DNA of 52,499 bases from Lactobacillaceae bacterium (GTDB lineage: Bacteria > Bacillota > Bacilli > Lactobacillales > Lactobacillaceae): positions 1-52,499 of the forward strand of contig JAITPD010000034.1 in the NCBI GenBank assembly GCA_031289615.1, in the 5' to 3' direction. The notes under the pieces are model-generated. The model made no database searches. It worked only from the letters and a program-made list of their open reading frames with translations, and was not told the origin of the DNA. Positions 1 through 52,499 of this stretch are shown one piece after another. Positions within the stretch are counted from its first letter, which is position 1, and the number at the start of each line of letters is the position of its first letter. The translations under genes and the position numbers were made by a program.

Positions 1-3000
1 TCGCTGGCAGCGGATGTTGCTACGCTTGAAGCACTTGAAGCCACGCTTGAGTCAGCGGTTGCAGTACTTGCGGCAGCTGAAGCTTCACTCGCAATTGAAG
101 CAACGTCTGAATTACCAGGAACTGAGCTTGCAATTGAATCAGCTAATGAGGCTGATGAATTTGCTTCACTTGCTGCATCACTGGCAATTGTTGCTGAACT
201 AGCAGCGGCACTGGCTGATGATGAAGCATCACTTGCTGACTGATCAGCTCCACTTGCGACTGAAGCCACGCTCGTTGAAACCGTTTCTGTAACAGATGCT
301 GCGCTACTTGCTGCGCTTGGAATTGCTGGGTCAACCGAATACGTAACCGTCGCGCTCAAATCTATTGGCGTTGTAGTTGTCGTAGTTGGCAAATCATAAG
401 AAACGCTCGCTTGATCAGCCACATAATTAGTAACAGCTGGTGTATCAACTGTAGCAGGTTCGCTAACCAGAGTATAAGTTGTGATACCAGTCACTTGATC
501 AGTTGCCGTTGTATATTGAACATCTGCACTGACAGCATCCGGTGTATTTGCTCCAGCACCGGTATACGTCACAACAGCCGTCGTCGTCAAAGTGCTATCA
601 ACGATTTTGTGCGTCAAATGAACCGTAATCGTTTGGTCCACGCTGTCATCATCATCGAATGTCGTCGGAGCATCAATCGTGCCAATGACATAGTTGCTCA
701 AGTCCGCTGCACTACCCGTTGTTGACCAGGTTAAAGTGTCGCTAGCTTGGTTGAACGTAATATCAGAATCAGTTGCGCCTGAAACCGACACCCCTGTTGC
801 AACTGTATCACCAGTCGTATCATCGACGTAGACAACGTTGGCAACCTGGGTATCAGCGGTATATGTGACACTCAAAGTTTGCATCGAAGCATCACTAGTA
901 GCGGCCGTATACACACCATTGCTTGATGACCCGATATTATTTGTATCATCGTAAGTTGAATCCGCAGCAATTGCCTCAGACAAAGCAGTGGCTCCGCTGA
1001 ATACAGAACCATTGGCGGCAGTGACGACCGTTGTATAGCCAGACAATGCAAGGCTTGCATCAGTTACACCAGCGAAATTACTGAATGTGCTGTCAGTGAC
1101 TCCTGCTTGACTTGCGGCTAATGACGCTGACGAAGCACCCGGTGCAGTCACATTCAAATTAACCTGTTGATACTCTGGCGTAACTTGAATATAGTAATTA
1201 CCTTGCCAAGTCACGTTACCATCAGCATCGGTCGTTGAAGTCAGATCGTATGCGTTAGTAATGTTAGCAGAACTCAAAGCACCTTGAGGTAATGCAGCAA
1301 TTGTATTACCGTTTGCATCAGTAATCACGCCAGTTGGTTGATACCCAGAGCTAATCAGTCCAGCTTGCATAGCCGCCTGAATAATTTGGCTCTCAGTGGC
1401 AACTCCAGCACTCATATTTTGAATTAACCACAAGAATGAATAGAGACCAGAGCTATCTTTTGCACCATACGAATTGATCAACGCTGCGGCCTGTAGCAAA
1501 GTCGTATCTGTAATGGCTGTAGATACACCGTTGACCACGTTATAAATCGAAATCGTCAGTGGTTGTGCCACATAATTAACCGTAAACGTTTGGGGAGCCG
1601 AGTCCGTATCTCCCGTGTTAGTAGTTTGGTCGTAATATGGGTTGGCGGCCAATGCAGCGGCCAATGTTGGATATGAGCTACCATTGTATGAAACAGTGTA
1701 ATTGTATCCTGTCACTGCTAAATCGGCGTCCGTGATTCCCATTGAAATAGCAGTCGAATCATCAGAGACCGTTGCAGATGCACTGGCCAAAGTTGTTCCT
1801 GCTGTTGCTAATGAAGTATTTCCACCATAAGTTGCCGCTGTACCAACAACGATGCTGGCACTTTCAAATGAACCTGGCAACGGAACGCTGGCAAGTAACA
1901 AGTCAATGTCTTTTTGTGAAGTCGTCGCCGGTGACACCAAAGTATTGTCAGCGTTAACGACGGCACGAATGGCGGTCATCGCTGCTGCAATACTGGTTGC
2001 TACTGAGCTAGTCAAATTCGTCCGAGTTGCAGCCTCACTCAAAGCAGCGTAGTTCGAATTCAAAATCGATCCGTCCACCGCTTGGTAAATAACATCCGTT
2101 GAAGCTTGCCCGTTCAAAGCGCCACTCAAAGTCGTTGTGTAAACTTGGTCAGAGAAAGTTCCAGCCGTTGCGCTCGTCATGCTTGGTGCCGTTGCTTCGA
2201 CCCCAACCGTGACAGTCGTGTTAGTCTCAATGCCCGTCAGATTATCAATGTTTGCCAAGGCCGTCGACATGGTACTAGCAACTTTTTGGAAGTCAGTCGA
2301 CATTTGGTTGAATAAGGTTGTGGTGGCTGCGGTAATCTGATTAGTAGCAGTCGTGGCCACTCCTTGAATTGCTGAAATCAAAATTCCACCAATCGTACTC
2401 AAATCACCAGTATGTGATGTTCCAGTTGGCGTGTTTGCCAAATACAGACTCAAGGTATTAGTAGCATTCGTATACTGATACTGAGCGGCATTCACAGTCT
2501 TGGTCTGAGCAGCTGCAACTTGGTTCAACAATCCAGCGATATACGTATCTTGCGTTGTACCCTTCGCTGCATAAGTTGCTGCCAAGCTAGAAAATTGAGT
2601 TGCATACGACTGGGCCTGAGTGATAACTTGCTGCGAGACAATTTGCACAATCTGGGCTTGAATTCCCAGCATTGCTTGATAAGTCAATGCATTATCGTCC
2701 CCTTTATACCCGTCATACCAAAAGGCAAAGATGTTAGCTACGTACTGAGGAATGACATTTTGTAGATAATTCGTGATTTGATCTTGAATTCCGTTAACCG
2801 CAGCAACTTCATTTTGTACCGCAGCATTAATAGCATCCAAAACAACATCAGTCGGATTAAGTGAATAAGAACCAGTGCCAGCACTCAAAGGCACCGTAAA
2901 AGCAGCCGAGGTTAAGGCGTTAACATTTGCTAACAAACTAGTCAAAGTTGCAGACGCACTTGCGAGAGATGAAGTATCTAATCCCATTCCTGGAACAGAA

Positions 3001-4559
3001 ATATACATACTTCCGGTGCTGGCATAACTCGTGGTAATTGCCATCAATGAACTGTTAGCCAGATAACTAGTAGCAAATGATAAAATGCCACTAAAGAGAC
3101 TTGCCGCACTAGAATTACCTGCGGCTACTGCAGAACTATAGACAGCGGTCATAGAACTTAGTAAAGCAGCTCCACTCGAACTCGTCATGTTAAGGAATGA
3201 GCCACCGATATAACTAGAAACAGCAGTACTATTATTCAAATTAGCTGCATTACTCGTCAAATCGGTAGTCATCTGACTGACCGCAGAAGCTGGAGCGGAC
3301 GTTAAGGATGCCACGCTCGCTGGGTCTGCAGTCAAAGATACCTGCACAATCGCTGCTCCACTTCCAGTGACCAAGGCAGCATACGAAGATGATGCAGAAG
3401 CCGCAGAATTATAAGCAGATTGAGCTGATGCCAATGATGCTTGAGCTTGGGAATTAAAGAGGCTAGCGGCCGAGGCGTTGTAAATCTGCATTCCAGCGGC
3501 AAGGGATTGCCCATTACCAAAGTATGAATTCTTCCAAGCCATCAATGCTGCATAGTTAGAATCACTTGTTGTCGAAACTAAGGCATAAGTTGACCCATTA
3601 TATGCATATGAGACTGCCATTGAAGCTGCTGTATATGCGGAAGTGAAATTACCTGCCGCAAAATATGAATTGGCAGCAGTGACTTGAGCAACTTCACTCG
3701 CCAAATGATTAGAACTACCCATTGAAGCCAAAACAGCAGCTGCCGTTGAAGATTCTGGTCCGATATACGTTTGCCACACAGCCGCCGTTGAAGCCGCCGC
3801 CGAAGAAGCATTCGCCAAAACCAGCGCCAACGAAGCCGCTGCTGAAGACAATGCTGTCATCGAGTCATTCGTCAAAACCACCGTCGTTCCACCAACCGTG
3901 GTCGCCGTCGTTTGTCCGGCCGAATTCGTTCCGTACGAAATACCGGCAATGCTGTCGCTCGTTGATGGCAACGACACATTTATCGTTTCACTACTGGTTG
4001 CCGCACCCGAAGATGAAGCTGAGGTCGTAATGTCAATCCCAGTTGTTGCAGAACTGCTAGCGTTAACATCAACCGTAATTGCACCTTGATCATTGGCATC
4101 ACTCGCCGTGCTTGTTGTGGCACTTGAAGAATCGCCAACAATTGGCGCAGCAGATGCCGCCGAAGAACCAGTGCTAGCAATACTTGTCCAGTCACTGCTT
4201 GCTGCAGCACTACTTACTGCGCTTGAAACATCGCTCGCGATACTTGATGCAGTTGAGTTGGCGCTTGAGCCAGATGAATTTCCGTTAGCCGTAGTTGTGT
4301 TCGCAGCTGCAGCAGACAATGTCACGGTGTCTCCTTGCGTCGCCGAGTTATCGGTCGCAGTGACGTCACCAGAAATTGTATCGGCGCTCACGATGCCAGC
4401 AGCATTGCCAGCGAATCCCGCACCAATGACAACAGACAGCGCCGTCAATCCAGCCGCTACCCATTTCTTACCATCTTTATACATCTTAACGCGATGCTTA
4501 GCCTGGAATTCCTGCTCAGTTTCATCGACCCGATGCGTGTAATTATTTTTATTTTTCAT
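1..4559 (-). CDS. Serine-rich repeat adhesin (SRRP), KxYKxGKxW signal peptide, 3' end outside window
   Basis: This frame stays open from the ATG at 4559 to the left edge, giving about 1519 residues with the C-terminus missing. The N-terminus carries KMYKDGKKW (residues 26-34), a KxYKxGKxW motif typical of serine-rich repeat proteins exported by the accessory Sec route. A hydrophobic stretch and a likely cleavage site near VSADT (about residue 60) follow. Residues about 80-155 are Ser/Ala/Thr-rich (first SRR). A long Ala/Ser/Thr-rich helical region comes next, then two related repeats ending in VNYVAQ and VTYTAD (about 930-995 and 1160-1237). A Mub B2/MucBP-like module (YVDDTTG, about 1236-1320) and a second Mub-like unit (TYTGAGANTPD, to about 1408) precede a second Ser-rich region that runs to the edge. 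The start overlaps the stop of the upstream glycosyltransferase (ATGA), which implies translational coupling and glycosylation of this protein. An LPxTG anchor would be expected further left but cannot be seen. Confidence 0.9.
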   Translation of the reverse strand, partial: MKNKNNYTHRVDETEQEFQAKHRVKMYKDGKKWVAAGLTALSVVIGAGFAGNAAGIVSADTISGDVTATDNSATQGDTVTLSAAAANTTTANGNSSGSSANSTASSIASDVSSAVSSAAASSDWTSIASTGSSAASAAPIVGDSSSATTSTASDANDQGAITVDVNASSSATTGIDITTSASSSGAATSSETINVSLPSTSDSIAGISYGTNSAGQTTATTVGGTTVVLTNDSMTALSSAAASLALVLANASSAAASTAAVWQTYIGPESSTAAAVLASMGSSNHLASEVAQVTAANSYFAAGNFTSAYTAASMAVSYAYNGSTYALVSTTSDSNYAALMAWKNSYFGNGQSLAAGMQIYNASAASLFNSQAQASLASAQSAYNSAASASSSYAALVTGSGAAIVQVSLTADPASVASLTSAPASAVSQMTTDLTSNAANLNNSTAVSSYIGGSFLNMTSSSGAALLSSMTAVYSSAVAAGNSSAASLFSGILSFATSYLANSSLMAITTSYASTGSMYISVPGMGLDTSSLASASATLTSLLANVNALTSAAFTVPLSAGTGSYSLNPTDVVLDAINAAVQNEVAAVNGIQDQITNYLQNVIPQYVANIFAFWYDGYKGDDNALTYQAMLGIQAQIVQIVSQQVITQAQSYATQFSSLAATYAAKGTTQDTYIAGLLNQVAAAQTKTVNAAQYQYTNATNTLSLYLANTPTGTSHTGDLSTIGGILISAIQGVATTATNQITAATTTLFNQMSTDFQKVASTMSTALANIDNLTGIETNTTVTVGVEATAPSMTSATAGTFSDQVYTTTLSGALNGQASTDVIYQAVDGSILNSNYAALSEAATRTNLTSSVATSIAAAMTAIRAVVNADNTLVSPATTSQKDIDLLLASVPLPGSFESASIVVGTAATYGGNTSLATAGTTLASASATVSDDSTAISMGITDADLAVTGYNYTVSYNGSSYPTLAAALAANPYYDQTTNTGDTDSAPQTFTVNYVAQPLTISIYNVVNGVSTAITDTTLLQAAALINSYGAKDSSGLYSFLWLIQNMSAGVATESQIIQAAMQAGLISSGYQPTGVITDANGNTIAALPQGALSSANITNAYDLTSTTDADGNVTWQGNYYIQVTPEYQQVNLNVTAPGASSASLAASQAGVTDSTFSNFAGVTDASLALSGYTTVVTAANGSVFSGATALSEAIAADSTYDDTNNIGSSSNGVYTAATSDASMQTLSVTYTADTQVANVVYVDDTTGDTVATGVSVSGATDSDITFNQASDTLTWSTTGSAADLSNYVIGTIDAPTTFDDDDSVDQTITVHLTHKIVDSTLTTTAVVTYTGAGANTPDAVSADVQYTTATDQVTGITTYTLVSEPATVDTPAVTNYVADQASVSYDLPTTTTTTPIDLSATVTYSVDPAIPSAASSAASVTETVSTSVASVASGADQSASDASSSASAAASSATIASDAASEANSSASLADSIASSVPGNSDVASIASEASAAASTATADSSVASSASSVATSAAS

Positions 4560-6112
4560 ATTTTTGCCCCGATTCCCCTGCTCTTGACTAATGATCCATC
4601 AACCACACCAGTCTGTTGCCAAGCATTCCATTGTTTCTCAGCATTGTAATCTTTAGCCGTGGCATACGCGCCATCCGAAAGTTGTTGCGCTAAGTCTACA
4701 TCATTAAACATATTAATAATTGCATCAGCCGCTGCATCAAACTTTCCAGCTTCAATTAGATAACCATTTTCATTAGTCTTAACAACGTCTCTTGCGCCAT
4801 AATTCACGTTATACACAACTGCTGGCAATCCAAAGCTCATTCCTTCTAGCACGCTCATACCAAATGCTTCTCCAGTTGAGGTTTGCAAAAGAACTTGGGC
4901 GTCTAACAATGCTTTGTTGCGTTCTTCACCAATCGCATAATTAGCAAAAGTTACAGCTTCTTTCAAACCAGCATTTTCGATTTTAGTTTCCAAATCTTTC
5001 CGCAAATCTTGATCAGTCCCATATCCACGGAATTCCAAAGTCGCATCCGGAATTGCTTGCTTGACCTTGTTAAACACGCGAATCGCATGCTCCGGCCGCT
5101 TTTCAGCTGAGAGCCGGCTGTAATAAATAATCTTGTGCTCTGTCCGTTTGTTCAAAGTAACTTTTTCGCGTTGCAAGACATCTTCATCAATAAACGTATC
5201 TGGAACAGTGATAAATGTTTGCTTTGGATAACGCTTGGTTAAATCAGTTCGTTGCTCTTCTGTCGCAACCAACACGCCATGGAAGGCTTTTGCATATTCA
5301 CCAAAGAGTGGCTCAAACGCTGGCAACAACTTACCACGAACCGGATTAGTTGGATCCGCCGTGTGAACCCCATGCAGCGCTTGCCATTTACCAGTCGAAC
5401 CAACGACGCGCGCAATTGGATCGATCAAGTTTAGCCGGTCATTGATAATCGTACCCGGCGTTTGTTTCATGATTTCATTCATAAAGAACGTAAATAATTC
5501 GTCTTCAGAATTAAAGCGGAACACCTGACCTTGATAATCGTAAACCTTCCACATCGTTGGAAACCGTTGACCATTCACATCCATATGAATAATTTCAAGT
5601 TTCGTCGCTCCGGTCGGGCTAAAGAAACGTTGCGTTCCGATTTGCCCATCTGGATGATAAAAATTAGTTGATGACTTGAAACCACGATAATCCCACATGT
5701 CAGTCGCAACCATGTTTTCAAAGCGATCATAATAGTCAATCGAATGCACCATCCCAATCGTACCAGACATGATGTGCGCCTTTGCAACGATGCGCCCGTG
5801 ATGCTTCACAACTGAAGTATTTGGATCAAGCGCTTCGATATGGTCCTCGCTCTTGTCAATCGCTGTGATATAACGCACATTCGCTGGGGCGCCAACATAA
5901 TCCACTGCGTCTTGAAAAAAATCATACATATTGATAGCTTGGTCACTTGTCAAATTCAAATGAAGCAAACCTTGTGAAAAGCTGTTGTTGTAATTGCGTG
6001 CAACATATTTAGCAGGAACGCCATTTAAATTAAATAACTGCGTCCGCTTACCTTGCGAGAATTCAGTCCCAGAGTTCAGTCCGAAAATATTTTCACTTGT
6101 AAAATAAAACAT
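4556..6112 (-). CDS. SRRP glycosyltransferase, GtfA/GtfB type (DUF1975 + GT4), second of pair
   Basis: This 518-residue cytoplasmic protein starts with SGTEFSQGKR (residues 14-23), the acceptor-side opening typical of the DUF1975/TarM-like and GtfA families. A beta-rich add-on domain follows (about 60-200), then a GT-B fold. Catalytic features of GT4 retaining transferases are visible: R333 and K338 in SRLSAEK, and an EX7E motif at E415/E423 (EAFGMSVLE). In streptococci GtfA and GtfB together add GlcNAc to Ser/Thr of SRRPs, with GtfB acting as a non-catalytic chaperone. Here the chaperone-like partner is hard to pick because both genes keep the motif. The ATG follows a GAGGAGG site inside the end of the preceding gene, and the stop overlaps the SRRP start. 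The sugar donor cannot be told from sequence. Confidence 0.85.
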   Translation of the reverse strand: MFYFTSENIFGLNSGTEFSQGKRTQLFNLNGVPAKYVARNYNNSFSQGLLHLNLTSDQAINMYDFFQDAVDYVGAPANVRYITAIDKSEDHIEALDPNTSVVKHHGRIVAKAHIMSGTIGMVHSIDYYDRFENMVATDMWDYRGFKSSTNFYHPDGQIGTQRFFSPTGATKLEIIHMDVNGQRFPTMWKVYDYQGQVFRFNSEDELFTFFMNEIMKQTPGTIINDRLNLIDPIARVVGSTGKWQALHGVHTADPTNPVRGKLLPAFEPLFGEYAKAFHGVLVATEEQRTDLTKRYPKQTFITVPDTFIDEDVLQREKVTLNKRTEHKIIYYSRLSAEKRPEHAIRVFNKVKQAIPDATLEFRGYGTDQDLRKDLETKIENAGLKEAVTFANYAIGEERNKALLDAQVLLQTSTGEAFGMSVLEGMSFGLPAVVYNVNYGARDVVKTNENGYLIEAGKFDAAADAIINMFNDVDLAQQLSDGAYATAKDYNAEKQWNAWQQTGVVDGSLVKSRGIGAKI

Positions 6113-6114
6113 GG

Positions 6115-7734
6115 CTATCCCTCCTCGCTTAATCCGGCCGTAATTGGCGCCTTATAGTGTTTAACCTTGTCAGCCCAGCTATCTTGCGCATCAGCCAATA
6201 ATTCTTGCCATGCGTGCCAGACATTTGTTTCTGAATAACGCTTAGCTAATTCATACGATTGATCTGACATTTCTTGCATTTTATCTGGATCAGAGAACAG
6301 CTCAACTAGCTTGTCTGCCACCGCTTCATAGTCATTGTACGGAACCACATACCCATTTTCGCCGTCTACAATAATTTCGTTAGGCCCGTAGTTAACGTCA
6401 TACGTCACACCAACATCACCTTGTGAAATAGCTTCCATGATTGATAAGTTGAACCCTTCCATAATAGAAGTTAGTCCAAAAATCTGGGCATCCTTTTCAA
6501 CTGCTGCGACGTCTGTTGTATAATCGTGAACCGTCACGGCATCCGCAAGATCGTATTCTTCAATCGCTTCGGTCACATTGCGCATGGCCACGAAGTTATC
6601 AGTTCCATCTTTATATCCGTACAAATCAAGGGTAATCTCTGGAACCTTTTTCTTGGCAATTCCAACAGCTTTCGTCAAATCAGCCAAACGCTTCTCTGGC
6701 GCGATTCGAGCAAGAGCAACAACTTTTCCAAATGTTCGATCCTTCATAGGAATCCGTGGTTCATCAAAATGTGCATCCGGAACAACACCAACTGGAATCG
6801 TGAACAATTTAGTTTGTGGTTGGAAACGTGATTGAACGTCATCGTTTTGCTTTTGTGTGGCAGAAATCACAGCGTCATATTGATTGATATTTGTCAGCGG
6901 GAATTCGTAATTGTTATTCATGACAGAATGCATCGTTTCTTGTGAATCTGCCGCATGCGAATTGTGCAAATGCATCACAGTGTAGGCTGGACGATCAAGC
7001 TTCAAAACACTCCAGTCAGCCAGGTGAGTTCGGTCGAGCACAAACAAGTTTGGCTCATCAGCTCGCCAATAATCTGCATTAATCTCGTTAATGAAATGCG
7101 CCGTCAGTTCTTCAATCGTGTCAAATAGATAAACAGCGCCATCTTTAGCGTTCAAGCGCCATCCTGATTTTTGGAAAGTTCCAGCAGCTGAACTTTTATT
7201 AAATGTTTCCAAAACCACGCGTCCATCTGGAGTTGACCATGTTTCCGTTCCAATGCGATTGTCTGGCGTATACCATTGCGTCAATGAGACGAACCCGCGC
7301 CGGTCATATTGTTCAACGGCGTAAAGATTTCCAAAGCCGTCAAATAATTCTGTCGACAAAACTTGTTTATTTTCATCATCCGGAAAATAATTGATGCGTG
7401 CAAGAATCTGATCTTCCTTTGGGCCGTATGCCACGTAGCGATTTGCGTCAGGTTCATGGTCTAGCTTGATGACAGGAACCCCAAATTTAAGTTCTTGGGC
7501 AACCAACACTTTTTGCGTAAACGTTTCTGTTTCTTGATAATAGTCAAACATCGACAGAACTTCTGAATCTAGCAGACCTGTCGCAGTTGTATTTGTATGT
7601 AACATTGGATCCCAATCACGAACGACAATCTTAAAAGGCGTCTGGTGATCACGAAAAAGCTTAGCCCGCTTTAATTGAGCATGCTCGATCCCAGATTTTT
7701 GTTTTTGCATGTTAGCATTCATAAAAAAGTTCAT
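6115..7734 (-). CDS. SRRP glycosyltransferase, GtfA/GtfB type (DUF1975 + GT4), first of pair
   Basis: This 539-residue protein is a paralogue of the next gene and opens with NANMQKQKSGIEHAQLKR, the same SGxEhxQ pattern. A DUF1975-like beta-sheet region (about 75-215) is inserted before the C-terminal Rossmann half. Catalytic GT4 residues are present: R343 and K348 in ARIAPEK, and EX7E at E426/E434 (EGFNLSIME). Its ATG is preceded by TGGAGAA, and only 2 bases separate its stop from the next start. With the downstream gene it probably forms the complex that O-glycosylates the SRRP in the cytoplasm before export. An alternative is a wall teichoic acid glycosyltransferase of the TagE/TarM type, which shares the fold, but coupling to the SRRP favours the adhesin as target. 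Confidence 0.85.
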   Translation of the reverse strand: MNFFMNANMQKQKSGIEHAQLKRAKLFRDHQTPFKIVVRDWDPMLHTNTTATGLLDSEVLSMFDYYQETETFTQKVLVAQELKFGVPVIKLDHEPDANRYVAYGPKEDQILARINYFPDDENKQVLSTELFDGFGNLYAVEQYDRRGFVSLTQWYTPDNRIGTETWSTPDGRVVLETFNKSSAAGTFQKSGWRLNAKDGAVYLFDTIEELTAHFINEINADYWRADEPNLFVLDRTHLADWSVLKLDRPAYTVMHLHNSHAADSQETMHSVMNNNYEFPLTNINQYDAVISATQKQNDDVQSRFQPQTKLFTIPVGVVPDAHFDEPRIPMKDRTFGKVVALARIAPEKRLADLTKAVGIAKKKVPEITLDLYGYKDGTDNFVAMRNVTEAIEEYDLADAVTVHDYTTDVAAVEKDAQIFGLTSIMEGFNLSIMEAISQGDVGVTYDVNYGPNEIIVDGENGYVVPYNDYEAVADKLVELFSDPDKMQEMSDQSYELAKRYSETNVWHAWQELLADAQDSWADKVKHYKAPITAGLSEEG

Positions 7735-7788
7735 ATTTTTTCTCCATTAGTTCGAAAACGTCTAGACCAATTTTGTATCATTATTTTA

Positions 7789-7818
7789 ATAATACAGGAT
7801 TTATATTCTACTTACCAA
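7789..7818 (-). promoter_or_regulatory. Possible promoter of the glycosyltransferase-SRRP operon
   Basis: On the minus strand TTGGTA is followed after 18 bases by TATTAT, about 55 bases before the first start codon. The spacing is acceptable but both boxes deviate from consensus, and the region is so AT-rich that chance matches are likely. Confidence 0.35.
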
Positions 7819-8181
7819 TAATAAGTCTTATTGATTCGGCTAGTAAAATGATTTACAATTTATTAAAACAATATATATATATATATATATCAATACACTT
7901 GTAATTGACTTTATGCCTAACATGACAAGATTAAGCATATTTGTAACATAAAGGGTGTTTAAAACCGTTTTCATAATTGCCAGAATTTTCGACACTTCAG
8001 GCTATGTCTACATATTAATGATTTTGTGTGACTTTTTTTGTAAATTTCGGTGATAATATTTATGTAATATAGTTTTAATATTTTGGCTTGAGAAAACGTC
8101 TTGGTAATTTTTCATACTCGCGGGACTGACCTGTGATGCATTTTTTCATACTTCTGCTCGTTTTCATACATCATTCGCAAC

Positions 8182-8211
8182 AAAAAAGATCGTACCTAAC
8201 TTGGCACGACC
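8182..8211 (-). terminator. Rho-independent terminator after the S8 protease
   Basis: On the minus strand GGTCGTGCC pairs with GGTACGATC over 9 bp (two G-U pairs) around a 6-base loop. A run of six U follows. It lies about 20 bases after the protease stop codon. Confidence 0.85.
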
Positions 8212-8232
8212 CTTTATTAGTTAAATCATCAT

Positions 8233-11200
8233 CTACTTACTAACTTGATGCACATGAATCTCATAGGCATCACCCTTTGAATTTGCACCCTTTTGTTCAA
8301 ACGATTTAAGAATATAGATACTATTTGAACCCTTTTGCAACGTATACGTCTTTGAGAATCTCTCCGCTGCAAGTCCCATGTAAGCATCACCGTGTTCATC
8401 TAGCCAAATGCTGTCATTAGAACTAGCGATTCCATTAAAGACGGTCTCATCATTCACCATCACTGTTGAACCACCATTATGCGATGTTACCGTTCCACTC
8501 AAAGTAAACTTAGTGTTCGTCGTATACACATCATAAACATTTGAACCCTCTCGGTGAATCCAAGTAGCCTCAGTGTCTAAATGCACGACCGGCTTACCCA
8601 AGTCAACCGCGAGTACGTGCGTTTCTTCTGAATGTTTAACTACATCATTCACACTATAATCATACTCAACAGTAAAGAGTTTCTTCGTGACATTCTCAAT
8701 GTCTTTTGCCACGTATTTGAATGAACCATCTGCATTGATCTTAACTTGATTTTCTGTCGCATTTGGATCAGTGCTATTGATGATAATTTTCATGTTAGCA
8801 ACTGTTGGTAAAGCATAACCAGAAATCGTATATTCCTTAGTGTCAGGATTATAAATTGCGTACTCATTATTGTCATCCACAAGATTAGAGGGATCAACAA
8901 TTCCATCAACTGTCAAAAATTCAACCGGATTTGCCTCAGTTAAGCCATCCATAATTCCAACACGTTCAGCCTTAATTGGCAAAATTGGATCAGAATTCTT
9001 TCCATCATCAATTTCCACGTCATCCAAAGTATACCCTGCTGGCAAACGGTAGACTGTAATAGAATTGTCTCCAACAAAATTCTTCAAATCAGTAGCATAA
9101 TTCTGAATTTTGTCGCCTTCCTCACCCAAACAAGGAAGTAAAGTTCGATCACTATTATATTGCTCTAGTAAGTTCAAAACTGTTTTGTCATATGAATTAA
9201 ATTCAATCTTATTTGCACCTGTCGCTCCTTCAAACAAAGCTGTTTTCACTTCCTCTGGAGAATCAGTATGGGTTTTGTTGGTCAACGTCTCTGAATTAGC
9301 CAATTCTTGTGCATCATACAGGTGAACAGTCGCAGAATAGTTCCCTTGACTGTCAATCTCACTTGCCTCGCCAACACTCTTACCATCAATAGGATTAACC
9401 ACGTGCAGATTATTTTTATGGTACAACTTTATATCATCAGTTGGGCCTGAAGGATAAATATAACCTGGGCTTACAGTTTGAAGTAACCCAGATTGTTGAT
9501 CAATTGTCTGAGCATTATACACAAACATCTTACTTGCTTGGTGTTCATTAAATTGCCCGTTCAATGTCAATTCTTCGACATCATTTGGCACAACCAACAC
9601 TGAAGTCTCACCACGCATCACCCATTTACCATGGTTAATTTGCGCAATTTTTTCATCACTGTCAGTCAAAGCATGATCTGCCATCGGATCAACATTCAAA
9701 TTCGGCACTAATGGCTTGTGTAACGCTTCCCCAGTTTCATCAGTGAAAGTAATATATCCAATAGTTGCAATTTCTAGCTTTTGCTTCCAATGACCGGTTT
9801 GGCTTGGTGTCACCTGAACAGATTTCACCAGCTGATCTTCATACGTATAAGTTGAAATCGTAAACGCCTTAGAATTATCATAATCCCCGTTCATAGTAAT
9901 TTGCCAGTTATCGCTACCTAATGGTGTAAGGTCGAATGCATTAATTAAATCAGAACTCTTATCTGAACTAATCATTGGATCACGAATTGCCCCAACTTGT
10001 AAATGTGTTCGCTCTACATCACTATACAATGCGAACTCTTCTCCCTGCGTATCAACGTTTAACTGCTTCGAATATGTTGTCAAATCAGTATCAGAACCCT
10101 TATCCTTAGTTAAATCGACCAATATCTTATTTTCGTACCAATTACCATTTCCGGCGTTATCACGCACCGTAAATTCAACTGTATTACCGGTTTCTTTAAG
10201 GTCAGTCAACTGATTTTGATTCACGGTAAATTTAATCTTTTTAGCATTCCAATCTACATCACTGATAGCACTATTTTGACCAGCTTTATAAAATGCTTCT
10301 TTTCCATTAATTCGTACACTCACCCCCGCACCTTCTGGGTTAATATCTGTTGTCACAATTCCAGAACCGTTTTCTTCAATTTCTCCAGAAAGGACAAACT
10401 GCTGTTCATCATTGTCTGATTCCTTTGGTTGGGCTACCAATGTAACATTCTTAACCTTAGGAACGACATTGTCCACAGTCAGCTTATGATACTTAATTTC
10501 TGTCTTCTTACCATCCCAAGAAGTTGCCTTGACCCGGATATAATAAATTCCGTCAGGTGCCTTGTTCATATCACCATTCGTTGGATCTGGAAGCATTCCA
10601 TCCCAGTCAGCAGTAATCTGTTGTGGGGCGACATCCTGGTAGGTTGCTAAATGCTTCAAAAGCGTCTTTTTCTGCCCATCTAAGACATCAAATGACAATT
10701 CCTTTGACCACCGCATCACCTGTTCAAAATCAACCATTGCGTTATTACTTGAAGTTGAACTAAACGAAAGGGCCGCATGATTTGGGTCATTAGTCCAATA
10801 TTTCCCACCCAGCGCTGGATCGTCAACATCTGTGGCAGTAGCACGCAATGGCAACCCACTCGTTCCATTTGCTAGATAACCATATCCATAAACTGAGCCC
10901 TTTTCCTCAGCTGATTTATCCAAAATTGCATCTTGATCCCAATCGCCATAGAAACCAACATAAGGAATCGATTCAGCTGGTAAAGCAAGATCAGAAGTCG
11001 GTGTCACTTTAACGTAACCCTCAACCCAATTTTGTTCCGCAAATGTGTCTGGCAAAGTTATCGTAACTTGCACGGTCTTGATGGCATTCGCTGCAATTGT
11101 AACTTTTTGCTTATTGCTAGTCACTTCTGAGTCTGCCACTAATTCATCATTCACCAAATCCAAATTTTCTTTTTCGTCAGCCATATAGTATAACCCAACA

Positions 11201-13608
11201 TCATTCAAATGTTGCATATCAATAATCGAAGAACCGTGTGCTTTGATTCCTACTTTATTTGGCGTTTCAGGATCTTCAACTCGTACTTCAGTTTGCACTC
11301 CTTCTCCACCATCAATCGTATAAGTTTCGCGCTTGTTACTAGTGTTTTGAATATTCAACTTAAAAGTCTTAGTGGTTGTGGCAAAACTCTTCAAATTAAC
11401 AACACCATCACCGTCACTCGCATCAGTTACGACTGTAGTAGCTTTACTAGCTGAATCAACTTGCACCATTCCAGCTCCTTGTTGCCGTGGTGAATAAAGC
11501 GAATTATTTGCAACATCTGCCACAGGACTTGCAGTATTTTGAAGCATCGTTCGAATTTTCTTAACAAACGTCCCACTACCTTGTCCTAAATCGGTATTAT
11601 TCTTTTTTGCTTGTTGTTTCAACAGTGCAACAGATCCAGCGACGAATGGTGAGGCCATTGAGGTTCCACTCAGTTGTTGGTATCCATCGTTAGTCAATGA
11701 CCAAACGTGCCCACCAATACCAGTCACATCGGGTTTAATTTCCAAATCAGGAGTGGTTCCCCATGAACTGAATGTTGACATTTTCGCACTATCAGCATTA
11801 TCAACCTTTTCAATAAATGGTTCTGATATAGAAAGCCCAGATGCTCTACGATTATCATTGTTTACACTTTCATTATGCTCCATAATATACTTAGTTAATT
11901 TTTGCCCAGCTTCATATGACATTCCAATCGAAGGAACTGCTACACTTTCATCATACTTTTCCCATCCAAATGACGGCATTTCACGATCTTTATTATCAAT
12001 CAAAATAAGTCCCTTAATATGTGAACTGGTACTTTTTGCATGTAACATCTTTTGAATCTCTTCCAAGGTTCCTTCTTTATATTTAACAACAATAATTTCA
12101 TTCTTAGGAATTTGTAAATTTGAAATATCATTCATTGTCCCGCCAGCTTGTCCACTAGCAGAATCTTTAGAATCATTTAGCAACTCGATAGTACTTACAT
12201 CATCCCAAATATCATCTGGAATTCCCGGAGCTGCTTCAACTTGCATCATTCCAAATTGATCTACGCCATCCTTGCTAATTTTAACAAATGATGGCCTCTT
12301 TGAAGTTCCCTCCATCGAAGCGACTGAAATGGCTCCATCCGAATAAGCCAAATCCCCCAAACTGAAATCCTCTTCAACATTGTGTTCATCAGTGTGGTTG
12401 TCATCCATTCCACGGGTAGATGCACGTCCATCATTTGAGGCTGCAACGACTGGAACTACTCCAGCATCTGCCGCCCGATTCAAGGCAATTGACTCTGGTG
12501 CAATTTCCTTTGCGGTAGTCATTGTGCCACCCAAAGACAAATTCATAACGTCAGCGCCTAACTTAACTGAATCTTCAATCGCATCAATGATAGCGTCGGT
12601 AAAAGCACCTTGTCCATAATGTTCATCATTAGCAAAAACCTTCATATCCAATAATTGCGCTTCAGGTGCGACTCCTTGGACCTTTCCATTGGCCGCCATA
12701 ATTCCAGCAACGTGTTGCCCGTGCATATTAGTAACACCAGTTGAATCCTTTAATTCACTTTTTTTGTCAGAACCAACAGCATAATTGTGTGCATAAGGGA
12801 CCTTTTTTGATTCCCAAACTCCATAATTGTTAGCTTTCACAAAGGCTGTCGTGGTGGCCTTTGATAGCTTGAGAGCTGCTTTACCGGTCTTAGTCAACTT
12901 CAAGTCCGGGTGCGTGTAATCGATCCCTGAGTCAATATCAGCAATCAATATTCCAGCCCCATCTGCTCCATTGACCTTCCGATATTCGTCAGTTACTTGT
13001 GCAATCTCGTTGTCATCGGTATCGGCGGTCTGATAAACGCCTTGAATCGAAACACCCTTAACTCCCGCAATTTCTGCCAATTCTGCTAATTGAGATGGCT
13101 TTGCTTCAATCGAAAACGTGTTAACTAGATAACCTGAAGTGTCCGCAACTTTCTTCCCAGTAATTTTTTCTGACGCTTCTTGCATTGGCTTTTGCGCAGC
13201 GACGACACTTTTTTCAGCTGCATCAATAGCGTAAATTGAATCAGTCGTTCCATCTGCTTTCGGTGTGCTAATTTTTTCAATAGCAGCCTGCGCGTCTAAA
13301 GTCAAAGATACCTTGATATATGTGCTTGATTTTTCACCAAGCGTCATTTCGGTCGGCTTCTTACCTTGGTTTTCAAGCTGAGCATCATAAACCGTTGTCA
13401 TGCCCTTAGTTTTTTGATCATCTTCTTTTTCTGCTGTTGTCTTAGGAGTACTAACCGGGTACGCCTTTACAATACTACTCACTTTTTTCGCTGTGGCTAC
13501 TTCTGCTTGCTGTGTAGTTAGATAATCGGCAGTTAGCCCTGCTCCGATCAATCCAATTGCACCTAATACCAAAAGCGACTTCAACATGTAACTTTTATTC
13601 GTTATCAT
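8233..13608 (-). CDS. Secreted subtilisin-like (S8) cell-envelope serine protease
   Basis: This 1791-residue protein has an N-terminal signal peptide (hydrophobic about 10-27, likely cut near the AEVATA region). An I9-like propeptide follows (about 90-195). The S8 triad is complete: D226 in DIDSG, H296 in HGQHVAG and S650 in GTSMASP, with N392 as oxyanion residue. A PA-type insertion of about 170 residues (440-610) sits between H and S, as in lactocepins and C5a peptidases. Fn3-like and beta-sandwich repeats fill the remaining 1000 residues. No LPxTG motif, no C-terminal membrane helix and no obvious wall-binding repeat is seen, because the protein ends HVHQVSK. It therefore may be released or held non-covalently. 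The likely role is degrading proteins for amino acids or trimming surface proteins. The ATG follows AAAAGGAG. The gene is monocistronic with its own promoter and terminator. Confidence 0.93.
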   Translation of the reverse strand: MITNKSYMLKSLLVLGAIGLIGAGLTADYLTTQQAEVATAKKVSSIVKAYPVSTPKTTAEKEDDQKTKGMTTVYDAQLENQGKKPTEMTLGEKSSTYIKVSLTLDAQAAIEKISTPKADGTTDSIYAIDAAEKSVVAAQKPMQEASEKITGKKVADTSGYLVNTFSIEAKPSQLAELAEIAGVKGVSIQGVYQTADTDDNEIAQVTDEYRKVNGADGAGILIADIDSGIDYTHPDLKLTKTGKAALKLSKATTTAFVKANNYGVWESKKVPYAHNYAVGSDKKSELKDSTGVTNMHGQHVAGIMAANGKVQGVAPEAQLLDMKVFANDEHYGQGAFTDAIIDAIEDSVKLGADVMNLSLGGTMTTAKEIAPESIALNRAADAGVVPVVAASNDGRASTRGMDDNHTDEHNVEEDFSLGDLAYSDGAISVASMEGTSKRPSFVKISKDGVDQFGMMQVEAAPGIPDDIWDDVSTIELLNDSKDSASGQAGGTMNDISNLQIPKNEIIVVKYKEGTLEEIQKMLHAKSTSSHIKGLILIDNKDREMPSFGWEKYDESVAVPSIGMSYEAGQKLTKYIMEHNESVNNDNRRASGLSISEPFIEKVDNADSAKMSTFSSWGTTPDLEIKPDVTGIGGHVWSLTNDGYQQLSGTSMASPFVAGSVALLKQQAKKNNTDLGQGSGTFVKKIRTMLQNTASPVADVANNSLYSPRQQGAGMVQVDSASKATTVVTDASDGDGVVNLKSFATTTKTFKLNIQNTSNKRETYTIDGGEGVQTEVRVEDPETPNKVGIKAHGSSIIDMQHLNDVGLYYMADEKENLDLVNDELVADSEVTSNKQKVTIAANAIKTVQVTITLPDTFAEQNWVEGYVKVTPTSDLALPAESIPYVGFYGDWDQDAILDKSAEEKGSVYGYGYLANGTSGLPLRATATDVDDPALGGKYWTNDPNHAALSFSSTSSNNAMVDFEQVMRWSKELSFDVLDGQKKTLLKHLATYQDVAPQQITADWDGMLPDPTNGDMNKAPDGIYYIRVKATSWDGKKTEIKYHKLTVDNVVPKVKNVTLVAQPKESDNDEQQFVLSGEIEENGSGIVTTDINPEGAGVSVRINGKEAFYKAGQNSAISDVDWNAKKIKFTVNQNQLTDLKETGNTVEFTVRDNAGNGNWYENKILVDLTKDKGSDTDLTTYSKQLNVDTQGEEFALYSDVERTHLQVGAIRDPMISSDKSSDLINAFDLTPLGSDNWQITMNGDYDNSKAFTISTYTYEDQLVKSVQVTPSQTGHWKQKLEIATIGYITFTDETGEALHKPLVPNLNVDPMADHALTDSDEKIAQINHGKWVMRGETSVLVVPNDVEELTLNGQFNEHQASKMFVYNAQTIDQQSGLLQTVSPGYIYPSGPTDDIKLYHKNNLHVVNPIDGKSVGEASEIDSQGNYSATVHLYDAQELANSETLTNKTHTDSPEEVKTALFEGATGANKIEFNSYDKTVLNLLEQYNSDRTLLPCLGEEGDKIQNYATDLKNFVGDNSITVYRLPAGYTLDDVEIDDGKNSDPILPIKAERVGIMDGLTEANPVEFLTVDGIVDPSNLVDDNNEYAIYNPDTKEYTISGYALPTVANMKIIINSTDPNATENQVKINADGSFKYVAKDIENVTKKLFTVEYDYSVNDVVKHSEETHVLAVDLGKPVVHLDTEATWIHREGSNVYDVYTTNTKFTLSGTVTSHNGGSTVMVNDETVFNGIASSNDSIWLDEHGDAYMGLAAERFSKTYTLQKGSNSIYILKSFEQKGANSKGDAYEIHVHQVSK

Positions 13609-13652
13609 AGGCGTACTCCTTTTTAATAGATATGCGTTTATTTAGTTATGCT

Positions 13653-13681
13653 AATATAACTCTCATTTATTTCTAATGCAA
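13653..13681 (-). promoter_or_regulatory. Promoter of the S8 protease gene
   Basis: TTGCAT, 17 bases, TATATT on the minus strand, about 45 bases before the start codon. A cre-like sequence (TGCAAGCGTTTTTA, plus strand 13677-13690) overlaps the -35 box. It matches the catabolite-control consensus except at one position. Confidence 0.6.
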
Positions 13682-13907
13682 GCGTTTTTATTTTACAATT
13701 TTATTACAAAACAACTTATTAAACGCTTATTTATAGCCGTTTACTTACAAATAATAATCTAATTTAGTTCTAATTTTATCTGCATGTTTGTTTCAAAATA
13801 CCTAACAAGTTCTATATTTCGTATTTTTTACTTGTATATTGTTAGGAAAATTATGTATTTAAATCCAACTTTGGCTTAGGCTAAATTTTCTGATTCCTTT
13901 TAAGCGC

Positions 13908-13944
13908 AAAAAAATACCCACCCGACCGAAATCGAGTGAGTATT
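13908..13944 (-). terminator. Rho-independent terminator after rpsI
   Basis: A 13-bp stem on the minus strand (AATACTCACTCGA with TCGGGTGGGTATT, some G-U pairs) has a 6-base loop and runs into a U tract. It lies about 45 bases downstream of rpsI. The rest of the 13609-13989 gap holds only the protease promoter. Confidence 0.9.
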
Positions 13945-13989
13945 CAAATTTTTGTAATTGTCGCAATCGACAAATCGGTAAGATAAATC

Positions 13990-14382
13990 TTAACGCTTTG
14001 AGAATTGTGAAGCCTTACGGGCCTTCTTCAAACCTGGCTTCTTACGTTCCTTCATACGTGAGTCACGAGTCAACAATCCTGCTGACTTCAAAACTGCACG
14101 GAATTCAGGGTCAACTTCTAACAATGCACGTGAGATACCATGACGGATCGCACCTGATTGTCCAGAGAAGCCACCCCCATTAACGTTTACCAAAACATCG
14201 TAGTTTCCCAAAGTTTCAGTTGTGTTGAATGGTTGAATCATAACCTCACGCAAATTAGCGAAAGGAATATAGTCTTCAGCAGACTTGCCGTTGATAGTAA
14301 TTGCTCCGTTACCAGGTACCAAACGTACTCGTGCAACTGAGTTCTTACGACGACCAGTTCCGTAATATTGTACAGTAGCCAT
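13990..14382 (-). CDS. rpsI: 30S ribosomal protein S9
   Basis: The 130-residue protein has the full S9 family length. It begins [20 protein letters not shown] and ends in the conserved basic tail [12 protein letters not shown], which reaches into the ribosomal P site and contacts tRNA. It follows rplM by 25 bases in the universal rplM-rpsI order, and a strong terminator closes the pair. A GGAGAAAT site precedes the ATG. Nothing unusual is seen. Confidence 0.98.
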
Positions 14383-14407
14383 AATACTTATTTCTCCTTT
14401 CTGCTAA

Positions 14408-14851
14408 TTAGATTAGGTTAGTGATATCCAACACTTCAGGCTTTTGAGCTTCGTGATTGTGATTTGCATCAGCGAACACATGTAGCTTCAAACCTTGTTG
14501 GTGACCAAGAGTACCCTTTGGCAACATTCCTTGAACTGAAAGCTCAATCAAACGTTGAGGATTCTTTTCACGAAGGTCACCGGCTTTGCGCTCCTTCAAA
14601 CCACCTGGGTGATTTGAGTGGTGATAATAGATCTTGTCTGTAGCCTTTTTACCAGTCAAAGCGACGTTTGAGGCATTGATAACAATAACGTTATCACCTG
14701 TGTCGATGTGAGGGGTGAAAGTAGGCTTGTTCTTACCACGCAAGATTGATGCTACGACCGTTGACAAACGACCCAAAGGTACGTCAGTTGCGTCAACAAT
14801 GTACCACTTACGCTCGATCTCACCTGGCTTTGCCATATAAGTTGTACGCAT
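14408..14851 (-). CDS. rplM: 50S ribosomal protein L13
   Basis: The 147-residue protein is a full L13, with [18 protein letters not shown] near the start, the GDNVIVINA core and the NHPGGLKER loop. It is an early assembly protein that binds 23S rRNA. I chose the ATG at 14851 because GGAGG lies 8 bases upstream. An in-frame codon 5 residues earlier would extend the protein but falls on top of this site. The pair has its own promoter and a structured leader. Confidence 0.97.
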
Positions 14852-14869
14852 GGAAATTTCCTCCAAATA

Positions 14870-14945
14870 TTCTGTTTGTTTACTTTACCAATAATAAAAA
14901 GTCGTACCAGGACATTCCCAAATGTGGTGTGGTAAACAATACCGA
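14870..14945 (-). ncRNA. Probable L13 leader (autoregulatory 5' UTR of rplM)
   Basis: Between the promoter and the rplM ribosome site the transcript contains TGTTTACC near its 5' end and GGTAAAGTAAACA just before the gene, which can pair. Between them lies CTGGTACGACTTTTTATTATTGG. This arrangement and wording fit the L13 leader RNAs of Firmicutes, where free L13 represses its own operon. The call rests on recognition and a visible hairpin, not on a covariance model search. Confidence 0.55.
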
Positions 14946-14950
14946 GAATT

Positions 14951-14979
14951 ATCTTACCTTTTTTCAGCACTAAAGTCAA
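14951..14979 (-). promoter_or_regulatory. Promoter of rplM-rpsI
   Basis: Near-consensus sigma-A promoter: TTGACT, exactly 17 bases, TAAGAT on the minus strand. The predicted leader is about 95 bases long. Confidence 0.85.
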
Positions 14980-15206
14980 TGGTTTTAGACTAAAAATGTG
15001 GCTTAATTCAATTCTAGTCTATAATTCTGACTGCTTTAGCTGTAAATGCTGTTAATTGTTCAAAGTACGCTTTACTAATTTTTATTTTTGTAGGTGTAAC
15101 ATATTTTAAAATATATATCATCCTCAACTTGGTACTAAATATATTTTCCAATATTTAATGTCGAAAATAATCAGCTAATTTAATTGATTACCAAACCTTA
15201 TTAAAA

Positions 15207-16010
15207 TTAATCATTCGGCGGAATCGTATCCTCTGATCCTGAACTTTCCGAAGAACTCGCTGACGAACTTGATCCCGACGACTCAGCACTTGAACTGGCG
15301 CCACTACTTGAATAAGCAGACGATGCTGATGACGAATAACTTGGCGCTGTGCTGGTAGCCGTTGAAGTTTTGGCTTGTGCTGCCGAACTAGCCGCCGCTT
15401 CACTCTGCTCACGCGCAACCCTGGCCGCATACGACGCATTCAACGAGGCTTGCTCTTCTGCAGCTGAGGATGCCTTCCGCGCTTCCTCTTTAATCTCTTC
15501 TTTGGCTCGAGAAATTTTTTCACGAGCCGCCGCTTGATATTTGGTCCGCATTTTCTTCAACTCTTTTTCGGTTTGCTGTTTCTCAGTTGCCTGCGGATTG
15601 AAAAGCTGCATCTTATAACCCTTAATCTCTTTAGCAGTATAACCCTTAGCCTTAAGCCAATTATTAAATGTATTTTGAACGACCGTGATATTAGCATTGG
15701 CCCCAGCATCGTTTGCTCTTACATCTTGAAGCGCGTCCGCATATTTCACAGGAACATCCCACGCTAAATGATTAGCATCAGAATCCGCATTAACCTCAGC
15801 CAAATGCTTATCCATCAAATGGTTCATGCTGCCCAAAACCATCGTATCAATATTTTGATTATACTCTTCAACCAATGTATTATAGCGGCTTTCTCGTGGT
15901 GAAATATGGCTTCCGTTAATCATAATAATCGCCAAAAAAACAGCCATAACTAGAGCTAGCATGATATCAAGTTTGAATTTAAATTTTAATTGAGTCATAT
16001 TACGTCTCAT
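15207..16010 (-). CDS. Membrane-anchored protein with coiled coil and Ser-rich extracellular tail, unknown function
   Basis: The 267-residue protein has one N-terminal membrane helix (about residues 14-31) after a short basic end, so the rest is probably outside the cell. A globular part follows (about 35-130). A charged helical region (KELKKMRTKYQAAAREKISRAKE and onward, about 140-200) looks like a coiled coil. The last 70 or so residues are almost only Ser and Ala and end DTIPPND. I do not recognise the family. It is third in a three-gene unit, 12 bases after a polymerase/ligase-like membrane protein. The Ser-rich tail would be a natural target for O-glycosylation by those neighbours, but this is inference. 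The ATG at 16010 was chosen for AAGGA 9 bases upstream. Confidence 0.75.
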   Translation of the reverse strand: MRRNMTQLKFKFKLDIMLALVMAVFLAIIMINGSHISPRESRYNTLVEEYNQNIDTMVLGSMNHLMDKHLAEVNADSDANHLAWDVPVKYADALQDVRANDAGANANITVVQNTFNNWLKAKGYTAKEIKGYKMQLFNPQATEKQQTEKELKKMRTKYQAAAREKISRAKEEIKEEARKASSAAEEQASLNASYAARVAREQSEAAASSAAQAKTSTATSTAPSYSSSASSAYSSSGASSSAESSGSSSSASSSESSGSEDTIPPND

Positions 16011-16022
16011 ACATATAATTCC

Positions 16023-17366
16023 TTAATTATGGTAGCGTGCATTTCTAGAAACCCGTGTTCTCAAAGCTCCATCAATTTCATTAGTAATATTCTTTGAACG
16101 TTGCGTCCTTAGCGGTTGCTGCGTCTGTTTACTATCGCTTAAAGCTCTAAATGCAATCACCATAAATGGAATCCAAAAGGCAGCATTTGAACCAGAAACT
16201 CCGTAACGATACAAAAAGACGTGTTCAAACAACATCATGACACTCAGATAGATAAAGCCAGACCAATAAATCAAGTTGTGCGTCTTATAAATCTTAATCA
16301 TGATGAATGCCCAAATGACCAGCACCAACAAAGCTCCAATCAGTCCTGCTGTAAAGACGTAATACGGCATATCACCATCTAAGCCAGCCCAACTTGGCCA
16401 ATGAGTGAAGAAATGCTCGCGAATTTGATACATTTGTCGCAAGCCCGTTCCAAATAGTAGCTGAGAATGTTTTTCAATATACTGAGACCCTTGTGTTCCG
16501 TAATCTATCCGTCCAGTCGATAAAACATTCAATGTCGTGTACAACTCTGAGCCACGTTTAATGACCAACAATATTACGAGATAGACTCCATTAACTAAAA
16601 CAATCCCACCTGTCATAATGTACCAAATAAGTTTCATGTGTTTGCTGAAAAACAGCTTTACAACCCTTAAGAGAATTAGACTGATTGTGAATCCAAAGAC
16701 AGACAATAGCACAGAACGAGTTCCGGCATTTAACAGCAATAATATACCAAATATTAATGTCGTGATTGAAAATAACATGAACCGCTTCGACAACATTTGA
16801 AATACTGAGACTATAATTAATATACCTGCAAAAAATCCCAACGTATTAATTGCATAGAACCCGATCCCAATCCGTTCCATTCGGGTATTAGAAATAATCC
16901 CTTGGAAAAGCCCAGAAAGTTTAACATTGATTTCGGAATTATACGTTAGTGATAGCGACACCAATACTGCACTTAACGTCACTTGCCAGGTGAACAAAAA
17001 TCTGTGCAGTTTGTCGTAAAAATAATCGCTAATGCTGACTGACATCAAAATGAAAATGATCAATCCATAGACATAGTTGTAGCTTTCCGTGGATGCCTTG
17101 ATATGTTTACCAAATCCTAAGGCAACAACCGTAACTAACAACAAAGCCAAAGTAGCTAGTAACATTGCACGATTTTTCTTGAACGAACTCCCGATGACCC
17201 CAGAGATGAAAATAAACATAATCGAATATGTGTTAATCTCACTCCAAATCGGATCAGCTCCAGAAGTATACGTCACAACCCACGAATAGATAAAAACAAC
17301 TAACCCTAAATACAAATTAGTTGGCTTGACGTAATTATTGTAGATGTCTTTTATTTCGTGAAACAT
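16023..17366 (-). CDS. Polytopic membrane protein, O-antigen polymerase/ligase-like
   Basis: About ten or more hydrophobic helices fill this 447-residue protein. A larger outside loop contains GTQGSQYIEKHSQLLFGTG and HWPSWAGLDGDMPYYVF (about residues 290-350), the layout of Wzy polymerases and WaaL/PglL-type ligases. In that superfamily the loop holds catalytic His and Arg residues. The usual product would be joining of lipid-linked glycan units or their transfer to an acceptor at the outer face of the membrane. I chose the ATG at 17366 because GGAG lies 8 bases upstream. An ATG 11 codons earlier lacks such a site. It lies between a GT-C-like protein and a Ser-rich membrane protein. Confidence 0.7.
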   Translation of the reverse strand: MFHEIKDIYNNYVKPTNLYLGLVVFIYSWVVTYTSGADPIWSEINTYSIMFIFISGVIGSSFKKNRAMLLATLALLLVTVVALGFGKHIKASTESYNYVYGLIIFILMSVSISDYFYDKLHRFLFTWQVTLSAVLVSLSLTYNSEINVKLSGLFQGIISNTRMERIGIGFYAINTLGFFAGILIIVSVFQMLSKRFMLFSITTLIFGILLLLNAGTRSVLLSVFGFTISLILLRVVKLFFSKHMKLIWYIMTGGIVLVNGVYLVILLVIKRGSELYTTLNVLSTGRIDYGTQGSQYIEKHSQLLFGTGLRQMYQIREHFFTHWPSWAGLDGDMPYYVFTAGLIGALLVLVIWAFIMIKIYKTHNLIYWSGFIYLSVMMLFEHVFLYRYGVSGSNAAFWIPFMVIAFRALSDSKQTQQPLRTQRSKNITNEIDGALRTRVSRNARYHN

Positions 17367-17410
17367 AAATGAATCTCCAGTCTTAAACAAAGGGTTCATA
17401 AAGTCAGCAT

Positions 17411-19138
17411 TTATTCACCTTTTTGTTCAACATACTCTGAATTGAATATCGGCTGAATATTTGTATATCCAGGATATCTCTTAGATATTTTATCTTTAAG
17501 TTCTTCAAAAAATGCATATGAATATTTACCAACGCGCTTGTAAACATTTAATTTAACACCATTATCAATAGAAACTTGTTTAACCAATTCTAGATTCGTA
17601 ACCTTGCCTGCCAAAATAGCTTCTGCAGGTAAATCAATCAATAACTGATTGTCAGGTCCTTGATGCAATTGGATTGGATCTGCAACAATTATATATTGTG
17701 CCTTAAAGAAATCAGGTGAAAATCCGTCTCGTTTATCAACATCATGTGGTTGATAGATTAAAGTCTTCGAAGGTTGTGGCAAAAATACATTGTTTAACCC
17801 ATCTCCATTGAAAAATCCAGTAGAACTTAAAACATATACGCCCCCATTTTTCGCCAAATGCTTTCCTAAATATAGATTTAAATCTTGAATTTTTTTAATA
17901 TCATGTCTGACCGGTGGAGCAAACGTCACTGAATTACCAAGTATTAACGGTGTGATCGGCTTTTGCAACACATTGACTGGTAAAAAGAAATGGCTCATTA
18001 TAAAAATCACTAATGTAATAACCAGCAGCCCAATCTTAGCAATATTTTTTGTTGAATAAACTAACAATCCTACCAAACCTGTAATCACAAAAGGCACAAG
18101 GAGATAGTAATGATGTTCTCCAAAAGTTTGTGTCATATTAAACATTATAAATATGAGCACACCCTGCACAAATGTAAATGTAAATAAATTCGTAATTTTA
18201 TTTTTTTGACTCTTAATTGCAATAACATAACCAATAATTGAAATTATGACAAATAATAACCCAAAATGCAAAACAAATCGTGTCAGTCTTTCACCCCAAC
18301 TACCGACATTATATGAAGAATACAAATCCGTATAGTTAACTAAGAAAGTGTGCTTAAATTGTGGTGCTATAACTGTCGCCATTATCCCTAGCATAGTAAT
18401 GCCAGAAATAAAGAGATTAATTGTTATTCCTCGAAGTTGTTTAAAAATAAGCTTAATATTTTTATTATCAATAACTGCTTTTAAAACAAAGCCACTCCAG
18501 TAAACCAAAAAGAAACTAATTACAAAATAAAGATACCAACGTCTAAGCAATATCAATATTAAAAAAAGTAACCCTAATATGAAAGAATCACGCCAATTAA
18601 ATTTTTGAAGATCAATAAATGATAAATAAATACCTATTAATGCTACTAATGCTAACGGTGCAATATCAACACGAAAACTTAAAACAGAAATCGCTGAGCT
18701 GGGTAAAAACAATAACAGAAACAACAAAGCTGGAAAACATCTATTAATCTTATCTTTTTTAATCTTTAAGACCCTAGTGAAAAATGTTGATCCAAACACT
18801 GCAGCTGGAACCATGTACAACCAATAAATAACAGTCTCATAAAGCATCCTACTCAACCCAAAGAACTTCATAAATAATGCAATTGGTACTGCTAATATCG
18901 ATGAATAGTCTGAGTGTAATGTACTATTAAGCACGTTGTTGTAAATTCCATTTAACCCTTGCTGTGACAATGAAATTGCCTGTTTATAATAATTTGCGTT
19001 ATCCCACGAAAGAATATCTTTTCTCTGTTGTAACCATTGAACAAAAAATCCATAATTAACAAAAACAATAAGCAACGATAGTATAACCATTAAAAGTGTT
19101 TTGTTTTTATTTGATATTCTCTCACTAAAGTACTTCAT
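17411..19138 (-). CDS. Polytopic GT-C-type glycosyltransferase (PMT/ArnT-like)
   Basis: The 575-residue protein has about eleven membrane helices in its first 420 residues and a soluble C-terminal domain of about 150. After the first helix a loop reads LSWDNANYYKQAISLSQQGLNGIYN. Acidic residues in this first outside loop are where GT-C transferases keep their catalytic Asp. That fold uses polyprenyl-phosphate sugars and acts on the outer membrane face. It is the first gene of a three-gene unit. The ribosome site before its ATG is weak, and the 5' region is about 120 bases long. The substrate is unknown. Low-complexity AT-rich codons suggest acquired DNA. Confidence 0.65.
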   Translation of the reverse strand: MKYFSERISNKNKTLLMVILSLLIVFVNYGFFVQWLQQRKDILSWDNANYYKQAISLSQQGLNGIYNNVLNSTLHSDYSSILAVPIALFMKFFGLSRMLYETVIYWLYMVPAAVFGSTFFTRVLKIKKDKINRCFPALLFLLLFLPSSAISVLSFRVDIAPLALVALIGIYLSFIDLQKFNWRDSFILGLLFLILILLRRWYLYFVISFFLVYWSGFVLKAVIDNKNIKLIFKQLRGITINLFISGITMLGIMATVIAPQFKHTFLVNYTDLYSSYNVGSWGERLTRFVLHFGLLFVIISIIGYVIAIKSQKNKITNLFTFTFVQGVLIFIMFNMTQTFGEHHYYLLVPFVITGLVGLLVYSTKNIAKIGLLVITLVIFIMSHFFLPVNVLQKPITPLILGNSVTFAPPVRHDIKKIQDLNLYLGKHLAKNGGVYVLSSTGFFNGDGLNNVFLPQPSKTLIYQPHDVDKRDGFSPDFFKAQYIIVADPIQLHQGPDNQLLIDLPAEAILAGKVTNLELVKQVSIDNGVKLNVYKRVGKYSYAFFEELKDKISKRYPGYTNIQPIFNSEYVEQKGE

Positions 19139-19549
19139 CTTAATCAGTAAATTTAAGGCGAATGATTTTCTTGTTACAAATCATTTTGTATATGCCTAAT
19201 TCCTTTCGTATTATCCAAATATTCTCTTTGTTAATTGTACCCTATTATATCTTACATTGGTTAGCTTATAAAACTTTTGATTCATTTTCAGATTAGGATT
19301 ATGTATCAAAAAAAGGCAACAACACATCAACTCACTAAATTGTACATGGATATCCAAATTAATGGATAAATTAACCTTGTATTGTATGTGGAAATCAAAT
19401 TCTGAAGCTTTTAAAAATTATTCTCTTAGAACTCCCATGAATTAAGTGTCTTCATACTGGATCGCTTTAACCCACTAAAAAAGTATAATTAATTCTATTA
19501 AATTCAACCTCGTATCTTGACTTAATCACACCATTTACGCTTTAAGTTA

Positions 19550-19609
19550 TTAAATTCGTTAAAAGTAGCACCTTAAATTTGTTAAAAGTAGCACCTTAAA
19601 TTTGTTAAA
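19550..19609. repeat. 23-base tandem repeat, 2.6 copies
   Basis: Two complete units (19550-19572 and 19573-19595) differ at one base (C/T). A 14-base partial third unit follows. Each unit contains GTTAAAAGTAGCACC. The function is not known. Repeated terminal boxes of this style occur at ends of some insertion sequences (IS21 type), but no transposase is nearby. Confidence 0.85.
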
Positions 19610-19675
19610 TGATGCAGGCGCTCGTCATTTAAACTGGTTTGAAAATATACCCCAAAACGCAAATAACGCAAACAG

Positions 19676-19719
19676 AAAAAGCATCTTAGTCAATCAGATA
19701 CACATCGACCAAGATACTT
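19676..19719 (-). terminator. Terminator closing the lysis-like cassette
   Basis: A 13-bp stem on the minus strand (AAGTATCTTGGTC with GACTAAGATGCTT, two G-U pairs) has a 15-base loop followed by a U run. It lies about 50 bases after the stop of the 191-residue gene. Confidence 0.75.
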
Positions 19720-19769
19720 AATGAGTGGCCTAGATACTTTCGTCCAAGTTATCTAACCGTGACTATACG

Positions 19770-20345
19770 CTATTTAAAATATAACTCACAAAATTTTCCA
19801 ACATTGAACTTTTTAATAACGACCAGATCAAATTGTTGCGTTGGCAAATATAAGGAATCATAGTCTAAATCAGCACTGACAAATACCGTTCCATCGGCAA
19901 GGGACTTCACTGTCGAATTTATCCAAAAATTAATTCCATTCGCTGTTTGTACAAATGGTCCTTTGCTTTTTTCTCCCCCTGTTTTTGTTAGTCCTTTCAA
20001 AATAAAATGACTCTGTTCTCGAGAAATCGTTTTAATAATAACCACCACATCCCCGAACTCTAAGTCTGTAAGTTCCCGTTCAATCTGCGCATTTCTTTCT
20101 TTTTGGTCTGCAATTTTATCGATGTGCAAAACGTGGCATAATCCCGAATCTTTTTCTGCTGAATCCCATTGATTGAATTCACGCACTGTATTAATATTAA
20201 ATTCTTGATACTTTCGTGTCTTCTCAGGTTTGATTCGTTGATCAATTGTCTGAGCCATACTCAAAGCAAACCCATAACAAACCATATCCGGAAGGTCACC
20301 CAAACGTTCCTTAGCTTCCTTGTAATAAGCGATATAATCACACAT
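19770..20345 (-). CDS. Uncharacterised protein, last gene of the lysis-like cassette
   Basis: The 191-residue protein has no signal peptide or membrane helix. It starts CDYIAYYKEAKERLGDLPDMVCYGFALSMAQ. Later parts look like a beta-rich domain (GDVVVIIKTISREQSHFILKGLT and VFVSADLDYDSLYLPTQQFDLVVIKKF). I do not recognise the family. It follows the largest CHAP-like gene by 33 bases with a good AGGAG site, and the cassette terminator comes just after it. A Cys near the start (VCYGFALS) and a later His (SHFIL) leave open a papain-like fold, but no clear motif supports this. An immunity or adaptor role is equally possible. Confidence 0.7.
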   Translation of the reverse strand: MCDYIAYYKEAKERLGDLPDMVCYGFALSMAQTIDQRIKPEKTRKYQEFNINTVREFNQWDSAEKDSGLCHVLHIDKIADQKERNAQIERELTDLEFGDVVVIIKTISREQSHFILKGLTKTGGEKSKGPFVQTANGINFWINSTVKSLADGTVFVSADLDYDSLYLPTQQFDLVVIKKFNVGKFCELYFK

Positions 20346-20378
20346 CTTATTTCTCCTAACTCGACTGAACTTCTGGCA

Positions 20379-21110
20379 TTACGCATTGCGTGCAGCCGTT
20401 GCATCCACCCAAACAAAATCATTAGCATCATTGTGCCCAATTTGGTCAATCAAAATCCCATTACTAGCTTCGTCATAGTCTTTAATGTCCATCGTGTCCA
20501 ACCCAAATGTGAACCAACCTTGCTCCAACTCTTCCGCTGTCGGATCCAGCACGCCGTTCGCTTCAAAAGAATATGGCGCTGCACCCGCTAACTCATGCGA
20601 AATAACCTGTTGACGTCCACCAAATTCACCCACTTCATCAATCGACCAATGCTTTTGATTCATCTGGACTTTACCAAACTGCCGTAAATATTGAACATCA
20701 TTGGCTTGGTTGTCTGGTTGATCAGTATTTTCAAAGACATGCACACCATCAATCCAACTCGACCAACCTGGATTTTCCAAAGGAGCTACTTTTCCGAGAT
20801 AACTTGCCATTGCACCATAACTTACGTGTGTTCCATTGGCATCCTCAATATGACCATCCGGTGCCACAAGCCAAACGTGACCCATTTCTGCATATTCACC
20901 TTGGCTAATATGTGCAAATCCGACCACCCAAATTCCACTTGGATAATTAAACCCAGTCGTGACATTACCATTTGCAATTTCTCGTTCATATGAGGCTTGG
21001 GCAGTTGCCAGACGTTGTGTCGCCCCCAAAGCGTCATCCACAAAGGCCAAACACCAGCCTGGCGTCCGTGTGACATTTAAATTTGGTGTTACTAATTGCG
21101 TATATCCCAT
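20379..21110 (-). CDS. CHAP-type amidase/endopeptidase, phage-lysin-like, with C-terminal domain
   Basis: The 243-residue protein starts QLVTPNLNVTRTPGWCLAFVDDALG, the opening of CHAP domains in lactic phage lysins. The catalytic Cys lies in PGWCL and the likely His in MGHVWLVAPDGHIEDANG. The second half (about 155-243: HWSIDEVGEFGGRQQVISHELAG, then SNGILIDQIGHNDANDFVWVDA) resembles C-terminal modules of phage lysins. CHAP enzymes cut peptidoglycan stem or cross-bridge peptides. No signal peptide is present, so export would need a holin or lysis. I chose the ATG at 21110 because AGAAGG precedes it. An in-frame upstream extension of 42 residues runs through the gap and has no domain character. 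It is the third of three paralogues, and the only one with the extra domain. Confidence 0.8.
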   Translation of the reverse strand: MGYTQLVTPNLNVTRTPGWCLAFVDDALGATQRLATAQASYEREIANGNVTTGFNYPSGIWVVGFAHISQGEYAEMGHVWLVAPDGHIEDANGTHVSYGAMASYLGKVAPLENPGWSSWIDGVHVFENTDQPDNQANDVQYLRQFGKVQMNQKHWSIDEVGEFGGRQQVISHELAGAAPYSFEANGVLDPTAEELEQGWFTFGLDTMDIKDYDEASNGILIDQIGHNDANDFVWVDATAARNA

Positions 21111-21156
21111 TTTTTGCCTTCTTTCTTGTTTTGATATTTTACTAGATAAGAATCCC

Positions 21157-21534
21157 TTACACTTCAATCCACAAATTAATTCCATCAACATGATTTGACC
21201 ATGCGGGATGTGAAAGAACTCCGCCGACCGCGTCATTCATTGCTGCATAATTTGCAAAAGTTCCGTTTGAATCCTCAATGTGTCCATCTGGTGCATAGAA
21301 CCAAACATGTCCAATCATTGGATAGCCCTCTGTCTTAGCAAAGCCAACACTCCATACCCCTGCAGGAGCATTAGTCCCTGCTGTTACGTTGTCAGCATCG
21401 ATTTCATAATCATACGCAATTTGTGCTGTATCCGACATTAACGGTGTTCCTAAGGCTACATCCACAAATGACAAACACCATCCTGGAATCCGTTCTACTG
21501 TAATATCTGGTACTACTAATTGTTGTCTAACCAT
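21157..21534 (-). CDS. CHAP-type lysin-like protein, single domain (paralogue 2)
   Basis: The 125-residue protein is the CHAP domain alone. Visible features are IPGWCLSFVDVALG with the catalytic Cys near residue 20, GHVWFYAPDGHIEDSNG with the likely catalytic His, and the closing NHVDGINLWIEV. It is clearly a paralogue of the proteins on both sides and keeps the same blocks in the same order. No signal peptide and no cell-wall-binding domain are seen, so targeting must come from elsewhere. It follows the first CHAP gene by 53 bases and precedes the third by 46. A GTAGGA ribosome site fits its ATG. Confidence 0.8.
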   Translation of the reverse strand: MVRQQLVVPDITVERIPGWCLSFVDVALGTPLMSDTAQIAYDYEIDADNVTAGTNAPAGVWSVGFAKTEGYPMIGHVWFYAPDGHIEDSNGTFANYAAMNDAVGGVLSHPAWSNHVDGINLWIEV

Positions 21535-21587
21535 TTTATTTTCCTACTTTCTTATTTTGATATTTTAAAAATTTCGCCGATTGTTTG

Positions 21588-22025
21588 CTAGTCTGCTTCT
21601 TCTTGATTATCAGGTACTGCTGGAACGTCATAGACAACCGGTGCCTCTGGAACATCAACCCACAGAGTAATCCCGTCAACTTGATTTGACCATCCAGGGT
21701 TTACAAGCGAATTATCAAGTGCTTCATTCATCGCAGCGTAATCTGCATAATGCCCATTTGAATCTTCAATGCTGCCATCTGGCGTATAAAACCAAACATG
21801 TCCTTCGTCATCACCAGTTTCAGCAAATCCAACACTCCATAACCCTGCAGGTGGTTGAACGTCATCGGTTATATGTCCTGCTCGATCCTCAATGGCATAT
21901 GCAATCAGCGCCGTATCCGACATTTGATCTTCTGCTAATCCCAAAGCACTGTCTACAAACTTAAGACAATACCCTTCTTCTCGTTCGGCGTGTAAATTTG
22001 GTACAACTAATTGTAATTTAAACAT
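21588..22025 (-). CDS. CHAP-type lysin-like protein with acidic tail (paralogue 1)
   Basis: The 145-residue protein begins QLVVPNLHAEREEGYCLKFVDSALG. It keeps the CHAP Cys (about residue 19) and the His in GHVWFYTPDGSIEDSNG. The usual first position of the PGWC block is changed to EGYC. After the domain end (WSNQVDGITLWVDV) comes a short Pro/Val/acidic tail (PEAPVVYDVPAVPDNQEEAD) not found in the paralogues. It could be a linker or partner-binding tail. The gene lies 30 bases after the holin-like gene, as holin-lysin pairs do in phages. A GAAGG site precedes the ATG. Confidence 0.8.
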   Translation of the reverse strand: MFKLQLVVPNLHAEREEGYCLKFVDSALGLAEDQMSDTALIAYAIEDRAGHITDDVQPPAGLWSVGFAETGDDEGHVWFYTPDGSIEDSNGHYADYAAMNEALDNSLVNPGWSNQVDGITLWVDVPEAPVVYDVPAVPDNQEEAD

Positions 22026-22055
22026 TATATTTTCCTTCTTTCAGTTCTATTTAAT

Positions 22056-22367
22056 TTATTTATTTGAATTCACTTTGCTCAGAGCCTGTTTCATCTCTGC
22101 CCAAGCAAATTCCAAAATTTCGTCAATTTGTTCCGTACTTAGATTGAACTTAATCTTGTGACTTTCCATCCAATCACTAAAGACTTTTCCAGCAAACGCT
22201 TTTTGTTCTGGCCCAGCCAAAGTGTCATTTTTTTGCTCGGCAACCCGTACAGCATATTGCGCAATTTTTTTCGTCATCTCAAATTTTTGATGATGATTCA
22301 GTGTCCTAAAATATTGGTACGCTAGAATCCCAATCGTTCCTAAAAATAAAATAATAACTATTTCCAT
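22056..22367 (-). CDS. LL-H-family holin-like membrane protein
   Basis: The 103-residue protein has one N-terminal membrane helix (IVIILFLGTIGILAYQYF) followed by a cytoplasmic helical part. KIAQYAVRVAEQK and KAFAGKVFSDWMESHKIKFNLSTEQIDEILEFAWAEMK match the layout of the LL-H type phage holins (Phage_holin_6_1). Such proteins open the membrane so that lysins without signal peptides can reach the wall. I chose the ATG at 22367, which follows the upstream stop by one base (TAAGATG) with GGTGG before it. A TTG four codons earlier is less likely. It sits directly before three CHAP genes. Confidence 0.65.
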   Translation of the reverse strand: MEIVIILFLGTIGILAYQYFRTLNHHQKFEMTKKIAQYAVRVAEQKNDTLAGPEQKAFAGKVFSDWMESHKIKFNLSTEQIDEILEFAWAEMKQALSKVNSNK

Positions 22368-22368
22368 C

Positions 22369-24543
22369 TTAACCACCAATCACTGGTTCAGCTGAATCTT
22401 TCGCCTGAACCTGAATGTCCTTCATCTTGTTGATAAAATCAAGAATTGACACAGAATTCCCAATCAAATCCTCAGTCTTTGGTGAAATCGGCTTACTCTT
22501 GTCTTCTGGCACAATCTGCAAATAATAACCAATAATTTGTGGCTCTGCGAATCGCACAATGATCGAGTTACCTGATGATTGAACAGATGAACTTGAGCTT
22601 TCATCCTTTGAAGATGAACCGCTCGAAGTTTGGAAGCCAAAGAAACCGCCACCGCTCGACACATGCTTTTCAACCATTGAAGAAGTCGCCGAACTCATCG
22701 AAGAATCATTTGTGATCTTGATCGTCACATCCTTTGCTAAGACGAATGCTGTTGGATAAACTGGCAATACACAATCGCGTAGCTCCTGATAGACACCCTC
22801 TTTCATTGTCGTGCATGCTGCAGAAATATTATCCGATGTCGACTTATACATATCTGATGTCAATCCAAAGACGCCGGGATTAAACCACGGCCGGTTAATC
22901 GTAACCTTTGTCACCGCCATTCCAATCTCAATAGTGGAATTACTTCCTGCACTGAAATCTGACGATGTATTAGCTGACTCACTAGTCGTTTTGCTTCCAC
23001 CAAAGAACCAAAAGCCACCGTTGGAAGATGAACTTGATGCTGATGATGAGCCAACATGGCTTGCATAGGCTTCACTCATATTTGAGGCCAGCATCATTTC
23101 CATGTAACCATTGTCCATGGTATTTGGATGCACATCTTGTTTTTGATTTTCATCCACATTCACCTGAACGGCTAATGCCAACTTTTGCTTGGCTTCGTCC
23201 AAATCTTCTTGAACATCACTGATCTGATTTTGCAGCATTCGTACCGTTGTCTTCAGTTGCTGTCCTAGCTTGGCCTCATTTAAGGCCATCACTCCGGCCA
23301 AAAGATCTGTGGTTGCAACATTGACAGCGTGTTGCGCATTTAAAAGACTAGTTTGGTTTTCGCCAAAATGTTTAATTACATTATTAATAACCTTAGTCTT
23401 TTCATCCTTGTTGGTGTCCTGTTCATCGTTATTCAGCCCATGAGTAGCTTCTTCTTGCTTTTTTCCTGATTCATTTTTAAATGTAGTGACAACTTCAACA
23501 ACCTGATGAGCAAAGTCAGTGAAATTATTGGTAGTAGTTGCACCATATTCACTAATCGTTCCTTCGTAAGCCTTTTTATTTTCCCGATATGCTGTCGTTA
23601 ACTTATCAACCTGCTCGTCACTAGGCAACAATGGTAGCAGAGTTTCCAAGCGATTACTTAATTGACGCTTTTGACGTGCCAACATACTAACCTTGCTTGC
23701 CAATGCCTCCTTTGACTCGAGCAAATCTGTATACTGAAATGAACTTGTCAGCTTTGTATGCCAGTCAGCTGGAAAAAATGATACCGGATAAACTTTGCCA
23801 CCATCTGGATCCAGCTTTTCAGCATTTGCTAGCATCATCCGAGCCTCGTGCAGTTCAGCACCCAAGCCTGTATCTAGCACACCTTGAATCACGCGCATGT
23901 CATTAACAGAAAAGATTCCAATGATCTTGCCGAACTTCTCTTCAATTGCAGCTAAATACGTCTCTGCATTATTTTGATACCATTCGAGATAATCTTCTTG
24001 AAAATTTTCATCATTTTCAATTGCCAAATCCGACGTATCATTGCGCGCCGTTTTTGGATACAGGTTCCGTAGCTCACGTCGCTTTGCCGTTTGAACCTCT
24101 GCCCAATGCTTCTTTTCAGCAATCCATTCATCATAAAGCCGGTAAAAGACTTGTTGAATTGTACTCTCTTCAATGCCGTCACCGAAATTATACTCATATG
24201 GAGTTGCCAACATTTTTCGTAAATTACTCTTAGCCTCCATCACTTCCATGTTTAATCGCGGTGACAACATATCAAGCGCAGTTTTGTATTGGCTTGTCAG
24301 CGTTCTACCGTTATCTGAACCAGTTGCTTTAACTGGATCAAAAAGTTTGTTCGCCAACCGACTTTCGTTCGCCGCAACTTTTAACGGCTTCTCTTTTCTT
24401 GCATCGTATTTAAAACTTTCTTCGTCCAAGACCGTTCCTGGAAAGTTCAAGCATAAAAATTGATCTGGATTAGTTCCACCAATGACACCATTTAATTCGT
24501 CGTAAAATTTGTCAATAAATGACTCTGTTTGGTCATCTGCCAT
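22369..24543 (-). CDS. Large uncharacterised protein with helical core and two Ser/Gly-rich aromatic segments
   Basis: The 724-residue protein has no signal peptide or continuous membrane helix. Residues 1-270 are mixed, with many Trp and Tyr. Residues about 270-460 are strongly helical and probably coiled-coil. The C-terminal third has two similar segments. In each, a Ser-rich run flanks a glycine-aromatic core: NGGFWFFGGS within about 495-535 and GGGFFGF within about 613-660. Strand-like blocks lie between and after them: VTINRPWFNP (547-556), VYPTAFVLAKDVTIK (595-609) and IIGYYLQIVPEDKS (670-683). I cannot name the family. The Ser/Gly-rich paired segments could be amphipathic hairpins, as in pore-forming proteins, or flexible loops. 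It lies 12 bases after a small gene and is coupled to the holin-like gene. AAGGAG precedes the ATG. Confidence 0.75.
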   Translation of the reverse strand: MADDQTESFIDKFYDELNGVIGGTNPDQFLCLNFPGTVLDEESFKYDARKEKPLKVAANESRLANKLFDPVKATGSDNGRTLTSQYKTALDMLSPRLNMEVMEAKSNLRKMLATPYEYNFGDGIEESTIQQVFYRLYDEWIAEKKHWAEVQTAKRRELRNLYPKTARNDTSDLAIENDENFQEDYLEWYQNNAETYLAAIEEKFGKIIGIFSVNDMRVIQGVLDTGLGAELHEARMMLANAEKLDPDGGKVYPVSFFPADWHTKLTSSFQYTDLLESKEALASKVSMLARQKRQLSNRLETLLPLLPSDEQVDKLTTAYRENKKAYEGTISEYGATTTNNFTDFAHQVVEVVTTFKNESGKKQEEATHGLNNDEQDTNKDEKTKVINNVIKHFGENQTSLLNAQHAVNVATTDLLAGVMALNEAKLGQQLKTTVRMLQNQISDVQEDLDEAKQKLALAVQVNVDENQKQDVHPNTMDNGYMEMMLASNMSEAYASHVGSSSASSSSSNGGFWFFGGSKTTSESANTSSDFSAGSNSTIEIGMAVTKVTINRPWFNPGVFGLTSDMYKSTSDNISAACTTMKEGVYQELRDCVLPVYPTAFVLAKDVTIKITNDSSMSSATSSMVEKHVSSGGGFFGFQTSSGSSSKDESSSSSVQSSGNSIIVRFAEPQIIGYYLQIVPEDKSKPISPKTEDLIGNSVSILDFINKMKDIQVQAKDSAEPVIGG

Positions 24544-24555
24544 AAATTTATCTCC

Positions 24556-25017
24556 TTATTTGTTAAAAGGTTTTCCAACCTTTTTTACCGCAATAATGCG
24601 ATCTAGTAGTTCAATTCTTGCTGTCTTTTTATCCAATTGCTTTTCCTCTGCGTCAGTGAGCTCTTCTTTTTGAAGTAACTCATCAACCTGCGCAGTGTAA
24701 ATATCCCTAAGCAACTCAGAATCAAGCGCCCACGCGTTCCCTATTTGTTCAAACTCATCTGCCTTAAAGTCTCCATCTGGAAAAGAAACTTGGTGTCCTT
24801 CAACTTCAAAGTCTTCTTCAACTCCAATTTTCTTCAACTCAGATTTCATAAACTCTGGTTGCTCTAACATAATGTCCAAAGCTTTGTATTCAGGCTTCTC
24901 ACCTAAATACTTTTGAGCCAGCAAATACACGGCATAACGGCCTGTATAATACCACCCACCAAGTTCATTCAACTTTGCTTCTAACTCTGACCAACTGGCC
25001 TCTGAAATAACGTTCAT
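24556..25017 (-). CDS. Small acidic helical protein, first gene of the lysis-like cassette
   Basis: The 153-residue soluble protein opens with WSELEAKLNELGGWYYTGRYAVYLLAQKYLG. Its middle contains EGHQVSFPDGDFKADEFEQIGNAW. It ends in charged helices (LTDAEEKQLDKKTARIELLDRIIAVKK). I do not recognise it. As the first gene, 12 bases before the 724-residue protein and behind a hairpin leader, it could be a chaperone or inhibitor for its neighbour, but nothing in the sequence proves that. It has no DNA-binding motif that I can see. A GGAG lies about 10 bases before the ATG. Confidence 0.7.
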   Translation of the reverse strand: MNVISEASWSELEAKLNELGGWYYTGRYAVYLLAQKYLGEKPEYKALDIMLEQPEFMKSELKKIGVEEDFEVEGHQVSFPDGDFKADEFEQIGNAWALDSELLRDIYTAQVDELLQKEELTDAEEKQLDKKTARIELLDRIIAVKKVGKPFNK

Positions 25018-25041
25018 TGTCCTATATCTCCAATTCTATGA

Positions 25042-25077
25042 TTTGTAATTGCTTTGATGGCCATCTCAAATTACAAA
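25042..25077 (-). promoter_or_regulatory. Inverted repeat in the leader of the lysis-like cassette
   Basis: TTTGTAATT and AATTACAAA (9 bp each, 25042-25050 and 25069-25077) enclose a perfect GATGGCCATC palindrome (25056-25065). The element begins about 25 bases before the first start codon. It could be a repressor site or an RNA hairpin. A T9 run at about 25090 and AT-rich DNA lie further upstream. I see no other gene in 25018-25256. Confidence 0.6.
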
Positions 25078-25256
25078 AACATGATAACATTTTTTTTTTA
25101 TGCGTTGTAAATGGAATTCATAATATGTTTGTATATTATTCATATATAAATCATTTATTTTACAGGAAGGTCGTTTAATTCTAAGGAAATCCGATATTTT
25201 GGACTGAATTTGTTGTTTTACAGACTTTTAGAATTTAATTGTATAAGTTTAAACTC

Positions 25257-25299
25257 ACAAAAAAACACTAAATTAGTCCGTAGACCAATCTAGTGTTTT
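25257..25299 (-). terminator. Terminator closing the polysaccharide operon
   Basis: A 17-bp stem on the minus strand (AAAACACTAGATTGGTC with GACTAATTTAGTGTTTT, two G-U pairs) has a TACG tetraloop followed by a U run. It starts 14 bases after the phosphohexomutase stop. Confidence 0.92.
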
Positions 25300-25313
25300 A
25301 ACTATTCAAATAT

Positions 25314-26984
25314 TTACCGCTCTATAAACTTTTTCAACTCTGCCAAATTAGCCGCAACCGCTTCAGCAGAATCACCCTTCGCACCAAGATAGAACTTAAT
25401 CTTTGGCTCAGTTCCAGAAGGACGAACCGCAATCCACGAACCATTGGCAAAGAAATACTTCAACACATTGCTCTTAGGCAAATCATCAATGCCTTGTGAA
25501 TAATCAAGCACCTTTTCGACACCAAACTGATCCAACTCTGATTGAGGCAAGTCACGATATACTTCCATCAAGCGATTAATCTCAGCCATGCCATCTTCGC
25601 CCTTGAGCGTTTGACTCACCAACTGCTCTTCATAGTAACCATACTGCTCGAACAAAGCATTCAACTGGTCAACCAACGTCTTGCCTTGTGACAAGTAAAA
25701 TGCGGTCATTTCAGCAATCATCATCGTACTACCAACTGCATCTTTGTCGCACGCCAAATCACCAATCAAGTAACCATATGATTCCTCATAGCCCATGATG
25801 AAGTCCCGAGTTTTCCCGAGCTTATTAATCTGCTCACCAATGTACTTGAAGCCCGTCAACGTTGAAACAGTATCCACACCAAAACTGGCCGCAATCACTG
25901 CTCCCAAATTACTAGTCACAATCGTGTTTGCAATAAATGGTGCTTGCTTCTCTTTAAGTTTTGCATCGTTTGAAAGGAGATAATAGACCAACAATGAACC
26001 AACTTGATTTCCGTTCAACGCAGTGTATTCCTTATCTCCAGTCTTAACAAGCACACCAACTCGGTCAGAATCAGGATCACTACCCATAATCAAATCAACA
26101 TCATTTTCCTTAGCAACTTCTAACGCCATGTCAAAGGCTTCTAAGTTTTCTGGATTTGGCGACTGAACAGTTTTAAATTCTGGATCTTCAACCAACTGTT
26201 CTTCTACTGTAAAGACATTTTCAAAACCAATCTCATTTAGTCCACGGAAAATTGCCCGCTTACCAGCTCCATGCAATGGCGTATACAAAACTTTCATGGT
26301 CTTACCCATCTGCTTGACCAAATCGGGCTGGCGCAAATTAGTTTTCTCCGCATTGATAAACGCTGTGTCAATCTCGTCATCGAGCCAATGAATTAATTCA
26401 TTCGACTCTTTAGCTACAGGAATTTGTGCATAGTCGCTAATTTGATTAATCTCATCAATAATTGGTTCTGCAATTTCAGGAACTGCTTGACCACCAGTTA
26501 AATCGTAAATTTTGTAGCCGTTATAGACTGCAGGATTGTGCGAAGCCGTAATGACCACTCCACCAATTGCATGCAAATAAGGCACCGCAAAGCTCAATTC
26601 AGGCGTTGTCGTGATTTCTTTAAATAAATACGTTGGAATCCCCGCAGCAGCAAATACTTTAGCTACTTCAAGCGTGAATTCACTTGAACCATGACGCATA
26701 TCATGAGCTATCACAATCCCACGTTGCTTTGCTTCATCGCCATATTTTTTCAGCAAAAAATTAGCATAGCCGTTTGTAATCCGACGCACAGTATACCGGT
26801 TTAAACGGTTCGTTCCGGCTCCGACAACCGCGCGCAATCCACCCGTACCAAATTCGAGATCCTTATAAAAACGATCATGAATCTCTGATGAATCATCTAC
26901 CAATTGCTTTAACTCTGCTTTGGTTGCATCGTCAAAAACAGGATTAGTTAACCACTCCTGATAACGTTCTTCTACACTACTCAT
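25314..26984 (-). CDS. pgcA: Phosphoglucomutase/phosphomannomutase
   Basis: The 556-residue cytoplasmic enzyme belongs to the alpha-D-phosphohexomutase family. It has the active-site Ser in TASHNP (S148), the metal loop GSDPDSDR (301-308) and the phosphate loop RPSGTEPK near the C-terminus. Length and wording match the PgcA/PgmA type of Gram-positives, which interconverts hexose 6- and 1-phosphates. The gene overlaps manC by one base (TAATG) and ends the operon. In this context it most likely supplies mannose 1-phosphate for GDP-mannose, though a glucose role cannot be excluded because the family is often dual. Confidence 0.9.
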
Positions 26985-28204
26985 TAGGCTAATTCCTCCG
27001 TCACAAGCAAGAACTTAAATTCTTTTTTACCAGTTACAACTGTCGTATCACCTTTGACATTAACTGTTCCTTGACCACTCAAACGCACAATTTTTTGGTT
27101 ACTCTTTAGCTTAAGGCTGACCTGATGTTTGTCGTTCATCTCAAACAAAGTCGTCTTTGAAACTTCAGATTTCATCAATGTCCGTCGCAGTCCCCACGCT
27201 TCTTCCACATAATGAATACTTTCAAAAAATGTGCTAGAAAGTTCTTTAACTCGTGGAGAATCATCCTTGCTAGAAACCAAAATCCCTTCAGGACCCGCCG
27301 CCACAATCAAATCCTTCGTGCCAATGACCGCCACCGGAAGATCACCTTCATTAATCACATAAGTATTGTTCGTATCGATCAATTCAGACGTGAACCCAAC
27401 TGTTTTCGTGTCCATTTCTTCTGTCAACGTGTTCCAAGTTCCCAAATCTTTCCAATAGCCATCATAACGATTAAAAACAATATTGGCTTGCTTTTCAGAA
27501 TACTCATAGTCAAATGAATTCTTTGGTAGCAAATCGTAGTTGGCTGACAGTGTTTGATAATCAGTTGGAACATTCATTTCAACTAACATATCGTGAATTG
27601 TGCGCAACTTAAACGCAAAGACGCCAGCATTCCAAACAGCGCCATTCTCAATTAACTTAGTAGCTAAGAGACGGTCTGGCTTCTCCTTGAACTCCTTCAC
27701 CTGACTGCTCTGAGCATTTTCTGGAACGATATAACCATATTTTTCAGATGGCAAGGTTGGCTTAATCCCAACTAATCCCAGAGTGGCTCCTGTTTCGTTC
27801 AAAAGGCCGTCCAAGTTGATGATGCTCTTAAAATATTCGACGTTTACAAAAGGATCAACTGGTAATACAACCACCGTCTCATCTAGATCAGCTTGCACGA
27901 CTGAATGCAAATAAGTGCTTGCCAAAGAAATCGCTGGAAATGTATCCCGTCGACTAGGTTCAGTAATGATTTGATCGTCGCCAATGCCCAATTGCGCCTT
28001 CAAAATTGAAGCTTGATTCGCTCCAGTGGCGATATAAGTGTCAGCTTGCAATCCAACCATTCCTAATTGGCGCCAGACCCGCTGCACCATTGATTCGAGA
28101 TGGTCCTCATTACGCAAAACTTTGATGAATTGCTTTGAACGTTGATCATTTGACAACGGCCAGAGGCGCTTGCCCGATCCACCTGAAAGTAAAATTAATT
28201 TCAT
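26984..28204 (-). CDS. manC: Mannose-1-phosphate guanylyltransferase
   Basis: The 406-residue protein starts with the nucleotide-binding signature [14 protein letters not shown] and has the family blocks [20 protein letters not shown] and [11 protein letters not shown]. It makes GDP-mannose from mannose 1-phosphate and GTP. The C-terminal part (about 330-406: [26 protein letters not shown]) is shorter than in fused type II PMI-GMP enzymes, so no isomerase activity is expected. I chose the ATG at 28204. A TTG seven codons upstream lacks a ribosome site. It lies 17 bases after rmd and is coupled to pgcA. Confidence 0.9.
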
Positions 28205-28221
28205 AATCCCATCTACTTCTT

Positions 28222-29130
28222 TCAATAATTTATAAAATCACTAATTGTTGTATCAACTGAATACTCCGGCTGCCAACCAGTTTCAGCAGTTAGGCGCTCA
28301 TGGCTACCTTGAATCTTCATAATGTCGGTTGCTCGGACCAGACTTTGATCAATTCGATATGTCACATCGCTGCGATCCTTAATTTCCAAAATCTTTTGCA
28401 AAATTTCCGTCCCTTTAACGTTAACATTAGAACTGACATTGTAAATCAAATGCTGAGTATCTTTCTTTTCAAGGAGCATCACATAGGCTCGCACAATATC
28501 ACGAACATCTGTATAATCACGCGACGTTGCAAGGTTACCAACAATGATTTCATGTTGATCTTCTGGCAGCTCTTCAATTCGTCCGACCAAATCTGGAAGC
28601 AAGAATCCTTTGCCTTGCCCCGGACCAATGTGATTGAAAGGCCGAGCAATCACGATGTTTAGCCCTCGCTGATTATAATACTTGGCTTGATCTTCAACTG
28701 CCACTTTGCTGACTGCATATGGCGATGTAAATCCTAATGCTGAGTCCTCAGTGATCGGCATTGGCTGATTTCCGTCATAGATCGCACCAGAACTAATCAC
28801 AACCATGCGTGGCTTCTTTCCCTGAGAAACATAAAACTCTGCCATGTTTGTAAGCATAGCAGTGTTACCATTGATATAGCGTTGTGGATGGTCATATGAA
28901 GGACCAACAGCAGAAAAACCTGCCAAATGGATAATTCCATCGACATCTGGCAAATGAGGAAAACTATCGACCAAGTCAGTGACAATATATTCGCTCACAA
29001 ATGGCGCTAGATTTGCATTAAGTTGTGTTTCAATCCCGATTCCAATCACCTCATTACCTCGCTCGAAAAGCAACTTTGAAAGGTGATAACCGACAAATCC
29101 ATTAATTCCAGTAACAACAATTTTTGCCAT
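28222..29130 (-). CDS. rmd: GDP-6-deoxy-D-mannose reductase (GDP-D-rhamnose synthase)
   Basis: The 302-residue short-chain dehydrogenase has the cofactor loop TGINGFVG (7-14), the catalytic VISSGAIYD and YAVSK (Y138, K142), and RPFNHIGPGQ. The last block and the overall length fit RMD enzymes that reduce GDP-4-keto-6-deoxy-D-mannose to GDP-D-rhamnose. GDP-L-fucose synthase is less likely because its usual NLYGPHDN and SCIYP-like blocks are missing. GDP-talose formation by a related reductase is a remaining alternative. It lies 67 bases after gmd, which makes its substrate, and ahead of manC. Confidence 0.8.
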   Translation of the reverse strand: MAKIVVTGINGFVGYHLSKLLFERGNEVIGIGIETQLNANLAPFVSEYIVTDLVDSFPHLPDVDGIIHLAGFSAVGPSYDHPQRYINGNTAMLTNMAEFYVSQGKKPRMVVISSGAIYDGNQPMPITEDSALGFTSPYAVSKVAVEDQAKYYNQRGLNIVIARPFNHIGPGQGKGFLLPDLVGRIEELPEDQHEIIVGNLATSRDYTDVRDIVRAYVMLLEKKDTQHLIYNVSSNVNVKGTEILQKILEIKDRSDVTYRIDQSLVRATDIMKIQGSHERLTAETGWQPEYSVDTTISDFINY

Positions 29131-29197
29131 AATTAAACTCCAAAAAGCGAAAAAAGGATATTGTTCAGCACTCCACCCTTCATCACTTTATCTATCA

Positions 29198-30187
29198 TTA
29201 TTTAATGTTCTTTGCTTCTAATTCCAAATCGTGCTCGACCATCAACTTAACCAAACCTGGGAAGTCAACATCGCGCGTCCAACCAAGCTTTTCTTCAGCC
29301 TTAGCAGGATTTCCAAGCAACAAGTCAACTTCAGCTGGACGCATAAAGGCTGGGTTTTGCTTTACGTATGGCTTCCAATCATCAATCCCGATTTCTTTAA
29401 AGGCCAAATCAAGGAACTCACCAATTGAGTGCGTCTCACCAGTTGCCAACAAATAATCGTCAGGAGTGTCTTGTTGCAACATGAGCCACATTCCCTTAAC
29501 GTAATCACCAGCATAGCCCCAATCACGCTTTGGCCACATGTCACCAAGTTCAACGTGATCTTGCAATCCAAGTTTGATGCGTGCTACTGCGTTGGTAATC
29601 TTACGCGTCACAAATTCGACTCCACGACGCTCACCTTCATGATTAAACAAAATACCTGAAACGGCGTACATGTCGTATGACTCACGATAATTCTTAGTAA
29701 TCCAGTGACCGTACAACTTAGCAACACCATATGGAGAACGAGGGTGGAACAAAGACTCTTCAGTATAGCCACCTTCTGGGCGATTATAATCAGTCCCACC
29801 AAACATTTCTGAAGTTGAAGCTTGATAGAAACGCACTTTGTTGTCCTTGTCAGTCAAACGAATGGCCTCAAGCATGTTCAAAACACCCTTACCAGTTACA
29901 TCAGCTGTAACCATTGGATCCTTGAATGAATAACCAACATGTGAAATTGCACCGAGATTGTACACCTCATCCGGCTGAGCAGTTTGCAAAGCACGCACCA
30001 ATGATGATGGGTCAGTCAAGTCAGCTTCGATCAACTTAACATAAGGGAATTCTGCCTCTACGGCTTGACGCTTTGGGTTGTTTTGTCCGCGAATAATCCC
30101 AAAAATTTCATAGTCTTTTTCATGTAGGAACTTGGCTAAGTGCCCGCCATCTTGCCCTGTTATTCCTGTAATCAATGCAGTTTTCAC
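29198..30187 (-). CDS. gmd: GDP-mannose 4,6-dehydratase
   Basis: The 329-residue enzyme has GITGQDGG (8-15) for NADP binding, STSEMFG (124-130) with the catalytic Thr/Glu, and YGVAK (Y153, K157). NHEGERRGVEFVTRKI is a GMD-specific block. It converts GDP-mannose to GDP-4-keto-6-deoxy-D-mannose. The length is close to the GMD of Pseudomonas aeruginosa (A-band D-rhamnose pathway) and shorter than the E. coli fucose-pathway enzyme. It follows a GT4 gene by 21 bases inside the polysaccharide operon. Confidence 0.93.
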   Translation of the reverse strand: MKTALITGITGQDGGHLAKFLHEKDYEIFGIIRGQNNPKRQAVEAEFPYVKLIEADLTDPSSLVRALQTAQPDEVYNLGAISHVGYSFKDPMVTADVTGKGVLNMLEAIRLTDKDNKVRFYQASTSEMFGGTDYNRPEGGYTEESLFHPRSPYGVAKLYGHWITKNYRESYDMYAVSGILFNHEGERRGVEFVTRKITNAVARIKLGLQDHVELGDMWPKRDWGYAGDYVKGMWLMLQQDTPDDYLLATGETHSIGEFLDLAFKEIGIDDWKPYVKQNPAFMRPAEVDLLLGNPAKAEEKLGWTRDVDFPGLVKLMVEHDLELEAKNIK

Positions 30188-30208
30188 AATGTATACCTCT
30201 ACTTATAT

Positions 30209-31417
30209 CTAATTAAAATCTTCCATAATTATATCATAATAACGCTGTGCTGTTTTCGCCCACGTAAATTGTTTTGCGTACTCGTAACTTTCTTCGATGA
30301 TTTGTTGACGTTCTTCATCTGACAGATTATACATTTCGATCACTTTATCAGCAATTTGGCTGGAATCATCAGCATAAAAAGCGTATTTACCGCCAACTTC
30401 TGGAAGTGATGAATTGTTGTAAGTTAGAATCAAAGTCTTATTGAGCATTGACTCTAATACTGGAAGCCCAAACCCTTCGTACAAAGTAGGATACACAAAG
30501 GCGAGCGAGTGTGCATATAGCTCAGCTTTGTATTCATCTGAAATATAGCCAATGGTGATGATGTCGTTTCGGTAAGGAGACTCTAAAATGACATTTTTTA
30601 AATCAAGAAATTTAAGTTCTTGAATTTTTTCAAAAGGTTTACCAGCCAATACTAATTGAAAATCATATCCTTTTTGTTTTAAATCATTAAATTGTGTGAC
30701 TAATTGTTCCAGTTGTCGTCTTGGGCTAGGACTTCCTATGAAAAGCAAATATGGCTTATTTGGTAAATCTTTATCAGCAGTATTCAGCGTTTTTGCCGGC
30801 TTTTCATCAACTCCTAATGAGGCTACATCAATATCAACATTTAAATCTGGATAAATTCGTAAAATTTCATTCTTTGAGAAATTTGAAATTGAAATAATCT
30901 TTTTAGATTTTTTCAAATCTTTGTAAATCAATTGTTTCTTGATTTTCTTAATTAAACCCCTAACAAGTCGTTGCTTTAAAATTTTTTTCAATATTATTTT
31001 ATTATCTGCAAAAGTGAACCTATCTTCAAATACGAGTGGAATCAAGTCATACCAAACTAGATAAACATTATTTGCCTTAGGAACGTACCCTAAAACAGAA
31101 AACGATAGATACACATCCATTTCTTCGATCAAAGGATCCTTTTTAGAGAAAAAAGCATTTTTAAGCTTATCTAAGCGGCCAGTAACCAATGTTGATGGAT
31201 CGTAATATTTAATGTTGTATTTTAAATCGGCAGAGACATTAATAATTTGAAAAACTTCATTTTCTTTATCTCGATACATAAACAATGTCACTTCATCTAC
31301 ATTTTTATCTTTGGCAAGTAATGGCAGCAGTTTATTGGTAACTTGTTTGGTAACTTCACCTATTCCGCGATATGCACTGGCCGTTTGTAATTCTTTTAAA
31401 TCTATGCCAATTTTCAT
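30209..31417 (-). CDS. GT4 glycosyltransferase (tandem paralogue C)
   Basis: The 402-residue GT-B enzyme opens with MKIGIDLKELQTASAYRGIG, shared almost word for word with the next two upstream genes. The C-terminal half has LLFIGSPSPRR, VILESPYRNDIITIGYISD and the catalytic EX7E in YEGFGLPVLE, followed by SLPEVGGKYAFY. These are features of GT4 mannosyl/rhamnosyl-type transferases. It is the last transferase before gmd and rmd, so GDP-D-rhamnose or GDP-mannose is the most likely donor. It lies 29 bases after paralogue B. The exact linkage is not predictable. Confidence 0.85.
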   Translation of the reverse strand: MKIGIDLKELQTASAYRGIGEVTKQVTNKLLPLLAKDKNVDEVTLFMYRDKENEVFQIINVSADLKYNIKYYDPSTLVTGRLDKLKNAFFSKKDPLIEEMDVYLSFSVLGYVPKANNVYLVWYDLIPLVFEDRFTFADNKIILKKILKQRLVRGLIKKIKKQLIYKDLKKSKKIISISNFSKNEILRIYPDLNVDIDVASLGVDEKPAKTLNTADKDLPNKPYLLFIGSPSPRRQLEQLVTQFNDLKQKGYDFQLVLAGKPFEKIQELKFLDLKNVILESPYRNDIITIGYISDEYKAELYAHSLAFVYPTLYEGFGLPVLESMLNKTLILTYNNSSLPEVGGKYAFYADDSSQIADKVIEMYNLSDEERQQIIEESYEYAKQFTWAKTAQRYYDIIMEDFN

Positions 31418-31446
31418 TTAACTTCCTCCAAATAAAAACGTAACTA

Positions 31447-32667
31447 CTAGTTCTGCTGGTCCCCGGTCATCAAAATATCATAGAATTTTTGCGCCGTTTT
31501 AGCCCACGTAAATTGTTTAGCGTGATTATAACTTTGTTCAATGATTTTCTGCCGTTCGCTGTCAGAGAGACTTTCAATTTCTAACACTTTGCTAGCAATT
31601 TCATTTGAGCTATTAACATAAAATGCATATCTACCCCCAACCTCGGGTAAAGAAGAATTATCGTACGTTAGTACTAATGTCTTAGCGAGCATTGCTTCTA
31701 GTACAGGCAGACCAAATCCTTCATAAAGGGTCGGATAAACAAACGCCAGCGCATGACTATATAGCTCACTTTTATATTCATCTGAAATGTAGCCAACTGT
31801 AATAATATCGTCTCGATATGGAGATTCTAAAATCGCTTCTTTAACATCTTGGGACTCAATTTTATCGATGTGTTCAAATGACTTGCCTGCCAGCACGAGT
31901 TGAAAATCATGCCCATTTTGTTTTAGTTGATTATATTGCTCAATTAAAGAGGCAATTTCTCTTTTGGGATCAATCCCACCGATAAACAACAAATATGGTT
32001 TTTCCGGTAAAGTATCGTCAACGGTATTCACCGTTTTAGATGGCGTTTCTGACACGCCTAGCAAAGCCACATCAATTGGAATATTCAATCCTGGGAAAAT
32101 TTTAGCGACATCATCTTTTGTATACTGTGAAATCGCAATTAAACGCTTTGCCCTCTGCATCTTCTTCTGCATTCTAGCCTTAATTATTAAAAAAATAAAA
32201 CTTCTAAATAGCTGATTATTCCTTAAAAAGAGGCTAATTGAATCAGTTTTATTACGTAGAAAATAGATGCGATATAAAACAAGTGTAATCGCATCATACC
32301 AAACTAAAAACACATTGCGCGCTTTTGGAACGTAACCAATAATTGAAAATGAAAGAAAAACATCCATCTCGTCGGCATCTTGATCGACTTTAGTTGGTAA
32401 AAGAGCTCTTTTTAATCTAGCAAATTTATTTAAATTTAAATTTTCTGGATTATAATATCTAACACTATAATTTAAATTATCGGGAATAGTAATCATTTTT
32501 AAGACGTCATCTTGTTTCATATCATACATAAAGAAAACGACTTCAATTCCATCTGGATTATTTCCTAATAGTGGCAATAGATTGTTGGTAACTTGCTTGG
32601 TAGCTTCACCAATTCCACGATATGCACTAAAAGACTGTAAATCTTTTAAATCAATGCCAATTTTCAT
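31447..32667 (-). CDS. GT4 glycosyltransferase (tandem paralogue B)
   Basis: The 406-residue protein shows the same plan as its neighbours: GIDLKDLQSFSAYRGIGEATKQVTN at the start, LLFIGGIDPKREIASLIEQYN, AGKSFEHIDKIE, then ESPYRDDIITVGYISD and YEGFGLPVLEAML with the EX7E pair. A basic, more hydrophobic stretch in the middle (about 135-180: RNKTDSISLFLRNNQLFRSFIFLIIKARMQKKMQRAK) may attach the enzyme to the membrane. It sits 59 bases after paralogue A. High similarity to both neighbours points to local gene duplication followed by specialisation for successive linkages. Confidence 0.85.
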   Translation of the reverse strand: MKIGIDLKDLQSFSAYRGIGEATKQVTNNLLPLLGNNPDGIEVVFFMYDMKQDDVLKMITIPDNLNYSVRYYNPENLNLNKFARLKRALLPTKVDQDADEMDVFLSFSIIGYVPKARNVFLVWYDAITLVLYRIYFLRNKTDSISLFLRNNQLFRSFIFLIIKARMQKKMQRAKRLIAISQYTKDDVAKIFPGLNIPIDVALLGVSETPSKTVNTVDDTLPEKPYLLFIGGIDPKREIASLIEQYNQLKQNGHDFQLVLAGKSFEHIDKIESQDVKEAILESPYRDDIITVGYISDEYKSELYSHALAFVYPTLYEGFGLPVLEAMLAKTLVLTYDNSSLPEVGGRYAFYVNSSNEIASKVLEIESLSDSERQKIIEQSYNHAKQFTWAKTAQKFYDILMTGDQQN

Positions 32668-32726
32668 GTGTGACTTTCCCTTCGAATGATTGATCCACCA
32701 CTTAAAATGTATAAGCGATTAGTTTA

Positions 32727-33938
32727 TTAGTCGAAATCTTTCATCATTATCTCGTAATATTTTTGAGCTGTTTTAGCCCATGTGAATTGCTTAGCGTATT
32801 CATAGCTTTCATCAATGACTTGTTGGCGCTTTTCGTTTGGTAATTCATACATTTCGATGATCTTATCACCTAATTCGCTAGCGTCATTTGCATAAAAAGC
32901 ATATTCACCGCCAACCTCTGGCAATGAAGAATTGTTATAAGTCAGGATCAAAGTTTTAGCAAGCATTGCCTCTAAAACAGGTAGGCCAAACCCTTCATAC
33001 AAAGTTGGGTACACAAAAGCGAGTGAATTAGAGTATAATTTTGCCTTATATTCATCTGAAATGTAACCAATGTTGATAATATCGTCACGATAAGGAGACA
33101 TCAAAATCGCATTCTTAATATTTAAAATTGCGATTTTTTCGACATCTTCAAAAGCTTTTCCAGCTAAAACAATTTGTATATCAAACCCAGCTTCTTTTAA
33201 ATGATTAAACTGATCAATCAGCGGCGCAATTTCGCGTTTTTTATCAATCCCACCTACAAATAATAAGTATGGTTTCGTTGGCAAAGTCTCATTTAAACTG
33301 TTGACCGTTTTAGCTGGTTTTTCTGATACTCCTAAAAATGCTACATCAATTGGGATCTTTAATTCTGGAAAAATCCTCTGTAAATCTTGTTTAGTATATT
33401 CGGAAATAGCAATTAAATGCTTGGCCTTGTTTAGTTCTTGTTTAACTCGTTGCTTCCGAACTTTGTAAGCTAATTTCATTAAAAATGGACTGTTTTTAAT
33501 AATCTTGCTAATCTTACCTGTATTGTTCCACAAGAAATACATGTGGTGTAACACAAGCGGAATTAAATCGTACCAAACTAGGTAGAGATTTTTTGATTTT
33601 GGTAGATAACCTAAGAATGAATACGATAAAAATAAATCAACTTGTTCTACGTCTTGATTTCTCAATGGAAAGAAGGCGTTTTTCAGTGATTGAAAACGTG
33701 CTAAATCTAACGTAGCAGGGTCGTAATATTTAATGTTATATGTTAGTTGTTTAGGAATATCAAGCATTCCCAACGCTTCTTCTTGCTTGTCTTCATACAT
33801 AAAGAAAGTAACTTCATCAATTCTTTTATCATTAACCAGCAATGGTAATAAATAATTAGTTACTTGTTTTGCAACTTCACCAATTCCGCGATACGCGCTA
33901 TCTGATTGTAAATCTTTTAAATCAATTCCAATTTTCAT
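32727..33938 (-). CDS. GT4 glycosyltransferase (tandem paralogue A)
   Basis: The 403-residue protein is the first of the three paralogues and overlaps the flippase gene by one base. GIDLKDLQSDSAYRGIGEVAKQVTN marks the N-terminal half. LLFVGGIDKKREIAPLIDQFN, VLAGKAFEDVEKIA and YEGFGLPVLEAML (EX7E) mark the C-terminal half. D-rhamnan synthesis in Pseudomonas also uses three GT4 enzymes, so a matching three-transferase set here is plausible, though sequence alone cannot assign linkages. Confidence 0.85.
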   Translation of the reverse strand: MKIGIDLKDLQSDSAYRGIGEVAKQVTNYLLPLLVNDKRIDEVTFFMYEDKQEEALGMLDIPKQLTYNIKYYDPATLDLARFQSLKNAFFPLRNQDVEQVDLFLSYSFLGYLPKSKNLYLVWYDLIPLVLHHMYFLWNNTGKISKIIKNSPFLMKLAYKVRKQRVKQELNKAKHLIAISEYTKQDLQRIFPELKIPIDVAFLGVSEKPAKTVNSLNETLPTKPYLLFVGGIDKKREIAPLIDQFNHLKEAGFDIQIVLAGKAFEDVEKIAILNIKNAILMSPYRDDIINIGYISDEYKAKLYSNSLAFVYPTLYEGFGLPVLEAMLAKTLILTYNNSSLPEVGGEYAFYANDASELGDKIIEMYELPNEKRQQVIDESYEYAKQFTWAKTAQKYYEIMMKDFD

Positions 33939-35455
33939 TATCTATCTCTCCCGATGATTTTTTTAAGCAAACTGCTTACATACTTAAATTCAACACTTCG
34001 ATACCACATCATTAACACGATTAAATCCATCAGTGCTACTAGTGCAATACGCAAAGGAACACTCATCAATCCAATGTTAATTAGATTAATATAATAAATT
34101 ATAATGAGTACCATTACGTAGATAAAAACGTACAAATACTCTTTTAATGCCAACTTTTTCCACGGAAGTTTTAGCCCATTTTTGATGTCTTGCCGGACGT
34201 CAAACCATAAATCACTAATAATATACGAAATGATTGTCCCAAGCGTAACACCTAAAATACCGAGATGAAAGATTACTACAAAAGCCACAGAAAGACCTAG
34301 GTTAACAACTGCTAGAATAATGCTCTTAATTCCTTGATGCTTGTAGGTCCCTAAAGCGCCCATATAAATCCCGTTGGTTTCACGTAACTGCTGAATTGCT
34401 AGCTGGAGAGCGATAAATAAAACGATAAAATTTGTTATTAGATAACCTTTACCAGCCCAGATTTGGACAAACGGATTCACAATGACATAAAACATCGTGC
34501 TGGTTAAAAGCCCCAACGTGAAGTTAATAAATAAAATATGGTTGAAAAATAGTACTGATTTTTTTGAATCATGTTCGGTAACTAAATTACCAACACTAGC
34601 AACAACGGAGGTTGAAAAGCTTTGCAAGATACGAGTAACTGATGATATTAACAGCAAATAATTTGAGTATACACCAACAATGCTCAATCCAACGAATGTC
34701 GACAAAACAATATTATCAGTGCTAGTAACAACAATACTACCAACCTTAGCCCCAATAATCTCTTTCGTATTATCAATAATATGTTTGAGTTCTTTGGAAG
34801 TCAATTTTGCTGATTTGTTTTCAATCAGATACGGGTACATCTTATCTACTTTTCTCGAGATTTGAATATTAGAGAGCAACATACAGACAAAAGCAATAAT
34901 TAGGTAGCCCATGAATGAATGGAAAAAGATTAGAATAATAATTTGGAGCACGGTTTGGGCAAGCATGTAGGCGATATTGTTAATCCCGCTGATAAATCCT
35001 TTTTGATCAGCATTTAGTAAATTACGCTTATAAGAAAAGAAGTATGAACTTGCTGAGTTAACCAAGAACACAATGAAATAAATATAATACATCGTTTCCA
35101 TCTTGTCGTTAACTAACATTGGCAAGAACGGCAATATCAACATTCCTAAGCCAAATACAACAAATCCAATGACATTATAAGCTTTACGATAAAAGTTCAT
35201 GTATGCAGCAATTTTAATATGATCATCATTTGCTAGTGGCTGATACATGAAATATACAATCGCGGTTCCCAATCCTAGTTCCGCAAATGAAAGGACTTGT
35301 AACACATTATTAAAAAGTCCGTTCAATCCAAGAAATGTACTTCCTAGCGTGTGAATAAAGATTGTTTGCGCAAAAAAACGGCTAAAAATAGTTAGAGCTT
35401 GTAGCGCCAACGCCACAGCAGTATTTTTCGCAGTTTTTGCTAATCTTGATTCCAT
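33938..35455 (-). CDS. wzx: Polysaccharide repeat-unit flippase (Wzx type)
   Basis: The 505-residue protein has about 12-14 membrane helices, starting ALALQALTIFSRFFAQTIFIHTLGSTFLGLNGLFNNVLQVLSFAELGLGTAIVYFMY. This is the opening of the MOP/polysaccharide exporter family in Gram-positive capsule clusters. It should flip lipid-linked repeat units to the outside. I chose the ATG at 35455 because GGAGG lies 8 bases upstream. A GTG five codons earlier falls at that site. One base separates it from the polymerase gene, and its end overlaps the first GT4 paralogue. Confidence 0.9.
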   Translation of the reverse strand: MESRLAKTAKNTAVALALQALTIFSRFFAQTIFIHTLGSTFLGLNGLFNNVLQVLSFAELGLGTAIVYFMYQPLANDDHIKIAAYMNFYRKAYNVIGFVVFGLGMLILPFLPMLVNDKMETMYYIYFIVFLVNSASSYFFSYKRNLLNADQKGFISGINNIAYMLAQTVLQIIILIFFHSFMGYLIIAFVCMLLSNIQISRKVDKMYPYLIENKSAKLTSKELKHIIDNTKEIIGAKVGSIVVTSTDNIVLSTFVGLSIVGVYSNYLLLISSVTRILQSFSTSVVASVGNLVTEHDSKKSVLFFNHILFINFTLGLLTSTMFYVIVNPFVQIWAGKGYLITNFIVLFIALQLAIQQLRETNGIYMGALGTYKHQGIKSIILAVVNLGLSVAFVVIFHLGILGVTLGTIISYIISDLWFDVRQDIKNGLKLPWKKLALKEYLYVFIYVMVLIIIYYINLINIGLMSVPLRIALVALMDLIVLMMWYRSVEFKYVSSLLKKIIGRDR

Positions 35456-35456
35456 G

Positions 35457-36644
35457 CTAGCTTCCTCCACTTAGTTTGTCATCTGATGTTGTTTTCTCTT
35501 TGAATAATACAACACCTAGTACGAATAACAAACTGGTTTCCATTTGAAATGGATAGCTTTCCGTGATTAAAAATAGTAATTCTATAAAAAGAATGATTAA
35601 TAAGTTGCTATACTTGCTATTAAATAACTTTGTACTCAATTTCCAGGCATAAACAATAAATATTATTGTGATGAGTACTCCAAAATTAATAATTAATCTT
35701 AAAAAGCCACTATCGAGAAGCAATTCAACTCCTCTGAAGTTGGAACTGAATTGATTAACAAACTCCAGCTTATTACCTAGCAAGTTAACTGTATTGTTTA
35801 TTACATATTCATGTCCCATGCGAATCCGACCAGAAAGTAACACATTCATATAACTTAACAATTTACTATTAGGCGAATAAAAATATGCAGATACGTACAT
35901 TAATAGCGGCCCAAGCAAAATAAAAACTCGATTACCATATAACAATAATCTATTCATCAATTGTGTATATTTAGGAAACAAATTTTTAATAAGCCAGTAT
36001 CCTATTAAAATAGTTAACAACAGGTATGCCGTTCTATTGTAAGATTGGAAATAAAAAAATGAGGTGATTACAAACAACAATATCGGAGTAATTATTTTTT
36101 TATTATCCTTAAGCGTGCCATAAAATGCCAAAACAATATTAACTAATATAAACATATGGTTCTTATTAGCAAAGCCCAACCCATTTCGAATCACCCCGAG
36201 GCGCCCAAGCTGGGTAGTATTAGGTAATAAGCCAATAACAAATAATCCAATAATAATAACAAACGCGGAAAGTTCAGAGATAATTACTGTTTTAAAAATT
36301 GTTTTTAACTCAATATCTTTTAGCGCAAATAGAAACAAAACAGCATTCAAAGAAATCTTGAAAAAATTTGTTGGATCAACAAAAAGATATTGATACGTGA
36401 AAATTGAAAACAAAGCTCCTAGAATCATCCACTGTTGTAAGGTGTATTTTTTTAAGAAAACAATCACTAGTATCAAAGCCAAATCAATCAGTATAAAGCG
36501 CCGGTCTAGGACAGAAAATGCGTAAGCCATCCCAAATCTAAGATCAGTGGCAACTGAATACTGAATTAAGACAGTCGAAAACAGTTCAAATGCTAATAAT
36601 GCCAAGACTATTAAATTACCATATTGAACTATGCGTTTGTACAT
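35457..36644 (-). CDS. wzy: Polysaccharide polymerase (Wzy type)
   Basis: The 395-residue protein has about ten membrane helices and no conserved catalytic sequence, as usual for Wzy. A larger outside loop (about residues 255-300, LLSGRIRMGHEYVINNTVNLLGNKLEFVNQFSSNFRGVELLLDSG) resembles the functional loop of such polymerases. It should join flipped repeat units. Position between the chain-length protein (one-base overlap) and the flippase supports the call. The DNA is very AT-rich, a common sign of recent transfer in serotype-type genes. Confidence 0.8.
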   Translation of the reverse strand: MYKRIVQYGNLIVLALLAFELFSTVLIQYSVATDLRFGMAYAFSVLDRRFILIDLALILVIVFLKKYTLQQWMILGALFSIFTYQYLFVDPTNFFKISLNAVLFLFALKDIELKTIFKTVIISELSAFVIIIGLFVIGLLPNTTQLGRLGVIRNGLGFANKNHMFILVNIVLAFYGTLKDNKKIITPILLFVITSFFYFQSYNRTAYLLLTILIGYWLIKNLFPKYTQLMNRLLLYGNRVFILLGPLLMYVSAYFYSPNSKLLSYMNVLLSGRIRMGHEYVINNTVNLLGNKLEFVNQFSSNFRGVELLLDSGFLRLIINFGVLITIIFIVYAWKLSTKLFNSKYSNLLIILFIELLFLITESYPFQMETSLLFVLGVVLFKEKTTSDDKLSGGS

Positions 36645-37255
36645 TACTTCTTTTCCTTAATAAAAATTATTCCAAGCGATGCTATTACTCCAACAGCAAA
36701 TCCAATTGCTAGATAAATCACAGTGATTGCCGCACGCTTTGAAGTTGAAAGCTTACCAACTTCTTTTTCAACCAATTGGACATTGTCTACCTTAACTGCA
36801 GAGTCTGTATATCCGTCTTTAATTTCCTTTGCAAGTTCGTTAGCAGTAACTTTTAAGAAAGTCTTGCTCTTACTTGTAGCTGTTTTAGAAATAGCCAACT
36901 TATATAGAGTGCTACCTGGTGTTTGGCTGATTTGCAGCTTATCAGTTAGAAGGCCCTGCACTTTTTTAAGGCTGATCTTATAATTTATTTCTGCCTTCAC
37001 TTTTTTTGCAAAGAAGTCTGACTGCGTTAAATCATTGATCGTGGGATTGATAGCAGCATAATCATTCACACCACCATACATCTTGTTTTCATTGTGATCT
37101 TGCACCCAAATCATTGTTTGGTAGTCTGCATTACTTTTTTGCTCTTTTGGACTTGATTGCATATATCCGTAAATCCCAGCAATTACCACGAATACAAGAA
37201 CAATTAACTTATACTTCCAAATTTTCTTGATTAATTCCCACACTGAATATTCCAT
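36644..37255 (-). CDS. Chain-length determinant (Wzz/YveK-like), without kinase
   Basis: The 203-residue protein has helices at about 15-32 and 178-198 that flank an outside domain with YQTMIWVQDHNENKMYGG. This is the plan of the Wzz/CpsC/YveK family, which controls polymer length and usually activates a CpsD tyrosine kinase. No kinase or phosphatase partner lies in the operon. It overlaps both neighbours by one base, so it is tightly co-translated with the Stealth protein and the polymerase. Confidence 0.8.
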   Translation of the reverse strand: MEYSVWELIKKIWKYKLIVLVFVVIAGIYGYMQSSPKEQKSNADYQTMIWVQDHNENKMYGGVNDYAAINPTINDLTQSDFFAKKVKAEINYKISLKKVQGLLTDKLQISQTPGSTLYKLAISKTATSKSKTFLKVTANELAKEIKDGYTDSAVKVDNVQLVEKEVGKLSTSKRAAITVIYLAIGFAVGVIASLGIIFIKEKK

Positions 37256-38265
37256 TAATTTTTCTCACTTTCAAATGATGATTGATTCGGATAAAGTTGC
37301 TCAAAAGCCGAAATTATCGTTTCTTTAATAGTCACATAATCATCATAGTCAATTTTATCGTTATCATTCAAACAAACGACAGTATATTTACCTGTAACAA
37401 TTGCTGTTTTTATTGTACTTAAATTTTCAATGCTGCTTTCAAAAAATTTACCAAAATTGCGATGTTGTGGCACAAAATTCCCAGTCGCTAACTGCCAATA
37501 GCGTAACAGCCACGATGTAAACTGGTTTCTATCCCGAAATTTATATTCAACATCCCACTTCAACTCGCTTGCATATGTTTCCCAAACTTCTCGATAGGTC
37601 TGTTTTAACAGCGACAGTGTCAGATGATGGGTTTTAAATCCAGTGAAACGATCCCCACCATATAAAAACGCATTCCTAATGTTATCAATGCCGTACTTTA
37701 AATTAAAAAATTTATTGAAATTTTGTTTAATCACAGCCCTCTTATCGAACTTTTGATTGATTAACGCCACCGTATTTGCGTAGATGCTCTCAAGCACACC
37801 ATAAGGCTGTACCATTCCTAATACGCCAAATTCACGTGGTTGACCATTTACAAAAAAATCTTCAGGCTGGGTTGGTTTAGTGAGATACATATCATCATTA
37901 AAATACACAAATTGCTCCGATAAACCAGGAATCCGATCAAAGAAAAACTCGATTGAGATTGAATTAAAAGTCGGTGTTAATTCTACCGGCATAAAATCTT
38001 CTTGCCGTAACACAACTAACTTATCATTGTCTAAATTCAGCCACTCTGGAACCTTAGTATCACTTACCAAGTAAATTTTGTTGACCCAAGGCGCAAAATT
38101 TTCAACACCACGAAACCAATACTTAAAGTTGTCCCATTGTCGATAACGGTCTTCACCATTTCCAGCTTCATTTGAGACTCCCAAGGCTGCATTCCGTCTA
38201 GCTAGCCACTCTTGATCAGTCCCGTCAATATAGGTAACTACAAAGTCAATTTTATTGTCAGCCAT
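37255..38265 (-). CDS. Stealth-family sugar-phosphate transferase
   Basis: The 336-residue protein has Stealth block CR1 (IDFVVTYIDGTDQEWLARR, near residue 5), CR2 (RYRQWDNFKYWFRGVENFAPWVNKIYLVSD, and FVYFNDDMYL) and a CR3/CR4-like part (HLTLSLLKQTYREVWETY, then RNQFTSWLLRYWQL). Members move hexose 1-phosphate onto glycans and build phosphodiester-linked capsules. This predicts a phosphorylated polymer. I chose the ATG at 38265 because GGGAG precedes it at 8 bases. Another ATG six codons earlier directly follows the upstream stop and has no such site. Confidence 0.88.
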   Translation of the reverse strand: MADNKIDFVVTYIDGTDQEWLARRNAALGVSNEAGNGEDRYRQWDNFKYWFRGVENFAPWVNKIYLVSDTKVPEWLNLDNDKLVVLRQEDFMPVELTPTFNSISIEFFFDRIPGLSEQFVYFNDDMYLTKPTQPEDFFVNGQPREFGVLGMVQPYGVLESIYANTVALINQKFDKRAVIKQNFNKFFNLKYGIDNIRNAFLYGGDRFTGFKTHHLTLSLLKQTYREVWETYASELKWDVEYKFRDRNQFTSWLLRYWQLATGNFVPQHRNFGKFFESSIENLSTIKTAIVTGKYTVVCLNDNDKIDYDDYVTIKETIISAFEQLYPNQSSFESEKN

Positions 38266-38283
38266 TAACTTGTCTCCCTTCAT

Positions 38284-39504
38284 TTATTTGTTATTAGTCA
38301 TTTCTGCTATTAATTCAAAATATTGTTGTCCAGACTTTTGCCAGCTAAAGCTTTTAGTATATTCAAAGGCACGTTGTTTCATTGTTGTCGCTTCTGTCGG
38401 ATTCATCTTCAAAACGTTTTGAATTGTACTGAAGAGTTCACCCCCATTATTTGCATAGATCACGTAATCCTGACCAATTTCGCGAATGGCTGAATTGTCA
38501 TACGTAATCACCAGCGCATGACGTTGCATTGCCTCCAAAAGTGGTAATCCAAAGCCTTCGTACAATGATGGAAAGACAAACGCTTGAGTCTCGCTGTACA
38601 ACTTTGCCTTGGTATACTCATCGACAAATCCTATTAATAATATATCTTTTTGATAATTCGAATTTTTAATAGCTGTCGCAATGCTTGGCTCTTTAATTGA
38701 TTCAAGCGACTTAAAATCTGCACCAGCCAGAGCTAATTGAATATCATGTCCATCGTTCTTTAGTTGATCAAAGGCATGGACAAGTTGGTCAATCTCACGG
38801 CGACCATCCGTTCCACCAATAAAAAACAAAAACGGCTTGGTTAGAAAAGCATTCTTCTGGCCACCTTCAACATCGCTAATTTCTTCAATCCCGTGATAAA
38901 TCACTGAAATTTTTTCTGCTGGAACATCTAACAGCTTAATCAAATCATTCTTGGTGGTTTCAGAAATAGCGACAATCTGGTTTGCTGAATTAACGATTTC
39001 ACGCCGATTTTTGACATAAAAGGTTTTAAACAATTTAGATGCAACCTGATTTTTCCATAAAAATGATGCCGGCATCTTAGCAACGAAATTATCATAGTAC
39101 CGATTCCAAAATAACGGCAAAACCAAATCATGTTCAATTAGAAGCGTTGCCGTATCTGTGGGAACGCCATACTTGAAATCAAATTGGATAAAGCCGTCTA
39201 AAAAATTAGTTTCAATTTTATTTTTCTTGGCGAGGTACTTATTTAATTTACTAAATGTTCCTTCAGAAGTTCGATCTTCATTAGTGATAACCTTCTGCCA
39301 ATTTAAAGCTGTCGGAATATTTAGGAGTTGTTCTGGATCTGTGAACTTTTCATTATTTTCCTGATAGAAGAACACCTCAAAGCGTTCGTTATTTTCATCA
39401 AAATGCTTTAGTAATTGATTGGTTACTTGAATTAATACCTGTCCAATTCCACGAAAACGTGAGCCCGATTGCAATGGCCTCAAATCAATTCCAATCTTAG
39501 GCAT
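38284..39504 (-). CDS. GT4 glycosyltransferase
   Basis: The 406-residue protein is more distant from the tandem trio but keeps the same plan: KIGIDLRPLQSGSRFRGIGQVLIQVTN, LFFIGGTDGRREIDQLVHAFDQL, ALAGADFKSLE and YEGFGLPLLEAM with EX7E. It likely adds another sugar to the lipid-linked unit. The start overlaps the previous gene by 8 bases. A ribosome site (GAGGTGA) lies within that gene. It precedes the Stealth gene by 18 bases. Confidence 0.85.
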   Translation of the reverse strand: MPKIGIDLRPLQSGSRFRGIGQVLIQVTNQLLKHFDENNERFEVFFYQENNEKFTDPEQLLNIPTALNWQKVITNEDRTSEGTFSKLNKYLAKKNKIETNFLDGFIQFDFKYGVPTDTATLLIEHDLVLPLFWNRYYDNFVAKMPASFLWKNQVASKLFKTFYVKNRREIVNSANQIVAISETTKNDLIKLLDVPAEKISVIYHGIEEISDVEGGQKNAFLTKPFLFFIGGTDGRREIDQLVHAFDQLKNDGHDIQLALAGADFKSLESIKEPSIATAIKNSNYQKDILLIGFVDEYTKAKLYSETQAFVFPSLYEGFGLPLLEAMQRHALVITYDNSAIREIGQDYVIYANNGGELFSTIQNVLKMNPTEATTMKQRAFEYTKSFSWQKSGQQYFELIAEMTNNK

Positions 39505-40630
39505 CTTGGTTCACCTCATTCATGTACACTTTGATCCGATCCTCAATGGCAGACTTTGAAAAACGTTTTGCATTCGCCACGGCGCCATCCGACATCTTTT
39601 GCCAAGCTTCATCGTCAGTTAACAGTTCAATCATCGAAGCGCTTAAAGCCTTAATATCATCCTTTTCAACCATATATCCGGCTGTATCAGGCACTGTATC
39701 CAAGCCAGGAATCTCATATGCAACTACCGGAGTTCCATAACTATTTGCCTCGATGTACGTGATTCCAAAGCCTTCTTGATATGACGGGCTCGCAAACACT
39801 TTCGACTTTCTCAGTAACTTTTCCTTATCGTTGTCCGACACTATGCCAATAAACTCGACAGCGTCTTCAACTCCCGAGTTATGAATTATTTCAATTAATT
39901 CAGATTTATTCCGAATATACCCACCAATAATTAACTTAGCGTCCGGAACATTTTTCAAAACCTCTGGAAAAGCCTGAACAACATGGTCGATTTTTTTATT
40001 ACCATTAACTCCAGTGAATCGGCCAACGTAACTCACAATGTTTTCGCGCTTTTGAGTGTTCAGCGAATAATCTGAGTTGGTCTCAACAATTGGTGGAATG
40101 ATCGTGATTTTGTCTTCTTTTAGGCCATTAGCGATAATTGCATTCTTAGTATGGTCACTGATGGTGATGATGTTTTTAGATTTGTAAAAAATAGGCAAGG
40201 CAAGCTTTTCTAGGATAAACCCGATGCTTCCCATAATTATTCCTTGCTTTCGAATAAAATCACCACCTGTTAGATGGTAAATAATTGTTCCAATTTGATT
40301 TTTATAGATTGATGTTAGGTATGGGAAAACTTGTTGGCTTTCAATCACCAACGGCTGGTCTTTTTTTAGGTGCTTAAGGTAGTATGCATGCATAGTAAAA
40401 ACAGCGAACGGTAAAAACTTCAACGGTACCTTCACTCGTGTTACTTCAATATGGTCACTTAATTTTTCGTGATTAGGAAAATGCTCTCCCTTATCCATCC
40501 CACTTAAAATATGAACATCATAGCCGATTTTTTCGAGGGATTTCGCAAATTCATGTATATAGACCTCTGCCCCCCCAATCGCTGTCTCCAATGACGGCCC
40601 TTTGAGAGAGAAAATAACCAATTTCTTCAT
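39497..40630 (-). CDS. GT4 glycosyltransferase, first gene of the polysaccharide operon
   Basis: The 377-residue protein begins KKLVIFSLKGPSLETAIGGAEVYIHEFAKSLEKIGYDVHILSG, a glycine loop typical of donor/acceptor openings in GT4 enzymes. GRFTGVNGNKKIDHVV and YQEGFGITYIE (EX7E) lie in the C-terminal half. No priming sugar-phosphate transferase precedes it, so this may be the first committed glycosyl transfer after priming encoded elsewhere. I chose the ATG at 40630 rather than a TTG one codon earlier. GAAGGG lies 11 bases upstream. Confidence 0.85.
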   Translation of the reverse strand: MKKLVIFSLKGPSLETAIGGAEVYIHEFAKSLEKIGYDVHILSGMDKGEHFPNHEKLSDHIEVTRVKVPLKFLPFAVFTMHAYYLKHLKKDQPLVIESQQVFPYLTSIYKNQIGTIIYHLTGGDFIRKQGIIMGSIGFILEKLALPIFYKSKNIITISDHTKNAIIANGLKEDKITIIPPIVETNSDYSLNTQKRENIVSYVGRFTGVNGNKKIDHVVQAFPEVLKNVPDAKLIIGGYIRNKSELIEIIHNSGVEDAVEFIGIVSDNDKEKLLRKSKVFASPSYQEGFGITYIEANSYGTPVVAYEIPGLDTVPDTAGYMVEKDDIKALSASMIELLTDDEAWQKMSDGAVANAKRFSKSAIEDRIKVYMNEVNQDA

Positions 40631-40671
40631 CAATACAACTACCCTTCACCAATCTTCTACTATCCTATCCA

Positions 40672-40677
40672 ATTATA
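40672..40677 (-). promoter_or_regulatory. Possible -10 box of the polysaccharide operon
   Basis: A perfect TATAAT on the minus strand about 42 bases before the first gene. No good -35 box is visible, so an activator or another start is possible. Confidence 0.35.
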
Positions 40678-40750
40678 ATACCATAATTTAGGCCCCTACT
40701 AATAGCCCTATATACCAATTGAATAAATCTTTACTTCATTCCAATAATCG

Positions 40751-40788
40751 AAAAACGCCCAATCAAATTTAAAATCCAACTCAGCGTT
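40751..40788 (-). terminator. Probable terminator after the LiaF-like gene
   Basis: AACGC and GCGTT close an imperfect, AT-rich stem on the minus strand, which is followed by TTTTT. It lies about 20 bases downstream of the LiaF-like gene. Confidence 0.5.
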
Positions 40789-40808
40789 CCGATAAATATA
40801 ATACCCGT

Positions 40809-41468
40809 TTAGTACCGCACAACCTTCACACCACCAAACGAAACATTTCCAGTCAGAGTCAACACCTGTCCATACGTGTTATTCTTGCCCTTAATCTCAA
40901 CTCCAGCAAATGATTTATTCGTATCATCAATCACCTGCCAACCTTGTGGTACGCTCAATTTAATTCCGCCAAACTGCGCATTCAAGTTCAAAGTCGCATT
41001 GTCTGGCAAAGTTCCATCCTCAATCATCACCTTTAAGCTACCAAAAGTGGTTTTTAAAGTCTGACTGGCAATTTCCTCGGCCTTGAATACTGAGTTCGCA
41101 CTTGAGAAATCAGCACTAAAATATTTACCATGATGTCCTCGCCGTGAAAAGAGGCTTTCCATCCCAAACGATAGCAAGATCGCTGCAACCCAAATCAGCC
41201 AGATTTCGAGCTTTTGCAGATGCAGCCAGCTGACAACCTCTGCATTGAAAACTGTTGCAAACACTGCGATTGGTACAAAGAACTCGAGCCACTCTCCTTT
41301 TAGCAAGCCAGCCAATGCAACGAACGCCAACACAACAGTCATAATAATTTCCCACAAATCAATTCCTGGATGAAAATTAATCGTTCCCGTTCCAACCAAA
41401 ACTGCCCCGATTGCGATCACAATTAATAATGCACCAAATAACTTGCCACCTACTCCACGATTATGCAT
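40809..41468 (-). CDS. LiaF-like membrane protein (cell-envelope stress)
   Basis: The 219-residue protein has three to four membrane helices in the first 110 residues (LiaI/LiaF-like TM region). A soluble part follows with repeated FGGxK units: TFGSLKVMI, AQFGGIKLSVP, SFAGVEIKG, VSFGGVKVVRY. This beta-helix-like C-terminal domain is typical of LiaF and related envelope stress proteins that control LiaRS-type two-component systems. No liaS or liaR partner is nearby, so its role as a regulator is uncertain. GGAGGACAGAAC precedes the ATG, and the gene has its own promoter and terminator. Confidence 0.75.
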   Translation of the reverse strand: MHNRGVGGKLFGALLIVIAIGAVLVGTGTINFHPGIDLWEIIMTVVLAFVALAGLLKGEWLEFFVPIAVFATVFNAEVVSWLHLQKLEIWLIWVAAILLSFGMESLFSRRGHHGKYFSADFSSANSVFKAEEIASQTLKTTFGSLKVMIEDGTLPDNATLNLNAQFGGIKLSVPQGWQVIDDTNKSFAGVEIKGKNNTYGQVLTLTGNVSFGGVKVVRY

Positions 41469-41504
41469 GTTCTGTCCTCCACTTAATTGATGTTTGTACC
41501 CTCA

Positions 41505-41513
41505 ATTGTACCA
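41505..41513 (-). promoter_or_regulatory. Extended -10 promoter of the LiaF-like gene
   Basis: TGG directly followed by TACAAT on the minus strand, about 37 bases before the ATG. The -35 region is poor, which fits an extended -10 promoter. Confidence 0.5.
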
Positions 41514-41577
41514 GATTAAGTATGTGAAACGCCTCGTGAAGTAATTACAAATCTTAATCAATCCAAGAAAAAGCTAT

Positions 41578-41611
41578 AAAAAATAAGATAGAACAAACTC
41601 GCCTACCTTAT
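41578..41611 (-). terminator. Terminator after the FRG-domain gene
   Basis: A 9-bp stem (ATAAGGTAG with CTATCTTAT on the minus strand) has an 11-base loop and is followed by a short U run. It lies about 25 bases after the stop. Confidence 0.65.
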
Positions 41612-41636
41612 CATCTAACCTATATCATCCTTAATT

Positions 41637-42677
41637 CTAAGAACCATTTTTAAACTGCTTCGTTTTATCAGCATAACGTCGTTTAGTTAATGATAAATAC
41701 CGATCAAAATCAGGAAACAAATCATCTTCATTGTAGTGGTAGGAGTACAACTTATTCCTAATATCATCCAATGCTAAGGCCAACGTTTGCTTTCCATCGT
41801 TACTTGAATCTTTTTGATCATCCTCTAACAAAATATTTCCGTAATCATCACTAACATAGCTCAAACAAATACTGACACGATCTATTTTTACATTATCATC
41901 GATAACCATTGTGTCTTCTAATTTATCAAAATTAAGAAATGCACCTTTTTGTGCCGTAACTCGCTTATTATGATCATTAACTTCAACATCTTGAAATAAC
42001 TTATTGTCCTTAGAGCCCTCCTTGACAAAGAAAACGTCTAAACGTGGCTCTGGATATTGCTCATCATATTTATACCCTGTAGACATAAATAACATTGCAA
42101 TAAAAGGGTTTTCAGTTATATCAACAAGTGGTGTCCCTAACCCATAATGTTGAAGAACAGCCAAGTTTTCCGCTCGCTTTTCATCGCCACTCTGAGTAAA
42201 TTGAAAATTATTTGGAAATTTTTTCATAATTAAATTAAAAATGCTCTCGTAATTAATTCTAAATTTATCAGAATAACCACCCTCGCCTTCTCTAAAAATA
42301 GTCGGCTTAAGAGGCCAATTACCAGACTGACCACGATAATAAATTTTATACTCTTCATCCCTTACACACCCAGAAATAATATCTAATATTTCCTTGAATG
42401 AATAAAAGCTAGACCATTTTAGTCGTTGTGTAGAATAATTTTGATCTGTTTCTAGTTTGCGAATTGCTTCTGTTAACTCTGATTGCGAAATATTCAAAAA
42501 TCTTGACTGGTGCTGTTCACCTTCTTCGACCACAATATCTCGAACTGTATACACCATATTTTCACAAAAAGTTGACAACGAAATATTAATATTTATTTTA
42601 AGAGTATCAAAAATTTTCTTTTCGTCATATTTTTCTTTTCTTTGTTGATAATCAATTTTAGCAAAATTTTGTAGCAT
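41637..42677 (-). CDS. FRG-domain protein
   Basis: The 346-residue soluble protein has the FRG signature YYRGQ (R115-G116-Q117). Later come LQHYGLGTPLVDITENPFIAMLF (about 175-197), matching the domain's typical HYG, P, D-x-T-x-NP pattern. The domain is known from bacterial accessory regions, but its activity is not settled. The N-terminal 90 residues are charged and helical, and the last 100 contain several acidic clusters. It follows an ImmA/IrrE-type peptidase by 15 bases. This pairing suggests a two-gene unit such as a toxin or defence effector with a regulatory protease. The AT-rich DNA contrasts with the adjacent MurNAc operon and fits acquisition. Confidence 0.85.
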   Translation of the reverse strand: MLQNFAKIDYQQRKEKYDEKKIFDTLKININISLSTFCENMVYTVRDIVVEEGEQHQSRFLNISQSELTEAIRKLETDQNYSTQRLKWSSFYSFKEILDIISGCVRDEEYKIYYRGQSGNWPLKPTIFREGEGGYSDKFRINYESIFNLIMKKFPNNFQFTQSGDEKRAENLAVLQHYGLGTPLVDITENPFIAMLFMSTGYKYDEQYPEPRLDVFFVKEGSKDNKLFQDVEVNDHNKRVTAQKGAFLNFDKLEDTMVIDDNVKIDRVSICLSYVSDDYGNILLEDDQKDSSNDGKQTLALALDDIRNKLYSYHYNEDDLFPDFDRYLSLTKRRYADKTKQFKNGS

Positions 42678-42692
42678 ATACTCCCCCAGTAA

Positions 42693-43262
42693 CTATGCAT
42701 TTGTAAAGACATTTAAGTTCTGTAGTCTAAACTCCATTGCCCCCAATGAAACCTTTAATCTACTTGCTAATGCCGATGTAATCGTGTCAATATCATTCGT
42801 ATTAAGACTCATTGCGTTTAAATTTTGTGCATTAATCTCGTCAGTAATATACTCTACAACTAATTTTCTAGGCATTAATAGTTGTGCTGCAAATTTATTC
42901 GCAAAAATCTCATCTAATTTTTCAACGGAAGTATAGACATCTTCCTCGGTATTTCTACTAGCTATATCAGTCCCCTGCATTGCGTGTCCAAGTTCATGAG
43001 CCATTGAAAACCGTTTCCGAGTCTCAACTTCTGAACTATTAATGTATATTTTCTTCTCAACTATTTTGCCGCTACCTGTCAAATTAGGATCGTAAATAAT
43101 TTCAAATCCTGTTCGGTGCAAAATAGTTTCAATATCGATATACTCATGTTCCATTTCTTCCGAAGCCTGTATCGGATTATCCAATTTCACTTCAAATCTT
43201 TTATTTACGTTGTTTACTTGATCTAGAAACTTTTTAGGAAACAAATCACCATATTTTTTCAT
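42693..43262 (-). CDS. ImmA/IrrE-type zinc metallopeptidase
   Basis: The 189-residue protein has the HEXXH zinc motif HELGH (89-93) and a downstream EIFANKFAAQLLMP with E118 as likely third ligand. This is the ImmA/IrrE (M78) signature. Family members cleave phage-type or stress repressors, and they are common in mobile elements and toxin-antitoxin loci. There is no adjacent Xre-type repressor, so the target might be the FRG protein or a distant regulator. It is the first gene of a two-gene unit, with GGGGGG shortly before its ATG. Confidence 0.9.
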   Translation of the reverse strand: MKKYGDLFPKKFLDQVNNVNKRFEVKLDNPIQASEEMEHEYIDIETILHRTGFEIIYDPNLTGSGKIVEKKIYINSSEVETRKRFSMAHELGHAMQGTDIASRNTEEDVYTSVEKLDEIFANKFAAQLLMPRKLVVEYITDEINAQNLNAMSLNTNDIDTITSALASRLKVSLGAMEFRLQNLNVFTNA

Positions 43263-43381
43263 TTTTTACCCCCCATCACTTATCAGGAAAAACTAACATC
43301 CTACTTAACAAAAATCTTTTGTATTTTCATCTTCAATTTTACAGGAACTAAATAAAATATCTATAGTTTTTAAAATGTTTT

Positions 43382-44233
43382 TTATAGCCCTCTTAGCTCG
43401 CGATCAACTCGCTGTCTCGTCTCTAACACATGTTCAATTCCTAGATCAAAATTTTGGCTGAGATAACCGTAAAACAGGACATCCACCAAGTATAATTGTG
43501 AAATCAGTCCTGTAGTGGAAGCAAATCGCACGCTACTAAAGTTTTGCGAAAACGACGTCAAATTATAATCACTCCGTTGTGCCAAATCGCTCTCTCCCGT
43601 ACTAGTCAGACTAACAGTCATCATCCCCAATTCTTGACTGATTTTTTGGAAAAGTAAAATTTCTGGCGTTTGCCCAGATTCTGAAATAGCGATACTCACA
43701 TCATTTGGTTTTGCGAGAGCTTGCAGGGTCGTCACCATTTGATGAAAATCGGGATTAAAAATCACCGACAAACCGATGCGTGTAAATTTCTGTTGTAAAT
43801 CTTGTGCAACCAATGACGAAGCCGTAATTCCATACACAAAAATATGTTCAGCCTTTTCAAACTTGCCAATCACCGTTTCGATGGTAGCAACCGAATTACG
43901 TTGTTGAATCACATCCGGAATCATCTTGAAACGCGTACCTATCTTTCCGAAAATGGCTGAAACACTTTCACCTTTTTCAATTTCCGACATATCCGAAATA
44001 TCAACGTTCGCTGTTTCAGTTGCCAAGTCCAGTTTTAAATCCGGCCAGCCGCTATACCCAAGCTTTTTAGCAAACCGAATCACCGCTGCTCCACTTGTCT
44101 TGCTTGCATTTCCTAATTCGCTCGCAGTGTCTTTTAAAGCTAACGCATGATTTTTTACGATATAGTGCGCGATTTTTTGTTCAGCATTTGTGAAATCTGT
44201 TCCATTTACCAAACGAACTAATAGTGAATCCAT
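43382..44233 (-). CDS. murR: RpiR-family transcription regulator of MurNAc use
   Basis: The 283-residue regulator has an N-terminal RpiR-type helix-turn-helix (TNAEQKIAHYIV to NASKTSGAAVIRFAKKLGYSGWPDLK, about 15-70) and a C-terminal SIS sugar-phosphate domain (about 120-260, VYGITASSLVAQDLQ, AISESGQTPE). The effector is likely MurNAc 6-phosphate, by analogy with MurR. It is the last gene of the operon, 15 bases after murP. A palindrome near the operon promoter is a candidate binding site. Confidence 0.85.
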   Translation of the reverse strand: MDSLLVRLVNGTDFTNAEQKIAHYIVKNHALALKDTASELGNASKTSGAAVIRFAKKLGYSGWPDLKLDLATETANVDISDMSEIEKGESVSAIFGKIGTRFKMIPDVIQQRNSVATIETVIGKFEKAEHIFVYGITASSLVAQDLQQKFTRIGLSVIFNPDFHQMVTTLQALAKPNDVSIAISESGQTPEILLFQKISQELGMMTVSLTSTGESDLAQRSDYNLTSFSQNFSSVRFASTTGLISQLYLVDVLFYGYLSQNFDLGIEHVLETRQRVDRELRGL

Positions 44234-44248
44234 GCGTGCTCCTTTCTC

Positions 44249-46189
44249 TTATTTTTTTAGCTCCAACAGTTCTTCTCCCGCATTGACTGTTCCTGTCTTC
44301 AACGTTTTAATCTCACTGAATTCAGCGGTGTTCAACACAATGATTGGCGTTGTCGTTACATAACCCGCTTGTTTCAATGCATCCAGATCCACATTTAGCA
44401 ATGGCGTCCCAAGTTCCACTTGCTGTTCAGGTTCAACCAACAAATCAAATCCTACGCCATCTAATTTCACAGTATCTAAACCAACGTGAATCAGCAGTTC
44501 TTCACCATTCTCACCAGTCAACCCAATCGCGTGCTTGGTCGGAAACGTGGTTGTCACAATTCCTTTGATCGGAGAAACAATTTGTCCATCGCTTGGCTCA
44601 ATTGCTACACCATCGCCCATCATCTTGATCGAAAAAACGTCATCTGGAACCGCAGACAATGGTACAAGTTCACCATTAACTGGTGCAACCACAACCGCAT
44701 CTTGTACAGCAGAGACTGACTCGGGAACATCTTGTTCTTGATGATTAATTTCATAATCGTGTGCCTTTTGAATTTCATCCTTTGGCACTCCAAAGAAATA
44801 CGTTGCAATAAAGCCACCGATGTAGCCACCAAGCAATCCACAAACGTAAATCCACCATTTTCCATTCGCAATCAACGGAATCAGTGCAATTCCAGAAGGC
44901 CCGATTGCAATCGCACCAGCATTTCCTAACGCACCAATAATTGCACCACCAACTCCACCACCAATACAGGCTGTAATAAACGGACGGCCCATTGGCAACG
45001 TCACAGCATAAATCAACGGTTCACCAATTCCAAGCACTCCAACTGGCAAAGCGCCCTTCACCTTTTCAACAAAATCACGATTTTTTCTAAGCTTAACCCA
45101 CAATGCAATCGCAGCTCCAACTTGTCCAGCACCCGCCATTGCTAAAATTGGCAACAACTGCGTGCTTCCCGTTTTGGCAATCATTTCCAAATGAATCGGC
45201 GTTAAGATCTGATGCAAACCAAGCATGACCATTGGCAAGAAAGTCGCGCCCAGTACGAACCCAGCAAAGCCTCCACCAACACTCAAGATAAAGTTAATCG
45301 CTCCGACTAAGCTGTTTGAAATTAACCCAGCGATTGGCATAATGATGAAAATGGTCATCAAACCAACCACTAATAAGCTGATAGTTGGGACCACAATAAT
45401 ATCTAATGAATCAGGAATTACTTTATGCAAACGTTTTTCAATCAAAGCCAAAATCCAAACTGCAAAGATCGCCCCGATAATTCCACCCTGACCGGGCAAT
45501 AGCGCCTGCCCATCAAATAGATTTTTAATCGGCATTTCTGGGTTCATTCCCGTCAACAGCGTCACAGCCCCAACAACTCCTCCGACCGCTGGCGTAGCAC
45601 CAAACTCACTCGCGGCATTAATCCCAGTGTAAATTACCAAATAACTAAAGATTCCATTTTTAATAATGCTCAACACGGCTACAATTTGAGCCCAAGAATT
45701 GGCATCTAGTGTTCCGGCAGTAATCAAATTTTGTAAAATTGAAGCGATTCCAGCAATCATTCCGGCACCAACGAAAGCTGGAATCATCGGTACGAAAATA
45801 TTTGAAATCGACTTCAGAACTTCTTTAAATTTAGATGGTTTGTTATATTTATTCTTAGCATTCTGTTTATTTTGCGCAGTTTCGTCTTCTAATGACAAAT
45901 GTTGCGGTGCGTTTGGAAAATCATCACCAAGCTTTACGCCCACTGAATCCACCATACTCTGCGCTACCTTATTGACCTTACCAGGACCAATCACGACCTG
46001 TAGCGTTTCATCTTCAACAACTCCCAGAACACCTGGGATCGCCTTCAACTCGTTCATATTGACTTTGCCATAATCCTTGATCGTCATACGGACGCGGGTC
46101 ATACAGTGAATCAATTTTGTGACATTTTCTGGACCACCAACCTCTTTAAAGATTGCCTGCCCGATTTTTGCGTTTTGATCTTCAGCCAT
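44249..46189 (-). CDS. murP: PTS MurNAc-type EIIBCA transporter
   Basis: The 646-residue protein joins three PTS domains. EIIB has its phospho-Cys in HCMTRVRM (C29). EIIC has about ten helices (about 110-470) with GIGEPLIYAVTLPMG. EIIA has TKHAIGLTG (H553) and the phospho-His in ELLIHVGLDTVKLDG (H568). It imports and phosphorylates N-acetylmuramic acid or the MurNAc-GlcNAc disaccharide. The fused EIIA differs from the MurP of E. coli and B. subtilis, which borrows an EIIA-Glc. GAGGAA precedes the ATG. It lies between murQ and murR. Confidence 0.88.
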   Translation of the reverse strand: MAEDQNAKIGQAIFKEVGGPENVTKLIHCMTRVRMTIKDYGKVNMNELKAIPGVLGVVEDETLQVVIGPGKVNKVAQSMVDSVGVKLGDDFPNAPQHLSLEDETAQNKQNAKNKYNKPSKFKEVLKSISNIFVPMIPAFVGAGMIAGIASILQNLITAGTLDANSWAQIVAVLSIIKNGIFSYLVIYTGINAASEFGATPAVGGVVGAVTLLTGMNPEMPIKNLFDGQALLPGQGGIIGAIFAVWILALIEKRLHKVIPDSLDIIVVPTISLLVVGLMTIFIIMPIAGLISNSLVGAINFILSVGGGFAGFVLGATFLPMVMLGLHQILTPIHLEMIAKTGSTQLLPILAMAGAGQVGAAIALWVKLRKNRDFVEKVKGALPVGVLGIGEPLIYAVTLPMGRPFITACIGGGVGGAIIGALGNAGAIAIGPSGIALIPLIANGKWWIYVCGLLGGYIGGFIATYFFGVPKDEIQKAHDYEINHQEQDVPESVSAVQDAVVVAPVNGELVPLSAVPDDVFSIKMMGDGVAIEPSDGQIVSPIKGIVTTTFPTKHAIGLTGENGEELLIHVGLDTVKLDGVGFDLLVEPEQQVELGTPLLNVDLDALKQAGYVTTTPIIVLNTAEFSEIKTLKTGTVNAGEELLELKK

Positions 46190-46251
46190 CAGCTATTCCT
46201 CCATTAGTTCAATGTGCTCATACTCGCTTGTGTCACCTCTAGTTCATCAGT

Positions 46252-47151
46252 TTACTGCATCGTTTTTCTGATAAATCCGTGCGCCGTTTGCAGTTTTACT
46301 TCTGCCTCAATTTTAGAACTGGCCGTTAAAATCATCACAATCGCAACCTTGACATCCTTACCTGCTGCTAAAAAGTTTTGCTCAGCCACTTCATAAGACA
46401 CGTTCGTCGCCTCCATAATGATTCGTTTTGCTCGCTCCACCAGCTTTTCATTCGTTGGCTTGACATCCACCATCAAATTCTGATAAACCTTGCCGATTCC
46501 AATCATTGAAATCGTTGAAATCATGTTTAATACTAGTTTTTGGGCTGTTCCAGATTTTAAACGAGTTGAGCCGGTTAGAAATTCCGGCCCCACTGAGACT
46601 TCAATTGCAGTGTTAGCATGTCGCCCAATCTCAGAATCCGGGTTCAATGCTAAACTTGCGGTGTCAGCTCCCACTTCATTGGCGTAATCCAACCCGCCAA
46701 TTACATAAGGAGTTCGCCCGCTTGCTGCAATTCCGATGACTAAATCATGAGGTGTTATCTTCAGGTCTCGCAAGTCCTGAGAGCCCAACTCAAAATCATC
46801 CTCTGCCCCTTCGACCGCAACCGTCATTGCTTTTTGACCACCGGCGATCAAGCCCATAACCATCTCCGGGTCAACGCCAAATGTCGGCACACATTCAGCT
46901 GCGTCCAGCACTCCCAATCGTCCGCTTGTTCCGGCGCCCATATAAATTAGACGGCCTTTATTTTCAAATGCATGAATCGCTTGTGCAACCACCTGTTCGA
47001 TTTCAGGCAAAGCCACAGCAACCGCATCAGCCACCTTTTGGTCTTCTTGATTCATAATCGTCGCAGCTTCATGAATACTCATTTCGTCAAGATGCATCGT
47101 TTTTGAATTTCGTTTTTCAGTTGCTAAACCATCTAAATCAATTTTAGTCAT
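46252..47151 (-). CDS. murQ: N-acetylmuramic acid 6-phosphate etherase
   Basis: The 299-residue SIS-domain enzyme carries [23 protein letters not shown] (about 71-93), with the catalytic Glu region, and [15 protein letters not shown]. The C-terminal blocks [33 protein letters not shown] are diagnostic. It removes the lactyl ether from MurNAc 6-phosphate to give GlcNAc 6-phosphate and D-lactate. Its start overlaps mupG by 8 bases. The murP gene follows after 62 bases. Confidence 0.95.
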
Positions 47152-48217
47152 CTTTTTCTCCTATCCACTTAACAATCCTAAACTTTTGACCAGGCCCAAT
47201 TTGTTCGATTAAAGGTAAATCATCATCAATCACATAGCCAACAATATTAGTTTTTTCATCATCTGCTAATTCGCGTCGCATTATTTGGATTTCTCCCATA
47301 TAACGTTGATACAATTGATTATCAATTGTAATTGCTCCAATCTTACGCGGACGAACTGGCTCTGCTTGAATCACTGGTACGTCCCAAAACCGCGCTTCTG
47401 CACTCCTCAAACAATCTCTGGCAGCATCTTGTCGATTGATGTGCTCTCGTTCAACTAGATGAAAATATTCATCGCTGATCACCTTAACTCGTAATTCAAT
47501 CACATCAGTCTTTACATAATTAGCAAACTGCTGAATTGTTGCTGGCAAAAGTCCGCCGTCACCAATATAAACGATGTCCACGGCAGAGTTAGAACGTATT
47601 CGCAATGCACTTGAGAATGGAGCAGCTCCTCGATCACGTTCTAATGTTGGTAATCCGGCAAACAACGGTCCTCTCAAATTAGCATCTCCCGGCACGAATG
47701 CAGCAATTTTAAATCCTAACTTTTTTAACCGATGATTTTTTTCATAAAATAATACTTCATCCAATCCCGTCTCAGGTCGTGGATAATAATTGTGCCACGC
47801 TTGCAAATTACTAAAATCAGCCCCAAGTTGATGCAATTTTTCAACTTCTTCCAAAGTTAACGTGCTAGCATTTAAACTAATTTTAATTGCATGGCTAACT
47901 TGTGCAATTTGCTCCATTGAAATCTGATAGTCCATCCGCAGACCAGTCACTCCAATTTCGGTAAGTGCTTCTATTTTGTCGAAATGAAAACCTGCTCTTT
48001 CTAAAGCTTCCCCCGAAATATCAACCATCAATTCCAGCTGATTTTCATGCGCTATTTGCCCAAGTTCGATTAAACGCGTTCGATATTTTTTTGCATCATC
48101 CTCTGGAATATGTAACGACGTAAAAATGCCACTAAATCCAGTTTTTTTCATCAATTTAATATATTTTACAGTTGTATTTGAAAGGTCTTCATTTAAAAAC
48201 ACTGAGAATCCAAACAT
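47144..48217 (-). CDS. mupG: 6-phospho-N-acetylmuramidase (MupG, DUF871 family)
   Basis: The 357-residue protein matches the DUF871/MupG family: [35 protein letters not shown] at the start of a TIM-barrel-like domain, [24 protein letters not shown] and [21 protein letters not shown] cyclophilin-like C-terminal part begins near residue 240. S. aureus MupG splits MurNAc-6P-GlcNAc inside the cell, and the order mupG-murQ-murP-murR here is the same. I chose the ATG at 48217, 6 bases after GGAGG. A GTG one codon earlier is too close to that site. Confidence 0.9.
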
Positions 48218-48230
48218 CACGCACCTCCAT

Positions 48231-48245
48231 TGAAATATAATTTCA
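48231..48245 (-). promoter_or_regulatory. Palindromic operator candidate of the MurNAc operon
   Basis: TGAAAT, 3 bases, ATTTCA form a perfect inverted repeat just downstream of the predicted transcription start and upstream of the mupG ribosome site. This position suits repression, most likely by MurR. Confidence 0.55.
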
Positions 48246-48259
48246 TCTTATACACCTTA

Positions 48260-48287
48260 ATTATACATTTTTAAAATTTCATTTCAA
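48260..48287 (-). promoter_or_regulatory. Promoter of mupG-murQ-murP-murR
   Basis: TTGAAA, 16 bases, TATAAT on the minus strand, about 42 bases before the mupG ATG. Confidence 0.65.
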
Positions 48288-48325
48288 TAAATCTGCATTT
48301 TACTTCCCCACTGAATTAATATTTC

Positions 48326-48363
48326 AAAAAAGCTCGCGAATCAACAATAGACTCACGAGCTTT
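48326..48363 (-). terminator. Terminator after the Cys/Met PLP enzyme
   Basis: A 14-bp stem (AAAGCTCGTGAGTC with GATTCGCGAGCTTT on the minus strand, two G-U pairs) has a 7-base loop followed by U residues. It starts just after the stop codon. Confidence 0.92.
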
Positions 48364-48366
48364 AAA

Positions 48367-49506
48367 TTAAATTTGTTCTAAGGCTTGCTTCATATCTTCA
48401 ATCAGATCAGCGCTATTCTCAATCCCCACCGAAATGCGCACCAGTTCATCTTGAATGCCATTTGCAATCCGAATTTCGCGCGGAATCGAAGCATGCGTCA
48501 TCCCTGCTGGTACTTCGATTAAGGACTCTACCCCGCCCAATGACTCTGCCAACTTGAAGAGGTGAAAACTTTCCACAAACTTTTTGGTGTCTAAGCCAGG
48601 ATTTAGCTCCAGCGATACCATTCCACCAAAACCGTTCATCTGGCGTTTAGCAATCTCATAGTCAGCCGTTCCTTCTAGGCCAGGAAAATAAATCCGATGC
48701 ACTTTCGGATGACTTTTTAAGAATTCCACCAAGTCCACAGCATTTTGATTATGCCGTTCCATTCGCAAAGCCAGCGTTTTGAGCGAACGTTGCACAAGAT
48801 AACTGTCTTGGGGCGACAAAACTGCTCCTGTCGACATCTGGATGAACTTGATTCGCTCAGCCAGTTCAGCAGTATTGACAATGACAAAGCCCGACAACAA
48901 GTCTCCATGACCACCCAAATATTTAGTTCCTGAGTGAATCACGATGTCTGCGCCCAGATCCAATGGCGTTTGATTATATGGTGATGCAAAAGTATTATCG
49001 ACAACAGCCAAAGCTCCATGTTCGTGTGCAATCTTAGCAGCCTGTTGAATATCAGTCACGTGCAACAAAGGATTAGAAGGTGATTCCAAATAGATCATCT
49101 TGGTTGCTGGCTGAATTGCTGCCACTAATTCTGCTTCATTGGTCGTGTCAACCGTGGTCGCAGTGATTCCAAGTGGTTTTAGAATCCGATCAACTAACCG
49201 AAATGTTCCGCCGTAGACATCGTTGCTCATGACGATGTGGTCACCGGTCTGCAAAAGTCCCATCGTTGCATGAATCGCAGCCATTCCGGATGAAAATGCA
49301 AATCCCGCTACACCGTTTTCAAGTTCTGCCATCACTGATTCTACGGCAAAGCGCGACGGATTTTCGCCACGCGTATACTCATATTTTGCGCCGCCACCCA
49401 ATTCTTTTTGATGATAGGTTGATGTTTGATAAATCGGAATGTTAATCGCTCCTGTCGCTGGGTCTTCTTGAATTCCACTGTGGATTACTTTGGTATCAAA
49501 TTTCAT
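48367..49506 (-). CDS. Cys/Met metabolism PLP enzyme (cystathionine gamma-synthase/lyase family)
   Basis: The 379-residue enzyme has YEYTRGENPSRFAVE, FSSGMAAIHATM, the Asp in VVDNTFASPYNQTPLDLGADIVIHSGTKYLGGH with the PLP lysine K195, and the C-terminal SLGGVESLIEVPAGMTH. These are hallmarks of the family. The group includes cystathionine gamma-synthase, gamma-lyase and homocysteine-forming enzymes, and sequence reading cannot separate them with certainty. The ESLIEVPAGMTH wording is closest to lyase/synthase types (MetB, MccB). It is a single-gene unit with its own promoter. Confidence 0.88.
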   Translation of the reverse strand: MKFDTKVIHSGIQEDPATGAINIPIYQTSTYHQKELGGGAKYEYTRGENPSRFAVESVMAELENGVAGFAFSSGMAAIHATMGLLQTGDHIVMSNDVYGGTFRLVDRILKPLGITATTVDTTNEAELVAAIQPATKMIYLESPSNPLLHVTDIQQAAKIAHEHGALAVVDNTFASPYNQTPLDLGADIVIHSGTKYLGGHGDLLSGFVIVNTAELAERIKFIQMSTGAVLSPQDSYLVQRSLKTLALRMERHNQNAVDLVEFLKSHPKVHRIYFPGLEGTADYEIAKRQMNGFGGMVSLELNPGLDTKKFVESFHLFKLAESLGGVESLIEVPAGMTHASIPREIRIANGIQDELVRISVGIENSADLIEDMKQALEQI

Positions 49507-49537
49507 AAGTTGAGATTACCTTTCTTTTTACTTATTC

Positions 49538-49566
49538 ATTGTAAGATACATCCGGGCGTTGTTCAA
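49538..49566 (-). promoter_or_regulatory. Promoter of the Cys/Met PLP enzyme gene
   Basis: TTGAAC, 17 bases, TACAAT on the minus strand, about 35 bases before the ATG and just after the end of the upstream ATPase gene. Confidence 0.7.
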
Positions 49567-49587
49567 TTAACTAGGGGCGTTTGAAGA

Positions 49588-50817
49588 TTATTTTTTACCT
49601 AGCAACCAATCTAGCGCATTCATCTTTTTGATTCCACCATAATTTGCCTCTGGTGTCACAGTATCCAAAGTCAACAAGTATTTGGGATACGAATCTTGAA
49701 TTGCCTGCAAAGATTTCAGTTCTCTTGTTAATGTTGTTTCTGCTAATGTATCTAATGAAACTTGATAATACTCGATGTTTTGCATTTTATCAATCGCTAC
49801 AAAATCAACTTCTAAATTATCAACTTTACCTACAAAAACATCAAACCCACGGCGCTTCAACTCAATGAAGATTACATTTTCTAAAATATGCCCCATATCA
49901 GAATTAGCATCTGGTAACATAATTCTTCTCAGTCCTGGGTCAACTAAATAATACTTTTCTGAAGTCTTTAATAACTCACGCCCTCTAATATTAAACGGGC
50001 GAGCACTATAAAAGAGCAAGCTATCACTTAACCCACCAATATATTTTTTAACTGTTTCAAATGATATTTTAGTACCGCTTGATACAAATGTATTCTTTAT
50101 TTTATTAATAGATACCTGAGTCCCTGTCACACTTGCTAACAATGTAGCAACACGTTCCAAAGCCATTGTATCTGTTGTGTTCAATCGAGGAATAACATCT
50201 TTATACATAATTGATGAAAATATGGATTGCAGATACATAACCACTTCTTCTGAGCTTTTCAACTGAAGAACATACGGAAATGAACTGTTTAAATAATCTA
50301 CGTATACTTCATTTTTTGTTTTCAAACTAAATTCGTCATTATTTTTCGTTTTCCATTGATAAAACTCTTTGAATGAAAGCGGAAATATATCTAGCTGAAC
50401 ATACCGACCAGTTAACAACGTTGCTAACTCACCACTCAAAAAATAAGCATTTGATCCAGTTATATAAACATCAATATTCTCTCTTATAAATAATCCGTCA
50501 ACTACTTTTTCAAAACTATTTACATTTTGAATTTCGTCAAAAAAAACATAATATTGATTGTCATCTTTAATCTTCGCATCAACATCGTCATATAGATCAT
50601 AGGCTTCTAACAAATGGCGAAATTTTGGATCTTCAAAATTGTAAACAATAATATGATCATCGAGAACACCTTCATTTATTAACGATTTTCTAAACAATTT
50701 AAAAAGAGTCGACTTTCCCGAACGGCGAACACCAGATACTACTTTAACTACTTCTTTTCCTCGCCACTTTTCTAAAAAATGTAAATATTCACTTCTAACT
50801 ACGTATTTATCTTCCAA
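49588..50817 (-). CDS. AAA+ ATPase with DUF4143 domain
   Basis: The 409-residue protein has Walker A GVRRSGKS (about 29-36), Walker B YYVFFDEIQ (D94-E95), the sensor ITGSNAYFLSG and LTGRYVQLDIFPLSFKEF. A C-terminal DUF4143 nuclease-like part follows, with ENVIFIELKRRGFDVFVGKVDNLEVDFVAID. The residues E, D and K of a PD-(D/E)XK-like core may be the conserved ones there. Function of this widespread ATPase group is not established. The start is probably the TTG at 50817, because GGAGG lies 8 bases upstream. An earlier TTG overlaps that site. Two palindromes sit in its promoter. Confidence 0.85.
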   Translation of the reverse strand: MEDKYVVRSEYLHFLEKWRGKEVVKVVSGVRRSGKSTLFKLFRKSLINEGVLDDHIIVYNFEDPKFRHLLEAYDLYDDVDAKIKDDNQYYVFFDEIQNVNSFEKVVDGLFIRENIDVYITGSNAYFLSGELATLLTGRYVQLDIFPLSFKEFYQWKTKNNDEFSLKTKNEVYVDYLNSSFPYVLQLKSSEEVVMYLQSIFSSIMYKDVIPRLNTTDTMALERVATLLASVTGTQVSINKIKNTFVSSGTKISFETVKKYIGGLSDSLLFYSARPFNIRGRELLKTSEKYYLVDPGLRRIMLPDANSDMGHILENVIFIELKRRGFDVFVGKVDNLEVDFVAIDKMQNIEYYQVSLDTLAETTLTRELKSLQAIQDSYPKYLLTLDTVTPEANYGGIKKMNALDWLLGKK

Positions 50818-50848
50818 TGTTTCAACCTCCAATCTAAACTTTTCTTAA

Positions 50849-50857
50849 ATTATAACA
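50849..50857 (-). promoter_or_regulatory. Extended -10 promoter of the DUF4143 ATPase gene
   Basis: TGT directly followed by TATAAT on the minus strand. The -35 position falls inside the adjacent palindrome, so repressor binding would block RNA polymerase. Confidence 0.65.
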
Positions 50858-50858
50858 T

Positions 50859-50880
50859 AGTTTAGAGTGCAGTCTAAACT
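50859..50880. promoter_or_regulatory. Palindromic operator, copy 1
   Basis: AGTTTAGA, 6 bases (GTGCAG), TCTAAACT: a perfect 8-bp inverted repeat covering the -35 region of the ATPase promoter. A half-site (TCTAAACT, 50833-50840) lies between the -10 box and the ribosome site. Confidence 0.8.
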
Positions 50881-50898
50881 ATTAGCTTTTTTGTCGTT

Positions 50899-50920
50899 AG
50901 TTTAGAGTGGAGTCTAAACT
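50899..50920. promoter_or_regulatory. Palindromic operator, copy 2
   Basis: The same 22-base element, differing by one base in the centre (GTGGAG), is placed exactly 40 bases from copy 1, close to four helical turns. This suggests cooperative binding. Confidence 0.8.
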
Positions 50921-50952
50921 TTCCAGAAACGGATCAACATCTATTAAAATAA

Positions 50953-50993
50953 TTAAAAAAAGTTGATGTACCAAATTTACTGATACATCAACT
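50953..50993 (-). terminator. Terminator after the SdpI-like gene
   Basis: A perfect 10-bp stem (AGTTGATGTA with TACATCAACT on the minus strand) has a 13-base loop followed by seven U. It lies immediately after the stop. Confidence 0.9.
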
Positions 50994-50999
50994 AGCTCT

Positions 51000-51644
51000 C
51001 TAATCTTTGCTTGTATTTTTTAAAGTCAATGAATACACCAGTGGCACAATCGCAATCAGCACAAAGCTAATAGTGAAGCCAATCATCGGTGCTAGTGTCC
51101 AGACAAACCCAGTCAATCCAGCAATTAGCAATCCGATTCCTGATAGCACAAACATAACTCCTGCCAAACGGTTGGTTTTCGCCCAATTTTCTGGATTTTT
51201 CATCGTGCTTGGAATCCGTACACCCATCATAGAATTCGGCGTTAACTTTAGCAAATAGTTTCCTAATACAATGAAGATCATTCCCATTAACATGCTAACA
51301 ATCTCAATAATCGGTGCGTCATATCCGAGCGCCTCAACAAACATCGTTATCTGTAAGACGTTCGCCATCACCGGAAACATCCAAAGCATTACGTTGCTGA
51401 ATTTTGGTGATTGCTTCCGCGTTCGCTTTCCATATTTCGTTGATAAATATACAATCCAGTCAGCAGCCAATAATAGTAAGGGTAGTAACAAGATTGCTGT
51501 TAATTTACCAGAATATTCGTTCGCTTGCCCGTTGAGCCCAAAGTGTGTGGCAACGCGCGCTGGTAATTCGTTGTACAGCAGGCCACCATAGACAAGCGGT
51601 AGTAATCCCGCCAATGACGTCCAAAGCATCGTTTTATTTTTCAT
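51000..51644 (-). CDS. SdpI-family membrane protein
   Basis: The 214-residue protein has about six membrane helices. It opens with a DUF1648-type segment (LYNELPARVATHFGLNGQANEYSGK). Later comes the SdpI family block LKLTPNSMMGVRIPSTMKNPENWAKTNRLAG. In B. subtilis SdpI protects against the SdpC toxin and sequesters the ArsR-type repressor SdpR. Here it overlaps the ArsR gene by 11 bases, but no SdpC-like toxin is seen nearby. I chose the ATG at 51644. GGAGG lies 9 bases upstream, whereas the earlier GTG directly abuts it. Confidence 0.85.
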   Translation of the reverse strand: MKNKTMLWTSLAGLLPLVYGGLLYNELPARVATHFGLNGQANEYSGKLTAILLLPLLLLAADWIVYLSTKYGKRTRKQSPKFSNVMLWMFPVMANVLQITMFVEALGYDAPIIEIVSMLMGMIFIVLGNYLLKLTPNSMMGVRIPSTMKNPENWAKTNRLAGVMFVLSGIGLLIAGLTGFVWTLAPMIGFTISFVLIAIVPLVYSLTLKNTSKD

Positions 51645-51921
51645 CTTGTTCACCCTCCTTTTGCCGTGTAAAATCAGTCAACCAGAAGAGCGCTTCTTCA
51701 AAGACCGACAAATTTAGTTCGTAGTAAATAAAGTTTTTATACTTAGTTTCTCGCACCAAATCAGCTTCCTTCAATTGACGCAGATGATGTGAAATCGTCG
51801 CATTCGACAAATCAAAATGAGCACTCAGTTCGCCAGCAGACAGACGCTCGTCACGTAGTAAAACTAAAATTTCACGGCGAACTGGATTACTGAGCGCCTT
51901 GAACGTATTTTCAAATGCCAT
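51634..51921 (-). CDS. ArsR-family repressor (SdpR-like)
   Basis: The 95-residue protein has a winged helix: FKALSNPVRREILVLL, LSAGELSAHFDLSNATISHHLRQLKEADLV, then the wing TKYKNFIYYELN. It lacks the metal-binding Cys sets of ArsR/SmtB sensors, which fits the SdpR group. The start at 51921 has AAGGAGG 5 bases upstream. A longer frame upstream runs through the promoter palindrome and is not coding. It is co-transcribed with the SdpI-like gene, and a palindrome at 51938-51961 suggests autoregulation. Confidence 0.9.
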   Translation of the reverse strand: MAFENTFKALSNPVRREILVLLRDERLSAGELSAHFDLSNATISHHLRQLKEADLVRETKYKNFIYYELNLSVFEEALFWLTDFTRQKEGEQDEK

Positions 51922-51937
51922 ATGAACCTCCTTGATG

Positions 51938-51961
51938 CTATTTAGAAATATATCTAAATAG
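51938..51961. promoter_or_regulatory. Palindromic operator before the ArsR/SdpI pair
   Basis: CTATTTAGA, 6 bases, TCTAAATAG form a perfect 9-bp inverted repeat just upstream of the ribosome site. The core TTTAGA-N6-TCTAAA equals that of the two operators before the DUF4143 ATPase gene. Confidence 0.75.
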
Positions 51962-51986
51962 TTTTCAAGAGGATATAATATTGCAA

Positions 51987-52030
51987 AACAAAAAGCTTCT
52001 AAATGCTTTAACTGAAGCATTTAGAAGCTT
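51987..52030 (-). terminator. Terminator of the tRNA cluster
   Basis: A perfect 16-bp stem (AAGCTTCTAAATGCTT and its complement) has a 6-base loop and a U-rich tail on the minus strand. It lies 8 bases after tRNA-Leu. Confidence 0.92.
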
Positions 52031-52037
52031 AAATGAA

Positions 52038-52121
52038 TGCCGTCGGTGGGAATCGAACCCACACTCTCTTGCGAGAACGGGATTTTGAGTCCCGCGCGTC
52101 TACCTATTCCGCCACAACGGC
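52038..52121 (-). tRNA. tRNA-Leu (CAA)
   Basis: 84 bases with a long variable arm. The anticodon loop CTCAAAA gives CAA. The acceptor stem GCCGTTG/CGACGGC has discriminator A. CCA is not encoded. Confidence 0.95.
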
Positions 52122-52201
52122 AAGATTACTAGGTTAGTATACTCAAACTAAGTATCTAACAGTAATCGAGATTATATATAATGAGATTATTAAATCTCGA
52201 G

Positions 52202-52275
52202 GGCGGATGATGGGAATCGAACCCACGTATGTCGGTACCACAAACCGATGTGTTAACCACTTCACCACATCCGCC
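52202..52275 (-). tRNA. tRNA-His (GTG)
   Basis: 74 bases, including the extra G at position -1 paired with C73, the identity mark of tRNA-His. The anticodon loop TTGTGGT gives GTG. Confidence 0.95.
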
Positions 52276-52286
52276 ATTATATAAAG

Positions 52287-52357
52287 CAGGGGTAGAGGGA
52301 ATCGAACCCCCACCAACGGTTTTGGAGACCGTCGTACTACCGTTATACTATACCCCT
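52287..52357 (-). tRNA. tRNA-Trp (CCA)
   Basis: 71 bases. The acceptor stem AGGGGTA/TACCCCT has discriminator G. The anticodon loop CTCCAAA gives CCA. Confidence 0.95.
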
Positions 52358-52384
52358 ATACATCTTTGGAATCTTTAATTCCAA

Positions 52385-52457
52385 TGGCGCGGGAGGGAAT
52401 CGAACCCCCGACACTACGAGCTTCAATCGTATGCTCTACCAACTGAGCTACCGAGCC
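52385..52457 (-). tRNA. tRNA-Phe (GAA)
   Basis: 73 bases. The anticodon loop TTGAAGC gives GAA and the discriminator is A. The acceptor arms GGCTCGG and CCGCGCC leave a U-C mismatch at position 4-69. The rest pairs normally. Confidence 0.92.
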
Positions 52458-52462
52458 ATTAA

Positions 52463-52499
52463 CGGTCACAACGGGACTCGAACCCGTGATCTCCTGCGT
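52463..52499 (-). tRNA. tRNA-Asp, 3' half only (cut by window edge)
   Basis: The visible part holds the 3' side of the anticodon stem (GCAGG), the T arm (CGGGTTCGAGTCCCG), the 3' acceptor strand TGTGACC and discriminator G. This matches tRNA-Asp. The anticodon itself lies just beyond the edge, so the identity is inferred. Confidence 0.75.

What the first reader, a model, noticed from the sequence alone, without database searches (positions are those of the whole stretch)
19770..25017. Holin plus three CHAP lysin-like proteins plus an unknown 724-residue protein, without a prophage
Seven closely spaced genes between two strong terminators encode a small acidic protein, a large unknown protein, an LL-H-like holin, three CHAP paralogues without signal peptides and an unknown protein. 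Phage holin and lysin genes are adjacent like this, yet no integrase, capsid, tail or terminase gene is present. The unit may be a domesticated lysis module used for programmed lysis, release of a cargo or toxin, or antagonism. The large protein and the triplication of the lysin domain are not part of any lysis cassette I know. The cassette lies between a polysaccharide operon and an envelope gene group, in an otherwise accessory stretch.
Basis: partly seen in the sequence, partly recalled or inferred. Interest (0 to 1): 0.78.

Follow-up and report, generated by a model that had tools for sequence, protein, structure and literature searches.

The report
Self-lysis gene cassette with unknown cargo
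A lactic-acid-type bacterium carries a small chromosomal gene set in which phage-type cell-opening genes sit next to a large protein of a rare, undescribed family, and the two relatives of that protein found so far also sit beside cell-wall-cutting enzymes, so it may be a unit that opens the producing cell to release something.

Summary
Seven minus-strand ORFs (25017 down to 19770) lie between two strong terminators: an acidic 153-aa protein, a 724-aa orphan, an LL-H-family holin, three tandem CHAP-like cysteine hydrolases and a 191-aa unknown. No phage structural gene was recognised in the contig. The hydrolases belong to a phage lysis-region family (active-site Cys kept in 45 of 45 sequences; small membrane-protein genes enriched beside viral relatives) and arose by tandem duplication; the third carries a phage-lysin-type C-terminal domain.

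New here: the 724-aa protein belongs to a rare family. Two full-length relatives were found: 55% identical in a Streptococcaceae MAG, 26% in an unnamed Bacilli genome. Each directly adjoins a phage-type hydrolase without a signal-like N-terminus, of other families (Amidase_5; Amidase_3). The holin and CHAP-like genes adjoin only the window copy.

Best reading: a domesticated lysis-and-release cassette, working like type 10 secretion or the clostridial Bcn5-UviB-amidase clusters, with the 724-aa protein as cargo or membrane-acting partner. Two conserved Ser-rich, Gly/aromatic-tipped C-terminal stretches hint at membrane attack, but the structure models were of low confidence. Function is untested.

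The parts
25262..25299 (-). Terminator hairpin closing the upstream phosphomannomutase-like gene
   Evidence: 17-nt inverted repeat, 88% complementary; fold z -6.5, 0 of 200 shuffles as stable
25042..25077 (.). Perfect 9-bp inverted repeat with 18-nt centre, upstream of g1: possible operator (inferred)
   Evidence: as an RNA hairpin it is no more stable than shuffles (z 0.14)
24556..25017 (-). g1: 153-aa acidic protein (pI 4.6), unknown
   Evidence: no Pfam/PHROG/NCBIfam/PADLOC family at E <= 1; no phage match
22369..24543 (-). g2: 724-aa protein of an undescribed family; helical N-terminal part, two Ser-rich stretches in the C-terminal part; proposed cargo/effector
   Evidence: relatives in L020 (55%) and G951/L023 (26%, E 9.1e-59); conserved motifs
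22056..22367 (-). g3: LL-H-family holin, likely 103 aa
   Evidence: PF09682 1.5e-9, TIGR01673 over cut-off, phrog_6918 holin 3.9e-11; no tblastn match in the phage collection
21588..22025 (-). g4: 145-aa CHAP-like cysteine hydrolase domain with a Pro-rich tail
   Evidence: phrog_12298 2.8e-8; Cys20/His78 equivalents
21157..21534 (-). g5: 125-aa CHAP-like cysteine hydrolase domain alone
   Evidence: phrog_12298 6.6e-9; 59% identical to g4
20379..21110 (-). g6: 243-aa CHAP-like domain plus C-terminal domain like that of a Weissella phage lysin
   Evidence: phrog_12298 9.3e-17; C-terminal 108 residues 42.6% identical to Weissella phage WC29P3 lytic amidase
19770..20345 (-). g7: 191-aa unknown protein
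   Evidence: no family at useful E; no phage match; PDB best 0.0098 to ATP synthase, a short local match judged chance
19679..19719 (-). Terminator hairpin closing the unit
   Evidence: 16-pair stem followed by a U-run, z -6.1, 0 of 200 shuffles as stable

Best explanation
A domesticated phage-lysis cassette that releases a cytosolic cargo. The seven genes are read as one unit from upstream of g1 to the terminator after g7 (inferred). The 724-aa protein and the three CHAP-like hydrolases are made in the cytosol without signal peptides. The LL-H holin opens the membrane at a set time or stimulus, the hydrolases reach and cut the wall, and producing cells (probably a minority) lyse, releasing the 724-aa protein and probably the lysins to act on neighbours or a host. 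The 724-aa protein is most likely the effector and may attack membranes through its Ser-rich, Gly/aromatic-tipped C-terminal stretches. Shown: gene content, operon-like layout between terminators, constraint, phage-type holin and hydrolases, adjacency of the large protein to hydrolases in both relatives. Inferred: co-transcription, lysis, timing, release and target.
For: Tight same-strand layout between two real terminators. Holin by two curated cut-offs. Hydrolases of a phage family whose active-site Cys is kept in 45 of 45 sequences and whose viral relatives have small membrane ORFs within two genes in 15 of 36 usable loci (20 of 136 neighbours against 2 of 107 other ORFs). Lysin-type C-terminal domain on g6. 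Large protein conserved as a family and directly beside a phage-type, signal-less hydrolase in 2 of 2 relatives. Purifying constraint. No phage structural gene recognised near any of the three loci. Precedents: YenLC type 10 secretion (PMC10847048) and the Bcn5-UviB-amidase clusters (PMC9527704 section 6).
Against: No holin-like ORF adjoins either relative, and their hydrolases belong to other families, so the complete cassette is seen once. Only two relatives were found, and the background rate of hydrolase neighbours was not measured. g1 and g7 have no counterpart beside the relatives beyond a 7-bit score of g1 to the L020 lysin. The cargo role has no direct evidence; the fold model of g2 is poor (pLDDT 44, pTM 0.27). 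The holin had no tblastn match in the phage collection.
Confidence: 0.5

Rival explanations
1. The 724-aa protein is itself a lysis component: a membrane perforator acting on the producer (altruistic suicide, for example on phage infection) that lets the hydrolases out. In the relatives it takes the place of a holin.
For: Both relatives have a hydrolase but no adjacent holin; conserved Ser-rich, Gly/aromatic-tipped stretches in 3 of 3 members.
Against: The window copy has a holin of its own. No PADLOC defence family beyond weak coiled-coil scores (RmrA 0.0032, ZorA 0.034). No TM-like segment.
Confidence: 0.2
2. The lysins are the weapons: class III bacteriocin-like hydrolases released to kill neighbours, with g2 as helper, adhesin or immunity-type partner.
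For: Three hydrolases, one with a lysin-type C-terminal domain; lactococcal prophage lysins reported to act as bacteriocins (PMC10377672, abstract).
Against: The large protein is the element shared by the three loci, while hydrolase families differ. Two of the three window hydrolases lack a recognisable binding domain.
Confidence: 0.15
3. A decaying prophage or satellite remnant: lysis genes plus a passenger gene left behind.
For: Holin and hydrolases are phage-type; what looks like a prophage lies elsewhere in the genome.
Against: All seven ORFs open between terminators; purifying constraint; no phage gene recognised near; g2 family not found in phage, plasmid or viral-contig collections; hydrolases multiplied after acquisition.
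Confidence: 0.1

Closest known systems
Type 10 secretion / lysis cassettes, e.g. YenLC of Yersinia entomophaga (PMC10847048, abstract and discussion read)
   Same: Phage-derived holin and cell-wall hydrolase beside a large cytosolic protein without signal peptide, outside a phage
   Different: Gram-positive host, LL-H holin, three CHAP-like hydrolases, no spanins, unrelated putative cargo; release not shown
Bcn5-UviB-amidase bacteriocin clusters of clostridia (PMC9527704, section 6 read)
   Same: Large signal-less protein, holin and hydrolase encoded together in a Gram-positive
   Different: Other holin family (BhlA), amidase instead of CHAP-like enzymes, sigma factor UviA, Bcn5 with a peptidase-like domain; no similarity of g2 to Bcn5 was tested
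Phage lysis-region family phrog_12298 (Lactococcus phage GE1, Arthrobacter phages Salgado and MargaretKali)
   Same: Same domain with Cys20/His78 equivalents; next to an annotated holin in Salgado and MargaretKali
   Different: About 27-35% identical to the window paralogues in the listed phages and contigs apart from a few short segments; single-copy in the phage stretches looked at
Bacteriocin-like prophage lysins of Lactococcus (PMC10377672, abstract read)
   Same: Lysins of lactic acid bacteria that may act on neighbours
   Different: Encoded in prophages, no large partner protein

Membership tests
LL-H holin family (PF09682 / TIGR01673) | Score over the curated cut-offs | tested here: met
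   38.6 against 24.9 bits; 35.6 against 34.75 bits
LL-H holin family (PF09682 / TIGR01673) | Membrane permeabilisation | not testable with these tools
   one TM-like stretch by hydropathy only
CHAP / NlpC-P60-like cysteine peptidoglycan hydrolase | Pfam CHAP or NLPC_P60 score | tested here: not met
   no Pfam family at E <= 1 for g4-g6, nor a meaningful one for five phage relatives
CHAP / NlpC-P60-like cysteine peptidoglycan hydrolase | Conserved Cys at a helix start and His at a strand start | tested here: met
   Cys20 45 of 45 (His78 was part of the search pattern there), both 8 of 8; low-confidence model puts them at helix 22-46 and strand 77-82
CHAP / NlpC-P60-like cysteine peptidoglycan hydrolase | Papain-like fold | tested here: inconclusive
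Type 10 secretion / domesticated lysis cassette | Holin plus cell-wall hydrolase outside a phage | tested here: met
   (phage genes judged by eye)
Type 10 secretion / domesticated lysis cassette | Cargo transcriptionally coupled to the lysis genes | tested here: inconclusive
   layout between terminators; no RNA data
Type 10 secretion / domesticated lysis cassette | Release of the cargo by lysis or translocation | not testable with these tools
   needs expression and release assays
Prophage | Structural, packaging or integration genes nearby | tested here: not met
   none recognised among ORFs >= 120 aa in the contig (by eye)
Beta-barrel pore-forming toxin (for g2) | Fold match to a known pore former | tested here: inconclusive
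eCIS-associated effector (for g2) | eCIS core (PF13699) genes in the same genome | tested here: not met
   0 in the window genome and 0 in G845; 2 places in G951, on other contigs than the relative

The most novel reading that the evidence does not exclude
The 724-aa protein founds a new family of large cytosolic membrane-attacking effectors of Gram-positive bacteria, paired with non-secreted phage-type lysins of whatever family is at hand: a cargo-plus-lysin module that recruits its release machinery from phages.
Probability: 0.25. Interest if true: 0.82.

Novelty: new variant of a known kind. Interest (0 to 1): 0.6.

Why it matters
Lysis-based protein release has been described in a few, mostly pathogenic, bacteria. 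A lactic-acid-type bacterium with a dedicated lysis unit, and a rare protein family found beside unrelated lysins in all three genomes where it is known, would extend the idea to other Gram-positives, name a new candidate cargo family and make it testable in laboratory strains.

Tried and rejected
Dropped from the g2 family as chance, Ser-rich or coiled-coil matches: G079 (34% over 102 residues); five short hits at E <= 0.01 in G079, G136, G594, G038 and G791; G098 (108 positions). Prophage remnant: kept as a rival, thought unlikely. eCIS link: the 950-aa protein upstream of the G951 relative has a VGNRAV-type N-terminal stretch that I recall from eCIS effectors; the passages of PMC11297309 that I saw do not describe it, and the window genome has no eCIS core, so it is not used. 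RNA hairpin at 25042-25077: z 0.14. Relation of g7 or of the 149-aa L020 protein to the CHAP-like proteins: no significant score. The CHAP-like hit in G015 (254 aa, L017) has a hydrophobic N-terminus and is a lone chromosomal gene. A scan of viral contigs with the narrow hydrolase alignment A1 found no relative in 10 pattern matches; the wider alignment A5 found 42. g2 fold: pLDDT 44, so fold matches are not used. Host genus: not named by any search; the own prophage had no megablast match in phages, and 'Weissella-like' is a guess from the lysin match. Low Foldseek and PDB scores gave no family.

Full report
WHAT IS THERE. The minus strand from 25017 to 19770 holds seven tightly packed ORFs with Shine-Dalgarno-like leaders. 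A 17-pair hairpin closes the phosphomannomutase-like gene upstream (25262-25299, z -6.5) and a 16-pair hairpin with a U-run closes the unit (19679-19719, z -6.1); the consensus scanner missed both. By hydropathy the only membrane protein is g3. The window is a whole contig of a 2.01-Mb draft genome in 65 contigs.

THE LYSIS GENES. g3 is an LL-H holin by two curated cut-offs, although tblastn found no match in the phage collection. g4, g5 and g6 are paralogues (59% and 47% identity to g4). They reach no Pfam family at E <= 1 but match phrog_12298, a family labelled 'membrane associated protein'. Eight aligned window and phage proteins keep Cys20, His78, Asp85 and Gly86. A scan of viral contigs with that alignment found 42 relatives among 53 pattern matches. 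Cys20 is kept in all 45 sequences then compared; His78 was part of the search pattern, so its constancy there is by construction. At 36 of the 42 loci the ORF could be assigned (6 dropped); 15 of the 36 have a small membrane-type ORF within two same-strand genes, 20 of 136 neighbours against 2 of 107 other ORFs, Fisher p 0.0005. Several contigs are near-copies, so that p is optimistic, and 21 of 36 loci lack such a neighbour. An annotated holin adjoins the gene in phages Salgado and MargaretKali, but not in Qui, LG75P3 or GE1. In a FastTree tree of the matched segments g4-g6 group together (support 0.99), so the triplication followed acquisition. The C-terminal 108 residues of g6 are 42.6% identical to the end of a Weissella phage lysin, which scores 23.7 bits, below the 27.4 cut-off, for the Zoocin A target-recognition domain. 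A weak model of g6 (pLDDT 46) puts Cys20 just before a helix and His78 in a strand; the second-look list is led by papain-like cell-wall hydrolases at low Z (PlyPy 5.3, Tse1 4.5, Lys2972 4.5), while Foldseek itself had nothing at E <= 0.001 and led with methyl-CpG-binding domains.

THE LARGE PROTEIN. g2 has no Pfam match over a cut-off (best 0.014), none in PHROGs or NCBIfam at E <= 1, weak coiled-coil-type scores in PADLOC (0.0032), and nothing in the PDB by sequence at E <= 1 (profile best 0.17). It was not found in the phage and plasmid collections with two different queries or in viral contigs in four scans. Single-sequence searches found itself plus one chance hit in 150 relatives, itself only in 398 phylum genomes, and itself plus five short chance hits at E <= 0.01 in 395 order genomes. 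The first genome-contig scan found no relative in 18 pattern matches. The second, with C-terminal stretches that I guessed to be conserved, found 1 in 29: a Streptococcaceae MAG (L020) with a 739-aa protein, 55% identical. A two-sequence profile found one more in 348 class genomes, G951, E 9.1e-59, 26% identical. A three-sequence profile found no further full-length member in 269 phylum genomes, nor in the 7 genomes of G951's family or the 14 of its order apart from G951 itself. These genome sets overlap. The family is real and, in these collections, rare and sporadic.

THE LINK. In L020 the gene after the relative, 21 or 48 nt on depending on the start, is an Amidase_5 enzyme (1.7e-20) with a C-terminus that scores just below the Zoocin A domain cut-off (26.4 against 27.4 bits); a 149-aa unknown follows. 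In G951 the gene before the relative, 77 or 119 nt away, is an Amidase_3 enzyme (1.1e-34; best phage family phrog_435 endolysin), preceded by a 950-aa unknown. Neither hydrolase has a signal-like N-terminus by hydropathy. So 3 of 3 known members sit next to, or within one gene of, a cytosolic phage-type hydrolase, from three families. I did not measure the background; cell-wall hydrolases are, from general knowledge, about one per cent of genes. Against a common full cassette: no holin-like same-strand ORF adjoins either relative, and g1 and g7 have no convincing counterparts there (g1 scores 7 bits to the L020 lysin). No phage structural gene was recognised by eye in the 11.2-kb L020 contig or within about 20 kb of the G951 locus.

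WHAT THE LARGE PROTEIN MIGHT DO. The three members share, in order, a Ser/Thr-rich stretch around a Gly/aromatic tip, an I.R.W motif, YP.A..L.KDVTI, a second Ser/Thr-rich stretch around GGF, and PQIIGY (Ser+Thr 0.47-0.50 in two members and 0.35 in the third). The model gives helices up to residue 460 and strands between 511 and 677 at pLDDT 44; second-look matches cover only the coiled coil 271-470 and lie in the range expected for any long helices. Membrane attack is a suggestion from composition, not a result.

HOW IT COMPARES. Lysis cassettes repurposed for release are described for Yersinia entomophaga, where a cell subpopulation lyses (PMC10847048, abstract and discussion read), and proposed for clostridial bacteriocins encoded with a holin and an amidase (PMC9527704, section 6 read). 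Prophage lysins of Lactococcus can act as bacteriocins (PMC10377672, abstract read). A search for 'type 10 secretion' with 'Lactobacillales' and 'holin' found no paper; 'holin', 'Weissella' and 'peptidoglycan hydrolase' gave 7, none by its title about such a unit. The library lacks most subscription journals, so absence from print is not shown.

VERDICT. A real, open, non-prophage lysis-type unit whose large gene belongs to a rare family placed beside lysins in every member found. It most plausibly works as a lysis-and-release cassette; cargo role and membrane attack need experiments.

Noticed in passing
window 41637-42677 and 42693-43262, minus strand: Adjacent genes that look by eye like an FRG-domain protein and an ImmA/IrrE-type metallopeptidase (recalled motifs), possibly a toxin-antitoxin or defence pair.
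   Followed up: no
window 30209-33938, minus strand: Three tandem paralogous glycosyltransferase-like genes of about 400 aa.
   Followed up: no
window about 19550-19610: A direct repeat of about 23 nt just downstream of the cassette's terminator (seen).
   Followed up: no
window 49588-50832; L020 1250-2434: Similar-looking ATPase genes (GVRRSGKST type) occur in the window, 25 kb from the cassette, and 2 kb upstream of the L020 relative; compared by eye only.
   Followed up: no
L023 4335-7187 and L027 582-1676 (G951): Large proteins with N-terminal VGNRAV / IGNQAT-type stretches that I recall from eCIS effectors; the genome has two PF13699 places on other contigs.
   Followed up: partly
L018 (G000 contig C18, 6000-25000): What looks like a prophage in the same genome with tail genes, an LL-H-type holin (26% identical to g3) and an endolysin-like gene.
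   Followed up: partly
window 4556-7734 and 8233-13608, minus strand: Two adjacent glycosyltransferase-like proteins and a 1791-aa subtilisin-like cell-envelope proteinase (by eye).
   Followed up: no
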